Shown in pieces: positions 1 through 64,000 of a stretch of 64,000 nucleotides of DNA. How positions within the stretch are numbered: position 1 is the first letter of the stretch; each line of letters begins with the position of its first letter. Origin of the DNA: Ceraceosorus guamensis (Eukaryota > Basidiomycota > Exobasidiomycetes > Ceraceosorales > Ceraceosoraceae); contig NW_020290028.1 of assembly GCF_003144195.1 (NCBI RefSeq), positions 62,001 through 126,000 on the forward strand, given 5' to 3'. The notes beneath the pieces were generated by a model. It ran no database searches, was not told the origin of the DNA, and saw nothing but the letters and a program-made list of their open reading frames with translations. The position numbers and the translations under genes are program-made.

Positions 1-2932
1 GTTCCAGCTCGAATCACGTTGCCTCCGCTTGCCGTGCCGCTCGACGTTCTGCCCGAAAATCCGAAAGCCTCACCAGCTCGGCCTTCTCGAATGGGCGTGC
101 CCGGCTCTTCGTCCGCCTCAGGACCCCTGAAAGCGCGCGTCCAGGAGGCAGATCCGAGTCCAGAAAGAGGTCTAGTCGAAGTTCCGGCTGTTACGTTGCC
201 CGCTGAGCCTTCTTCCCTGTCATTTGTCTCTCCTCCAAACAGGCCCGCAAACAACCTTCGTCCTGCGCCCGCACCAAGCGAAGATGCCTGCGCTCTCTCA
301 GTGCTGAGATTGCCGGGGCTTTCGGATCCTGCCTGTGTAAAGGGGGATGCTCGGCCGCTGTTTGGTCCACTGGCTGCTCCACTCTGCGGCGTTCGGACTC
401 CATCGATTCCATCGCTGAGCAGTCTGCCGAGCGCACCCATAGGCCTGCCCAAGCTCGCTCCCAGCCCAGCGCGTGCCACTTCGCCCGTTCGCTGGAAGAA
501 GGCTTTGGTATCGTCCGCTAAGGACAGCGCGAGGGGCGGAGCGGGAAGTGCTTTGGCCGTCTCGGATTCGGCCGCCCCGACTGGACCTCCCAAGTTGATC
601 GTGTCCGTGACGCTCGCACCACTTTCATGCGCTGCGGGTTGCCCTTCGAAGGAGCTCCTCGGTGGGGGCGTGTCCGGAGGTAGCTTGGCCAGATCTTGAA
701 TCGCTGCCTCAACCTTGCTGTAGCAAGGTGGACAAAGGGTTTCCCAAAGTCAGACGTGCACGCTCAGCAGTTGTTACGATGCGAGAGACTTACGCTTCGA
801 ATTCCTCCTGACTGATGTTGGACAAGGAGGTATAGTCCATCGTCTCGATGAACGCGATCGCGCCCATCTGACAAGGAGAGGGGGTGGGGTTATGAGCCAG
901 CTTCGGATGAGCAGAGCGATCGGCTGTCCATCAACGCACCAAGCTCGACAGATAGTATCCTGATTCGCTGGATAATCTGTCCGGATTCCTGAATCTCCCG
1001 ATATACCTTGAAGACGTTCACGAGGCTCGTCAGCTGCTCAGCTCGCAGATGCTCTTTCACATAGTCAAGACATGCCCCAACTCACTCCACATTGCTGATG
1101 AGATGATCCGGATTCGCTTTGAGGACGACAAAGATGAGGCAAGGGATAAAGGTGTCGGCGCTCTCTTGGCTGGATAGGTGTCGAATAAGGCCAAAGATGA
1201 CCTTGCAGCTATTTAGCACGCAGATCAATTTATCTCTCGGTGCTTTGTAGTGGTTGATCTTGAGGAGTTCTGCACGTGTGGGGCGGTGAACGCAAGACGA
1301 AGCGATCAGCCTCGATATATGAGTACAAGGTTGGCGATGCAGAGAGCCGAACACTTACCATGCTTGGCAAAGTCCACAAAGCTCTGGCTATGCTCCCCAC
1401 GCGGCACATCGAGGTGTTCTTCTCTGATCCATTCAAAGAGCCTGACCCTTTGTCTAAAGACTCTGTCCCTCTCCAAATCGTCCGTCTGCACTTTCCACCT
1501 TCCATCTCTCGCAATGGCCGGGCTGAAGGTGAAACTGTACAGCCTGTTCATGATCAGCTTCTCCATCGCCTCCATCGCATTCTCGAACTCGTGCTGCGAC
1601 AGCGTGGAAAAGGGCGCCACTTGCTTCATGATGCCAGAAATAAAGTCGAGGAAATCAAAGATGAGCTTTTGCTGGTCCGTCACTCTATAGGGCTTCTTGG
1701 AGAAGCCTTTGATGAAACTTTGAGAGGAGGGCGAGCGAGGAGACGAGTCAGTCAAATCCGCTTATCCATATTCGAGCAGAAACGAGCCCTGCGCACCTCT
1801 TGACATACTCGCCCACAGGCTGGGCACTCTTTGTCCTCATCTGCTCCAGGAACCTATTGAAATCGAACGGTCTTTCCTCCGAAGCTTGGGTAGTAGGGGG
1901 GGGTCCTTTGCCCACCCTGATACCCGCCGAGCCAGGCGTTCGAGGAGTGTTGGGCGCTGAAGCGGACGAAGCCATTTGAGGTGTTGCGGGAGCTGTCAAT
2001 GAGGGCGGGGAAAGTACTGCAGCAGATTTACCGATCGAAGGACCGCTAGGCTCTGATGAGGTGCCCGCATCTGCAGCACGAGACCCGGGAGACCTTCCAT
2101 GCAAAGCGACTACTTCATCGCTTTGATCCTGCACCGCTATTGTATTGCTGATGTTTGGCTCCGGAACAGAGATGGTAGGTCTTGTCGATGTCTCATTCTC
2201 GGATCCTGGTGCTTGTTTGTTCTCGTGAGCGACATGCTCCGTGCTCGGCTGCGAAGCCTCTTTCCCTAGCGCGTTGGGTGGCTGTGGCGCATTTTGACTT
2301 TGCACACCAGCGGTCTCCGTTGTCACGTCCTCGACGAGGCTTGTTTTGCTGGCAGCATGAACGGGAGGTTTCGCGGCTTCCTGGGAAGACTCGTGTGCTC
2401 CTTGCTCGCCGGTCCCCGTCTCAGACAGACCTGGCGTGTTGGCGCTCGCTCCGGTCGCAGCAGAACGATTCGATTGCGTAATGGCTTCTCGACTGTCCGG
2501 CGCATCCGAGGCTTGTTCCAGCTGATGCGTCGCCTCTTGCGAGATCGCAACTTCTGGCTTTGGCACCTCAGGAGTAGCAACGTCTTCCCCATCATCACCT
2601 CCACCTCGTTTCTTCGTGCTGCTCTCGCGTGCTGTGCTGAGCCCAAGACTCTCGACTGTATGCTGCGATTCAACTTGCGCGGCATCCTCTGGAATCTGAG
2701 CAGCATCACTCCGCGAGACGTCATCCGCCCCCGATACGGTCGGGATATTCAGCTCGGCAGAGTGTTCCGTGGTGCTTTGGTCCATTTCACCCTTTGCTGT
2801 CTGGGAAACATCAGGAATAGAGATTCCAAGGCCCGCGCTGTTGTCTGATGCTGTGCCTGAGCCTGCGGCCCCCACGTCTGCATCTACCGCTTGCTCTGCG
2901 TGCTTCTCAGCGTGAGCGTGCGACGAGCTCAT
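1..2932 (-). CDS. VPS9: VPS9-type Rab5 guanine nucleotide exchange factor (partial, C-terminus beyond window)
   Basis: Activates Rab5/Vps21-type GTPases on endosomes, promoting endosome fusion and vacuolar sorting. Model: complement(join(<1..717,794..867,940..1006,1086..1269,1359..1717,1797..2932)); all junctions keep phase. The first about 345 residues are a Ser/Thr/Ala/Glu-rich disordered tail. A Rabex-5-like helical bundle follows (begins near FDFNRFLEQMRTKSAQPV), then the VPS9 domain (about 480-610) with the expected catalytic Asp in ADTFIP (about residue 537) and Tyr in NVEYIGRF (about 560), and SSLMGAIAFIETMD. The C-terminal stretch (TKAFFQRTG, GALGRLL) runs off the left edge, so any terminal CUE domain cannot be judged. 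I chose the ATG at 2932; an in-frame ATG 13 codons upstream (2971) is possible. Divergent from SYF2. Family assignment is strong. Confidence 0.93.
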
Positions 2933-3912
2933 CGTAGCTTCCCTCGAAGAGGATTGTTCCACTTCTCTCAAGCCTTCGGCTCGGTATGCCGATCCGAAAG
3001 GTTGCGGATCTGCACAGCTCAGCTAGTCCGGCACAGATCGAAGGCTGAAGTTGGCGCAAAGGGCGGGATCGATGCTGATCGCCGCAGACAAGCAATGGGA
3101 GCAGCTGAGCTGGCAGAATCGCGCCTTGGATGTTCGTGCAAGCCAGATCTGACTTGGTTTGGGGCGTGGGCGTGATGATGGGACGTGATAGAGGATCAGT
3201 GGAGATCGCTCCGCATCAGAATGCCTACTCCAAGTGATTTGATACGAGCAGCGAGCACCGAGATTTGCTGAGTGATCAGGGTGAAGTATCAGATTCGTGA
3301 TTGAATCATGAATGGGAAAGTCAATTACAATCCCTCATGAATGGTGAATGCGAACGTGAATCTGAATGGCAGAGCCCAGCGGCCGAAACGGCAGACTATA
3401 CGAGGGTGGTGCGTGCGAGCATCTGTGCCTCGTGCTTGCTTGCTTACTGCCTGCCCGCGGTGTCCAGCGTCCACACAAGTTGTTTGGCTTGGCCATTTCT
3501 CCTGCTCGAGCCTTGATGTCACGTGACCCGCAAATCCGCACACTCGTCTGGCTCTTATTGATGTTCACGCGTGCGATACCACAACTCACGACTCTTTGGG
3601 GCGTCACTGGAGACTCCTCACTCTCAACTAGCGACCTCTATGACTCCGACTTGTTCTCGAGGGTCTAAAGACATTCTTTTCGATCACGCCCCGCTCCTCT
3701 GTGCGTGCAACTCGAGACCCGATCGAGAGCTAAGCCAGTGAGTCCATCATCATCGCAACGATTGCCTCACGCGCCACCAAACATCACTGCGCACTGGACC
3801 ACATCAAAGCTGCCGTTGGCCTTCACGCACAAGTCGAGCGATACACGGTGCTTCAAGGCCATTTGTGAGACGCCTCTTCTAGGCGCCAACTCATTTCTTG
3901 GGCGGAAGAAAA
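2933..3912. promoter_or_regulatory. Divergent intergenic region between VPS9 and SYF2
   Basis: About 980 bases separate the two start codons and must hold both promoters. I see TCGTGA/TCACGA-type motifs near 3296-3303 and 3586-3594 and no convincing conserved coding sequence; the short ORFs here have no recognisable protein features. Confidence 0.5.
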
Positions 3913-5175
3913 ATGCCTCGGATGAGGAAGGCAGCAGCAGCAGCAGCTGATGCTGCTGCTGGGCAGGCTGCTTCCGCCCCTGTTGCACCGCCAGCCGCGA
4001 CGTCGGAAGACGACAGGAATGGGATGGGAGTGAACCCTGAAGAGGAACTGGAGGCGCATCTTGAGGGCAAAGCTAGAACCGAAGCGGAAAGGACAGCCGG
4101 GCAGCGTGATGGGCAAGATGAGGCGGAAGCTGCTGCCAACGCTGAAGCAAAAGGAGATGGCAGTGATGGTGACGATGGTGATGGTGATGGTGATATTGAT
4201 GGGGTCGTGCAGAGCATGCAGGGGGAACAACAGGATGCTGGAGCTTCGACGAGCAAACTGAGCATGGCGGACCGGATGTCGAAGATGAAAGAGCTGCGCA
4301 AAAAGATGGTGAGCATTACCCCGTGCAGTGCTACCGCGCTGGACACTTTCCCAAAATACCTTTCTGACGCACGCCTCGACTGGAACGTCAGAATGATTCT
4401 TCGCAGGCCAATAGACGAGCAGTAGCTCAAGAAGCGTCTCGAAACAAGTCTTCTCGTTCCGCCACAAGCTCTTCGCGCAAATTTCTCAAAGCCGAGCGCA
4501 TTTTAGACGAGCGCGACCAGCTCTCTCGCGGTGAAGATCCCACACGAGCGCGGAATTGGACCTACTCGATCGAAGATGCGGAGCGCTGGAACGAGAAGCT
4601 GCAAAATAAGGAGGTGAGAAGAGACAAGGGAGATGAGGATGCGCAGAGCTCGGCGGAGAGGGGGTACAATAGGAAGATCAAGGACATGAAACCGGATCTG
4701 AATGGGTATAGGAAAGCCAAGGAGGCTGATTTGGGCGTTGGATCCGCCGCAAGTTCGAGCTCAGGAGCTTTGATCAGGACTTCTTCGGGCTCGAGCCAAA
4801 TGGCACGTCGAGGAGATGTGCAGATCCCAACTTTGCAGTCGCTTTCTTACGGCACGCACAAACCAAACGAAGAAGCCCTGGACAAGGTCATCTCTCACAT
4901 GAACGTCGAAAGCACCTTCAAAGCCAACAGGTCCAGAAAGAGAGCAGAAGATCCGGATGCCGAAGTCAATTACATCAACAACGAGAACAAACACTTCAAC
5001 AACAAGATCAGGCGGTTCTACGACGAGTCGACGAGGACTATCAGAGAGAATCGTGAGTCTCGAAAGCAGTATAAGTTCAGCTGGCACGAGGTAGGCATGA
5101 CAGCTGATCAGTTTTCTCTTTGACCCATCCCTCATCGCTCTGACCATCTCAGTGGAACGCGGCACCGCCCTCTGA
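3913..5175 (+). CDS. SYF2: Pre-mRNA-splicing factor SYF2
   Basis: Component of the NineTeen-complex-associated part of the spliceosome. Model: join(3913..4308,4392..5052,5153..5175), 359 aa. The N-terminal about 110 residues are Ala/Glu/Asp-rich and low complexity. The SYF2 domain starts at MADRMSKMKELRKKM and continues NDSSQANRRAVAQE across intron 1 (83 nt). Family blocks are visible: SIEDAERWNEKLQNKE, GYNRKIKDMKPDL, LSYGTHKPNEEALDKVI, VNYINNENKHFNNKIRRFYD. The last exon is only 23 nt: a 100-nt intron splits an Asn-Leu pair and restores the family's usual ending (LERGTAL). Reading through that intron instead would lose the conserved terminus. Convergent with the annexin gene. Confidence 0.93.
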
Positions 5176-6108
5176 GCGTTCCATGGCGTTCTATATTCTC
5201 CGCAGAGAAATTCTTGCAACCCCACCCCCCTCCCTCTCTTCCCACATGTATGCATACACTCTACATGCACCGCACACGACCCACGCACGAAGCGAATCTC
5301 TCTCAGGCATTCATGATCTTGTACCCTGCGCTCGGAGGGACGCAAGTCGATGTAGTTCAGGCATTACCAGCAGGCGCCACTCGTGCAGCTTGCAGTTCCG
5401 AACAGTGACTCGTCTGCAATAGTAGTGTGAGGGCAAGGGACTGAAGTGTGATCGAGGCGTGACATGCCGCTCATCAAACCATTTGTCTGCGCGATCTGCC
5501 CAGCTGGCCGTGGTCATCAGCATCAACCCCAGTCGCTGACATTTTGACAATCCCATCGGTACCTCGGACTTCAAAAGTTCTCGATGATGCATGACTCTGG
5601 CAGACAAGCAGACTGTCGAGGGAGGTGGGAGGGGTGGCGGGGTGGCGGGGTGGCGGGGTGGCGGGGTGGCGGGGTGGCGGGGTTCAGAGCTGAAAGTGGG
5701 AAAGGGAAAGGGGGGAACAATGCGCAAAGAGGTACAAAGGCAAAGTAGGTGAGAGGGGTCTTGGTTTGATGCGTCCCATTTGAGCTTCTTTGCGAGCAAG
5801 TGGCTGATAGATATGAAGCTGGCTCGAACGCATCCTAGGACTGGATGGACGTACCTAGCTTTGCAAGGTCGACAAGCGCCTTTGAACCAGATGGTATTTT
5901 CGGCAAGACAAGTTTCGGCTTGGTGGGAGACTGGGACTCGATACGACGCGGCTATGCCACACTTCACAAGCGCGCCGACAGCCCGAAGCATGGCGCCGTC
6001 AGAGCATGGTGATTGTTCTGTTCATGACCATTCAAAATTCCTTCGAGTGGGTCGCTATTCGCACCTTGAGTGCATCGTGCGCGAGCCCGAAGATCAGCAG
6101 CCCTCGGC
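5176..6108. other. Convergent intergenic region between SYF2 and annexin
   Basis: About 930 bases between two 3' ends. It holds a G-rich minisatellite (5631-5678). A 226-codon minus-strand open frame at 5311-5991 looks accidental: no domain, compositionally odd, and part of it is translated repeat. Confidence 0.5.
5631..5678. repeat. 8-bp G-rich minisatellite, six units
   Basis: Six perfect copies of GGGGTGGC in tandem, followed by GGGGTT. Runs of four G every eight bases could form a G-quadruplex on the plus strand. Confidence 0.9.
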
Positions 6109-7977
6109 TCAGTGTCCCACAAGTGCCTCCAAGAAGCGTCCATAGTCGCCCGAAGTCTCGCCTGCCACCCTAGATCGAAGACCTTTCTTGTTCACGAGTC
6201 CGGCGTAGGCCATCTTGACCTCGTTGAAGCGATGCCTATTCCAATGCAATCGAATCTGCATGATCGGAACCAAAAGGAAAAGGGATGCGGGGGGGCGAGT
6301 CAGTCGCTGGGCAAAGAGAATTTCAAGTGACTCGACTAGGAGCCAAGACGCACCAGACGATAAGTGAGACGTTCATCTTTTGTTCCCATGCCCTGTATTG
6401 GCGCCGTTTCATTCCGAACCAGATGAGGGAAAGGGAAGTAAGCACAGGCATCGGAGAACAGGAATCTCGTAGAAGTGGAGCAGCACTCACGGCCATGGCG
6501 TTTTCGAGCAATTGGGCGTCCCTCTCTATTCCTTGTCCTCCTCTTTCGGCTCCATCAGCAATAAAGAGCAACGCGTCCCTCATATGCCCCGAGACTGTAT
6601 GCACGAGGAAAGAACGTATACGCGCACAGGAACGTCAGCCATTTGGATCCTACACAGCCAATCGCATGCATTTCCTAGCCAAGAAGACTCACACTCTGAT
6701 CGGACCATGCTGGACAATGCTCCGTGTTTGTGCTGATATTCTCGGGCAATAGCGACTAGCTGGGCTTGAGACCTACCAACAAGGATGGAACAAATCTGTG
6801 CGGGTTGAGCAATTCGCAGACGTCAGCGCCAGCTACAATGCGCACAAGACTTCTGAGAACAAGGAGCCAGTCCGAACGCACAGTGATTTCGTCCGTCCCC
6901 ATACCTCGCGCTGCAGATTTCAGAGCCTGGACGTCGCGGGAAACGTCGGACGGGTTGGGAGGGACATTCTCCTCTGTCCTGTTGCCGTTCATAGCTGCAC
7001 ACGAGCATCGAGGCCAAGAGGAGTCAGCGATGAGCACACATTAGGCGATGAGCACACATTAGGGATCGAGCGACCTCCCGGTTTGCGAACTCACCCATGG
7101 AGAAAATGCGTTTCGTCTTTACGCTCAGCTCGCCCTCCACCACTCTTTCGAGGTCCTTGCCGTAAATACTCTTGTATGCCTGCTTCAGCGCCCACATGTC
7201 CGCATTGCTGCGAGCGAGCAGCACTTCATTGAGCAGATCCTCGTGCGTTCCCGCTCCATCGCACGCTCTATTCAGCAGCCAGCAGTCGCCCGCCAGTGGT
7301 CCGAGCACTTTCAACCTGAGAGCATACTCGAACCATCCGCTCGTCTCTTTTTCCAAAACCTTGACAATCTCCTTGCCGCTAATGGACTTGAAAGATTTGC
7401 TCAGCGCGTCCACTTGAAAGGCGTCCAATGGAGCTATGGTAGAGATGAGAAGCTTCTCGTCTGTGCCGAAGCCTTTGGTGGCTTTACGAACAGACTCTGC
7501 CAGCTGAGCTCCGTCTATGCCAGCAGGAGGCGGTGCGGGAGGAGCACCAGGAGGCGGAGGAACTGGAATGCCGTTGTAGTAGTACCCGCCGCCTTGTAGA
7601 GGTGGAGCTCCGTATGCAGCATGTCCCTGCGAATGACTATGGCTATGGCTATGGCTGTGATGATGGCCATGTCCGTGCTGCGGAGGAGGGGGCGCATATC
7701 CTCCACCATAGGGCGGCTGAGGTGGTGGTGCGCTTGCCGCTCCTCCGTACGGGTATCCTTGTCCAGGTGCTGGTGGATGAGCAGGAGCGCCGTAGGGATT
7801 ACCGTAAGGAGCTCCACCTGGTGCGGGATAGCCGTCCTGGATAGCAGAGGGATACGCGCCTTGAGGCGGATAAGTGCCTGCAGGTGGATAGCCTGCTGCT
7901 GCTCCTTGAGATGGGTATGAACCTTGTGCTGGAGGATAGAATCCTCCGCCTGGAGGTGGTGCTCCGTATCCTGACAT
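6109..7977 (-). CDS. Annexin with long Pro/Gly/Tyr- and His-rich N-terminal tail
   Basis: Calcium-dependent phospholipid-binding protein of the annexin fold. Model: complement(join(6109..6255,6354..6392,6491..6594,6693..6795,6882..6994,7095..7977)), 462 aa, six exons including one of 39 nt. Residues 1-170 are a PYG/Q-rich tail resembling those of annexins A7/A11, with a His-Ser repeat. All four annexin repeats can be followed: FGTDEKLL; CDGAGTHEDLL; GMGTDEITICSILVGRSQ; and GMGTKDERLTYRLIRLHW ending in SGDYGRFLEALVGH. The first and third repeats keep GxGTDE-type calcium loops; the second (GTHE) and fourth (GTKDE) are altered. The start is the first ATG of the tail (MSGYGAPPPG). Divergent from the PRKRIP1-like gene. 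Confidence 0.93.
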
Positions 7978-8878
7978 GGCTGAGCAAGCAAGTCCGTGCG
8001 AAAGAGTTTGGTGCTTGATATTCCGCGAGGCTCTGAAGAGCTGATTAGAAGGCAGGCGATGTACTTGGCGGGATTGTTGTAGGCGGGCGGGTATACAGAT
8101 ATGAGCATGTGTGTGTGTGTGTGTGTGAGTATGACCATTCAGATTCACCAGGACCTGGCTTTGTTTATATACCCCACCGGAACTCGACCTGGCAACGTCC
8201 ACATGCAGCGAGCTCGCATCATCACACACAGACATACATCGACCATCAGCACAGCCTCCACGCGCTTCGCGCTTCGTGACATCTTTTGAGGCACCTCTGC
8301 CCGCATGACGTGCCCGCACAGCGGCTCGTCAGCACCACGAACAGCAGCGTACGCGTGATGCAGCATCAGCTGCTGCTGCACATGGGCGGTGCGGCGCGAC
8401 GCCCGCGCAACCTCGCACAGCCACATCACTAATTCAAATCGTGGATGGTGGGTGGTGCATTGCTCGTACGAGAGATGATTCGGATGTAAAATCACGACGA
8501 GTGCGGATGTGGCGGCGTACAGCCGAGTGAATGAGCACGCGCTAGGTTGCAAGTCACGACCATCATCTTGAGGCAGTCTCCACAGCCGTGAGGCAAGAGT
8601 GATCTATGATCAAGTCATAAACACGGTCGACAGTGGACACTTCTCGCATAGCTTTGGAGCACTTGAACACTCTCGATCAAGAGCAGCCAGAGATCAAATT
8701 ACAAACCTCATCACCCCTAAGCGCAAGTCAACTCGAGCTGGACAGCCCCCAACGTACACGCTCGCGTCGGCCCCGGACAAGATCGGTTTCTTGAAGTCGC
8801 CACGCCGAATTCAGCTCGTTGCGCGCAATAGGACAACACATACGTGTATCTCCAGCACCCATCTGCCCACTGATCGCA
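7978..8878. promoter_or_regulatory. Divergent intergenic region between annexin and PRKRIP1-like gene
   Basis: About 900 bases holding both promoters. A GT dinucleotide run lies at about 8108-8127. No RNA gene or conserved protein was recognised. Confidence 0.5.
8108..8127. repeat. (GT)n microsatellite
   Basis: About ten GT dinucleotides upstream of the annexin start. Confidence 0.9.
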
Positions 8879-9744
8879 ATGGCGCCATCGCGCGCGCCCA
8901 TCAATGGAGGGCCAAACGCCTCCTCTCCGCCCGTGGCAGAACGCATTCGACCTCAAACCGCCTCCGAAAAACAAGCTGCGCATCTCGAAAAGCTTTTGAA
9001 GGATCCCGATCGTCCAGTGCACATTCCGAAACCAGCAAAGGAAAAGGAGTTGAGACCTCCGAGGGAGATGATGAAAAATGTGTCGGGAAGCAGCGCGGGT
9101 GCTGGGAGTGGAGAGTTTCATGTTTACAAGCATGCTAGGAGGAGAGAGTATGAGAGAGTTAGGTTGATGGAAGAAAAAGAGGCAAAGGTGAGCTTTGTGG
9201 AATGCGAGCGTGAAGAGAAGCGATGGCTGAGATGAGAGGGAGTCGAGTCATCATTGTCAAACCATGCCAGCTGGGGCATGGCTACTTGCGCACAAAGGAC
9301 TGGTTCCGCGCATACATCCCACCTGCGCTTGTTCAAGCTTGCTCTCTTCCCAATGATGAGGCTGACACCGCTCATCTCACCCTCATGCAGTCCAAAGAAG
9401 CAGCCGCTTTCGAAGCTCAACAAGCCGCTCTCGAAGCTGAATCCGAAGCCAAGACGAGCAAGAATCGAGCAAAGCGCGACAAGAAAAAGGCTCGTGCAGC
9501 CGCTGCTGCGGCGGCGGCAGCAGCAGCAACATTAGGGTTGGAAGGCGGGTCTTCCAAATCGGCTAGCCAGATTGGTGGAGCTTTAGATGCAGATGCAGAG
9601 GGAACTGCTGAGCGGGAGGATGCTCAGGAAGTGCGAGAAGAAGGAGAAGAAGAAAGGGAAAAGAAGAAGAGAAGGATTGCTAGGCCTGTTGAAGGTGCTG
9701 ATGTGGCTTTTAAAAGGCCCGGTGTGCAAAGCGACGAGGAGTAA
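8879..9744 (+). CDS. PRKRIP1-like (DUF1168) spliceosome-associated protein
   Basis: Homologue of PRKR-interacting protein 1, a nuclear protein found in spliceosome C complexes. Model: join(8879..9187,9391..9744), 220 aa, one intron of 203 nt ending CATGCAG. The diagnostic block is present: DRPVHIPKPAKEKELRPP, then NVSGSSAGAGSGEFHVYKH and ARRREYERVRLMEEK. It is followed by a long charged helix (EAQQAALEAESEA, NRAKRDKKKAR), an alanine run encoded by GCN repeats, and an acidic/basic tail with an NLS-like EKKKRRIARP. Length is close to the animal protein (about 180 aa) plus low-complexity additions. Same functional area as SYF2 about 4 kb away, though not an operon. Confidence 0.88.
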
Positions 9745-10986
9745 GGGCGTGATCATGATGCTACTAGGATTTCCGTCGATCGAGCTATCGGCCCGATCAG
9801 GCTACTCGATGCCCACTCGGTCGTGTCAAGCACAGACACGCTGCTTCACGTGCAGAGGGCCGATTGGCCAACGTTTCGCCGATTTTGCGTGTACCTGACC
9901 CTGTCACGCCCTACCAAGGAAATGAGAGATTTGGGAAAAGGGTATGCGGGATGCTGATGCACGCGCACGCAGCTGATGCGGCCCTCATTCCGATTTCATC
10001 GCCTCGCCTCGCCTCGTCTGCCTCTGTCCCACTTGCACTGAGCTTCTCAATCAGTCTTGCGCCCACTGTGCGTCAAGTCGCTCCGACGGCCTCGTTCTGG
10101 TACGCAGAATGTGAAATGTGGCCCGCTATGATAAAACAAGTTTGTATTGGGTGACTGGGGAACGCAAGAGCTCGTCACTCGACTCGAATGCCGAAGGGTT
10201 CTGATATGAGACCTTACCATCATCGTCGGTTGGCTCATGAAGAGTCAGTGGGACGCGTAGAATTGCCGTACCGTGTGCGTGCTATGCACCGTGCTGCATG
10301 CGCCACGCATGTCTATAATAGCTATAGCTATATACTCGGCGAATCACTCACACTACTGAATGCTTGGCCGAGGATGTCCCGCGTGCGTGGTGGATGTGCA
10401 CAGTCACGAGTATACCGCGCGGTACCGGTACACACGGCATCACGCACACGCGCACAGCCCCTTGAATGACGAATCGCGTGCCTGCATACCGTGCAGCACG
10501 CAAAGCATGAATGGCGCGGGGGGACACCAAAGTCAAGCACAGGTGAGGTGGGAAGTGGAAGCTTGACATGCTCCCCCCCCCCATCGCATCCATCATCACT
10601 CGCACTGTGACTGCGACTGCACTCGTTGGCTCGGAGGCAAGACTTGAAAGGAAGAGGGGAGAGATCAGAAGCCGGATGGATGGATGGATTGCATCGAAAG
10701 CGTATTGCGATCGATCGCTTTCTGGTACAACTTTGTCTCGGGAGGCTGAGAGCAGATCGGATCAGCACTGCAAGTCTTTTGGCACGTTGCAACTCTCTCA
10801 TCAGCCTTGATTGGTACACTCACTTGCACGATCCATACGCATGGCTTTGCCTCATCGTCATAATCATCACAGCACAGCACAGCGCAGCACAGCACAGCAC
10901 AGTAACGCATATCAGTTCGCCGCCCTGCCATCGCAATCGACATCGTCGCCATCATCGCACCGTCTCACACCACACCATACCGCGCA
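9745..10986. other. Intergenic region, no gene recognised
   Basis: About 1.24 kb. It contains a C-rich run near 10571-10581 and an imperfect CAGCA repeat at about 10873-10902. Scattered TCACGA-like motifs occur (near 10402). Short open frames on both strands lack domains. Confidence 0.5.
10873..10902. repeat. Imperfect CAGCA tandem repeat
   Basis: Repeated CAGCA/CAGCG pentamers about 90-115 bases upstream of the next gene's ATG. Confidence 0.75.
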
Positions 10987-13601
10987 ATGTCACGCTCAGT
11001 CCGCACACACCGCTCCAACTCTAGCCGTTCAGGGGTCGAAGAGGATCCGGATGCAGTCCCTTTGCTCAGCGTACGCAGCGAAGGACAATTCGCATTGGAT
11101 GAGGATACACAGCCCATGAGAGGAGATGAGGATGCGTACGGTTCGGATGAAGCGGAGGAGCAGGGCAACAAATATCCGCCCACGTCTGCCCCTCCTACGT
11201 ACGAACAGGCACTAGGAATGCTGGGAGAAGGCTCTTCCGGAAGTGTGCAGCGTGGTGGTGGGGGTGGTGGTGTTAGAGGAATGCGCAACAATGATAACCA
11301 TGGACGATGGAGAGATTCCATCCCTCAAAGGATTAGGAATTGCACATCCGATCTCGACCTGCGTCCTCCCACCTACCTTTTGCAGCCTGTGCTGGATGGA
11401 AGCAAAGCTGCAGCGCTCAAGCTGTACTCTTTGATATGCAGACTTTGGCCCAGCAGCAGGTTGGGACAAGCAGGATTGGCGCTTGCTGGAATGTGGATAC
11501 TCGTAGTCTTTTCTGGACCGGTCTTTGAGGTCAGGGACTGGGATCAGTCCAGAGGTGATAGGGATCGACATCGAGCAGAGTGGTGGAAAGGCGTTGGAGA
11601 TGTGAGGGTGGCGGATGTGAGTCATGCGTCGTTGTTGTGACTCTTTCTCGCTGGTGTTGCGGTGAAAGGGGCGAGGATGTGCGCGCTTCCTCGCCTCGCC
11701 GCTAGCAAACGTGCCTTGCATCGAGCACACGAAGCGAGCTGAGCGTCTGTTTTTTTTTTGGCTTTTCGCACACCCTTTTTTGCACCCAGGATCTCAAACA
11801 AGCGCCAACAGCTCCGGGTCCCATCTCAGGCGACGGTCATATCGTCTTGCCAGCGGAGTGGTCCGACCCTCATTGCGCCCTATTCACCTATCGTGGATAT
11901 CCGCCCTACTGTCGAACCAGCGCATCTTTTAACCTGAGCATACCCGATTCTTTTGCAGGCACAGCATCCAACTTTGTCTATGCGGATCCACTGCGATTGT
12001 CGGGCATGAGCGATGGGCGAGGCAGGGTGCCTGGAAGGATCTTGGTAAGGAGAGCGAGGGACACAAGGGAGGAGATCAGGCATGAGGATGGGACACCTTT
12101 GATTGGGGTTAGGGTGGAAGCTAGGTATGAGAGAGGAAGTCCAGGTTTGCTCAGAGGCGTGTCTGTGGGTAAAATGTTGGCGGGCGTTTGGGGTCAAGGA
12201 GTAGGCATCTATGTGAGTTGTGCAATGCGCATACGAGGCTGAGGCGTGCAAGGTTTGTCTCGTTCAACGTGATGCCTACTCTTCACTTTTTGCTTTTTCA
12301 AACTTGCACGTCGCAGTCACTCCCCTTGACACATCAATTGCGCAACAGGTTCCCGCCGCCCCTCTCGTTCGAGATTCGCGTAATCCTTCCGAGCAGTCCG
12401 AGCGCCTTGCCGGCCCTCAAGCTGGAAGCTGCAGCGATGGATATCGATTTCATGCACCTGGACGAGCTGGACTACGATGCCGACTCCCTCGCGGAATCTG
12501 CATCTACGGGAAGCGAGTCGAATAGACCAGCGCAAGAAGAGTGGTCCAAGGCGGTCGATACGGAAGGGATTTATTATGGCAGATTGCAGCTCTCTTCGGG
12601 AGATGGGAGTGTGCGCATCGGGAGCGGCGGAGCGCTCGCAGTCTCTCATGTACATGCACGAGCCACGTCGGGCAACATCGCGGTCGAGGGACCTCTCATC
12701 GCACCGGCCGTAGAGCTGCACTCGGACAATGGCATCGTTCGACTGGGCAGAAAAGCCGGTTCGAGTGCTTCGTCGACGCGCCCTAGAAGGAGAAGAGGAG
12801 AAGAGGCAAACGAAGAAGCTTCTATAAAGGTTTGGAAATCGGCAGTGTTGGATACTTGGAATGGAGCGGTGGTGCTGGAAAAGGGATCGGTGGTGCAGGG
12901 ACCGCAACTCAGAGGTACTTCGCGCAATGGACGCATAGAGGGAGAAGGCGTTTGGGCCACTGTGAGTTCGGCGAGGCAAGGGGGGCGGGAAAGAAGGGCA
13001 TTTTTTTGCCCCAGATAGACACCTCTTTCTCTTGGGCACCTGCACCTCTCTTCGCAACGTTTCTGAGGACTCATCATTCTGGCTCTTTACTCTGTCTTGA
13101 TTGCTGCAGAATGGTACGCTTTTACTTCGCTCGACGACTGGCAACATCGATAGTCGAGTATCGGTGCTGGATCCTTTGGCGCCCCGCACGTCCTCATCAG
13201 CCGTCGGATCAAGATCGATCGACGTGCGAGCCGACTCCACATCCGGCAGCGTGCATCTCAAGTACATTTCGCACGCACCCAGCATCATCCTGCACAGCAT
13301 CGTCTCGTGCAAATCCAACAACGTCTCCACCACGCTCCATCGAAACTTTTTCGGCGACTGGAACGTGAGGGCGGCAAAGAGGTTGGGGGTGAGGGTAAAG
13401 AGACCGCCGAATGATGGGGTTAGGGGGGATTGGATCAGCCAGGGAAGAAGAGTTGGACAGATGGAAGAGAGCGAAAAGGGAAGTTTGAATAGAGCTCCTT
13501 TGTTGGGACAAGCGAAGGAACAGCAGCAGGGATCACAAGGCGAAGTTGGATCAGCGGAAGTTAGCAGTGCGCTCGGAGAGGCTTCCATCGAGTTTGCATA
13601 G
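10987..13601 (+). CDS. Single-pass membrane protein with DUF4097-like beta-solenoid ectodomain and two PPxY motifs
   Basis: Function unknown. Model: join(10987..11616,11790..12212,12317..12961,13110..13601), 729 aa; every junction keeps phase. An acidic, probably cytosolic N-terminus (1-158) carries two PPTY motifs (residues 69-72 and 127-130), which are WW-domain ligands typical of Rsp5/Nedd4 substrates. One hydrophobic segment (about 159-180, AGLALAGMWILVVFSGPVF) suggests type II topology. The remaining about 550 residues contain repeated short strands with a TSGNIxxxG / DNGIVRL / RNGRIEG / TTGNIDS pattern, as in fungal DUF4097/adhesin-like right-handed solenoids. The family name is my inference from repeat pattern; the gene model is firmer than the function. 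Cys are few. Tail is basic then Gln-rich. Confidence 0.8.
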
Positions 13602-15474
13602 CGTTTTTTTTCTTTAATTCATTCCGTCCGAGTTGCGAAGCAAGAACACTGGGGGGGAAATGCACGTTGATAAAAGCCGACAGACCGAATTTCTGCTGCT
13701 GCTGTGCCTTTTGTGATGCCCCAGGGAAAGCGATGCGCTCGATAGGGTGTTGATTGACGTATGCTCGAGAATGTTGCCAAGGGCGAGGTCCATACGCATC
13801 ACCATTTCAGATCAGTCTCATTGACGAGCATCTCGGGGACACGAGAGTCGAAAATATATACAACGGAACCGACTCGACGAGCATTTCTCCTTCCCTCTCT
13901 GTCTCTCTCCCTCTCCCTCCCTCCATCTCTCTCTCTCCCTTTCTCTCTTTCTCTCTCTGGCCTTTTCTCTCGAGGGCAATCCAGAGAAAGATGCTGTTCG
14001 ATGCGATGACAATCTCTGCAAACGGCACGAGGCACCGACCGACCGAGCCGGCTGGTCGAGAACAGCCTCAGAAGGTGTGCGCGCGCTGCGCGCGCTGCTC
14101 TTCTTCTCGCTTATGAACGCCACCCTCGAGTACTTCTTGACCAAATTTCACTCCCAATCCCGGACTTGGCACCTGCGCCTGTAATTTGGTCGAAGCTGGA
14201 CCATTGCGGGCAGGGGAAAAGAAACGCGCGAAGAGATGCCGAAAAGAATAAAGGGGTAGGGGGGGAAAAATTCGTGGTGAGCTTCTACGCACCTCTGCTT
14301 CATGATTCGCTGAAAGATTTTGGGGACTTGCACCAGCTTCCACCCTGCACAGAAAAAGACGCGGAACGGGGCAGGCTGCAAGCGTGTCTGAACGAGCTTC
14401 GTCCTCCGCACGCCCAAGCTCCCACCCCACTGCCCCCCTCTCTTTTTGTTTAGCCCGATCGCAGAAAGGCATGCTTTGCAGCTTGAGCGCCCCTCCCAAC
14501 ATCTCAGAAGTATCTGAACAATATCCTCAATCTGACGTTTCCGCTTTTCCCTTTGCACGAGCTGGAAGCTCGCCCGTAGGTGCGCAACGTTCCGTAGGCT
14601 ATCCGTTTCTTGCAAGCAAACCCCCTCTCGTCCTGTCCCTCCCCTATTCCGATGCTACTCTTCCGGCTCGTGAAATACGAGAGAAGAGGTGGAATCGAGA
14701 GCGAAGGGGAAAGACGAGAGAGAGTTTTCCTTCATCATACCCTGTTGGTGCGGACGGATGCGACGCTTGGCTCGTACCCTAATCTAGGCCCCCCCTTTTG
14801 TCGCATTCCAGACCATAAGACGACGAAGGGGATTGGCGCGCGCAAACTCACACTGTCTCCGTCTTTTGTTTATCCAGAACCCGTCTCCCCTTGCCCTCGC
14901 TCGAAACGTCTTGGACATCCACTGCGGAATGCGAAGGCTAGCGAACGAGCGAGCGAGCGAGCGAAGAGCGTCGCACCGGGGAAATGCGGATGGGAAGTTG
15001 TTGGGGAGTATGCCGCCCCCTGGTCGAAAGTGCGAGGCAAGCGGTTGCAAAGTGCAGCGAAGGGTGTTGCTTGGCGATCGAAGGCCAAGGGAACGGAAAA
15101 GGCGAGCTACGGAGGGAGCAGGGGCCACGCTGCTTGCTCGACCTTTGCAAGTACGAGCTCGATTTCGAGTGGAGGTGCGAAGGAATGAAAAGGTCTGCAC
15201 TGCCGTTCCTGGTGCGGCGTGTGACTGAAAGACAAAGGCAAGAAGCTGATTAGGTTTCCACTCGAGCTCCTCCCTTTCCCAGAGCGGAACCTGCGCGCAG
15301 TTTGTGCCGAGGCGAAAGAAGATTTATACTGCAGATGACTGATGGGCACGAAACAGGGCGGAGGAACTGGTGCGAATTGGATTCTTGCTGCGATTGAAAG
15401 TGATTTGCTGGGAAACTTTTAAAAGGTGCGTAGAAGAGGAGCCCGAGACGACGAAATGGCTGCGCGAGTGTGCT
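13602..15474. other. 1.9-kb stretch between convergent genes, no gene assigned
   Basis: Contains a pyrimidine (CT-rich) tract at about 13885-13958 and several open frames of 130-190 codons on both strands (for example 14148-14615 minus and 14610-15188 plus). None shows a domain, a convincing splice structure or a plausible composition. An unrecognised small gene or noncoding transcript cannot be excluded. Confidence 0.4.
13885..13958. repeat. Polypyrimidine (CT-rich) tract
   Basis: Nearly pure C/T for about 75 bases on the plus strand, mainly CTCT and CCCT units. Confidence 0.85.
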
Positions 15475-16156
15475 TTAATACAAAGAGCTGACCAGCCTGC
15501 AGATAGAGGAGCGCATCGAGTGTCAGAGTAGGCAAGTGCGATGGCTTGGAATAAGGAGCTGCTGCTGGTGCTCCTGCTGTGGTCTCGCGCGCTCGACGAC
15601 ATGTGCAATCGCAGCGCAAACGTACGACTCACCAATCCAAACCCTCTTCCAACCCTTGACCTTTGAGAGCGGAGCATTCCTGCACAGTCCAGCTCCTCTC
15701 CTTCATCTCCACCAAGTCGAGTCTTTCGGTGATCTGTTCCGCTTTCAGCGCATGATCCAGATCCTGCTTGTTCGCCAACACCAACAATTTCGTATTCTTC
15801 AATTCCTCTTCTTGCAAGATGGCGTGCAATTCTTCCTTGCTGGTATCCAACCTCTTTGCATCGGCCGCATCGATGACAAAGATGACGGCGGTAGTGTTTG
15901 CGTAATAACATCTCCAATAAGGTCGGATACTGCTTTGACCTCCCAAATCCCATACTTGAAAGGAGATGTTCTTGTAGCGCACAGTCTCGACGTTGAAGCC
16001 TATCGTTGGTGTCGTACCCACCACCTCACCCAGTTGTAGTCGGTACAGGATGGTCGTCTTGCCTGCGCTGTCTAGACCAAGCATGAGGATGCGCACTTCT
16101 CGATTGCGCGACCAGAAGGCTAGAGGACCTAGCAGGGAGGAGAATGTGATCCCCAT
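15475..16156 (-). CDS. ARL1: ARF-like GTPase ARL1
   Basis: Small GTPase of the trans-Golgi that recruits golgins and tethering factors. Model: complement(join(15475..15496,15633..16156)), 181 aa, the usual ARL1 length. Gly2 for N-myristoylation is followed by an amphipathic N-terminal helix. P-loop GLDSAGKT at 27-34, switch [11 protein letters not shown], switch [19 protein letters not shown], base-recognition NKQD and the CSALKG motif are all present. The second exon is 22 nt; a 136-nt intron interrupts the final DWLV motif and gives the ending DWLVSSLY. Residue 30 is Ser where Gly or Ala is usual in the ARF P-loop. Convergent with the membrane beta-solenoid gene. Confidence 0.94.
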
Positions 16157-16690
16157 GATGTGGGAGGAAGAGCGCGAGTGAAAGAGTGAGAGGGATGTTG
16201 ACTGCCTCTACCCCTTTGCGGCTCCGGTCTATCGTATCTCGTCGTGCTGTGCTGATGACAAAGTGGTGTGGCTAATCTGGCCTCACTGACGAGTCGTATC
16301 CGTGTCGTGAATGCCGAACTAGGCTTAGCTCAAGGGCCCAGACACGGTGAGGTAAAGAGAGAGGGAGGCGCTCTTCTGGTGACGAGTGCAAATCAACAAG
16401 GAGAGCACAAGTCCAAGGAAAGGCATAGAGTCAGCCAGCCGTCTTGACTTCCGAGTTGATGCTGCAAGACTGCTGCTTGTCTCGGTGGTGGTGGTGGTGT
16501 ATGCGTGCGTGCGTGTGTGTGTGTGTGTGTGCGCGTGCGTGCCTGCGTGCCTGCGTGCGTGCCTGCGTGTGTGTGGGTGTGAAAAGAGGGTCGCGCGCGC
16601 TCAGCTAGCCGAGCCCCCCATGCACCCATGCAGGCAGGCAGCAGTTGCATGATGAAATCGGGACCGCGGCGGGGACACGCACGCATCAAA
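16157..16690. promoter_or_regulatory. ARL1 upstream region up to the island boundary
   Basis: About 530 bases. It holds ARL1's promoter and an alternating purine-pyrimidine tract (16501-16580); nothing coding was recognised. Confidence 0.5.
16501..16580. repeat. Alternating purine-pyrimidine TGCG/TGTG/CCTGCG tract
   Basis: About 80 bases of TGCG, TG and TGCC units, an alternation that could adopt Z-DNA. It lies just outside the left inverted-repeat arm. Confidence 0.85.
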
Positions 16691-16805
16691 CAGCAGGCGT
16701 GTTGGAGCAAGTTTCACTGCAATGATGACTGGTGAGTGCATCCATGTCAAAGTATGAATGGACAATCTGCTTTAGTATATATCAACACTTCCATCCACGA
16801 GCAAA
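16691..16805. repeat. Left arm of 115-bp inverted repeat bounding the island
   Basis: Reverse complement of 27235-27349 with two mismatches in 115 bases. The arm ends four bases before the tRNA-Ala gene. Beyond it there is only weak further matching (a short GGGG). I see no clear target-site duplication outside the arms. Confidence 0.95.
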
Positions 16806-16809
16806 CAAT

Positions 16810-16897
16810 GGGGTTTTGGCCTAGTGGTATGGCGTCTCGTTTGCAATTTGCAACCGTTGAGTCGAGAAGATCGGGGGTTCGATCCCCCCAGACTCCA
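16810..16897 (+). tRNA. tRNA-Ala (anticodon UGC) with 16-nt intron
   Basis: The cloverleaf folds fully by eye. The acceptor stem GGGGTTT pairs with AGACTCC, with discriminator A and the G3-U70 pair that marks alanine tRNAs. The D arm is GCC/GGC. The anticodon stem TCTCG/CGAGA closes a 23-nt loop, i.e. a 7-nt loop plus a 16-nt intron (about 16846-16861) after the base 3' of the anticodon TGC (16842-16844). The T arm has GGGGG/CCCCC around TTCGATC, giving a perfect B box. A T run follows directly (16898-16902) and fits a Pol III terminator. A Cys(GCA) reading would break the anticodon stem, so Ala is preferred. Confidence 0.88.
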
Positions 16898-16902
16898 TTT
16901 TT
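16898..16902 (+). terminator. Pol III T-run terminator of tRNA-Ala
   Basis: Five consecutive T immediately after the discriminator base of the tRNA. Confidence 0.7.
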
Positions 16903-18447
16903 CGTGTCGAATTTTATTTCTGATCGATTTTGTGTTGCGTGCATGTCGGTGCTGCGCGTCGTGGAATTCTGTCATACGGCTTCAACACGTCTCTAGGGCA
17001 GTGTTTTGGACAAGTGTGGAGAGGTTCCAAGGGATCTGTAGACTCTCCTCTCTCTGCCTTTGCAGTTCATACAGGCATTGACCTCATCTCCCTCAGCCTA
17101 AAACATGCCCTGAATTGATACCAAGACATCTCAAGAAACATCAAGAGCTGCCCGCACAGGTCCTCACTGGACAACAAGCTCAAACTCTGCCCTTCTTCAG
17201 AACACATGGCTCTTTCATGCAGCAGTGCTCCTTATCTTGCCCAACTTATACAGAAGACCGCTAGGAAAAGAGTCTACACAGAGACAGCACTGTCAAAAAG
17301 AGAGGTTTCTTGGAGTCACATTGTGAGGCAGAGGTCAGTAACAAAGGCGCATGAGCCAGCTGAGCAAATGTTGTCAGTATGCTGCTGGGTCCAATATCAG
17401 CATTGGAGGCAGTAGGTCTGGCCCGATGCCTGCGCGTAGTCACGTTCTGGAACCTCAACAGTGCATGCTTTCATCTGTGAGGTCATGCTCTCCCTGCTCA
17501 CTCTGCACTCTCCTTCACCGCCCGCCCCTGGCTCCTGAATGTCATGAACGCGCGTAGCAAGAAGCACACGCTAGCGTCTCTTGCAATCTCTCAGGACAGT
17601 GCACAGCTTAATGTTGCATGCCTTCCAAGATAGCAAGCCAATCAGGAGCCAGCTCTGTGGTCGTGCACTGCAAAGGCTGCTAGGCAAGGTGCATCACACT
17701 GCATCAGCTCCAATGGACCGCTCAAGGGGTGACACAGTCCTTGGGGCGTCGTTATGATGACTGCTGCAAAACACTGACCCATTCACAATCCGTTCCTGAA
17801 CTCCTTCCAGCAGCTCTCGAAAGATCAGACAAGGGTCCACACACTCAGCAGGATGTGGTTGAAGCAGTATCCTAGATGGGCTGGCTGGGACGTTTAAGGT
17901 TACTTCTGAGCACTGCGTGTGAGTGGAAGGATCCAAGGATTCCACATGAGGCAAGAGCTGAATTGTCGTCTGATACCTTTTGAGGTCACGCTTTGCTCGC
18001 TGGCTGCAAAGGCTTTGGCTCTTTGTTGCCATCATTCAATGTGCACAACATGCTCTGGTCAATGTACTCTTGCCATCTGCTCTCTCTGTGCCAGTTTCCT
18101 TGTTGCTGCAAGCTCAACATGAGATCAGCTATCAAGACATTGGAAGTGAGCTCGTCACGAAGCGGAGATGCAAAGCCACACCTGAACAAGAGAGAGGTTG
18201 GTCATGAGAACAAAGCAGCGCTGGGAGAGATGTAGAAGGAGGAAACAAAGCTTGAGATGTACAAGGAACAACGCACAGAAGCGGGAGCTTTTCTTATTCG
18301 AAGAAGTGCAAAGATGAACGCTAAGGTTGCAAAGGCAAATACTTTGAAGTGAAGGCTTTGGTCACAGTAGGAGCGGCTTGGGGCCAATGCAATTCTGCAA
18401 TGAGTTGCTTGGGTATCTGCTTTGCCTGGCCACAGGAGGTTACCTGG

Positions 18448-18501
18448 GGCAAAGGGGGCAAAGGTGGCAAAGGTGGCAAAGGTGGCAAAGGTGGCAAAGG
18501 G
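18448..18501. repeat. 9-bp minisatellite, six units
   Basis: Six GGCAAAGGT-type units in tandem; the first and last end in GGG instead of GGT. Confidence 0.9.
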
Positions 18502-18877
18502 GAGAGACTACAGACCTACTTTTGGCGAACAACAAGTAGATTGTCTGCGTCTCTTCTCTGTCTGGTAAGCTGGAACTCAATGTCAGGATCGACACTGCAG
18601 AGTATATCTCACATCTGTTCCCAACAGGACGATTCTTTGCATGACTCTGTGATCACTCAAAGACACGTAGAGTCACTCATTTCGCTCTGAAGCATTGTCA
18701 TGTCAGACAGCCAGAGGTCACAAAGGGCGCATCTTCTGTGTGCACTAAAACCAATGTCTTTGAGCTCAAAAGGAACGCAAGCACCGAAAACGGAAGGATG
18801 CGTTGATGCGTAGTGTGCAAACGGAGCTTGTCGAGGATGACACTGGGGTGACCATATGAGGGGAAGGGGAAAAAAAA

Positions 18878-18894
18878 GGGGGGGGGGGGGGGGG
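18878..18894. repeat. Homopolymer of 17 G
   Basis: Uninterrupted G run following an A run, just downstream of the zinc-finger gene's 3' end. The length may be an assembly estimate. Confidence 0.85.
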
Positions 18895-19064
18895 AAATGA
18901 GGATGTGCGGAGGGAAAGGCAAGCCAGCGATGGTCCAGAGGCACGGAGGGAAAGAGAAGCCGGTAACTGCGATCATCGCAAGAAGCTGGCGACCGTCGAG
19001 GAAAGCGCTTTGGGGCCCTAGAAACATGAGGCTTCGAGGCGCCTCCGTGCAAGTAGATCGTCGC

Positions 19065-20120
19065 TCAGGATCCCGATGGGCCGCTCTGCTGCGTTGGCAC
19101 TTGATTTGCCGCAAGTTCCACCCTGCCGCCGAAGATTGGAAGCCTCCCAGGAGCAAGCTTGAGGGGCACTGCCTGCAAGGGTTGCTGCGGCAAGGGCGTT
19201 GCACTGCTTTGGCCCCAGAGGAGGAGATCAATGAGTGACCCTTGACCAGATCCTCGAGCCGCCACATGCTTATCATCCCGTGGTGACACTGCTGCCTTCA
19301 GGATGCGCCTCTGGAGCTCTGTGGGCAGCTCCAGGAAAGACATGCAGGGGTCCCCGCTGATGGCTTTGCGCCTGCCTTGGCGGCAATGCTCCACTCGATA
19401 GGTCGCATGCGAAGGGCAGTGCAAAAATCGTTTGGAGCATTTGGCGCAAGTGAACCAGCGCACGGTGCCCTCGTGGGGAAGCTGACCGGTGTTGGTTCGC
19501 ACGAAGCCGCTCCCTGTGAGCAGAGAGCAAAAGGGATGAGCTGATGTACCAGGCTTCTCACACGCACATCACTTACCGTTCTGGTCGACGTCTTGCCAAA
19601 TGGCTGAGACTATCTTGCCAAAATGCCGCTTGTGGTCAGTGTCGATCGACCATGGCAAACCGGTTGCTCGCGCCGTTCCCGTGGCCATGTGCAGGATGAC
19701 CAGATCGAGGGCTTGGGCGAGGGAGTACCCATTCTCAGCAACAAGGTCGGCTTCGTCCTTTGCCCAAACGCGGTCTTCTGGGGTCAGGCAGGCTGCAAGA
19801 CTGGGGGGCAGAAGCTGGCTTGCGGGGCAGCTGACAAGATCGCTCTGGACCGCTGCAGATATCTGGCCAGGGGCTGCCTCTGCTGCTACTTGGGCCTTCC
19901 AGTGGTCCACGTCTGAGGGCCAGAGGAGCTCGACAGTGTTGAGGTCCTTGTGCTTTTCGACCAGGGTGTAGGTCTGGCCGTTGGAGCACTTGTACCTGTG
20001 GCCCATGCGCACGAGTCCAGTCAGACCACAATGTCTGCAAGAGATGGCAAATACAGCCTCTGGCATTGAGATGGACCGAGCTGACGCAGTAAGCTCCTTT
20101 GCTGCAGCTGCAGACAGCAT
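19065..20120 (-). CDS. Unrecognised zinc-finger protein of the island
   Basis: Model: complement(join(19065..19513,19577..20120)), 330 aa with one 63-nt intron that has good GTAAGT/CACAG signals and keeps phase. Two Cys/His clusters are visible: CRHCG with a further Cys in YKCSNG (about 28-45), and FTCAKC followed by HCPSH and EHC (about 204-225). Together they suggest zinc-ribbon or classical-like metal binding. The middle contains a predicted helical region (PEDRVWAKDEADLVAENGYS). The C-terminus is Pro/Gln/Gly-rich with no obvious domain. No family recognised. It lies 285 bases downstream of, and in the same orientation as, the tandem unknown genes, so it may belong to the same element. The start could be further upstream. 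Confidence 0.55.
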
Positions 20121-20404
20121 TGCTGTCTGGCCGTTGCCTTTGCTGAATTGTGCAGCTGAACGTTGGAGGGAGTCGCCTGGGGCAAGAGCAGGGTGGCCGA
20201 CAATGACGGTCAGATGGTGAGGGTTAGGAGCACTGGACGCGCGCTCCGCGCCACAAGTCTGAGCATTGTCTGTCTGCGCGTGGATCTAATCTCATATATA
20301 AAACCGTTGTGCGCGCAATACATGGTACGCGTCACCCACCCAACCAATCGATTTGCAAGATCCCCTCCTCACCCGACAACAGCGATCGTTCGAATGCCTA
20401 ACGC

Positions 20405-23217
20405 TCACGCACCTTCCTTGACACCCATCAGCCATCCCCACCACGCATCATCGCCAGCAAGCATGAGTTTAGGGCAAGGGGCTGGCTTGAGGGCATTCTC
20501 CAGCTCTCCTCTCAGCAACGCCCAACCCTGCTCTCTTCTTGCTGCGACATCGACGGCCTTGACCTCAAGCTGGTAATCCCTCAGCTTGGTGAGGGTGATC
20601 ATTGCCGAGTTCCGGCAGGCAGCATCCCAGGCTTCCTCCGCGGTCTGCGTGGTCAGCTGATGGTGGTTCCTTTTCCAGTTGCGCAAGGTGATTGACCAGG
20701 CCCACGCCTCGAAATCAGCTTTGGCCTGGACAAGCTCCTCTTTGAAGGGCTTGAAGAGGAGCTCCATCCTCTCCTTGAGCTGGACGGCAGTGTCACAGGT
20801 TGGTGCAATGTGCACCATCAGATTTGCTTTGACAGCGACAAGGTAAGTGATGCGCTGAAGAGCACCTTGCCTGCTGGGCGATCCGTCGTACTTTTTGTAC
20901 CCAGGATGAGGAACCACAATTGCCACCGCGTGCAAGCCTGGCAAGACCGCCAGCCTACCAGCAGACGCCACGATGTTCGTCGTTTTGCGCAAGCCACGGT
21001 TAAGCAGAAGGGTAGATGCGACGTCATCGCCAAGGAGGACCATTGCTGCTGGATACATGATCTCTTTTGACACTTGTCGGTGTCTCATGATGAGCTTTAG
21101 CACCGCAACGAGACCAACATGGCATGGAAGGCTTCTTGCATGGACATCATCGACGAAGGCAACGAGATCAAGAAATGGTCCAAGATCAAGGCCAACTCTT
21201 TGAGCGTTTTCCAGATCTTCGGTCCACTCCCTGCCACCAATCCAAAGAAGCAAGTCTGGCCTGCAATGTTGCCGGCGGTGACGTCCTTGCCAATTGTGAT
21301 GACTGGCGCAGGCTTGTGCGGATGCAGCCCTTCCAAGCCTCGGCATGCATTTTCCACTGCGATGAGAGTGCGGAGAGAAGCGGCAAGCTTGCAAAGCGTC
21401 TTTGCCACCACTCTCTGGTGGTGAAGAAGCAAGCTGTGAGGAGCTCCTGGATGGTCATACCGTCGCCGTCATTGGGCGCTGGCAGCGCTGTGACCATCAG
21501 CGAGGCCTTCCTCCATCGACGACAGTTGATCGACGATTTCTTGGAGCCAGGGTTGACCTTCAGCGGCGCCAGACTGCAGAATGGAAGTCAGGCTGAGCGC
21601 TTCTATTTCTGCGTCGATGATGTACTGATCGGTGAGCAGGCCTCCGTAGCGTGCACTGTTGAAGGAGTGCAGGGGCGGACCAAGGTTGACCACAAAACGC
21701 TCGATTTCACCGATTGCAGGTGTTGTTTCAAAGACTGCATCGGCTCTCAGAGGCGCGACACCCAAGCGTCTTGGGCCCGAGACCGTACAACTGGATGCAG
21801 CAGGTGGGATTGTGATGGGTAGATTGATCACCTCATCAAGAAGGTCCCTCTCTTGGCTGATGCCGGTGGCCCTCTTTTGCGCAATCGAGCAGACTGAACA
21901 ACGCGCTGTCCCGTCTGAAATGGCATGTCGCAATGCTCGACAGCTGGGCAGTTGCAGGTGTATTGATCACGCTGCTCGCCGGTGTCGTTGGCACGCTCAT
22001 GGACAGCTCATATGAAATGAAGGCATCATGCTCAATGACTGACATGAAATTGAGCATTGCTGAAGTGGCAGAAGGACGCTCATCTTCTGCGGCTCGAGCG
22101 CGCACTGAGCGCGTTGCGAAGCCAAAGTAATTCTCTGTTGCTCCAACTCCCAGGCCATTGACATCTTCTTCCGCTATAAAGGCAGCAAGAATTGCCTGTG
22201 GAAACTGCTCCGCGAACCGCACACGAGTGGCAGCATCGACTGGGCGAGCACGCCAGTAGAACTTGTTGGTGGGTGGAGCGTCTCCTTCTAGAGCAGTCGG
22301 CTGGAGGCCGAGCTCCTCGGGATCCAGCGTACCACTGTCGATCTTCTTCAAAAGGGCCTAGCAAGGTCTGATGTACGTGTCAAACGTTGCTTGCGGAACA
22401 GGCTTGTAGCCTGTGATCAGAGAAGAAGTGAATTTAGCGGCGCAACGGGCGCATGTATGCGGTGTCTTGCATCAAGTCACCTTGTAGCGTAATTCTCTCG
22501 TTGACAGCATCGAACAGGTCAGTGGTCCCATCTTGTATGCCAGCCTGTTGTCCCTCCCACATCTTGTGCAGCTGCTGGTGCTGTACGTTGTCGGGATGCG
22601 ACAACTTGTTCACCTCGATGGTGACAAGCAGCATCTCCCTTGCTTGCTCTCTTTGATGCGCAAGCCACTGCGCCTTCTGCTCTGCCGTCAGCTCACGCTC
22701 AAAGTGAGGCTTGGTCCTCTTTCTCTTCGTAACGGGGGTCTTTCGCTGGGCCTCTGCAGTCTCAGCAATCTGCTGGACGTTGATCTCGATTATCAGGATG
22801 CGACAATTTGTTCACCTCGATGGTGACAAGCAGCATCTCCTCTGCTTGCTCTCTTTGATGCTGCAGCCATTGCTCCTTCTGCTCTGCCGTCAGCGCTCAC
22901 GCTCAACGTTAGGCTTGGTCCTCTTTCTCTTTGTCACAGGGGTCTTTTGCTGGGCCTTGGCAGTCTCAGCAATCTGCTGCGTGTTGATCTCGATTATCAG
23001 GATGCAACATCTTGTTTACCTTGATGGTGACAAGCAGCATCTCCTTTGCTTGCTCTCTTTGATGCTCAAGCCACTGCTCCTTCTGCTCTGCTCTCAGCTC
23101 ACACTCAAAGCAAGGCTTGGTTCTCTTCCTCTTTGTCACAGGGGGCTTTTGCTGGGCCTTGGCAGTCTCAGCAATCTGCTGGACGTTGATCTCACTCAGT
23201 CTGAGTGGACGGAGCAT
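20405..23217 (-). pseudogene. Unknown tandem gene family, copy A (degenerate)
   Basis: Homologous to copy B over most of its length but interrupted about two or more times, and its 5' part is expanded by a threefold 203-bp repeat. The N-terminus shares LRLSEINVQQIAETA and a basic KRKRTK stretch, NLS-like, followed by a charged Gln/Glu-rich helical region. The middle shares NKFYWRARP, PQAILAAFIAEED, NYFGFATRS and GPPLHSFNSARYGGLL. A C-terminal open stretch of about 300 codons (ENAQRVGLDLGPFLDLVAFV..., VVPHPGYKKYDG, LRDYQLEVKAVDVAARREQG) is present here and absent from copy B. I do not recognise the family; no polymerase or transposase signature is seen. Confidence 0.5.
22561..23169. repeat. 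Tandem repeat of about 203 bp, three units, inside copy A
   Basis: The block around CTCAGCAATCTGCTG recurs at about 22761, 22965 and 23167, with spacings of 204 and 202 bases. Each unit carries the KRKRTK-coding segment and the adjoining helical segment of the unknown gene. Copy B has a single unit. Confidence 0.85.
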
Positions 23218-23480
23218 CGTGGCGCGGCAAGTACGGTCACGCGAGGCGGCAAGCAAATTACAGACTGATCAGGGGGCGTGAGCTACGGTCAGCGCAGGGA
23301 TGGGTGGGGAGAGAGCTGGCAAAGGGGATGCTATGGGCCAAGACATTAGGATGCCGGAGATCACGACTCCCTTGAGGGATCCATTCTGGCACACGGTCGA
23401 TCACGACTAGCCGTGCGCCTGGAACCTCAGAGCGTCACGACTCACGCCAGCATCAGCTCCTGCGTGCTCGCCTTCAATTG
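23218..23480. promoter_or_regulatory. 5' flank of copy A, homologous to the 5' flank of copy B
   Basis: Shared landmarks with 25360-25570 in the same order: GAGCTACGGT, GCTGGC(A/G)AA, GGGGATGCT, TGCCGGAGATC, TTGAGGGATCC and ACTAGCCGTGC. The duplicated unit therefore includes presumed promoter DNA. Confidence 0.75.
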
Positions 23481-25359
23481 ATCTGCAATCTGAATTTGCA
23501 TGAAGGTGGTTGTGCTGCTTGCAATGGTCTGAAGGGCCGCACCTCCAGCAAGACATAGGCCATTTGCAACCATGATCTCATCTGCGCTGACCTCTCTTGC
23601 AAACAAGGCAGGTGGCTTGTGCTGCCAGCATCAACGATGGCCTGAATAGTGATTTCTGTGATGCTTGCAGGCAGTGTCCACTGGTCTAGGAGCAGACCAC
23701 CGTGGTTGTCAACAAATGCAACGAGATCAAGAAATGGTCCAAGATCAAGGCCAACTCTTTGAGCATTTTCTCTCCAGATCTTTGGTCCACTCCCTGCCAC
23801 CGGTCCAAAGAAGGAAGTCTGGCCAGCAATGTCCCTGGCGGTAATGTCTTTGCCAATGGTGAGGATTGGAGCAGAGCAATCTTCATCCAGAAGGTCAAGG
23901 CCTCAGCAGGCATATTGCGCTGCAACACGGACTCCATCCACGGACAGCAAAGACAGCTGGGGAAAATTGGCGCTCCACCAGTCTCGAAGGGTCATGAACC
24001 AGGCAAGCATCAGGTCATGGATGCTCGACGTCGGTTGATCTCCGATGGCAAGGGTTGTCGTGCTGCTTGTGGGAAGGACAGCAGCAAGATTGTCGACAGG
24101 CGTGACGGTGACCCCTTGCAGCCAAGGCAGGTTGTTTGTGCTGCCAGCATCGATGATGGCTTGAAGGGTGATGTCCGTGACGCTTGTAGGCAGCGTCCAT
24201 TGGTCTAGGAGCAGACCACCGTATCGTGCGCTGTTGAAAGAGCGCAGTGGAGGGCCCAGGTTGGCCAGAAGTCGCTCCACTTGTCCAAAGGCTGGCTGTA
24301 GCTCAAAGACCGAGTCAGCGCGCAAAGGGACGACACCAAGTCGCTGCTCGCTCGTGGTGAGTCGCTGCGTTGCTGGTCGGGGAAACGTCAGGTTGGTTGA
24401 GAGGGCCTCGTCAAGAATCTCCTGCTCCAGTTGCACCGTGGCTGCCGTTTTGGCTCGGTCCAGCAGCGACACGAGACCGTCATCTTGCTGATAGCGACAC
24501 GTGCTACTGTGCGAGGGCTGAACGTTACTGTTGGGCAAGGCATACGGCACCATGATCGGTAGCTCATATGCCTGGAACGGATTCGCCTCGATTGTCGACA
24601 TGTAGTTGAGCATCGCCGAGGTCCCAGGGCGATACTCATCCTCCTGAGCTCTGGCTTGCAATGAGCGCGTGGTGAAGCCGAAGTAGTTGTCTGTGACTCC
24701 AGCACACGGACCTTGCAGCTCCTCTTCCGCAATGAACGTTGCCAGGATCGCTTGGGGGAATCGCGTTGCGTATCGCGCTCGCGCACCGTCCCCTGCGGGA
24801 CGTGCACGCCAGTAGAACTTGTTGACCTGCTCGGTCTCCGTCTGCTCTGCGGCCGCAAGCCCAAGATCTTCCGGCGTGAACATGCCACTGTCCACCTGAC
24901 AGAGCATTTCCTCGACTGGCTCCAGGTAGGCTTCCCAAGTCTCGCGATCCACCGGCTTGTAACCTGCAGCAGCGAGAATGTGGTCAGTTGAATGCGCATA
25001 CATGCTACATTGATGGCAAGCTGCTCACCCTGCAGAGTAATCCTCGCATTCACAGCATCCAAAAGATCCATCTCGCCACCTTGCACCTTCTCCCACTGCC
25101 CTTCCCACATCTCGTGCAGCTTCTTTCGCTGCAGTATGTCGGGGTGCGACAACTTATTCACTTCGATGGTGACAAGCATCATCTCCTCTGCTCTTTCCCT
25201 CTGACATTGGAGCCACTGCGCCTTCTGCTCCGCCATCAGCTCACGCTCAAAGTGAGGCTTGGTCCTCTTTCTCTTCGTAATGGGGGTCTTTCGCTGGGCC
25301 TCGGCAGTCTCAGCAATCTGCTGGACGTTGATCTCACTCAGTCTGAGTGGGCGGTGCAT
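23474..25359 (-). pseudogene. Unknown tandem gene family, copy B (3' part rearranged)
   Basis: Start at 25359 (MHRPLRLSEINVQQIAETAE). A 65-nt intron at 24964-25028 joins the N-terminal basic/helical part to GYKPVDRETWEAYLEPVEE in phase, and a long open stretch of about 350 codons follows. Shared blocks with copy A: VNKFYWRARPAGD, PQAILATFIAEEE, DNYFGFTTRS, VERLLANLGPPLRSFNSA, GKDITARDIAGQTSFFGPVAGSGPKIW. After this last block the gene is broken and rearranged: a segment of about 100 bases from its own middle recurs at the 3' end, and the C-terminal region found in copy A is missing. The conserved splice and blocks argue that the family encodes a real protein. No known family recognised. Confidence 0.5.
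23604..23703. repeat. About 100-bp direct duplicate of 24122-24221 within copy B
   Basis: Same order of words as 24122-24221: TGCTGCCAGCATC, GATGGC(C/T)TGAA, TCTGTGATGCTTG / TCCGTGACGCTTG, and GGTCTAGGAGCAGACCACCG. Differences are scattered. Confidence 0.8.
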
Positions 25360-27234
25360 CGTGGCGCGGCGAGTAAGGGTGCGAAATACAGACGGGTAAA
25401 AGGACTTGAGCTACGGTTAGCGCAGAGGATGGGTTGGGACAGAGCTGGCGAAAGGGGATGCTGTGGTTCAAAAGATGGAGTTGCCGGAGATCGCTACACT
25501 CTTGAGGGATCCCTTCTGGTCTACGGTCCTGGTCACTACTAGCCGTGCCAGGTGCACGGCTCAGGCATCTGCCTGTAGCTGCCAAGTGGGTCGCTACGGT
25601 GCGCTGTCGCACACTTCACATAGACGAGCTGCATTGTAATAGCTTTTCCTTGCTACAGTCCCGCCACATGAGTCATTCTCTGCTACGGTCCCACGTCCGC
25701 CTACGAGAGGGAGCTCAGCGATCGTTGCACTCGCACTGCTGTAAAAATAGGCATGCAGTGCGTGTCGTCAATCGCACAGGCTCGGCATGCAGGCAAGGAG
25801 TTGCGGACGACATAGCAAGTCTGGAAACCACTCGAAATATGATTGGTTCGACTGCAGCGTCCGAATGCTGGCGGACTGGCCGGAGTGCCGGATAGTGGTC
25901 CGTCAGGCTTGATCCGACTCTTTCATGGTTTGGGCCATCGTATAGCTGGGCGTGGTGCCGCGTTGGGCTTGATCTAAGTCTTTCATGGTTTGGGCCATCG
26001 TATATAGCTGGGCGTGGTACCGGGGCTGTGCGTTTCGATCGACGAGCATCACGCCCCCCGTCTTCGACTTGAGATTCGTCTTCAAGTGAATGTGTCATCT
26101 GGATCAGATTCACAGTTTGCCCGGCCAAACGCAGGTCGCGTGTATACACTCGGGAAGTCTGCGCTCAAGTACATGTAGCACTCAACCTTGCTTGCGATCG
26201 GACGCGGACAGAGATTCCAGAAAGTGCACCGCAGTGCCCTTCTGACGCTCGCTCGCATGTGCGATTCGCAATCTCAGTTAGTCGTTCCTGATTTCTTGAT
26301 TCGCAGTCGTGAGTGTCCAACAGTTATTGTGGCCGGCCACGCATGCGTGCCATGCACGAGCACATGCATATGTCCGATTCAGCCCAATCGTGAATCCTCC
26401 GTGCTTCTTGATCAGAATTTGCTATAGTCGTGAGTATAGCGCATGCGTACATGCAGCATCACCACGCGCATTCGCTGCTGTGCGTCCCTGCAACCGATGC
26501 GCAGGAAAAGGCGCGTGAGTGCGCGGATCGAAGTCAAAAGTATCGTGTCTGCATGTGAGCACAGCAGCAAGCCCCGAATGACTCACCATTCCTGAAGCGT
26601 CATCCACGTTGTGTTTCGTCATTCATCTTTGTGGCTTGCACCTCTGCGCTGTTCATGACGGCACGAGCTCTCTATATATAGCTCATGCTCGACACGCCCT
26701 TCACCGCACAAGCTCTTATGTCTTGCTCGACACACGCGGATGAGATCATGTTACGATCGAGGGAGCGTGTGTATCTCAGATACCGGCACATGGATGCGCT
26801 ATATATGTATAAACTGCTGACGATGCGCATCACGTGTACGCGTCGCACGCTTACTTTGCGTGCACGCATCAGTTGCGCATAAGGTATACCATATACACAC
26901 GCATTTATCTAAGATTATTGCAACTCCCTTCGCAACCCCATAATTGAGCACTTGAAGGAAGTGAATATATTTACTGAAGCTAGCTGCCCATCCCGCCCTC
27001 ATCTGTCTGTTGTGGTGTGAGATTCGAAGATTACCACTGACCGACCCTTTGCTTCAACTTGCAGCCTTGGAGCTGCTCATGCATGTGCAGGGATCTTGAC
27101 TCGCGTGATTCAAGATTGTCGCTTGCGTCGCGACGCGCGGAGCTCGTACCGTTTCTCAAAAACGTACCCTGATCAAGTCACGCGTGCGCAAGGTGCGTAC
27201 GGCTCGTTGCGCGCGCGACACACAGAGACCCCTT
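25360..27234. other. Right part of the island, no gene assigned
   Basis: The first about 210 bases match the copy A 5' flank. The rest holds a 60-bp direct repeat and many TCACGA/TCGTGA motifs (for example near 26305, 26390, 26428). AT-rich patches with TATATA occur at about 26673-26680 and 26800-26808. No open frame with a recognisable product. Confidence 0.45.
25906..26022. repeat. 60-bp direct tandem repeat, two units
   Basis: TTTCATGGTTTGGGCCATCG starts at 25921 and again at 25981, each followed by TAT(AT)AGCTGGGCGTGGT and preceded by GCTTGATC. Confidence 0.9.
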
Positions 27235-27349
27235 TTTGCTTGTGGATGGAAGTGTTGATATATACTGAAGCAGATTGTCCATTCATACTTTGACATGGAT
27301 GCACTCACCAGTCATCATTGCAGTGAAACTTGCTCCAACACGCCTGCTG
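27235..27349. repeat. Right arm of 115-bp inverted repeat bounding the island
   Basis: Reverse complement of 16691-16805 with two mismatches. No tRNA lies on its inner side, unlike the left arm. It ends about 420 bases before the RDH54 start codon, so it sits in or next to that promoter. Confidence 0.95.
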
Positions 27350-27770
27350 TGCAGGCTCCTCTTGGATTGTTGTGGTGCAAAATCCAAGGAATACTTCGAG
27401 CAACAGTCTTTTTGTTTGGACTCGCAGCCGTGAAGCCGAGAGGCATGATCACTCACGCTTATGAGCAGGCTCGATGGTACACCTGCAGGTGTGTAGAGGG
27501 GTATCTTGCCCCCCCGCTTGTGCCGCGTCGCGCGAATTCCAGCTACGCGAGGTGATGCGTGCTGTTCTTTACGCGCGCGACGCCACAGCTCCGTCTCCAG
27601 ACGGAAGGCGCGTCGCGAAGACGCGCGCGCAGCTGCTCGAGACGAAGAATGCGCTGTTGGTGATCTTGATTCGCCTCATCCTCTGCCCCTCCACCACGCT
27701 TAAACCCGCGTTTCCTTTTCTACCTTGCCGGCCCTGTTCCCTCCCCCAACGGAGCGCCGCAACCCCGATC
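27350..27770 (+). promoter_or_regulatory. RDH54 upstream region
   Basis: About 420 bases between the right repeat arm and the ATG, GC-rich near the gene. No specific element identified. Confidence 0.5.
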
Positions 27771-30700
27771 ATGGAATCAACCTCTCGACTGCACTCCAAG
27801 TTCAAGCCGCCAGCTTTCATACGTCGGCCAGAATCCGCGCGCGCGCCACCAGCCAAGCGTCCCAGGACCGCCTCGCCAGATCCCAATGAAGACGTCGAGA
27901 CGGAAGCTTTTGCGCAATCGCACGGGTCAAGAGTCATTCGCAAGGGAACGGCTACTCCAGAAAAGGGGCGAGGCGATGGTGGTGCGACTCTGAGCAGTGG
28001 CACCAAAGCTCCGCGCGTGCGTCCCAATGGCACCCCGCAACCTGCTTCGCGCTTTGCAGCTCAGCGTTACTACCTATGTACTTGGCGAAAGCCACAAGCT
28101 CGGAAACACAAGACGTGGGATGGAGACGCGGTGCTCATTCTGCGTTCAGAAACTGGCACCTGTACTTTGCGTTGTGCCGAAAGCTTCAAGGAGTGAGTTC
28201 TGCCCGCCGAATGATCTCATCGCCTGCCTCTCTTATCCACAGCGCACCTTTCGCAGCCTCGCTACCAATGTTCGCTTCACAGGAGGAGAGCTCAGCTCCG
28301 GTGATGAGCTGATGGTGGGGGGCCGAGAGGTGAGCAATGAAGGCCAGCGAGGGAATAGAAAGACCGCGCGCTGACGATTGCAGCGTCTCCTCTCTTCGAG
28401 TAGATAGAAGTGAGCCGTCTCGTCTTGCGGTGCGCTGTCCCAACTTTGCTCATGATCGCTGCCACGCCGCCGCCGCCTCAGATTGACCGGCAAATCAGTC
28501 ACATCGAGTACTGCAATGGGGAGAATGGCGGAGCCTTCTCGGGAGGCGCAGCAACTCACCCCACCCCTCGAACGCCAGCCGCGCCAGTGCAAAGCTTCTA
28601 TGGTGAGCTTTGACGTCTCAAAGACCCGAGGCATGGCACTCATCCTTCACCTCCACACACCAGCGAAACCTCCCACAAAGCCTTTCAAGAAGCTCAACGT
28701 AGGCATCAGCGCTACTTCTGCGGCCAAGACGGCCACCCCCATCAAGGTCGAAAAAGATGCGACCGCCAGCTCTAGTCGAAGCCCAAGCCCCACCAAAACC
28801 GGTAGCCGCCCCTCGGGCTTACAAGATCCCGGACTTGGCAAAGAAGCCAGGCCGAGGTGAGCAGCTAGAGTGCCAACGAGGTTGCTATGAAACAGCATCT
28901 GGGACCTCTTACGTTACTAGCTCATACTCACACCCAAAGACGCCTGCAGATACGACCCTGCGGCCGAAGGAGCCATCATCATGAAACGGCCCGACGAGGC
29001 TCACGCCAAGCGGTACAACAGGCAGTGGGTGCTATTGCGACTCTCCCCCGGCTCTTGTGAGCGCACGGCTCACGCGTCTCCCTCACCCGCATGCAGCAAC
29101 TATCCCATCGTCGACGTCGTCGTTGATCCGATTTTAGGCCGCGCTCTCCGTCCTCACCAGGTCGAAGGAGTCAGATGGCTTTACGAGCGCGTCATGGGAA
29201 TGAATGACGAAAAGTCAGATCAGTACGGGCAGGGCGCGATCCTGGCAGACGAGATGGGCTTGGGAAAGACTGTGCAGACCATCGCCCTCGTGCACACGCT
29301 CCTCAAACAGTCGTGCTACTACACTTCATCGCCCAGCACCGTTCAGCGCGTGCTCATCGTCTGCCCTCTGTCCCTCGTCAAGAATTGGAAGCGAGAGTTT
29401 CGAAAATGGCTTGGCGGCAACTCTCTCAACATCCTCTGCGTGGATGGTAGCGAGCAGACCAAACCGGAACGCTTCCTCATGTCGAGGACATTTCAAGTGC
29501 TGATCATCGGCTACGAAAAGCTACGCACGTGCGTCGACATGCTAGCGTCTGCCCAGCCGCCCATCGGCCTGATCGTCTGCGATGAGGGTCACCGACTCAA
29601 ATCAAAGGATGCCAAGACGACGAAAATGTTCGAGGCGCTCTCGACGCCGCGGCGCATCATACTCTCGGGAACGCCAGTTCAAAATGATCTCTCCGAATTT
29701 CACGCCATGGTAGACTTTGTCAATCCGGGTCTGCTTGGCGACTACAACGTCTTCAAAAAGGTGTTTGAAGAGCCCATCGTGAAGAGCCGCATGCAACATG
29801 CCAACAAGCAAGTACGAGAGACGGGCAAGTTGCGCAACGAGGATCTCAAAAAGGTGACGGCAGTAATTATTCTTCGCCGCACCGCAGAGCTCTTGACTCA
29901 ATTCCTGCCACCAAAGTGCGAGCAGGTGCTCTTTTGTAGTCCGACGCAAAATCAGCTCGACACCTATCGCCACGTGTTGGGGTCCACACAGGTACGAGAT
30001 GTGCTGGACAGCGGCAAGACCAGTGGCGGCGGAGGGAGCAGCGCCTTGACTTTGATTGGCGTCCTCAGAAAGCTTTGCAATTCTCCAGAGCTACTGCTCA
30101 AGGATCTAGAGACTTCCAAACGCGATGGAGAAGCGTCGTTGACGGCAGCGATTCTAGAAGGTGCAATGTCGCAATCTGCATCGAAGCGCTTGTCCGGCAA
30201 TGCCAATCTCAGCGGCAAACTGCTCTTGCTCAGCAGCATGCTCCAAAGCATCCGTAAAGAGACCGACGACAAAGTCGTCTTGGTATCCAATTTCACCGCA
30301 ACATTAGACATCATAGAAATCATGTGCAAGCGCAGCGGTTACAGCTTTGTTCGACTAGATGGCAAGACGAAGCAAGAAGATCGAATGGACCTGGTCTCGG
30401 CTTTCAATCGAGGCACGCAGTCGAACAACTTCATCTTTCTTCTCAGCGCCAAAACGGGTGGTGTGGGTCTGAATCTCACTGGCGCCAATCGTCTGATCCT
30501 CTTCGACAGCGATTGGAATCCGTCGGTGGACAGGCAAGCCATGGCGCGCATCCATCGCGATGGCCAAAAGAAGCCTTGCTTCATCTATCGGTTGTTGCTA
30601 GCAGGAACGATGGATGAAAAGATTTATCAACGACAAATTTCCAAAATCGGCCTCAGCGACTCGCTCATCGAGGACAGCACCGCGTCTGGCCAATCATCTG

Positions 30701-31614
30701 ACACTTTCTCCGTAGAGGACTTGCGCGACATTTTCACCCTCCATCGAGACACGCCGTGCCTTTCGCACGACAATCTTTCGTGCTCTTGCAATGGCAACGG
30801 TATAGCAAAATCTGGCATCGACCACACGCAAGCGAACGTCGAGAGCGATGACGAAGATGTCCCAGTCTTGGCTGGCTTCGTGCCTGCCTCGCAGCACGCC
30901 CGTAGCCCGAAAGCGCAGGTGAGTTGTGAGCCGGACGGCATGCACTCTGGTGGAAGCTCATCGCTCGTGTCATTTCCCCAGCTGCCCAGCAAGCGCGCAA
31001 AACTAGCTGCTTTGCATCAATGGGGCCATTTCGATCTTCACAAGGCCGATACAGGGTGTCTTGCGCTCGTCGAGGACGACCTTGTACGTCGCATTGTAGA
31101 GAAGCAGACCCATTCACAAGGCGTGGTCGCGCATGGAGCGTGCAAGTCACCTGCTATTTCACCTCGATCTGGCCTCGGCGACGTGACCAATGGCAGCAAT
31201 CCCAGCTCGCCAAGCAAGAGCACCCTGCTGGGAAAGACGGATGTAACCACCCTCGAGAACGATGCTCTCGCGAGAAGATGCGCAGAGGAGCGCAAGGCTG
31301 CTTTGGCGAATGCCGTCGTTTGCGAGCCCATTTCGCGGCGAAAGCTTCGCGATGCTCGAGGCGGACGACCGCCAGCTCCACCCGTCCGCTCACCTGAGCT
31401 TCAAAGACAAGTACTCGCAGCTCCTCCAGAGCTGTTGAGTCAAACAGAAGAGGGCGTCGAGAGCGAGGCGCCAAAGGGCAGTCCATCTTGGAGCGACTTT
31501 GAAGGTGGCGATCTCGGCCGTCCAACTTTCGACATTACTCTGTGCAAGCCCGGTTCGCTTTTGTACGCATTCATCAAGTCTTCAAAGGCGCGCAGCTCAA
31601 ATGAAGAAGAATGA
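27771..31614 (+). CDS. RDH54: RAD54B/RDH54 SNF2-family recombination translocase
   Basis: ATP-driven dsDNA translocase acting with Rad51/Dmc1 in homologous recombination. Model: join(27771..28192,28257..28329,28404..28409,28482..28602,28664..28856,28950..29024,29097..30918,30982..31614), 1114 aa. The N-terminus has STSRLHSKFKPPAFIRRPE and YYLCTWRK with KHKTWDGD, typical of RAD54B. The SNF2 core follows: GAILADEMGLGKT (about 343-355), CDEGHRLKS (DEGH box), SGTPVQND, DSDWNPSVDRQ and RIHRDGQ. The 6-nt exon (encoding IE) is supported by flanking TAG/GTGAGC signals and by the family's GGKEIE motif, but skipping it would also keep frame. The introns at 29025-29096 and 30919-30981 are multiples of three without stops. 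C-terminal about 200 residues are poorly conserved. Confidence 0.92.
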
Positions 31615-31739
31615 CCCGGTAACAAGCGCGATGCTCCGAACGCCCATCGTCAGCAGTCGAGCTGTCCATAGACGACGCGAATCTTGTAGAGATGACACAG
31701 ACCGCAGTAGAATACATGTTGACGAGGTCGCTCGCGCTG

Positions 31740-32471
31740 CTAAAGCGAAGGCGTGTCATTCGGCCCATTCGGGATTTGCAGACCATCCAGCAAGCTGTTC
31801 TCTTGACCACTGCGGATCGCTTCGAGTTGAGCGGCAGATTGAGTGGCCTGTGGACGAAAATGCGTGAGCCGATGCCGCAGGCAAAGCCGCGCAGTCACGA
31901 GTAGGCACACTCACAAGATACAAGTGCGCCTCGATTTGGGCCACCTTTGCTTCTGATCGTTCGGCCTGCCTGTACCGATGATGCATGTCTATGTCAGCTT
32001 CATACCTAGCATAAAAAGTTCAACGCATCATCGCACACTAACTTGCCCAGTGCCGCGGCTTTCTTGTTGCAAAATTCGACGGCTTTCGCATGATCCATTT
32101 CGATGAGCAGGTCAGCGTGTGGCAAGCCACTTTGCACCACTGGCAAGAAGCGCGACTCTAGATCGCTGCGAATGTGGCAATGATCTGGGTCAGCAGCGCA
32201 AACTCGCTGCCTTCGATCTCTGCTGAACATACTTGTGCACCTCGATGCTCAGGCCCGCGCCTAGGTCCACCCAGCGCGTAGGGTCCTCCGAATTTTCGCC
32301 CTTCTCGTCCGATATCAGCTGCCTCGAGCTTTCTTGCCAAGCCTCTTGCTCCTCTCGCAACGCTTTGAGGACCTGTCGCGCTTCGAGCAAGTCTCCTTGG
32401 ACCTTTTGCACGAAGCGGCTCGACTTGAGCAACGCAGAAACCAGAGATGGCCCAGAAGTGGGATTGACCAT
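31740..32471 (-). CDS. UXT-like prefoldin alpha-family protein
   Basis: Small coiled-coil chaperone-type subunit. Animal UXT belongs to the R2TP/prefoldin-like complex and transcription assemblies. Model: complement(join(31740..31847,31915..31969,32043..32165,32233..32471)), 174 aa, introns of 67, 73 and 67 nt. The N-terminal helix (VQKVQGDLLEARQVLKALRE) leads to the UXT-like strand segment WVDLGAGLSIEVHKYNDLE. Then come MDHAKAVEFCNKKAAALGK and a second helix (QAERSEAKVAQIEAHLYLATQSAAQLEAI); a single quote of the whole helix is not intended as verified structure. This helix-strand-helix layout and length match prefoldin alpha subunits. Assignment to UXT rather than another alpha prefoldin is moderately supported. 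Its 3' end is 125 bases from RDH54's. Confidence 0.75.
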
Positions 32472-32917
32472 CTTGACGCGCTAGAGCGCAGATCTTGATC
32501 TGAGCTAATTTGCGCCCACAATTAGGACGGAGAGACGACTTGAAGTGCAGTTCTCGAATGTGAATGTGTGCTTTGAGTGGTGGTGGATACGAGACGTAGC
32601 GCCGAGGCCAACAATGTTCACAACTACTTGATCATATCGACGCACTGTACTGATCGCTTCGACTTTCGCACGCGCATAAAATACACCGCCTCGACAAAAA
32701 TCGAGGCACGTGACCGCAGTAGGAATGTCTGACCAGACGTCCGCGTGATTCTGGGATGCAGGCTCTCAACGCTGGCCAGAAATGTCAACGCTATCATCAA
32801 ATCTAAAAGCGAGACAGGCAGCACCGCGGGTATCGCATTCCATTCCATTGCGAGGGTCACGCGCAGCGGAGCCGCGACAGGTCGTAAACCATCGGCCCCA
32901 CGCGCGCGCAGAGATTC
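32472..32917. promoter_or_regulatory. Region between UXT-like start and RAD4 3' end
   Basis: About 445 bases; presumed UXT-like promoter. No element recognised. Confidence 0.45.
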
Positions 32918-35900
32918 TCAATCGCCCTGACCGCTCGAGTCGCTCTGCGCTTCGTCACTGCTCTCTTCGTTAGCAACTTGTTCTGGGCTCGTCGCTCGCA
33001 GTGCTTGCACTTTGCGCTCAGTCTCCTCGCTCTGTAGAGCACCTTCGCTCTTTCGAGTCACGCGCCCAGACCGACGAGGCTGAATTGTAATGACTGGATG
33101 CGACTTCTCGTTGCGTCGACGAGACCTAACAGCAGTCGAGGCTTGTTCTGTAGACGCTGCGTTTTCATCAACACGATCGTCGGCGGGCGGATGACTGCTT
33201 GCACGAGCATCATTGGCCTCGTTATCTCCAGCCCGCGCTCGTAGATGTGCAGGGGGTCGAATCCGAATGCGAGGTTTTGACGAGGGTGCTTCTGCACTTT
33301 CGGGTCGCTTCGCCTTTGGGGGCGAAGGTTGAAATCCATTGACGAGATCGTTTGACCTTTTGGCACCCTTGGCGCTCTTGACGCTTCGTGGCTGACCTCG
33401 AGAAGCAGAAGACTTTGCAGCTCCCCTTCCCCTCGGCTTCTTGCTGTGCCCATTCGAATGCTCTGATGCAGACTCTGCTTCCGAGAGCGGGGAGTCAGCT
33501 TGGCGGCTCCGTCTGCGATGATTGGGCGCGGACGAGGCCAAGGATGCCAGGCTGATAATTTTCCGAGGTGCGCTAGGCGGAGAACTCTCCTCCGCCTGAT
33601 CTCCAGCTTCGGAGGACGATTGATCGTGAATGACATCTTCGGCCATCTCCGTGTCCTCGCCTGCCTCTGGCTCTTCCTCAATAAAGTCGCTCTCTTGACT
33701 TGCCTCTGCGTGGACGCGGTGACTGCTGCCGCCAGATCTCGCACCGTAGCGAGCGATGCGAGCAGCAAAGTCTCGATTCGCAGCGCTCAGCTGCTCGCCG
33801 TTTTCTCCAGCCTTGCCATTGGTTGGTGGGCGGCCCTCCACGTCGACAAGAAAACCGCCCTGCTCAAGTGCCCCGTCATCTGCTTCGAGGGCATGCAATT
33901 TGCTATTCTCGCTTGCATGGGCATCTCTAGACTCTGTCGCGCTCGAGGCTTCTTTGCGAAGGTCTGCTTCATCATGAGAGGCTCCGTTTCCGTACTGCTG
34001 CTGGACGCGCTGGGCGATGCGCACAGCATTGACCACCTTCTTCCAATTCTTGAGCGCCCTCTCTTGCCGCTTGGTGAATTCTTTCTGGGCCGCAGCGTGC
34101 TCCGACTCCCAGTATGCCTGAGATGCAAGAACAGATGGTCAACACGAGTTCCGAGACGACGCGGCTGGGCTCGCTCGCTCACCTCCGTGACCAGGTCTTC
34201 ATTCTCCTCTGCAACGACGATACCGGTGAGTTTGGGCATGCTGCGGAATTTCCTAAACTCGAACCCAGTCTGAAGCCGAAAAGCGTCATGGTCAGTCGAA
34301 CCCCACAACATCATATCCTCACACGACACTCACGATAGCCTCGGCGTAGCTGACACCAAGCTTCTTGGCTACCTTGCCAGCACCGTTATAGGGGATGTGC
34401 ACGCCGCCAGGCGGCAACATGCTTGGCACAAAGAGGTCGATGTTCCCGAATGCATTCTTCGGCACCTCGCCGTTGGTTACTTGCGGAGCAGTGTAAAGTT
34501 GTGTCTGAAAAGGCGCGTACAGACCCTCCTGCGGCGCCTCCCCTCCATCTGCTTTCGCAGCTTCCTCGGCACGCTTGTTCGCGAGAGTGTACCCACGACT
34601 CTTGACCCATTTCAATGGCTCCTCGCCATCCTTGACGACTTTACCCTCGTTGTACCACTGTCGAGCGCTTCGACAGGTGACGACGTTTCCTCGCGGGTAC
34701 ACCTTGATGCCTTGAAACGTGCCAATCTGTCGAAGAGGGTGAATAACTTCGTCTCGAAGAAGGTGCTTCTCGATTGCGTACACTGGATGTCCTTTGAAGC
34801 CTCCGACGCTAGATGGCATGGGCTCTTTGCCTGCAGCATCTTCCAGCTCCAAATCCTCTGCGGCATCTCTGTCGAGCTTTTGAGGTCGATGCAATGCGCG
34901 CACCACACTTTCCCACCATCCTTCTAGACTGCCTTTTGGAGCAGGCGGCCGCATGCGATTGACGCGCGAGTGCAGAGTCTTGGTGTATCTCGCAGTGACG
35001 TCCCTCGCAAAGCCATCCTCTTCGAATGCGACCACGTAGACGAGCTTGTTACGCCTATCGCTTGGAGGTGGCTCCATGTGCCGGTTGGGACCGACTTCGA
35101 CTTTCGCACGGATCGGATCGATCGTCATCCATTTCTGCCACGGTTTCGAAAACACTTCGACCCACATGGTAGGTGCAGCTTCGAGGTCCACAAACTCCAT
35201 GTCAGACAAGTCCTCAGCAGCCAGCTCCGTAGCTTTCGCTTGTTTGGGCCTCGATTTGCGCAAATTCGGCGTATAAGGAACGTCTTTGAGCGGTCGTGGG
35301 GGTGAAGGTGGCGCTTTTGCATCCTTTTTGGCTCTTTTCTTTGCGCTCCCCTTGCCATTCGTCGTGCTCGCGGCCGACTCTTCAACCCCGGTTGCCTCGG
35401 CCTTGCTGCCGCGTTTGCGCTTTGCAGGCGAATTGGTCGTCGAAGCACCAGACTCACTCGCGGCAGCGCGAGCGCTTCTCTTGCCTCTGTTGGCTCGTGT
35501 GCCTCGCGCGGCTTGACTGGGCGAGTCAGCATCGCTCAATGCGGAGCTCGAGTGGGAGTCACCTCGCTTCCGAGTCTTTCGGGCGCTCCCTTTCGGCTTG
35601 GAGGAGCTTGCCTGTGCTGGACTGAATTCTTCTGACCCACTCTGCCACTCCTCATCCTCGCTCGTCAACTCGTCATCCGGCTTTCGCTTCTTCCTTGCCT
35701 TGTCGACGAGTCCCTTTCCCTTTCCTTTGGTAGCCTTTTCTCGCGTCCCCTGAGTTGTGGCCACCTTTGCGGCTCCAGCGCTCCATGGCGCGACTTGAAG
35801 AGATATGACTAGCCGGGCCGGAATGCCCAAGGCTCGACAAAGGCAGCAGAACATTTGCGCAGAAGTCTCCCGCGAGCCTTGCCGCAGCTCTGCACGATGC

Positions 35901-37360
35901 TGAAGATCTGCAGGGCATGAGATGGCCTCGACAGGTGGGGCGAGCCGAAGGTAGGTGGGCGTGACAGCAGCCATTCCCGACCCTTGGCCGAAGAGCGTGA
36001 TGTCTGTCGCAGGCTCGACCTTGGCTCGTTTCATTGATCGGCCGGAACGCGCATGAGGGTGTTGCTCATTCGTAGCTTTGCCCTTGCCTTTACGGTCCAT
36101 CTTGGGCGAGCTCTTTAGCTGAGCGTCATCGATGGACTGTTGACTCTTCGCCGCTCTCTCCGCCTTCCACCTCTCCTCCCTCTCCAAAGCTGACTCGACG
36201 ATCCATCCATCCACCCGAATGCCTGGTAGCGGAAAATTGCCGACGAGAACATCGGCATTGGGCTGCTTGATAGCAGCGGTCGTCGCGGCTCTTGATTCGA
36301 TGCGGAAGCGACGATATGCCCACCAGCAGACCAGGTCGAGCATGAAGATCTCAAAGAGCCTTACTCGTTCGCGCTGATTTGCAACTCGCTTTGGATGAAT
36401 CTGCTTCAGCTTGTTGCGAAGCTCTGCAGGCACGACTTCGAATAGAGCATCCTATCGTAGCAGCGAAGAGTAAGCAGGCGTTCCCGGGATTCGCCGCAGG
36501 CTCGCACCACTCACTCTAAGCTCGGCGTCATTGAGCCAAGCATTCCTGATGCGGGCATGAGCGAGCAGCGCCAGAGCACCCAGCTTGTGGACAGCCATGC
36601 GCGTCTGACGATCCCTCGGCGTGACGCGATTCTCGTTGGCCCTTTGCTTCGCTTTGCGTTTCTGCTCCTCTTCCTTGGCCGCTTGCCCGCCTAGACTCAA
36701 CGAGATTACGCCAGGCGGCTGTCCTTTGCCGTCTTTGAAGACGGGCTGGTTCGAAGTGGAAGGGCCTCCTCCACCCGCCCCTTGACCTTCTCTGCTACTG
36801 TTCTCGTCTTCGTTTCCGGCTTCCGATACTGCTGCAGCGTACAGAGCGGCGTACCCTGCAGTGTCCTCTTGGCCACCAACATCGACATCCTCCATCTCGA
36901 GGTCCTCCTCCTCCTCCTCCTCCTCCTCCTCCTGCTCGCCAACCTCTTTTGCACTACCACCGGTGACATCAACCTCCTCCATCTCAAAATCTTCCCCTTC
37001 CGGCTGAGACGCCTTCGTGGACCCTCGCCGCCTCGGAGCGGGTGTCCGACCATTTGTGTCGTGACTGTTGGAAGGCATCGACGTGGACGCCTCCGCATCC
37101 GAGTCTGATATGGTGACGACTTCAGACTTCCTTTTTTCACCCGCACCTCTCCCAGCAGGCTGAGATGCTCTCACGGACGATCGACGGACGACGTCCGACT
37201 TTTGAGGTTCGTCAGACGAGATCTCGTGCAGAGAGAGGATCTCGTCCGGCGTGGGTGGAGTGGGGTATCGCCGAGATCGACCTCTAACTCGACCTTGACC
37301 TCTCTCGCTGGCCCCTCCTCCGCGTTGACTGTTGGCGGCAGATCGGCGAGGAGGTGCCAT
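32918..37360 (-). CDS. RAD4: RAD4/XPC DNA damage recognition protein
   Basis: Initiates global nucleotide excision repair by binding distorted DNA with Rad23. Model: complement(join(32918..34117,34183..34269,34334..36451,36515..37360)), 1416 aa, much longer than yeast Rad4 (754 aa). Residues 1-280 are disordered, with a Glu run encoded by a GAG microsatellite. The transglutaminase-like domain is split by a long low-complexity insert: MFCCLCRALGIPARLVISLQ (about 480) and TMWVEVFSKPWQKWMTIDP (about 711). The beta-hairpin domains follow: BHD1 (HLLRDEVIHPLRQIG, about 850), BHD2 (FQTQLYTAPQ ... GNIDLFVPSMLPPGGVHI, about 930-965) and BHD3 (AEAITGFEFRKF ... GIVVAEENE). The C-terminal 400 residues are Ser/Ala/Glu-rich. 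Downstream of COG7 on the same strand. Confidence 0.95.
36904..36935. repeat. Trinucleotide CTC/GAG repeat in RAD4
   Basis: About ten CTC triplets on the plus strand encode the poly-Glu run of RAD4. Confidence 0.9.
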
Positions 37361-37779
37361 CTTGAGCGAGGGTGCGCTGTTGTGTTCGAAGTGTGAGTGT
37401 ATTGTGGTAGACGATCACGAGCGAGGTGCGAGAGCACCGATGGAGACTCTGAGCGGGGCCATGCATGCAGAGCGAACGGCGCGTGAAGATGCTGAGTCAC
37501 GCGGGCAGCAAATTGGCACCTCCACATCCTGCTTGCGTGCGCCGCGGGAATGTGTGTAGACGCTTTCGCGGACGCGCCGTCGTCACGAAACTTGCGCGCA
37601 AAGGTGCAACACGCTGCAACAGCCAGGGGGTCAGGTCGCCGTAGGAAGTCACTTTGCGGAGGTCACCAGTAGACCTCCGGTGTGTCTGCAATCAACGATG
37701 CATTGAGTTGCGTGATGAGTGTACATGGTCTGTGATCGATCGCGAAAGCAGGAGGCGATCGAGGATCCGAGCATACATG
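37361..37779. promoter_or_regulatory. RAD4 promoter region
   Basis: About 420 bases between the RAD4 start and the COG7 stop. No specific element recognised. Confidence 0.45.
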
Positions 37780-40700
37780 TCACTGAGCTGTCCAATCTCT
37801 CATTCTGGCGACGGCGGCAAACGGATCGGTAGTGGCAAGTCTCCTCATGTCGACCTCTCCGGCTCCATCTACCTCTTTCCAGGGCACACGCCTTATCAGC
37901 TCTTTTCCCTCCACATCTGTCAAGCCAGCAGCATCTCTCCAGTCCCGCAACCCTCTCGATTGCGCATCGACGTTCAAGCTAGCTAGGATATTGTCTAGGT
38001 AACTTAGATCTGCTGCCAGTTGGGCTGCGCCTGCCGATGTCAAGCGAGCGATCGAAGGAAGCACCACGTCTGTGGTGTGAGCCAAAAGAGAAAGAGATAG
38101 TGCTCGCAGGTAGGCTTGCAGTACCATCTCTGGCGAAGGCTCCACATTTAGAGTTGGCGTAGATGCATGCGAGTTCGCGTTTTGCGTAGCAGCTGTCGCC
38201 GGTGCTCCTACGAGAGGTGAGGCGGTCGCGATGGAGGCCACAGACGCAGTGGGGCGATGTAAGCTCCTTCTTTCAGTCTGGGGTGATCTTGAAGCGCTTC
38301 TTTCCTGGTGTGAAGCTGCATCAGGAGCAAAAGACAGTCGCTTACTAGAGTTGCCCACGATGCGCGAAGCCGTGTCAGCGATTGAAGCAGTCTCTGCCAC
38401 CTCATCTGCCTGCTCCTCCTCGTCGTCGGGAAGAATGTGCGGCAGAGCACTCATCGCCCATCCCAGAGCTGAGTCATCGGCCCAAACTTCTAGAAGGCGA
38501 GGTAGATCGAGCAGAGACTCTCCAATGCGCCCTATTGTGCGAGTCGGGCTCAGACTGAACGTCGGCATGGCTAGATCATACTCGTTGGATGCGCCTGGTA
38601 GTCGGGTAGCCTCCCAGGCAGGGAGGGCAGCGTAGCCTTCCAGATGAGGCAGAAGAGGAGCAAGAATGACGTCGCATTGTGCCCTCTGCAAAGCGCGAAC
38701 ATACGCTCTCAGGGCGCTTCGAGAGCGGGGCAGGAGCGCACTGGAGGGAGCGCCAAGCTTTGAGGCTGTCGGCTGTGTCAGGGAGTTTCTGTGATCGATG
38801 CCTCCAGCTGAACGCAAAGCGGCGCTTCCATTGCGGCCGCTTCCGATGTGCATTCGATGAGCTCTGATCGCCTCAAATGCCGACCGAGGAACGCTAGATG
38901 AGTGATCCAGCTGAGCTGCCAAAAGCGCGAATCCGGCCTGCGCTCCTTCTGGGCCACTCGACAACAGCCGTTTTAGCGCATCTTCGCCTGTGCGAGTGCC
39001 AAGCCCGATGACGGCGCTCGCCACGTCGTTAAAGCCTAGTGCAAGCTTGTCTTCCAGGCTATCGATGCGGACAGCAGCAGCCTTCGCCGCTCGAACTTGC
39101 GCAATGCCCGCTTCGAAGGCTCTCCACTCATCGCCTTCCCCGTAGCTCTCTTCGCCATTGGCAAGCGCTTGGCCAGCTTTCAGGCGTGTCTCCTCGATGG
39201 CCACTTGTGCTTGGCGCTCTTGATGTTGCCTAGTCTGTTCGACCGCATTCTCGACTAGCTGGTCCACCCGCGAAAGTACTTGAGGAGCTGCCAGGCCGTG
39301 AGTAAGTCGCACAGCTCTAGAGAGCGCTTCCTCCGCCAACGTTGCAGTAAATCTCACGTCTTTCAGCAGCTCATCATGGGATAGCGCGAGCATTTCAGAG
39401 CCCTGTCTGGCTGCCCTGGAACGATCCCACGCTGCTTGGAGGTGCCGGGCTTCAAAGTCCGCATACATGACCTGGTGCGGCGTGAATGCAGACCACAACA
39501 CTGCCTCCCATGGCGAAGGGACAGGCAGCAAGCCTGCCAAAGAGCTGGCTTGCATCGGTTGAGCCTGAGCAGCAGAACCAGGATGGGTGCCTGCCGATGC
39601 GATCACGAGATCAGCATCATCTGAAGACCCCCTAGCCGTGTCCAGAGGAGGCAGCAGACTTGCTCGCCTTGAGGCGCGCTTGGACTTGGATATGGATGCG
39701 CTGCGTTGGCTTCTTCCCACATGCTTCATTTCCAGTCGAGGGCTCGTCGACGATGATCTCGCGGTGACTGTCACAGTGGGCGAGTGGGCAGCGTGCTGTG
39801 ACACGCTGGTAGGAATCAAATGTTCCGACAACAGCGATGCCCAGCTGGCGCTTGCGCCGCAGGCCGCGTCATAGGCTCGCAAGACGAGCAGCACTGCCTC
39901 GTCCTGTGCTCGCTCTGCCGCGTCGCGGAGTGTCGCTGAAAAGGAAGGCTCGAGAGCTTCGAGGCAGCTAACAATGAGTGCGCTTAAAGCGCCCCGAGGA
40001 TCCGCCGGGAAGAGGCGAGGAATCGTTTCAGACTCTGCTTCTAGCAGCGCGGTGACCGACGCGATGAGACTGGGCCATCCTTGGTCGCATCTCTTCAGTG
40101 GCTCGCTACTCGTACCAGTCCACGTCTCGACGACGGCGGCTCGCCGCGCACGGCGCCACAGGTCAGCATACTCCTCTGACCTCCCCACGTTGCGAAGGAC
40201 GTTGGCATGGGCCATGCTAGCCTCGACATCCTGCGCTGTAGCAGCTTGCAAGATGAGCGGCCGAAGTTGAGTTTCCAGCGCGTCCACAAGACTGCGGAGC
40301 AGCGTTGATCGCCCTTCGTACTCTGGTGTCCTCTCAAAGACAGCGAGAGACGATGATGCTTCTGCGAGCCTGTTGCTCGCGAGCACATACTTTGCGTCTG
40401 AGAGATATGCCGCGACATCTACAGAGAGCGTCGACCAAGATTCGGCGAGTCGAAGGACATCGCGAGCTGCGGTCATGCGCGAACGAAGCGTTGACAACGC
40501 GGCTAGACGCGCAAGTACGGTTGCTGGATCGGCGGGCGTAGCTGCCGAAGCTCGGCCTGCATTCTGCTCGCTCTGACTCTGGTCGGTCGTCATGCCATTC
40601 GACCTGGTCTGACTGCTCTTGCGACGAGTCAGCAGAGGTGGACCTTCGTCATCTTGACCTGCGCTCTTTTCGATCCCGCTTGCATTTGCGTTTTCAAGTC

Positions 40701-41229
40701 CCGCAGCAATTCTCACGTCGTGGACCTGTTGGCGAAGGTTCGTTCCAGTATCCCGAACTAGACGAAGTTGAGTGTTCAGATTTGGAAGCGTTTGACTCGT
40801 CTCAGTAATGACATCGTCGATGTCTGCGCTGGCTTCTGATGCGGCCTGCAAGAGCAAAGCGACCAGGCGAGTGAGATCCTCATCCAGCGCTGGAAGAGAC
40901 ACCGGCAAAGCTAGACCGACCGCAGGTTGGTCTGGTGCAGGGTTGCTCTCTGCGGATCGCGAGACGGTCTGGTCTAGCCAAGCCGAGACCGAGACGCACT
41001 CGTCCAGGCTATTGAGAATAGCTTCGTCGGCTGCGCTCTTTCCCCGTCCCCTTCCCGAGACACGCCTGCTGGAGAAGGGTACGCGTCGAGGTGTGCCTGG
41101 CGCAGGACTCAGACCTGCCGGAGAGCCCCCTTGCCTCGCTCCGTCATTGCGCGGTGTTTGATGGGTTGGAAGAGCTGAAGTCGAGGCGAAGCTGCCACGA
41201 GGTGAGACCGAAGGCGAGAAAGAAGTCAT
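37780..41229 (-). CDS. COG7: Conserved oligomeric Golgi complex subunit 7
   Basis: Lobe B subunit of the COG tether for intra-Golgi retrograde vesicles. A single uninterrupted exon of 1149 codons, unusual among its intron-rich neighbours. N-terminal SLDECVSVSAWLDQTV and a coiled-coil (VITETSQTLPNLNTQLRLVRDTG) match COG7. LRSRMTAARDVLRLAESWSTL, VFERTPEYEGRSTLLRSLVDA and LRNVGRSEEYADLWRRARRA are further conserved stretches. Ser-rich loops make it longer than human COG7 (770 aa). The C-terminus (LTDVEGKELIRRVPWKEVD) looks complete. Head-to-head with the TMCO4-like gene. It acts in the same compartment as ARL1. Confidence 0.9.
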   Translation of the reverse strand: MTSFSPSVSPRGSFASTSALPTHQTPRNDGARQGGSPAGLSPAPGTPRRVPFSSRRVSGRGRGKSAADEAILNSLDECVSVSAWLDQTVSRSAESNPAPDQPAVGLALPVSLPALDEDLTRLVALLLQAASEASADIDDVITETSQTLPNLNTQLRLVRDTGTNLRQQVHDVRIAAGLENANASGIEKSAGQDDEGPPLLTRRKSSQTRSNGMTTDQSQSEQNAGRASAATPADPATVLARLAALSTLRSRMTAARDVLRLAESWSTLSVDVAAYLSDAKYVLASNRLAEASSSLAVFERTPEYEGRSTLLRSLVDALETQLRPLILQAATAQDVEASMAHANVLRNVGRSEEYADLWRRARRAAVVETWTGTSSEPLKRCDQGWPSLIASVTALLEAESETIPRLFPADPRGALSALIVSCLEALEPSFSATLRDAAERAQDEAVLLVLRAYDAACGASASWASLLSEHLIPTSVSQHAAHSPTVTVTARSSSTSPRLEMKHVGRSQRSASISKSKRASRRASLLPPLDTARGSSDDADLVIASAGTHPGSAAQAQPMQASSLAGLLPVPSPWEAVLWSAFTPHQVMYADFEARHLQAAWDRSRAARQGSEMLALSHDELLKDVRFTATLAEEALSRAVRLTHGLAAPQVLSRVDQLVENAVEQTRQHQERQAQVAIEETRLKAGQALANGEESYGEGDEWRAFEAGIAQVRAAKAAAVRIDSLEDKLALGFNDVASAVIGLGTRTGEDALKRLLSSGPEGAQAGFALLAAQLDHSSSVPRSAFEAIRAHRMHIGSGRNGSAALRSAGGIDHRNSLTQPTASKLGAPSSALLPRSRSALRAYVRALQRAQCDVILAPLLPHLEGYAALPAWEATRLPGASNEYDLAMPTFSLSPTRTIGRIGESLLDLPRLLEVWADDSALGWAMSALPHILPDDEEEQADEVAETASIADTASRIVGNSSKRLSFAPDAASHQERSASRSPQTERRSLHRPTASVASIATASPLVGAPATAATQNANSHASTPTLNVEPSPEMVLQAYLRALSLSLLAHTTDVVLPSIARLTSAGAAQLAADLSYLDNILASLNVDAQSRGLRDWRDAAGLTDVEGKELIRRVPWKEVDGAGEVDMRRLATTDPFAAVARMRDWTAQ

Positions 41230-41820
41230 GACGGAATCTGGCGAGAGATGGATCTGCTAGCCATCCGGGGCGCGCGCACAACCCACAGACTCCTCGCATA
41301 CGCTAAGACGGCCTCAACAAGGATGAACTGGTGCTTTGACAGCAAAGACCAAAGAGAGTCAAGAGGAAGAAGTATACGGGGTCATATCGAGCGTCTAGCG
41401 TGAAAGCGAGGAAGCTCAACTTGGATGCGAGTTGCAGGCCGGTGGTATTAAATGATCCGTGGCCCTAGCGTGGCTCAGCAGATCACGTGGTCGAGGCTGT
41501 GCGCACCGCATGGATGCGGCGGGCGAGGCGGCAGGCCTACTCATCCAGAGTCGTGAGTGAGTCACGAGTCACGAGTGGAGGAGTTGCTGGCGGTCTCATC
41601 CACAGATTCACGATTCACGATTCACGATTCACAATTTGAGAGTCAAGTGCGGAGGACGTCAGGTCGCAAGCATGAGTCTGAGGTCACTCATGATTACTAC
41701 TCGACTCACGACTACGACGACACTCTGATAGGGTGCATGATCGACACCTTTGGCGAGCGCGTCGTCTCCGTAGCTGAACTCAACATCAAACTCTGATCCG
41801 CCTCGTGCACGACCTACGCA
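41230..41820. promoter_or_regulatory. Divergent promoter region of COG7 and the TMCO4-like gene
   Basis: 591 bases with an unusually dense cluster of TCACGA-type motifs (41549-41576 and 41605-41632) and further CACGACT words near 41703. Confidence 0.55.
41605..41632. repeat. GATTCAC heptamer, four perfect tandem units
   Basis: Four perfect GATTCAC units in tandem; the same word occurs dispersed throughout other intergenic regions of the window. Confidence 0.9.
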
Positions 41821-44800
41821 ATGGCGTCTCAGCAACCTAATCAATCATCGGTGGACCTGTCCACTTTGCCCTCCTACTCGTCCAGCTGGTCACACCCGCT
41901 GCGTTTGACCACCTGTTTAGCGGTGCAATACTCTTCTCGACGTTTGACAGAACGACTAAGAGCTCTGGAAAGCGGATCTACCAGTCAGGATCGAGGTGGG
42001 TCAACATCACAGGATGAGGACATCTCGTTGGGCGTCAGTCTAGAGAACGACGTCAAAGAACTGAGTCTTGGAGACGATGCAGCAGAGAGCGGGCGTATGG
42101 CCAGCCAAGAGCAGAGCTGGGCCGCCGAGAGGAAGCGTCGCAGCAAACAAGTCCTGCGAGAGGATTGGGAGGACTACTGTGCCAGGGTAAGTGTCGAATG
42201 AGACGGCCGCGGGTGCTTAAGCGTCCTCTACGATGAGCTTGAGAAGCTGAAACTCTACGTGCCGTACGCTCAAAGTTCTTGACTGCGACCTGCCAGCACC
42301 TTGGCATCTCAGAAGAGATCTTGCCACGTGAGTGTAAATCTGAACGGAGCCACGCCTGTGCATAGGCTCACCCTGCCAGCGTTCTCGTCTTGTCCTTCTC
42401 AGCTGGGGACACGTACCTCTCAGATATTCTGGACGCCTCAAGAGGCCGACCAGTGAAGCTTGCCTCGGATGCATCAGGCGCTACAGATGCACCTCAGCAA
42501 GAGCCCCAAGCAGCAGAGCACGAAACTGGAAGCTCTCGCGAATGGGCGACGAAGCACAACACCACGTCACAGTCCACGTCTACCGAGCCGACCGCCTCAG
42601 ACACCGCGGAGCAGGTTCAGAATGGCTCGACAAAGGCGGATGGCGTGGACGAAGAGGCCGTTCGGAAAATGGAAGAGGAAGCGACCACGACGAACGAGCA
42701 GCTGGCCGAGGTGTCCAAGCTGGTCTCTTCCGTACAGCGAGGTGAAGGAGCTTTGACGGATGAAGCCGGACAAGGCAAGGACGTCGAAGTTGTGCATGAT
42801 TTACTGCTCGTTGCGCTAGGTCTCGGACAGTACCGAGCCTCGGATGGTGCCACAACTTTGTTCGAGAGCGATAGTGTGTTTGATCCGTTTGAGCCCAATG
42901 CGGGCTCTGGAGCCAAAGATCCGCACAGACCAGCAAAAGACGGACACGCTGAAGAAGAGGAGCATTACGCTTCACATGATACCGAGAAGAGCACACATAG
43001 GCTTGCTACTGGAGAGTCTAGGCCTTCTCCACCACCCATCCCGGAGGCGTCCACACCTCAGCAAGACGCCACCAATGTCGGCGCCAAGACCTGGAGCGCG
43101 ATCAGTGGCGGAGCAAAGACAGGTTGGCGAGGTGTGTCGGGCGCAGCGAGAGATGGAGCCAGCTTTTTGTCCTCCGGAGCTAAAGACGTGAAAGCTAGCG
43201 CCGCTGGCAAGGCGGAGGTTGCTCAACCTGGGGAGAGAAAGTCTGCGAAAAAGACACCGACCAAGCCGAACGATCCCTTTCGATACGATGCGAGGGCCCG
43301 AGCGGTAATTTGGGTCGCCGCGCTCTCTATGGGTATCGAGACACGGGAAATCACCGGCGCAGAAAAGGTGATGGCTCAGAGTGTTTACTTTATCATGGAG
43401 GAAGGTCGATCGAGGGCTCAGAAGGAAGGCAAGAGCGATCCTCTGGTCGAAGCCAACTTGCTGAAAGCTGCAAGTAGCTCTTCGACGAGCGACGAAGCTG
43501 CCAACGCTCGCAAAGACTGGATGAACAGAGCTTCAGAACAAGCCGTAACAAAGGAAAAGTCGAAGGCGAATTGGGGAAAGTGGGCGGCCACCGGTGCTGG
43601 CTTCGCTATAGGTGGCGTGGCTATCGGCTTGACGGGTGGACTGGCAGCTCCTCTTGTCCTTCCGGCTCTGGCAGGACTCACCGGCGTGGGCTTTCTCGCT
43701 ACCACCGGTGGAGTAGTCATGATGGGGACGCTTTTGGGTGCGTGGACATCTTAGAATGCGGACGATGTCATGGCTCAGACTTGCTGATGAATTTCTACGT
43801 CACAGGTCTTGGTGGAGGTGGACTCGCAGGATACCGCATTACTCGGCGGTTGAGAGGAGTCTCAGACTTTGCCTTCTCCGAGATCAGCTCAAATGCTGCG
43901 CGCGAAGCGGGCTTAGCGATCCCCTCGCTCAACGCGACCATCTGTGTCAGTGGCCTCATCTTAGACGAGAGACAGCAGACGGGCATATGGGCCGATGCAT
44001 TGAGCGAATCGAATGCGCCCGAAGAATTGGCGTCGCGATCCGGCAAGGATCAAGAGGCTGACGATGAGGCGGCAAATAGAAGGGTGAAGGGGTCCGAAGA
44101 TGCCGACATCTTTGCAGTCGAGTGTGAGAAGCAGGCCATGGCTGAAGCAGGGCGTGGCTTGAACACCTACACTCGAGACGCGCTCATCAGGACGGGTGCG
44201 AGCCAGGGTGGTCAAGCTGTTCTGAAAACCACTGCTTTGGCTGGCCTGGCTGCCATTACGTAAGTGGCCCCGGTACCTTTTGTGATCTCTCCTCTTGCTC
44301 ACCATCTTATCTTGTGCAGCCTACCACTTACGGTCTACTCGGCCGCTTCAGCTGCGCTGGACTCGTACTTTGTTCGCGCCAAAACCCGCTCTCACAAAGC
44401 TGGTTTGTTACTGGCCGACGTTCTCAAGGACAAGGTGCAGGGAGAAAGACCAGTCGTGTTGATCGGCACTTCCTTGGGTTGCACCACCATCTTGACCGCC
44501 TTGCTCGAGCTCGCTAAAGAACCCGACAATGCCAAGCTCGTCAGCGATGTCTTTCTCATTGTGAGTTGACTTGGGGGCGTTCAGAGACCAGAGTGCGCTC
44601 ATGTCCGTTACTGCACTTTCCCTCGTAGGGCGCACCCATCACACCGTCGCTCTCGGAGCTCAAACAAGCCCGAAGCATCGTCTCTCGTCGATTTGTGAAT
44701 GCTTTTTCTTCTAAAGACATGGTTAGTGCTCATCCTCCTCATCGTTTAGTGTCACCAGGCCGTTGAATCTCGACTTGTACCCCAATCAGGTCTGCTCTAT

Positions 44801-45005
44801 CGCTGCCTACCTCGGCTCTACCTTTAGCCTGGAGGACGTAAAGTCAGGTCGAATCTTGCCACGCGTATTGGGCTCCAGAGCTTGCCTGGGCGTGCCTGGA
44901 CTCGAGAATGTCGACATTGCGGATCTGGCACCTGGGCATTACGACTTGCTCGCGCCTGGTGTCCTCGCTCAAATACTGGAGCGCCTTGGGGCTCTGACGG
45001 ACTAA
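41821..45005 (+). CDS. TMCO4-like DUF726 membrane protein with alpha/beta-hydrolase motif
   Basis: Homologue of animal TMCO4 and yeast Mil1/YFL034W. The family has an alpha/beta-hydrolase-like domain and is linked to Golgi/membrane traffic; no reaction is established. Model: join(41821..42186,42276..42327,42403..43737,43806..44259,44320..44560,44629..44721,44790..45005), 918 aa. Exon 2 (52 nt) encodes FLTATCQHLGISEEILP. Two adjacent hydrophobic Gly-rich stretches (about 535-600) lead into LGGGGLAGYRITRRLRGVSDF, a DUF726 hallmark. Then come IPSLNATICVSGLILDERQQ, the nucleophile-elbow-like GTSLG in PVVLIGTSLGCTTIL (about 784) and GAPITP. The long acidic middle (about 140-390) is disordered. The acceptor of intron 1 (CTCAAAG) lacks a good pyrimidine tract but is needed for frame and conserved residues. 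Confidence 0.88.
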
Positions 45006-46431
45006 TTTCTCAATCATCATTGTCTGCGCGAGCACGATGCTTGGCATCATGGATAGTCACATTTCCGGCGTGAACATGTGCCAAAATCTGCAGTCAGAGC
45101 GTAGATGCTCTGGGTGGGATTCCTGTACCTGCCGCCGGCGCCGTCCTTGCGTGGCGGCTGAGTCACCTCGCGACTGTCGAGCGCACTTTCTGCGCCTACG
45201 AAGCTGCATTTTCGATTTCGCCATCGCTAGGCCGCTCCCCGATCTAGGCTGATTAAAGTTTCATTTAGATGCCAAGATCTTGCTTGACCGAGGCCTTCGC
45301 ATTTATTATTTGTGAGCTGTGCTTTCAGATGCTTCTGACCTTGCCTAATGTGAAGAACCACAAGCGGTCACTACTACCACATCACGACGACGACAGACCT
45401 GCCGAGATGCGCTCCTTCGACCAGGTACCTGCGATTGGTCTGATACTTGCGGGCATTGGAGGCACGTGCACAACGGAATTGCCGACGTCATCCTCAGCAG
45501 TAGAGCAGGAGGTGTGAGTCTGGGCGTGTTCCCAAGCTGCTCGTGTTCTCGAGCTCAGCGACTTCGTCATCAACAAGCCCTCATCGGCGATGGGGTCCGC
45601 AGTGGACAGAGGTGGCGAATGGCCGCTACTCCATCAAAGCTCTGAACAGATTCAGAGACAAGATCATCTTTCATGGCGGACGACGGAGAAGAGAGGCAGA
45701 CATCCGTGAAGAGCGTACTTGGAGATATTCTAGTCCTTGCCATGATACTCAAGCCGGGGCCCAGAGACAGCGCGGCGCAAAGGCCGACGATGGTCTGAGA
45801 GTCATCGCTCTACCACCAAACTCCACTGGCTCGGTTTCTCCACGAGTTGCGCTATGCTCAAAGGACCCACGCGCAGGGAATGCCCAGGGAGCAACGTCGA
45901 TAAAACCCTTGAATCCATGCCGACTCACACTCGTGCGGTGATGAGTGGATCGAATGATGAAGGAGACGAAGAAGTATCTTAGTCAGAGGCGTTCTTGATC
46001 ACAACCCCGATTCAGATTCAAAATGAGTCACTGAGTGAATCGTGATGAATGTGATTCGAGTCGAAAGTCAAGACGCGCAAGACGCGAAAGGCGGCATCGC
46101 GTGGGGCAGGCCAACCGAGCCATCACGTGAGCCTCAAAGGACGCCTCCAGCTTCTCGGCCGGGAGGCGCTCGCGCAGTTCTGTGAATTTCAACTTTTTTG
46201 GCAACTCGTCCTGTGGCCGTCTGTATGCACACTCACGACTGCTTCAAGTTGGAGGCAGTCAGTCACAAGTGATCAATCGTTCTTTGAGCCTTGGCTGCCC
46301 TTCGGCTCCATCTTCTTGTCATCCATTCGGCCTGCACATACTGTCAGCCAACCCGGCACATCACACAAACAGTCGTTTCGAGCAAGGACAACGAGCATCG
46401 ATTTGATTGTCCGAACTCGTCCGCAGCAGAG
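45006..46431. other. 1.4-kb intergenic region, no gene assigned
   Basis: Between co-directional genes. Short open frames (for example 45543-45941 plus) lack domains. A cluster of GAATCGTGATGAATGTGATTC-like words, not all identical, lies at about 46020-46070. Confidence 0.45.
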
Positions 46432-47803
46432 ATGCTTCGCACACCCAAGCCTCGCAATGCTCGGAGCAAACGGGCGATGGAAGCTCGTGCGCCCCGAGAC
46501 TACGAAGCAGCCAAAAAGGCCATCTTTGTCACGGGTCCTCATTCATCTCGTCTTGTAAGCTTGGCATTCAAGGATCTGGCAGCGCTCAAGAAACCAGACA
46601 ATATACAATTCAACAAGAAGAACGATTGCCTGCCGTTCGAATCCTCCGGGACAGAGAGTCTGGAATTCTGGAGCGGCAAGAATGACGCAAGCTTGTTCAT
46701 CGTAGGAAATCACCAGAAGAAGAGAAAAGATAATCTGATATGGGCGAGGTGTTTCGATGGGAAGGTGCTTGATCTCCTCGAGATGGGCGTGCTGCAGGGC
46801 AAGGCTATCGCAGAATTCAAGGTAAGCTCGAATGGGCAGCTATCGACTGCGTGCCAAGCCGCCTCTGGTGTATTTCTCACTGTCCCATCTTCTTGCCACT
46901 TTGACGTGCCATCAGTCGCCGTTCTCCCCAACAATTGGTTCTAGACCGCTCTTTCACTTCTCGGGTCCCCACTTCTCACCGGAAGATAGCGCAGTCGATG
47001 CAGACGCACCATTCAGTGGAGCCCTGTCCATGTGTAATTCTGGCATTCACGCATCTTTTCAGCATCTCAAATCCTTGCTGATCGATTTTTACAGGGGCGA
47101 AGAAGCACCGCCGGCCTCCGGACCGGGGGCTGTTCCGGGCGCCGCCGGCAACTCTATAGCACTCAGGGATGGATTGCAGCACATCATCTGTGTCACCGAG
47201 GGACCCGAATTGGAACTTGGCGAGGCAGATGCGCCTCATAGCGATCCCGATCTAGCCAAGCTGTATGCTGCAGGAGCTGCACAAATCAAGGACTCCAACT
47301 CACCAGCAGACACCGACACGAGCGCATCCGGCCGAATAGTCTATTTCAGGGTCTATGCTCCTCGACCAGCCGTAAAGACTCAGTCGGGCGCGACACCAAA
47401 GATTGAGCTGCACGAGGTTGGACCTTCTTTTGATTTCGTGCTGAGAAGGAGGCGACCGGCTGATGCGACACGATTGACCAATGCCCTCAAGAGACCCAGA
47501 ACTGCTGCTCTGAGCAACAAGCAGGGCACGACAAAGAGGAAGAACATCCTCACGGATGATATGGGTGACATGCTCGGCAGGGTTCACATGGAGAGGCAGG
47601 ATCTCGGCAAGTTGCAGACTAGGAAAATGAAGGGGCTGAAGAGGGGCAGAGGAGAAGACGATGAGGAAGACGAGGACCAGGTCGGGAATGAGGATGAGAG
47701 CGAGGACGTGGCGGATTCTGGAGAAGAAGGCTTCGACGAAGATGACATGAGGGCGGTCGTGGATGGCGAAGACGACGACGACGAAGACGACGAATCAGAC
47801 TAG
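46432..47803 (+). CDS. RPF2: Ribosome production factor 2 (Brix domain)
   Basis: Nucleolar protein that with Rrs1 delivers 5S RNP to the 60S precursor. Model: join(46432..46821,46916..47803), 425 aa, one 94-nt intron. The start LRTPKPRNARSKRAMEARAP matches the family's conserved N-terminus, which fixes the ATG although the frame is open upstream. Brix-domain landmarks: ALKKPDNIQFNKKND, SLEFWSGKNDASLFIVGNH, KRKDNLIWARCFD, VLDLLEMGV, HLKSLLIDFYRG, GRIVYFRVY, PKIELHEVGPSFDFVLRR and GRVHMERQDLGKLQTRKMKG. It is longer than yeast Rpf2 (344 aa) because of an Ala/Gly/Pro-rich insert and a very acidic C-terminal tail (about 60 residues of Asp/Glu). Confidence 0.95.
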
Positions 47804-48201
47804 ACTCGCGCACAGCAATTCGCACTTCCTCATTGGGTCACCATGACCTGGCGCGCGTTTGGTTGCACGTGTTGCATGCTCGACACCTTGCCGCATCATT
47901 GCTGAGCGCGAAGCGTGTGTCGAAAGAAGCATGACCCAGAAGCGCTCGCACACGCAGAAAGCGTCAAAGCTCAGCAATCTGCAGCCCTCTTTGAGGATGG
48001 CGCGAGATGACAAAGGATTTCCTTGGCAAGACGATGACGACGCTTTGTGCCAGTCGGCGCTGAGCAAAAATGGGTGACATGTGGAGTGGGGCAGAATAGA
48101 GATGTACAATGTGGAACAATGACGACTATACCACCAACGACCTGACGAGATGTGCGATGTGCAAAGATTGGCGTAGCCTCAGCATCGCCGTGCTGCGTTG
48201 T
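47804..48201. other. Convergent intergenic region between RPF2 and the Zn2Cys6 gene
   Basis: About 400 bases, 3' ends of two convergent genes; nothing else seen. Confidence 0.5.
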
Positions 48202-51200
48202 TCAGCGGAACATGGTGGATTGTTGCTGCTGCTGCGGGTGAAGATTGCGAGAAAAGGATTCAGCGTGTTGGGGGGCATGGTGGGCGACAAAATTCGTGCT
48301 GGGCGTGCTGGCAAGCACCTGACTGAATGCCTGTCCTTCGGACGGTGTAGCAAAGAATGCGCTTTGAGCTTGAGGCTGCTGCTGTTGTAGATCATAATAC
48401 GAATCGTTCAGAGAGGACATTGTCGACGGCTCCGAGTATTGCATCTGCTCTCGCTGCTGGTCTTGATGCTGCAGGACAGGCTCGTCGTTGGACCGCGAGT
48501 CGGAGGAGGACCAGGCGCTGCGCGAATACATGGATCCCAATGAACCGGACAACAAAGAGGTCCAGTCGGGCACATGATCTCCCAGCATCGAAGCCAGCAT
48601 CAGATCGACGGCAGAGCTAGCCGGCAAATTTTGAGAATGCTGCGCCAAACCGGCGGGTCCTCCACCATTGTAAAAGTGTTCCTCGCTTCTCGGGCCCCGA
48701 TAGTCGGCAGCGCCTTGCATTTGCCATTGCGGAAGGTTCCATTCCACCTGCGCATTCGCTGGCTGCATGGATCTGGAACCGTCGCCGCTGGCCAGCCCCG
48801 CCAGGTGGTCGGGAAGGAATGAAGTGCCAGCGGGCGCAGACTGTCGCAAAGCGGATGCCTCTCGATCTTGCGCAACAGGTGCAAAGTGGGTAGATTGCTG
48901 CTGCGAACGGCCGAGGTGCGTGTCGACACCTTCGGAAATATCACCATTGAGAGATGAAGAGGTCTGGCTCTGAGTCCGTTGTGGATCATACTGAGCCTTG
49001 GCATCTTGGGTCCTCACTGACCCCAAGCCACCTCGTCGTCCCTGAGACTCAGGATGTTGGCCGCGTCGAGCCGAGACGAGATGAGAAACGGCTTGAGCAG
49101 CCGCCTTGTCCAATCGAGTGCCCTTCTCAGCGGCAGCGACGGCTTTGTGAGCTTCCATCAGCGTGGACCCGCCTTTTGCATCTGCCGCCTCTCCGACCAA
49201 GGGTAGGAGAGGTGGACCACGCTGCTTGGCGAGCAAGATGACTCTCCATTCCTCCATCGCGTCTGCCATTGCGCCGAGGATGAGCCCTGTGGTGGCCAAG
49301 ATGTTTCCAGCAGCGACACGGGCGTGGACGATTGGTGCCAGTGCAGCTCTGGGACCGTTTGTACCAGATGCGAGAGCGGATTGACGAGTTGCAAAGATTT
49401 CTTGAGTGCTGCGAGCTGCTTTGGACATCATGGTGGTGATGCCGTCGATGTGAGGCGACGTTTGATGCCATCCGATGATCGTTGCTGCTTGGGATCTGCG
49501 ACACGGCGGCAGCACCCGTCCCGAAACGGTCAGTGCAATGCTAGCTTCTGATCTGATAAACAGCTTTACTCACTCGGTACACGATTTAGCGCCATCGAGG
49601 AGCATCGCGCAGCTTCCAACGGTAGGGATACCGACGACATCACCGCCCACAAGGACTGCCCGCGACGCGCCTCCTTCCGCATCTGAGCGCCGCGCAAAGC
49701 TGGCATTGCGGATTGGTTTTGGAAGTTCAAAGTTGCAAATTTTGAGCCAAGATTCGATGGCGAGTTCGTTGAGATGTACCATGATGCTGTGTGTGTGATA
49801 GAGAAGGGGGACAAGTCAGCCAGATGAAGCCTGCCTTGCTGTTCGAGCTCGAGCCCTCACCTTCCCCAACGAGTAGCGTAGTAATGGATATTGGGGTCAT
49901 CTCGTACAAGCCTGACCACATCCGAGGCAGCCATGGGGCGATCTACAGCCGCAGCAGCTGTAGCTCGTCGTCTAAACGCCCTCGAGCCTACGCCTACAGT
50001 CGTGCTGCCCAGCTGTTCGTGCAGCATGCCTCCAGCCCCAAAGACGACGCGCTTGAAGCCAGAATTGAGAAACATCGATTTGAAAGAGTAGGTCTCCATG
50101 TCGAGCCAGTGCATGAGTCGCTGTGTGTGAGGATTGGACTTGAACTCCGCTGAGAGCGCAGGATACCGAGGAAACAGATCAGAAATCAATCTTTTCCCGT
50201 ATAGATTGCTGGACCGCATGCATGCGCGACTCACACAAGAGACGTTCGCGCGATTCGCTCAGGGCCTCTTCCTCCACCTCGAACTTGTCGCAGTGCTTGT
50301 GCACACAGCTCGAAATACCGCTAGCTGCTCTTTCCAACGCATCATCGTACAGCTTTACTTCCTGCTCCACCGCAAAAGTGTCGTGAGCAAGCGTGTGCCA
50401 AGATCGTATGATGAGCTCCAAAAAGTCGATCCTTCCAGCCAGACCCGCTCTCCCTATGGCCTGAAGCGCTCGCGATGTCCGCTCGACATCTCCATGACCA
50501 CCGCCTCCAGATGCGATGGAGGAGCAGAGCACCTGCACGGCGCTCACACCTTCCGCAGCAGGCGGTGGATCCAGCACGGCGTGATCTGCGAAAGCGGCGT
50601 GTGCTCTCCAGCAGCACAGGCTGTACCACTGCGCAGCGTCATCCACCGCAGCTCTGAGCAGCGTGTCCAGCTCTTCTCTTTCCCTCTGATACCCTGATCG
50701 CTCCTGATCAGTGATCAAAGCAGAAAGCCGAGGCAGAGCCTGAATCTCCTTTTGCAGCTCCAACACTTCTTGCGGTGCGAGGTGCAGATCCATCGACCTA
50801 GCTATGCTGATCGCGACCGAAATGAAGCCTTCTCCCGTAACGCGCATCTCTGGACGCAGATGAGATCCGCGAACGCACGATGCTTGAGCTAGGACGAGCG
50901 GAATGTGCAGTGCCAAGAGCTCGAGCGCAGCAATGGCGTGCCTGTCGCGCGGAGCAGAAGCCATGACGCAGGCAGCGTCTCGAGCAATGAGCGCCATCAA
51001 AGTCTTTCCAGAGTCTGTACTCTCCCGCATCGGTTCGGAGATCAGGTAGAGCACAGCGAGCAGCAAGCCGGACCAGACTGTAGGTTTGCTCTTGTGCGCT
51101 TGGCGCAGCACGGCTGGATCGGGTAGAGCAGGCAGAAAGACCAAATGCGTTTGCATGCGGGGCTCCAGCTTGGCTGCCAGTCCATCGTTCACGATGCTCA

Positions 51201-52194
51201 GCACATCGTCAGGGCAATCCTTTGTGCTCAGATGCAATTTGGATCCGAAACCTTCGTGATGCTGCAGCATTTCGCTGAGCAGCATCAAGGGTCTTCGAGC
51301 GAACATCTTGGCCGACGTCATGCGCTCTTTCGGCGGCCCGAAGCTGATCCGGGTCGTCCTCGGCGCGCTGGTCAGATCGGGAAGCGTCAAGCTAGACCCA
51401 GAGATGCTGTTACCTGCCGCTAGTCCAGGGAGACCTATCCTGCGATCCAAGGGAGAGTTGGAGGCTGATCTCCTATCGCTGCTAGCAGCTGCCACGTAAG
51501 CGGAGATGGTATCACAGAATGGACCGATGAAGATGGCTTTGGATGCTCCGCTCGTAGCAGGTCCTTCGATGGGTGATCCGCCCTCGGAGCGTCTCGAAAC
51601 ATCAGTACCATCGGGGCGAGCGCTGGGTGGTGCGGCGGAGGAAGGGTGACGCGATAGCAAAGATGAAGCGGCAGCAGCCTGCTTGCCATGCTCCTCATCC
51701 TCACCCTCTCTCGTTTTACCCGACGTCGCCACCGAAGCCCGCTTCCTGGCTTGAGTTGCATGTGCTGCTGCTGCTGCTGGTGAGGTGTCGATGTCCTGCT
51801 CTTTTCGCTTCACACCTCGTGCTGCCGCCTCTGGGCTATTGAAAGCGCCCTCGGTGCTCTTGACGACCCCCGCAGCATGCCCTTCCCGCGCCTGTTTCTT
51901 TTGCCGCTTGAGACCTTCTTGTGAGACGATGCAGTCTACGCCTAGCGTCTTGCACCTATGGCAAGTCTTTGCAGGTGGCAATGGATCTTCGGAAAAGGGC
52001 ACGGATGGGTCGGGAAGATCGCATCGGGTACGTTTGGTCCTGCACTCTATGCACGTTCTTCTTGCGTGCCCTCGTTTGCGCAACGAGCTGCTACCTGAGG
52101 CCGTGGGGGTCGAGGCTTGAAAGGATTGACTGGCTCCTATGGAGGCAGCGGGAGAAGCGCTGCTGCTGTGCGCCGAGCTGTGCATGTTTGACAT
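48202..52194 (-). CDS. Zn(II)2Cys6 fungal transcription factor
   Basis: Nuclear regulator of unknown target genes. Model: complement(join(48202..49495,49574..49786,49861..50149,50235..52194)), 1251 aa; introns of 78, 74 and 85 nt keep phase. The binuclear cluster near residue 48 reads CIECRTKRTRC, then CHRCKTLGVDC after an 18-residue spacer, preceded by basic RKRGHARR. A Ser/Ala-rich linker separates it from a large helical region with fungal_trans-like character (VWSGLLLAVLYLISEPM, FISVAISIARSMDLH, LDTLLRAAVDDAAQWYSLC, MFLNSGFKRVVFGAGGML). The C-terminal 350 residues are Gln/Ser-rich, likely an activation domain. The specific orthologue group is not recognised. Divergent from ceramide glucosyltransferase by 3.1 kb. 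Confidence 0.85.
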
Positions 52195-52592
52195 CTGCGC
52201 GGTGCACCTCTCTCTTGACAGGGCGGCGAGTATGATGGATGGATGGGCTCAAGACTGATCGACGAAATCGGCTCGCTTAAGATAGTCGTCTGACGAGCAG
52301 CGATGAAGGAAGCAGTCGTTGGGACAGGTGAGAGGCCAAGAGGACTGCGAGGACTGGCGTGGGCCGAAGAGACGGAGTGGTGTTGGGGACAGAGTGATGA
52401 GTCTCAGCATGGGCAAAGCTCACAGAATGACGAATGCAGCAGCAGCAGCAGGTAATCATGCCATGCCAGTCTGAATTCATGCTCCGCGGACCTACTCACA
52501 AGTCAAAAGTATTTGCGCACCGCCTATAGACACGGGAACCTCTCTTGGCTATGACTGCATGACCGTGATTGTAGGGTGGAAGTGACCCTTAC

Positions 52593-52593
<1 letters not shown>

Positions 52594-52623
<30 letters not shown>
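52594..52623. repeat. (CTG)10 trinucleotide repeat
   Basis: Ten perfect CTG triplets, about 400 bases upstream of the Zn2Cys6 start. Confidence 0.9.
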
Positions 52624-52626
<3 letters not shown>

Positions 52627-54015
52627 GGAGCCGCGCGTTACCGACTCACCATGCGAGGATGCTGTATGCTTGGGTTGCCGATGCTGATGCATGCAATGCA
52701 TGCATGCATGCATCAGGGACGCTTATTAATTGCGACCCGCACTCGTGACTGCAGAGCCAGCCCGAAAGCCACAATCGTGAATGAAGAAACTCCGACTGAG
52801 CCGGGGTTTTGCTATTGGTGCTGATTGATGGGTGCTGGGGGAAAGGAGTGAAGGGCAGGGGCACGGGCACGGGCATGGGCAAGAGGAAGAGGAAGAGGAA
52901 CAAAGAACTGGATAGGTGATTCGCTCGTCCAGCAGAGTATTATTGCCTTCACGATGCTCGAGTTCTGGGGGGCCTGGCCTCTTATGCGCAGATCGTCGAC
53001 ATCATAAGAGCCACGAGTCTGGAATCACAATGGTGGATGGACGCGCAAAGTTGTAGGCCCTAAAAAGCCGTGCTCGATCGTGTCCAGGTTGACTTGAGAG
53101 TGGGCGTGAGAAGGTGGCTCATGCGAACCATATGCAGAAGAGCAGCGCGGGATTGACGATTGTGAGTCCGTACGTCTGGATTGCCGCGATCCAGACGTCA
53201 CACATACACACACGCGCTTACACGCACAGCAATCACATTGCGCAGATCAATCGTGAATGTCTTGCTCGCCCGCACCTCGCACACGTACGTCCGGCCACCC
53301 TTGATGGTATGCTCTCAGCTGACCAAAGGCTCTCACAAGCGGCAAAGACGGCGGAGTGCAGCGCGACTTAATTGGATCCCACAGCATGCAGCTGAATCTT
53401 TGACAGCGAGATCGAATCTTGAATCAGATGGATCTCAATGCGAGAGGCTTACTGAAGCCATTCGAGGCAGTATGAGATATATAGAATTGCATCGGTACTC
53501 CCATGTGTACTTTACCCTGGTCGTCAAGCGAGGCTTGCTTGGCGTGCACAATCAAGTCTCAACGTTCCGGCCTAGGCTTCAACAAGAAGCGAAGTACAGG
53601 ATATCACATTCCGAATGTATTGTTTAACGGACCATGTCTTCTGTGCGTCGGCGAGACCTGTAGAGCGTAGTAATCGAATGAAGGACATGAAAAGCTACAC
53701 TTTCGACTTTGAATACCCGTTGGAGTGCTCCATGTGTTGTGCGTAGCCACGTATGCAACAACCAGTACTCGATGGCGCAGCTAGAGACCTCAGCTCTGCC
53801 ATTCACGTTTGTTTCTTTCCCTTTTTCCTGTGCGGGTAAAACTTGACACGAAGGCTTCATATGACTAATGTGTGCCCTGTGCAGGGATACGAAGATGGAC
53901 CATGAGGCAGCCAGGCACAAGCTTCATGGCAGCACCGGAGGGCCATGACCCACGCATGTGCTCGCTCGATTTCAATGGAGCGCTTTCGCCGCAGCCGTGC
54001 TTAAGTGACCCCGTT

Positions 54016-54027
54016 TTAGGGTTAGGG
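54016..54027 (+). repeat. Two tandem TTAGGG units
   Basis: Exact TTAGGGTTAGGG in intergenic DNA, the usual basidiomycete telomere unit. It may be a short interstitial telomeric remnant, a Tbf1-type binding site, or chance. Confidence 0.6.
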
Positions 54028-54860
54028 TAGTCTAAAAATGGTTGCACGTGCGTTGGGTCAGCCCTTTGCAAAGTCCACCATCACCATCATCGTCATTCGC
54101 GCATGCAGCACCCACACGCGCCACAGCAGCATATTTCCCGGACGCGGCTCGGCTGAAGCATTTGAAGCCATGGCTTGCAAGCTTGTGTCTCGGGCTGCGA
54201 CGCGCTGCGAGCGCGCCGAGACAGCATTGACGGTTGCTCAATTAATGCGCAACCATCAAGTCGTGATGAGTCATCTCGGGGGAAATGTTTTTTGCTGCAT
54301 GGTCGGATCCGAAGTGTTCGAAGATGTGCACGTTGCGAGTTGTATTCTGGCAGCAGTGGATCAAGTCGCGCAAGCTGCCGACTGAGTTGGTCAAGTCTCG
54401 CAAGTGACAGTCGGGAGGGGCGAGGCAGGTGATGTGCAAGTCCATCGAGCGCATACATTCAGCACACTCGTTCAGTGCATGTACTCTGGCACATCATTCA
54501 CGATTCGCTGAGCCACCAAAACTCAAAGTGCTCGCACCATCGCCCCGGCGTCCTGCACATCAAAAGGGAAGGAAGCACCGTGAAGGTTTAGAAAGCCTCG
54601 ATGCAGGCACCCCGCACTCGATGCACCAACCATTCACTCACTCGATCCCTCGAGGCTACATCAAACAACCTCTAATCTTCCCAGTCGGAAGTTGCGGAAG
54701 CTACAGCGATGACCAAATAATTTGAGCTCCAGCCACACGAAGCAGTGCCGGAACATGACCTTTTTGACAAAGATTTGCGTCCGCTGCTGATCAGTCTCCT
54801 CACTACGGTGCGCTAATGAGGTAGCCGAGCCGAATTGTTCGAAATGCGGTGCGAGTGCTG

Positions 54861-54884
54861 GTGAGTGAGTGAGTGAGTGAGTGA
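54861..54884. repeat. GTGA/GAGT tetranucleotide repeat
   Basis: Six tandem GTGA units upstream of the ceramide glucosyltransferase gene. Confidence 0.9.
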
Positions 54885-55299
54885 TGAGTGTGTGTTTGCA
54901 ACGTCGGCCCGTTCCCACGCCGACCGCATCGCTTATTTCCCGCGGAGATCCGTAGCTTGCCTCTCGTGACGCCACGGCAAGCGCCACGTACAGTCACGAG
55001 TGCTGGTGAGTCTGACACTTTCTTCTTGCCTCGCGCGCGCAAAACACACCTCCTCCACCATCACCCAGCACCACTGTTGCGGAGCGCTTCAGCACCTGGC
55101 CTATGCGCCATTCGCTTTCAGACTCGAGTCCTAATCGGAAGCTCGTGCAGCAGCGTCTGCTCGGCTGCGTGCTGACACATATCTGGACACGTCGGCAATC
55201 ACGATTGCTTGTCGCCTTGTCGGCCGGGTGCTGACCACCTTCTCGGACCGAACGGGCTCTCCTTCACCCATCAGCCACTGGCTCGAAGCTACGTGAAGC

Positions 55300-57322
55300 A
55301 TGTCACTGCTCTCTCCCATTCACGAGCGACTAGTCTCGAGGAGCCCGGCACTGGTGCAGGACACAGCGACAGCGACAGGTTGGACTTTGCTGGATTATGT
55401 CGCTGCTGCAGGCTTGGGTTGGTACGTGGTGATATGGAGCATCTCCATCCTCGGTCTGCGAATAGCCAAGAGGCTCTACACTCCTCCTATTCCCACATCG
55501 CCCCTCTCTTCGCTGCGAGCAGGTCAGCGGACGCCAAGCTCCGGGGTGGAAAGTGCAACGCCCGCAGCGCCAGGCGTCTCCATCCTTCGACCCCTTGCTG
55601 GCCTGGATCACAACCTTTGGTCAAACCTGGCTTCGTCTTTCGAGCAAAGGTATCCAAAAGACTCGTTCGAGATCATCTTGAGCGTAAAAGATGAGCAGGA
55701 TCAGGCATTGGAAGTGGCCAGAGATGTGGTTGCCAGGTATCCGCAAGTGCAGAGTCGCATCGTCATTGGTGAGCAGCGAGTCAGCGTCTGCTTTTGCGTC
55801 AGTCGGGACATGAATGGCCATCCTTCCTCGCTGCGGCCTTGCTGACCCGTCGACGCTGCTCCATGCGCACATGCATCCACCCTCAGGCGACGAGGAAGCA
55901 GGAGTAAATCCAAAGATCAACAATCTGGTCATTCCCTACAGCCTGGCCCGGTTCGACATCATTTGGGTGCTGGATTCCCAATGTTGCCTCTCTACGACGG
56001 CGCTAGGTCGAGCAGTGGACGCTCTGACGCACTCTACGCCTCCCGTTCCCTCTCCGCGCTTCCTTCGGCGTCTCTCCATCTTTGGCGGCTCAGCCTATGC
56101 ACGCACATCCGGCTCCAACGCCAAGGTAGGATTGGTTCATCACGTTCCTCTCGCCACTTCCGCTTCGAACAATTGGGGCTCGCAAGTGGAACAGGCTTTC
56201 TTATCCACCAATCATGCGAAAATGTACCTCGCTCTAAACGCGCTGGCCATCGATAGCTGCGTCATGGGCAAGAGCAACTTGTACAGGAAGAGCGATTTGC
56301 AACGAGTGCAAGACGAATTTTTCGGTGTGGATGAAGGAGGTACTGGAGGAGAATCAGGCGCTATTGGGAGCAGCGCTTTCGAAGCGGACGCTGTTCGCCA
56401 TGCGGCCTCGTCCCTTGGCTCGTCCACGGCCAACAACGATTCAGGACCAGCAGGATCGCAGGAAATGGGCCTCAACGCTTCGGTCTCAAAGACGACGTCT
56501 AGAGCCCTGGCTCGCTTCTCCATCTTTTTGGCAGAGGATAATATGCTGGCTCTCTCCCTATGGCGTCCACCGTTATCGCTGCACCACGTAGTCTCGCCAG
56601 GCGATGCTGTGTGCACCTCTGTGGGTGGCATGAATAGTCTGTGGACGTACGCGAGCAGACGAATGAGGTGGATAAGGGTGAGGAAAAGAATGGTGCTGGC
56701 TGCGACCATTGTCGAGCCTTTTACAGAGAGCATCGTCGCCGGCTTGGTAGCTCTCTTTTCCCTGAGAAGACTGCTGCGAGCTTCCTCCCACCTGTCCGCG
56801 GATCGCACAGAAGAGAATCACCTCAACGCCACCAATGTCTGGTCTGTCGTGTTTTTCTTGACGCATGAGCTGGCTTGGCATACGATCGATGCGGCTGTCA
56901 TGAAGAGCTTGAGAAGAGGAGAAAGTCTACCACCTGACCAAATGCCAAGATTCAGAATAGCTTGGATCATCAGGGAATGCCTCGCCCTTCCCATCTGGAT
57001 CTGGGCAATGTGCGGCAGTACGGGTGAGTGTAGTGGCCACCTGCGAGCGGCCACACCTCGAAAACGTCACAGTCCATGTGCCTGCCTCTCGCTCTTCCTT
57101 GGCTGGTAAATGGCCATCCACATTTTACTTACCATCATCTCTTCCTCTCTCCTTCTGGGACCACTTTCAATAGTCACTTGGAGAGATCAGAGGTTCAGGA
57201 TTTTGCCCAACGGCAGAGCGGCACACGCTGCTGCTAGCCCCACGCCCTTCTCTTTCGCCGCGTCTTGGCTGGGCCTCCCACGTCGTAGCAAGAAAAACTA
57301 CTCGAGGCTCGACAACGACTAA
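55300..57322 (+). CDS. Ceramide glucosyltransferase (GT21)
   Basis: Transfers glucose from UDP-glucose to ceramide to make glucosylceramide in the Golgi/ER membrane. Model: join(55300..55768,55887..57023,57174..57322), 584 aa. One N-terminal membrane segment (about 29-53) precedes VSILRPLAGLDHNLWSNL. The processive-transferase motifs are visible: D1 in SVKDEQD, D2 in DIIWVLDSQ, D3 in FLAEDN, and RRMRW (the (Q/R)xxRW motif). KVGLVHHVPLA, STNHAKMYLALNALAIDSC and GKSNLYRKSDL are family signatures. C-terminal hydrophobic segments include one at LVALFSLRRLL. After the last intron the sequence TVTWRDQRFRI matches the conserved fungal tail. D2 is followed by Cys-Cys (DSQCCLS). Confidence 0.94.
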
Positions 57323-57736
57323 TTGATGGCACCTAGCCGCGAGCACAACTGCACTCCAAAGCGCTCCTGTCTTCGCGCCGATGATGTTTGCCGAGGCGAG
57401 CACCACTGACAACGCTGTATCAATATCATCTCTTCATTTCACCAACGTGATTTCATGAACATAAGAAAAGAAAAGACGATGGTGGACCTTACAGGGCGAT
57501 CGAGGTGCGCGGGACTCGTGTGCGCTCTACTAGGAAGATCGCAAGACTAGTGGGAGCACGTAGAAGGCTGTTTGTACCGTCGATCATCCATCGTCTTCCG
57601 GCTTTGGTCGCTTTCGTCCACCTGACGAGCGACTGCGGCAAATGCGGAGAGAACACGCTCTGTGGTATTGAGCTGCGCGCGCTTCAGAAGAGCGCGCGAC
57701 GCTGCTTGAGCTAAAGATGGGTTCAAGTGAAAGCTG
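57323..57736. other. Convergent intergenic region
   Basis: About 410 bases between ceramide glucosyltransferase and the secreted-protein gene; no feature seen. Confidence 0.5.
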
Positions 57737-59398
57737 TTAGATCAAGCCTCTGCTCGACTCGAGGCGATCAAACTCGGACGCCCGCTTCGCCTCGTATCTC
57801 ACCTCGAAGAAGGACAGATGCGCCGCGCGAGATCTCTTGCGCAGGGGAATGGGAACGTCGTACGAGGAGCCGTAAGCGCCTCTTTTGCGCCTTGTACCCG
57901 CGCTCGGCTTGCTCGAGCTTCTGCGCCGACGCTGCGGTTCGTGATGCTCTTCGTCGGCGCGAGGATGAGGATACGAGTCGCGTAAATACCAATGCTTCTC
58001 CTCCTCCTCCTCCTCCTCGTCACGCTCTGCGAGATGGTGCGCATCGGAGCCAGAGGCGTGTCGACGATGAACGTGATGGTCCTCGCCGTCGCCGCGAGAA
58101 CGTTCGTGTAGGTCGTCGAGATGCTCGCTCAGCTCATGATGATGATCGTCACGGGCGTCGGAATGGTCTCCACGGCGATGCAGCTCTTCGTGGACTGCTT
58201 CCTGTCGACCATCATACCCTTCTGCCTGGTGAGCGTCATCGTGGTGACGTTTGTGGACGCTGTGTACTTGCTCCGTTCCATCGTTCCCGTGAGAGCGCTC
58301 GTGTAGGCGGTTGGCATGATCCTCCAGCGCACCATGGTGAACGTGATGAGCGTTGGAATGGTCTTTGTGACGATGCATTTCTTCGTGCGCCGCTTCGTGT
58401 CGCCCATCGCTCTCTGCTACATGGTGGGTCTCAGCATAATGAGGTTTGTGAACTTCGTGCTCGGAAACGTGCCGCTTGACGTGCCCGTCGCGATGCTCTT
58501 CACCACGCTCTGCATTCTCTTCTGCATGCTCGTGTCGCTTATGGCGCTGCTGCTCTGCTGCTCTGCGGTTGCGATCTTCCTCCGACAGTTTCCCTGTCAA
58601 GCTGTGACCGTGGCTCTTGTGCTCGTCACCTTTCTTGTCGTCCTGAACGAGGGACGCCAGACCGTCTGCCTCTTTCTCTCGCTTCCAATGGTGTTCTTCG
58701 GCATCTAGACGCTGCTCGTGCTCTTTCCTCCTCCCACCCCCATCTTCGGCATCACCTTCTTCCGATGTGCTCCCACCTCCTGCGCCTTTCGATTCTTCGG
58801 TCGAGCGCTCAACCAGCTGTTCGAGTTTCTCATGCGGGACGTGCTTGCGGACGACTTTGTCTAGCTCTTCTGCAGACCTCTCATGCAGTGGCAAAAGGTC
58901 CCGTAAGTGTAACTCGTGGTCGTCGTTGTGATGCGCGCGTTCCTCTTCTAATCGCTCGTGCTCCGTTCGCTCATGCGAGCGCGCGATGAATGTATGATGA
59001 CCGGCATCGTGGTGCTCTCGACGGTGAAGCCCGCCCGAGTGATCCTCGTAGTAATCATGACGACCGTGGAGATGCTCAATCTCTGGATAGTCGTGGTGTC
59101 GCTCGGATGCGTGATGCTCATCCTCGCCGTAAGCATATCGACGGTGTAGATCGTACTCTGCATCTAAATGCGCTTCTGCGCCCGATTCATGGCGGTTCTA
59201 CATATTCATGAAGACGAAGGGAGGATTGTCAGAAGACTTTTCGCATGCCATTCGTCTCGTACTCACCGCAAGTTCGTCTTCATGCATCGCTTCTGCCATG
59301 GCTAGCTCGAAAGAGCGTGGAATGACCGGGTGCGCAGAAGACACCATGACAAGAGCAAGGAGCGCCGCTAGGCTGGCCAAGGACTTGTTGAGTCTCAT
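57737..59398 (-). CDS. Secreted His/Glu/Arg-rich repetitive protein with dibasic sites
   Basis: Function unknown. Model: complement(join(57737..59197,59267..59398)), 530 aa with one 69-nt intron after codon 44. A clear signal peptide (MRLNKSLASLAALLALVMVSSA, cleavage likely near SSA-HP) starts the protein. The rest is extremely charged and almost without hydrophobic or Cys residues. His-rich segments (EDEHHASERHHD, HHDAGHHT, DDHHHELSEHLDDLHERS) alternate with dibasic pairs (LHRR, VHKRHH, VHRRHA, LHRRG), which could be Kex2 sites in the late Golgi. Imperfect units of the form HERS..G..EQVHSVHKRHHDDAHQ recur. A Glu run is encoded by a CTC microsatellite near 58000. It resembles in layout, not in sequence, repetitive Kex2-processed smut wall proteins. 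Metal binding by the His clusters is possible. Confidence 0.8.
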
Positions 59399-60489
59399 CG
59401 TCGTCGCTGATTTTGAGGAGGTGGGTATGTTGAGACGTGATTGGGAGATGCTCGAAGCCTAAGAAGCGCTTTGAGGAGGCAAATGTGGAAGTCTGTGAAG
59501 CGCTGATCAACAGCGGTAAGAACGACGCGGGTGCTTTATGACGATGCCAGACCTGCCTCGCTGTGGAAAGCTAGCGCTTTATAAAGCCCTCATTCGCGGC
59601 CTCACCTTGGGCCAGGGGCAGCGCGTGTTGTCAGACCGATGCCACTCACTTCCGCAGAGCGCCCACTTCGCGAAAGCAATGGTGGCAATGACAATTCTCG
59701 TCACCTCAAACGCCTTTCCGACGGCCTGAGCCTCGAGCACACCTTCAGCCTTACTCGAGGCCTCTCCACAATGACCACGAAGGTATACGTCGTGACAAAA
59801 TGTGGCGTCCGCCGGGTGAGCTAGGTGCCGCAGTGTGAGTGTTGGTTCAAAGGCCTACATGTATGAACCTTGGCAGCGGCAGGCTCGCGGGGAGCGTAGG
59901 ACTCGCTTTCACCGCGGGGCAATACACGTCGGCGCTTTGGCGTCGGCGTTAACGCGGCGCCGATGAGAAGAGAGAGGCAGAGAGTACGTCACTGCCCACA
60001 TCAGAGGTTCCGAGAGCTGAGCGTGCTCGTCGGCGTTAAATGAACTTCATGACGCCCTTTATATAGGTCCCTGATGCAATTCTTGCTGAACGCGATCAGC
60101 CGTAGTCATCGCCGCCCCCGTGACCGGCCATATAGCGCTTTTCCTACGTGCTCTCGACTCAACTCGTCTCTGCACTCCTGGCTAGACGGTTCGGATAGGG
60201 GCAGCAGTCAATGTGCACAAACAGAGCCGTAAGCGGTGGTGAGTGATGAGCAGGAACATCGGCAATCACTGAGTCGGTGCCACCGAAAGTAGTGCGAAGC
60301 CTCTCACGCCAGGCCGGATGGCAGTATGCAACGAGCCCAGCAGAGGAGACTTCCAGAATTGATTGGTGGCAAAATGCTTTCGCGCACGCTCGAGGTGTAT
60401 GTACAAAGTCGATGCCAAGTAGAAGGCCGCTACCTAGCATATGTCCGAGGGCGTAGGCCCCTCTCGCGCCAGGGACTCAGCATTCGTAA
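59399..60489. promoter_or_regulatory. Upstream region of the secreted-protein gene
   Basis: About 1.1 kb between its start and the 3' end of the WW-domain gene. GCGTTAA-type words and a TATATA-containing patch (about 60058-60066) are seen. No coding signal. Confidence 0.45.
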
Positions 60490-61517
60490 TCAGAAGTCGC
60501 CACCGCCATCGTCGCCGCCGCCAAAGTCACCGCCATCTTGACCGTCGTTGTAACCGTCGGCGTAAGCATCATCTTGAGCGTTGTCGAAGGAGTTGGCAAG
60601 CATTGCACCACCAAGCACTAGAGATTGAACAAAGCGGCACGACCAGGTCAGTCGATGCATTCGGGTCTGGACCACGCCTTTCTACTCACTACCAGCTCCA
60701 AGACCGAGCGCAGCTCCACCGCCAGCGCCCAAGCCGCCTCCAGGTCTTCTGCCTCCTCCTCCAAACATGCCACCACCACCACCACCAAATCTGCCTTGTT
60801 GCATAGGTTGTTGCGCATACATGGGTTGTTGGGGGTATCCCTGCTGAGGATACTGGCCGTACGGTTGTTGGCCATACGGCTGCTGGCCGTACTGAGGCTG
60901 TTGGCCGTACGGGACCTGTTGTTGAGGGTATCCTCCACCTTGAGTGGGGGGAGGTCCCGTAGGAGGAGCGTAGTTCTGCGCGCGATTTGAGCCTCCTTCG
61001 TCGTTGGGGTGAACCCAAATCGACCTCGGTGGATTTGCTCGTGTGTCTACGAAAAAGTTGCGGCTGTAGCTGTTCAAGGAGAAATGAGGGGCCATCAGAA
61101 GCAGGGTCGGTGGTAAGCCTTTGCACCAGAAGCGCGCTCGCGATTATCGCAACCGTGTCCGCCAAATCGCGCGCGACTCCAACGGCCTTCTTGACCGACC
61201 ACAGGATAATGCTGCGTCACGCCTTGATCGCTCCAAACTCACTTGCTGTCCCACTGCTTGATCCAACCCTCTGGCAACGGCCTATCATCTCCTCCACCCT
61301 TGTTGTCGCTGCTGGCGTGATTCTGGCTCTGAGGGCTTTGGGGATATGCAGAGGGAGATGAAGGATATCCGCTCTGTTGAGGATAGCCACCTTGTTGAGG
61401 ATACCCACCTTGCTGAGGGTAGCTGTTCTGAGGAGGATATCCGCCGCCGCCGCCGCCGCCTTGGTAAGGTGGCGGTCCTCCACCCGCTTTGCCAGCTAAC
61501 TTGTCTAGAAAGCCCAT
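60490..61517 (-). CDS. WW-domain protein with PYGQ-rich and Gly/Asp-rich tail
   Basis: Adaptor-type protein of unknown role. Model: complement(join(60490..60617,60690..61069,61243..61517)), 260 aa, introns of 72 and 173 nt; the second splits the WW domain. N-terminal MGFLDKLAGKAGGG is followed by a PPPY motif (15-18) and YPQQGG repeats. The WW domain (about 79-113) has LPEGWIKQW, then SRNFFVDTRANPPRSIWVHP with both signature tryptophans and the closing proline. A PYGQQ/PQQG repeat region, a poly-Gly segment and an acidic DGGDFGGGDDGG tail complete it. Such fungal proteins resemble yeast Wwm1. A WW domain binding PPxY suggests self-association or binding to PPxY proteins, one of which is encoded at 10987. 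Confidence 0.88.
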
Positions 61518-62703
61518 ATTGCGTGTGAGCGTGTGTGCAGTGATGAGCTTCGAATGGTGCTTGCGATTACTCGATCAGAGGGCCTCGACGTTTGACTTTG
61601 CGTGTCAAGGTGTGGGTAGGCTCGAAGTCAGTTGTCGAGTACGCCACAAGGCTGAGGAGGATGGAGATGGCGTGAGGTTGCAGCGCTCTGGATAGCCTTG
61701 CCCGCTTGCGGACCATCCATCCGATTCCGTGCTTCGCGGAAGCGCGTGCGCTCGCTCGATCGCTCCACATCATCGTGGATGCGCGCGCGGGCGCGCCTCA
61801 CGTTCAGATTCGTCGCTGCTGCATGCATGCACGCCAAGAGAAGCTGAGCGAGTAGGTGTCTCTCTCTCTCTCTCTCTCTCTTTCGGGCCTCGACTTGTCA
61901 ACGTTGAATGTCTGGAACATCCGTGACTATTCGTGATTCTTCAGTCTGAGCCTCCTCCCACGCCTTTTTCTTAGCGCACCAACGCGCGGCGCGCTGCAGC
62001 GACACGACTTGGCCATATCATGCCGCTGATGGATGGATAGACGTGCACCGCCACGCTCTACTCCACACTTTTGACTGTATGATGGCTGCTTTGCGATCGA
62101 TGCGATATCTTTATAGGACACGCGCGATAAGCAGCAGCACTCACGACTCGCGCGTGACTCACACTCATGGCCGCATGCCCACGGGCAAGCATGCACGCTC
62201 CCATGCGACGGACATGTCGACTTCAGAATGCCAAACGACCCACCAATAATATTCTTGACTATTATACCGATACTTCATATGACATCCTCATTTTATGCCT
62301 CGTGAGTAAGGACCTATTGCCGACCCACCAAAAAATCATCACAGCACTAGCGCACGAGCCTTGTGGAGTATCGCCGCGAACGAGGGAAGGCGTGCCCAGC
62401 TCCGGGTGATACTTGCCATTCTGGTCGGATGCCAGCTCAAGTGCGCTGCCGCAACGCACAGAAGGCAGTCAATTAGGTCTTTGCCTCATGTTCAAGAGAC
62501 CACATTGCAGCGCATCTCAGAAACTCCCAAGTAGATCCAGCGCCTGACCACCTCTACTTGAAGCATTTGGTCCTTTCAGCTCTCCTTCCAAGAGCATTCC
62601 TTCTCTGTCTCTGACACTGATCGCGCAATACGGCTGCATTCCAACAGATAGCGGGATCGATTGCTGGAAGGTTGTAGTGACATCCTACCATACAATATAA
62701 GGC
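61518..62703. promoter_or_regulatory. Divergent region between WW-domain and guanine deaminase genes
   Basis: About 1.2 kb with a CT microsatellite (61859-61881) and TCACGA words near 61927 and 62138-62160. No gene recognised. Confidence 0.5.
61859..61881. repeat. (CT)n microsatellite
   Basis: About eleven CT dinucleotides on the plus strand. Confidence 0.9.
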
Positions 62704-64000
62704 ATGGCGCACTCCGGCCCGCGGCCTGTGCCGGCTAATGCAGGAGCTTCCTCAGGCAGCTATAGAGAAGCGGTCCCGGAATACGCGCCATCTCCTTCAC
62801 TTCGACCAGCCCTACCCGCCCCCTCTCATCTTCCTAAGCGAGTGTTTGTGGGTAGCATAGTGACTCCTGTCAACTTGACTCACCTCAGACTCATAGAGCG
62901 CGGTATCCTGGGCGTCGGAACGGGCGGGGTGATTCGGTTCGTAGAGGATCTGGCGGAGGTGGAGCTGAAGCTGGCTCAAGAAGAGGCGCGACAAAGCGCC
63001 TTTGTGGCTGAGGAGGAGGCGAGAGGTCGATCGCAGCACAGACAAAGCCGTGATCAGTTCAAGTCTCATGCTGGGACGGATGAGGACAGCTCAGGGCACA
63101 GCGATGACGAGAGCCATGAGGAAGGAGGGACCACCCCCGGGGCGCCTGCGAGGAGTATGACTCCAAAACCGCTACCAGTGCTAAGTAATGGCAAGACACA
63201 AACGTCGCAGCTTCCCACTACCTCTACGCGGGATGTATCAGCCGGCGGTCTTCAGAATGGTTCAAAGCGAGAAGTGTCGCTCCCACCCCCTGCATTGCCG
63301 ACGGACATGCCACTGGACTGGACGACTCAGACCGCTGCTGCACGCGAAGCTTCTGCATCGCGGTCGCGCTCTGTGGGCATCGGACTGCCACCCTCCCAAC
63401 AACAAGCACTGGAGAGGAAAGCCATTCTCTACGTGGTCAAGTCACACGGATGGAACATCGCAGATTGCGAGGTCGTGCGTTTAGATCCAGGTGCATTCTT
63501 GCAGCCGGGCTTCATCGATACGCACACGCACGCATGTCAGGTACCCAATCTTGGCCTTGGTCAGCAGTACGAGCTGCTAGACTGGCTACAGCACGTCACT
63601 TTCCCCAGAGAAGCGCGCTTCGAGGATCCTGTGTATGCACGCAAGACTTATGACAGCGTTGTCCAGCGGCTGCTGGACTCGGGCACTACGTGCGCCGCCA
63701 TCTTCGCCACAATTCATCGTGAGTCAAGGGCATACCCTTCGGACCCTGCTTCTATGCTGACCCGGCTACTATCCACCCGTTTGCAGAGGAGGCTACGTCT
63801 ATTTTGGCGGAGATCTGTAATGACAGGGGAATGCGCGCCCTTGTGGGTAAATGTGCAATGGACAGGAACGCTCCTATCAATTACATCGAAAAGGTCGGTA
63901 TGCATTCCCATCAGAGGTCTACCGATGCCTTGACTCCCGCTGACTCGGCGTCATTTGTCGCTGCGCAGAACGCTAGCGTATCTCTCGAGGCGACGAAGAC
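62704..64000 (+). CDS. Guanine deaminase (partial, 3' end beyond window)
   Basis: Zinc-dependent amidohydrolase converting guanine to xanthine in purine catabolism. Model: join(62704..63718,63787..>64000); the 68-nt intron keeps phase. The N-terminal beta domain (KRVFVGSIVTPVNLTHLRLIERGILGVG, split here only for description) is followed by an unusual acidic Ser-rich insert of about 130 residues. Then comes PGFIDTHTHACQVPNLGLGQ with the HxH zinc ligands (about 273-275), YELLDWLQHVTFPREARFED, and after the intron SILAEICNDRGMRALVGKCAMDRNAP. The window ends before the remaining metal ligands, so completeness cannot be judged. A very short intron near 63895 is conceivable, but the frame is open without it. 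Confidence 0.92.

What the first reader, a model, noticed from the sequence alone, without database searches (positions are those of the whole stretch)
20405..25359. Undescribed tandem gene family, possibly one module with the downstream zinc-finger gene
Two head-to-tail copies on the minus strand share many protein blocks (SEINVQQIAETA, KRKRTK, NKFYWRARP, PQAIL, NYFGF, FNSARYGGLL) and even their 5' flanks. I recognise no known domain. Copy B has a clean in-phase intron, so the ancestor was a real spliced gene. Both copies look degenerate. The zinc-finger gene (19065-20120) follows in the same orientation. This could be the cargo or machinery of an unclassified basidiomycete element.
Basis: partly seen in the sequence, partly recalled or inferred. 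Interest (0 to 1): 0.75.

Follow-up and report, generated by a model that had tools for sequence, protein, structure and literature searches.

The report
Decayed fungal gene pair, unknown family
A fungal chromosome carries two old, damaged copies of a protein gene that matches no family searched and may contain a DNA-repair-like domain, inside a 10.7-kb stretch with mirror-image ends that could be a dead mobile element or a small inversion.

Summary
Two head-to-tail relatives lie on the minus strand. Copy A (25359-23903) is an open spliced frame of 463 codons ending at a TGA; 66 more homologous codons follow, then rearranged sequence. Copy B (23217-20405) is broken by a 204-bp tandem triplication, a stop and four frame changes. 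Both share one phase-1 intron. A-B divergence shows past purifying selection (dN/dS about 0.23 in exon 1; synonymous sites near saturation in most of exon 2): old paralogues. The downstream 330-aa cysteine-rich gene is intact.

No Pfam or NCBIfam model passed its cut-off, and the bacterial, viral and phage searches gave no relative. By eye, then by targeted profile comparison, the C-terminal region resembles the uracil-DNA glycosylase fold: it beat 49 of 49 control pieces in one test. Pfam and HMMER do not confirm it and no independent model was usable, so it is a moderate lead.

116-bp inverted repeats (98%) bracket the stretch; the left arm abuts a tRNA gene. No target-site duplication or known transposase was found, so mobility is not established; an inversion scar fits as well. 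Neither the host genome nor a fungal collection was available.

The parts
25029..25359 (-). Copy A exon 1 (basic N-terminus; ATG at 25359)
   Evidence: open frame; codon score 0.189 bits/codon, highest of six frames; intron boundaries
24964..25028 (-). Copy A intron, 65 nt, phase 1
   Evidence: GTGAGC...CTGCAG; splicing keeps the frame
23903..24963 (-). Copy A exon 2 up to a TGA that is premature compared with B
   Evidence: 463 codons open after splicing; codon score 0.151, highest of six frames; 45% and 52% aa identity to B over two stretches
23705..23902 (-). Copy A tail past the TGA, still homologous to B; holds the stretch read as UDG-like motif A
   Evidence: 66% aa identity to B over 44 codons; profile registers, scores not significant; a reverse frame scores slightly higher by codon usage
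23596..23703 (-). Misplaced 108-bp piece, 86% identical to 24115-24222: trace of recombination with another copy
23218..23416 (-). 5' flank of copy B, homologous to that of copy A (25360-25548)
   Evidence: 25139-25548 vs 22997-23416, 78.5%
22481..23217 (-). Copy B exon-1 region; its 204-bp tandem array (22594-23193) breaks the frame
22411..22480 (-). Copy B intron, 70 nt, same place and phase as in A
21169..22410 (-). Copy B exon-2 region, broken by a TAG stop and by frame changes
   Evidence: homology to A runs through 22408-21875, 21876-21514, 21455-21393 and 21339-21169, and the open C-terminal stretch starts at 21211: the frame changes four times
20405..21211 (-). Copy B C-terminal open stretch (268 codons); its first ~125 residues resemble the later half of the uracil-DNA glycosylase fold
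   Evidence: hhalign score 26.1 vs maximum 21.6 of 49 control pieces; query H102-P103 on invariant columns of alignment A2
19065..20120 (-). Intact two-exon gene, 330 aa, with CxxC pairs (by eye) and a 63-nt phase-1 intron
   Evidence: no Pfam family at E <= 10
16690..16805 (+). Left arm of the 116-bp inverted repeat
   Evidence: 98% complementary to 27235-27350
27235..27350 (-). Right arm of the 116-bp inverted repeat
16810..16897 (+). tRNA gene with intron, 4 bp inside the left arm; read by eye as tRNA-Ala(UGC)
   Evidence: Rfam RF00005, 55.2 bits; ARAGORN with bacterial settings found none

Best explanation
This is a decayed cluster of an old, multi-copy fungal protein family that was once under purifying selection. 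The intact ancestor was probably a protein of about 770 residues (inferred from pieces of the two copies) with a basic N-terminal region, a middle region of unknown fold, and a C-terminal region built like a uracil-DNA glycosylase (UDG) alpha/beta domain. If the UDG reading is right, the intact relatives bind DNA, flip a base out and either excise it or only bind it. In this locus B is dead and A is cut short, and both have been scrambled by unequal recombination between paralogues. Shown: homology, shared intron position, past selection, decay, recombination traces. Inferred: the UDG-like fold and any action on bases. Unknown: whether the 10.7-kb stretch moved as a unit.
For: Homology, shared intron and decay. 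Past selection: exon 1 dN 0.146, dS 0.624; second part of exon 2 dN 0.51, dS 1.8; first part dN about 0.4 with dS not computable (saturated); tail dN 0.25, dS 0.46. Frames fit host codon usage. UDG-like region: hhalign of 20408-21211 against a family-4 UDG profile gave 22.0 with 11 sequences (200 shuffles: max 21.9) and 26.1, E 0.0027 for this one comparison, with 91 sequences (60 shuffles: max 20.9). Against the same profile 49 control protein pieces (many overlapping) gave mean 13.4 and max 21.6, and E. coli Mug, a true superfamily member, 35.9; on the reversed profile the piece fell to 14.1. The register puts the strand with LGxxA and the HP motif in order; MAFFT puts both on their UDG counterparts under 3 of 3 settings, two of which gave the same alignment. 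The A tail's best local alignments, none significant, fall on the motif-A part of the profile (34-52 on 58-76; 34-53 on 58-77; 8-17 on 36-45).
Against: No Pfam match for the C-terminal piece or the A tail even at E <= 10. hmmsearch E is 0.79 (first of 787 ORFs) with one profile and 1.1 (third) with the broader one. The broader profile gave 23.1, not above the best of 300 shuffles, 23.3. No signal against a 6-sequence UNG profile (13.3) or single-sequence Mug (17.2; shuffles max 20.3). The A tail and the homologous B tail score no better than shuffles, and the B tail's best local alignments to the family-4 profiles fall elsewhere (34-40 on 42-48; 23-33 on 35-45). GKDITA lacks the usual proline. 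Single-sequence AlphaFold gave pLDDT 41 and helices only. The UDG idea came from reading the sequence, so the test was chosen after the fact.
Confidence: 0.45

Rival explanations
1. The 10.7-kb stretch is a dead DNA transposon of an undescribed kind: the 116-bp inverted repeats are its ends, and the gene family and zinc-finger gene are its cargo or machinery.
For: Long, 98% identical inverted ends with no third copy in the window bracket the orphan genes; related copies next to an intact gene in one orientation; the left arm ends 4 bp from a tRNA gene, and DNA transposons that target multicopy small RNA genes are known (Dada, PMC3706591, listing and start of abstract seen).
Against: No target-site duplication of 5 bp or more at the outer ends within shifts of 8 bp, save one shared 5-mer (GCAGG) that lies inside the left arm and needs unequal shifts. 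No transposase or recombinase model matched in Pfam. The tRNA gene lies inside the arms. The arms differ at 2 of 116 sites while the genes inside are far more diverged and decayed. Copy number could not be examined.
Confidence: 0.2
2. The inverted repeats are the scar of an inversion made by staggered breaks (or a fold-back duplication of the tRNA gene's 5' flank), and the genes are ordinary host paralogues decaying in place.
For: No target-site duplication; no third copy of the arm in the window; a gapped alignment carries the right arm's homology five bases into the start of the tRNA (GGGGT), as expected of a copied tRNA flank, though five bases may be chance. The staggered-break mechanism is recalled; papers on such inversions were seen only as search listings and starts of abstracts.
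Against: Such a scar does not explain why the segment holds precisely an orphan multi-copy family. The inversion cannot be polarised without a related genome.
Confidence: 0.35
3. The UDG likeness is chance, and the C-terminal region is an unrelated fold in a wholly uncharacterised fungal family.
For: Library searches without a match above cut-off; HMMER E 0.79-1.1; one of three family-4-based profiles failed to beat the best shuffle; the motif-A stretch never scored above shuffles.
Against: Score above 49 of 49 control pieces, in a sensible register over 59 columns; HP and LG motifs align to their counterparts under 3 of 3 MAFFT settings.
Confidence: 0.45

Closest known systems
Uracil-DNA glycosylase superfamily, family 4 (TM0511/1l9g, T. 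thermophilus 1ui0)
   Same: Order and spacing of a motif-A-like stretch (IGKD...SFFG), a strand, an LGxxA stretch and an HP motif; weak profile similarity
   Different: 17-25% identity to the 29 members put into alignment A2; no Cys of the query stands opposite C89 and C105 of TM0511 in the alignments; GKDITA instead of GEGPG; large extra N- and C-terminal regions
Mug/TDG (UDG family 2)
   Same: Same superfamily fold proposed; TDG acts in animals and fungi on oxidised or deaminated 5-methylcytosine (PMC8307549, passages found by term)
   Different: No direct similarity of the query to E. coli Mug (17.2, within shuffles)
DNA transposons with TET/JBP cargo in fungi, KDZ among them (PMC12730594; start of abstract, one passage)
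   Same: Fungal DNA transposons that encode a DNA-base-modifying enzyme
   Different: No Pfam transposase model matched here (that Pfam holds KDZ, Plavaka and CxC models is recalled); the term search of that paper found 0 'UDG' and 1 'glycosylase', in a discussion of TDG
Dada DNA transposons (PMC3706591; listing and start of abstract only)
   Same: DNA transposons that target multicopy small RNA genes
   Different: Here the tRNA gene is whole, no target-site duplication was found and no transposase was recognised

Membership tests
UDG superfamily | Profile match above curated threshold (PF03167) | tested here: not met
   no Pfam match at E <= 10 for the C-terminal piece and the A tail
UDG superfamily | Motif A after strand 1 (GQDPY / GEGPG / GINPG) | tested here: inconclusive
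   PILTIGKDITARD / PVITIGKDVTAGN in A and B; A tail in the right register, B tail not, neither significant; no proline
UDG superfamily | HP(S) motif after the last strand | tested here: met
   VVPHPGY; query H102-P103 on invariant columns of 30 aligned sequences; read first by eye, so post hoc
UDG superfamily | Fold | tested here: inconclusive
   single-sequence model pLDDT 41; model made with 29 UDG sequences in the alignment pLDDT 65.5, best PDB matches UDGs at E 0.01, which is circular
UDG family 4 | Four Fe-S cysteines | tested here: not met
   no Cys opposite C89 and C105 of TM0511 in the printed alignments; the other two (C18, C21) lie outside the piece; that these four bind the cluster is recalled
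TIR DNA transposon | Terminal inverted repeats | tested here: met
   116 bp, 98%
TIR DNA transposon | Target-site duplication | tested here: not met
   none of 5-8 bp at the arm ends
TIR DNA transposon | Transposase | tested here: not met
   no Pfam transposase among the 10 pieces or the 4 proteins
TIR DNA transposon | Several copies in the genome | not testable with these tools
   no host genome held

The most novel reading that the evidence does not exclude
A new kind of basidiomycete mobile element with 116-bp inverted ends beside a tRNA gene, whose machinery or cargo is a large protein with a uracil-DNA-glycosylase-like domain plus a cysteine-rich partner protein, and no recognisable transposase.
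Probability: 0.1. Interest if true: 0.8.

Novelty: new variant of a known kind. Interest (0 to 1): 0.42.

Why it matters
If intact relatives exist with a UDG-like domain, fungi have a multi-copy DNA-glycosylase-like family that the Pfam copy searched does not detect, possibly tied to mobile DNA. That would parallel the TET/JBP enzymes carried by fungal transposons and bear on how elements face host DNA modification. If not, this is a decayed orphan gene cluster with an inversion scar.

Tried and rejected
Known families by sequence: Pfam (10 pieces: 9 of 10 without a match, one below cut-off at E 0.31; 3 entries covering 2 distinct pieces at E <= 10: none; 4 more proteins: none), NCBIfam (8 pieces: 2 matches, E 0.005 and 0.087, far below cut-off in bits), PHROGs (8 pieces: 4 unknown-function matches at E 0.07-0.45), PDB by sequence (3 pieces: only E >= 0.3). 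Relatives: the C-terminal piece in viral contigs (none), bacterial and archaeal genomes (104 pattern matches, no relative) and phages (none); exon 2 of A in viral contigs (6 pattern matches, no relative). start from short peptide patterns and find close relatives only. Exon 1 and the zinc-finger gene were not searched there.

UDG family 1 (6 sequences) and Mug (1 sequence): no signal from the C-terminal piece. The B tail aligned over 52 columns to UNG positions 49-102, which span its GQDPY, but with a score (12.4) like shuffles (mean 11.8). Subterminal repeated motifs as transposase sites: in 25360-27234 no 6-, 7- or 8-mer exceeded the best shuffles (8 vs 10, 4 vs 6, 3 vs 5); in 16900-19060 the excess comes mainly from a poly-C tract and a 9-bp tandem repeat. 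Literature: seven searches, of which 20 of 60, 15 of 476, 12 of 15, 11 of 11, 10 of 12, 8 of 36 and 8 of 97 papers were listed; no title or start of abstract listed there described this family. Only open-licence papers are held, so this is no proof of absence in print.
Full report
What is there. On the minus strand, two related genes stand head to tail, then an intact third gene. Copy A starts at an ATG at 25359, has a 65-nt phase-1 intron (25028-24964) and stays open for 463 codons to a TGA at 23903. The 66-codon stretch after the TGA still resembles copy B. The sequence then jumps to a 108-bp piece (23596-23703) that is 86% identical to a stretch inside A itself (24115-24222), which suggests recombination with another copy. 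Copy B starts at 23217. Its 5' flank matches that of A (25139-25548 vs 22997-23416, 78.5%). Its exon-1 region carries a 204-bp tandem array of three copies, it has a 70-nt intron at the same place and phase, and it is then broken by a TAG stop and by four frame changes. Its last 268 codons (21211-20405) are open.

Was it a real gene? Yes. In eight of nine pieces the called frame has the highest host-codon score of six frames; in the short A tail a reverse frame is slightly higher. Comparing A with B gives dN 0.146 and dS 0.624 in exon 1, dN 0.51 and dS 1.8 in the second part of exon 2, dN about 0.4 with dS not computable (saturated) in the first part, and dN 0.25 and dS 0.46 in the 44-codon tail. 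Outside the tail, such low dN relative to dS means both lineages were selected as proteins for a long time after they parted, so they are old paralogues and not a recent tandem duplication. The uneven similarity (exon 1 and the tail are closer than the middle) fits gene conversion or recombination, as do the extra partial copies.

What family? None that the libraries know: Pfam and NCBIfam gave nothing above a cut-off and PHROGs nothing better than E 0.07. Searches of bacterial, viral and phage collections with the C-terminal piece, and of viral contigs with exon 2 of A, gave no relative. Reading the sequence, I noticed that the C-terminal part has the order of elements of a uracil-DNA glycosylase: PILTIGKDITARDIAGQTSFFG in the A tail, AAMVLLGDDVA and VAIVVPHPGYKKYD in the B C-terminal piece.

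I tested this with profiles built from family-4 UDG sequences. With 91 sequences the B piece scored 26.1 against 60 shuffles with a maximum of 20.9. Against the same profile 49 unrelated protein pieces (many overlapping) reached at most 21.6, the true member E. coli Mug scored 35.9 and family-1 UNG only 13.2; against the reversed profile the B piece gave 14.1. An 11-sequence profile gave 22.0 vs a maximum of 21.9 in 200 shuffles. A broader one of 124 sequences gave 23.1 vs a maximum of 23.3 in 300 shuffles, a miss. HMMER put the piece first of 787 window ORFs with one profile and third with the other, at E 0.79 and 1.1. A motif pattern written after seeing the sequence hit 2 of 787 ORFs, the piece and one other, against 0.085 per shuffled set. 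MAFFT put the LG and HP motifs on their counterparts under 3 of 3 settings.

The motif-A side is weaker. The A tail alone never scored above shuffles, although its best local alignments lie on the motif-A part of the profile. The homologous B tail aligned elsewhere on the family-4 profiles.

A single-sequence AlphaFold model was useless (pLDDT 41). A model built with 29 UDG sequences in the alignment reached pLDDT 65.5 (block means 72-81 over residues 51-100), and its best PDB matches are family-4 UDGs at E 0.01, none at E <= 0.001; that is circular. I give the UDG-like reading about even odds. Membership in family 4 proper is not supported: no cysteine stands at the two Fe-S positions that the piece covers.

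The bracket. The same stretch is enclosed by a 116-bp inverted repeat, 98% identical, at 16690-16805 and 27235-27350, with no third copy in the window. The left arm ends 4 bp before a tRNA gene (16810-16897; Rfam 55.2 bits), which I read by eye as tRNA-Ala(UGC) from the G3:U70 pair and the loop. I looked for a target-site duplication of 5-8 bp and found none at the ends. The right arm's homology may continue for five bases into the tRNA start, which may be chance. Two readings remain: element ends without a visible duplication, or an inverted copy of the tRNA flank left by an inversion or fold-back event. The second needs fewer assumptions. The first would explain why the enclosed genes are orphans.

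The neighbour. The gene at 20120-19065 is intact: 330 codons with a 63-nt phase-1 intron, CxxC pairs by eye and no Pfam family even at E <= 10. Its second exon has a weak codon score (0.018). Only adjacency and orientation link it to the family.

Limits. The host genome is not held, no fungal collection could be searched, and the species is not known.

Noticed in passing
16810-16897 +: tRNA gene with an intron, missed by ARAGORN under bacterial settings but found by Rfam; read by eye as tRNA-Ala(UGC).
   Followed up: yes
25906-26022: 1.9 copies of a 60-bp tandem repeat upstream of copy A, overlapping a 63-aa open frame with a high codon score (0.279) and no Pfam match.
   Followed up: partly
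18448-18500: 9-bp tandem repeat (GGCAAAGGT, 5.9 copies) downstream of the zinc-finger gene; a poly-C tract (minus strand) lies nearby at about 18880.
   Followed up: no
28981-31614 + and 34319-36433 -: Two host genes of DNA-repair type to the right of the right arm: a SNF2-type helicase (Rad54-like by reading) and a Rad4/XPC homologue.
   Followed up: no
57727-58894: Two long overlapping open frames on opposite strands (57727-58479 + and 57737-58894 -), rich in Arg, Asp, His and Glu.
   Followed up: no
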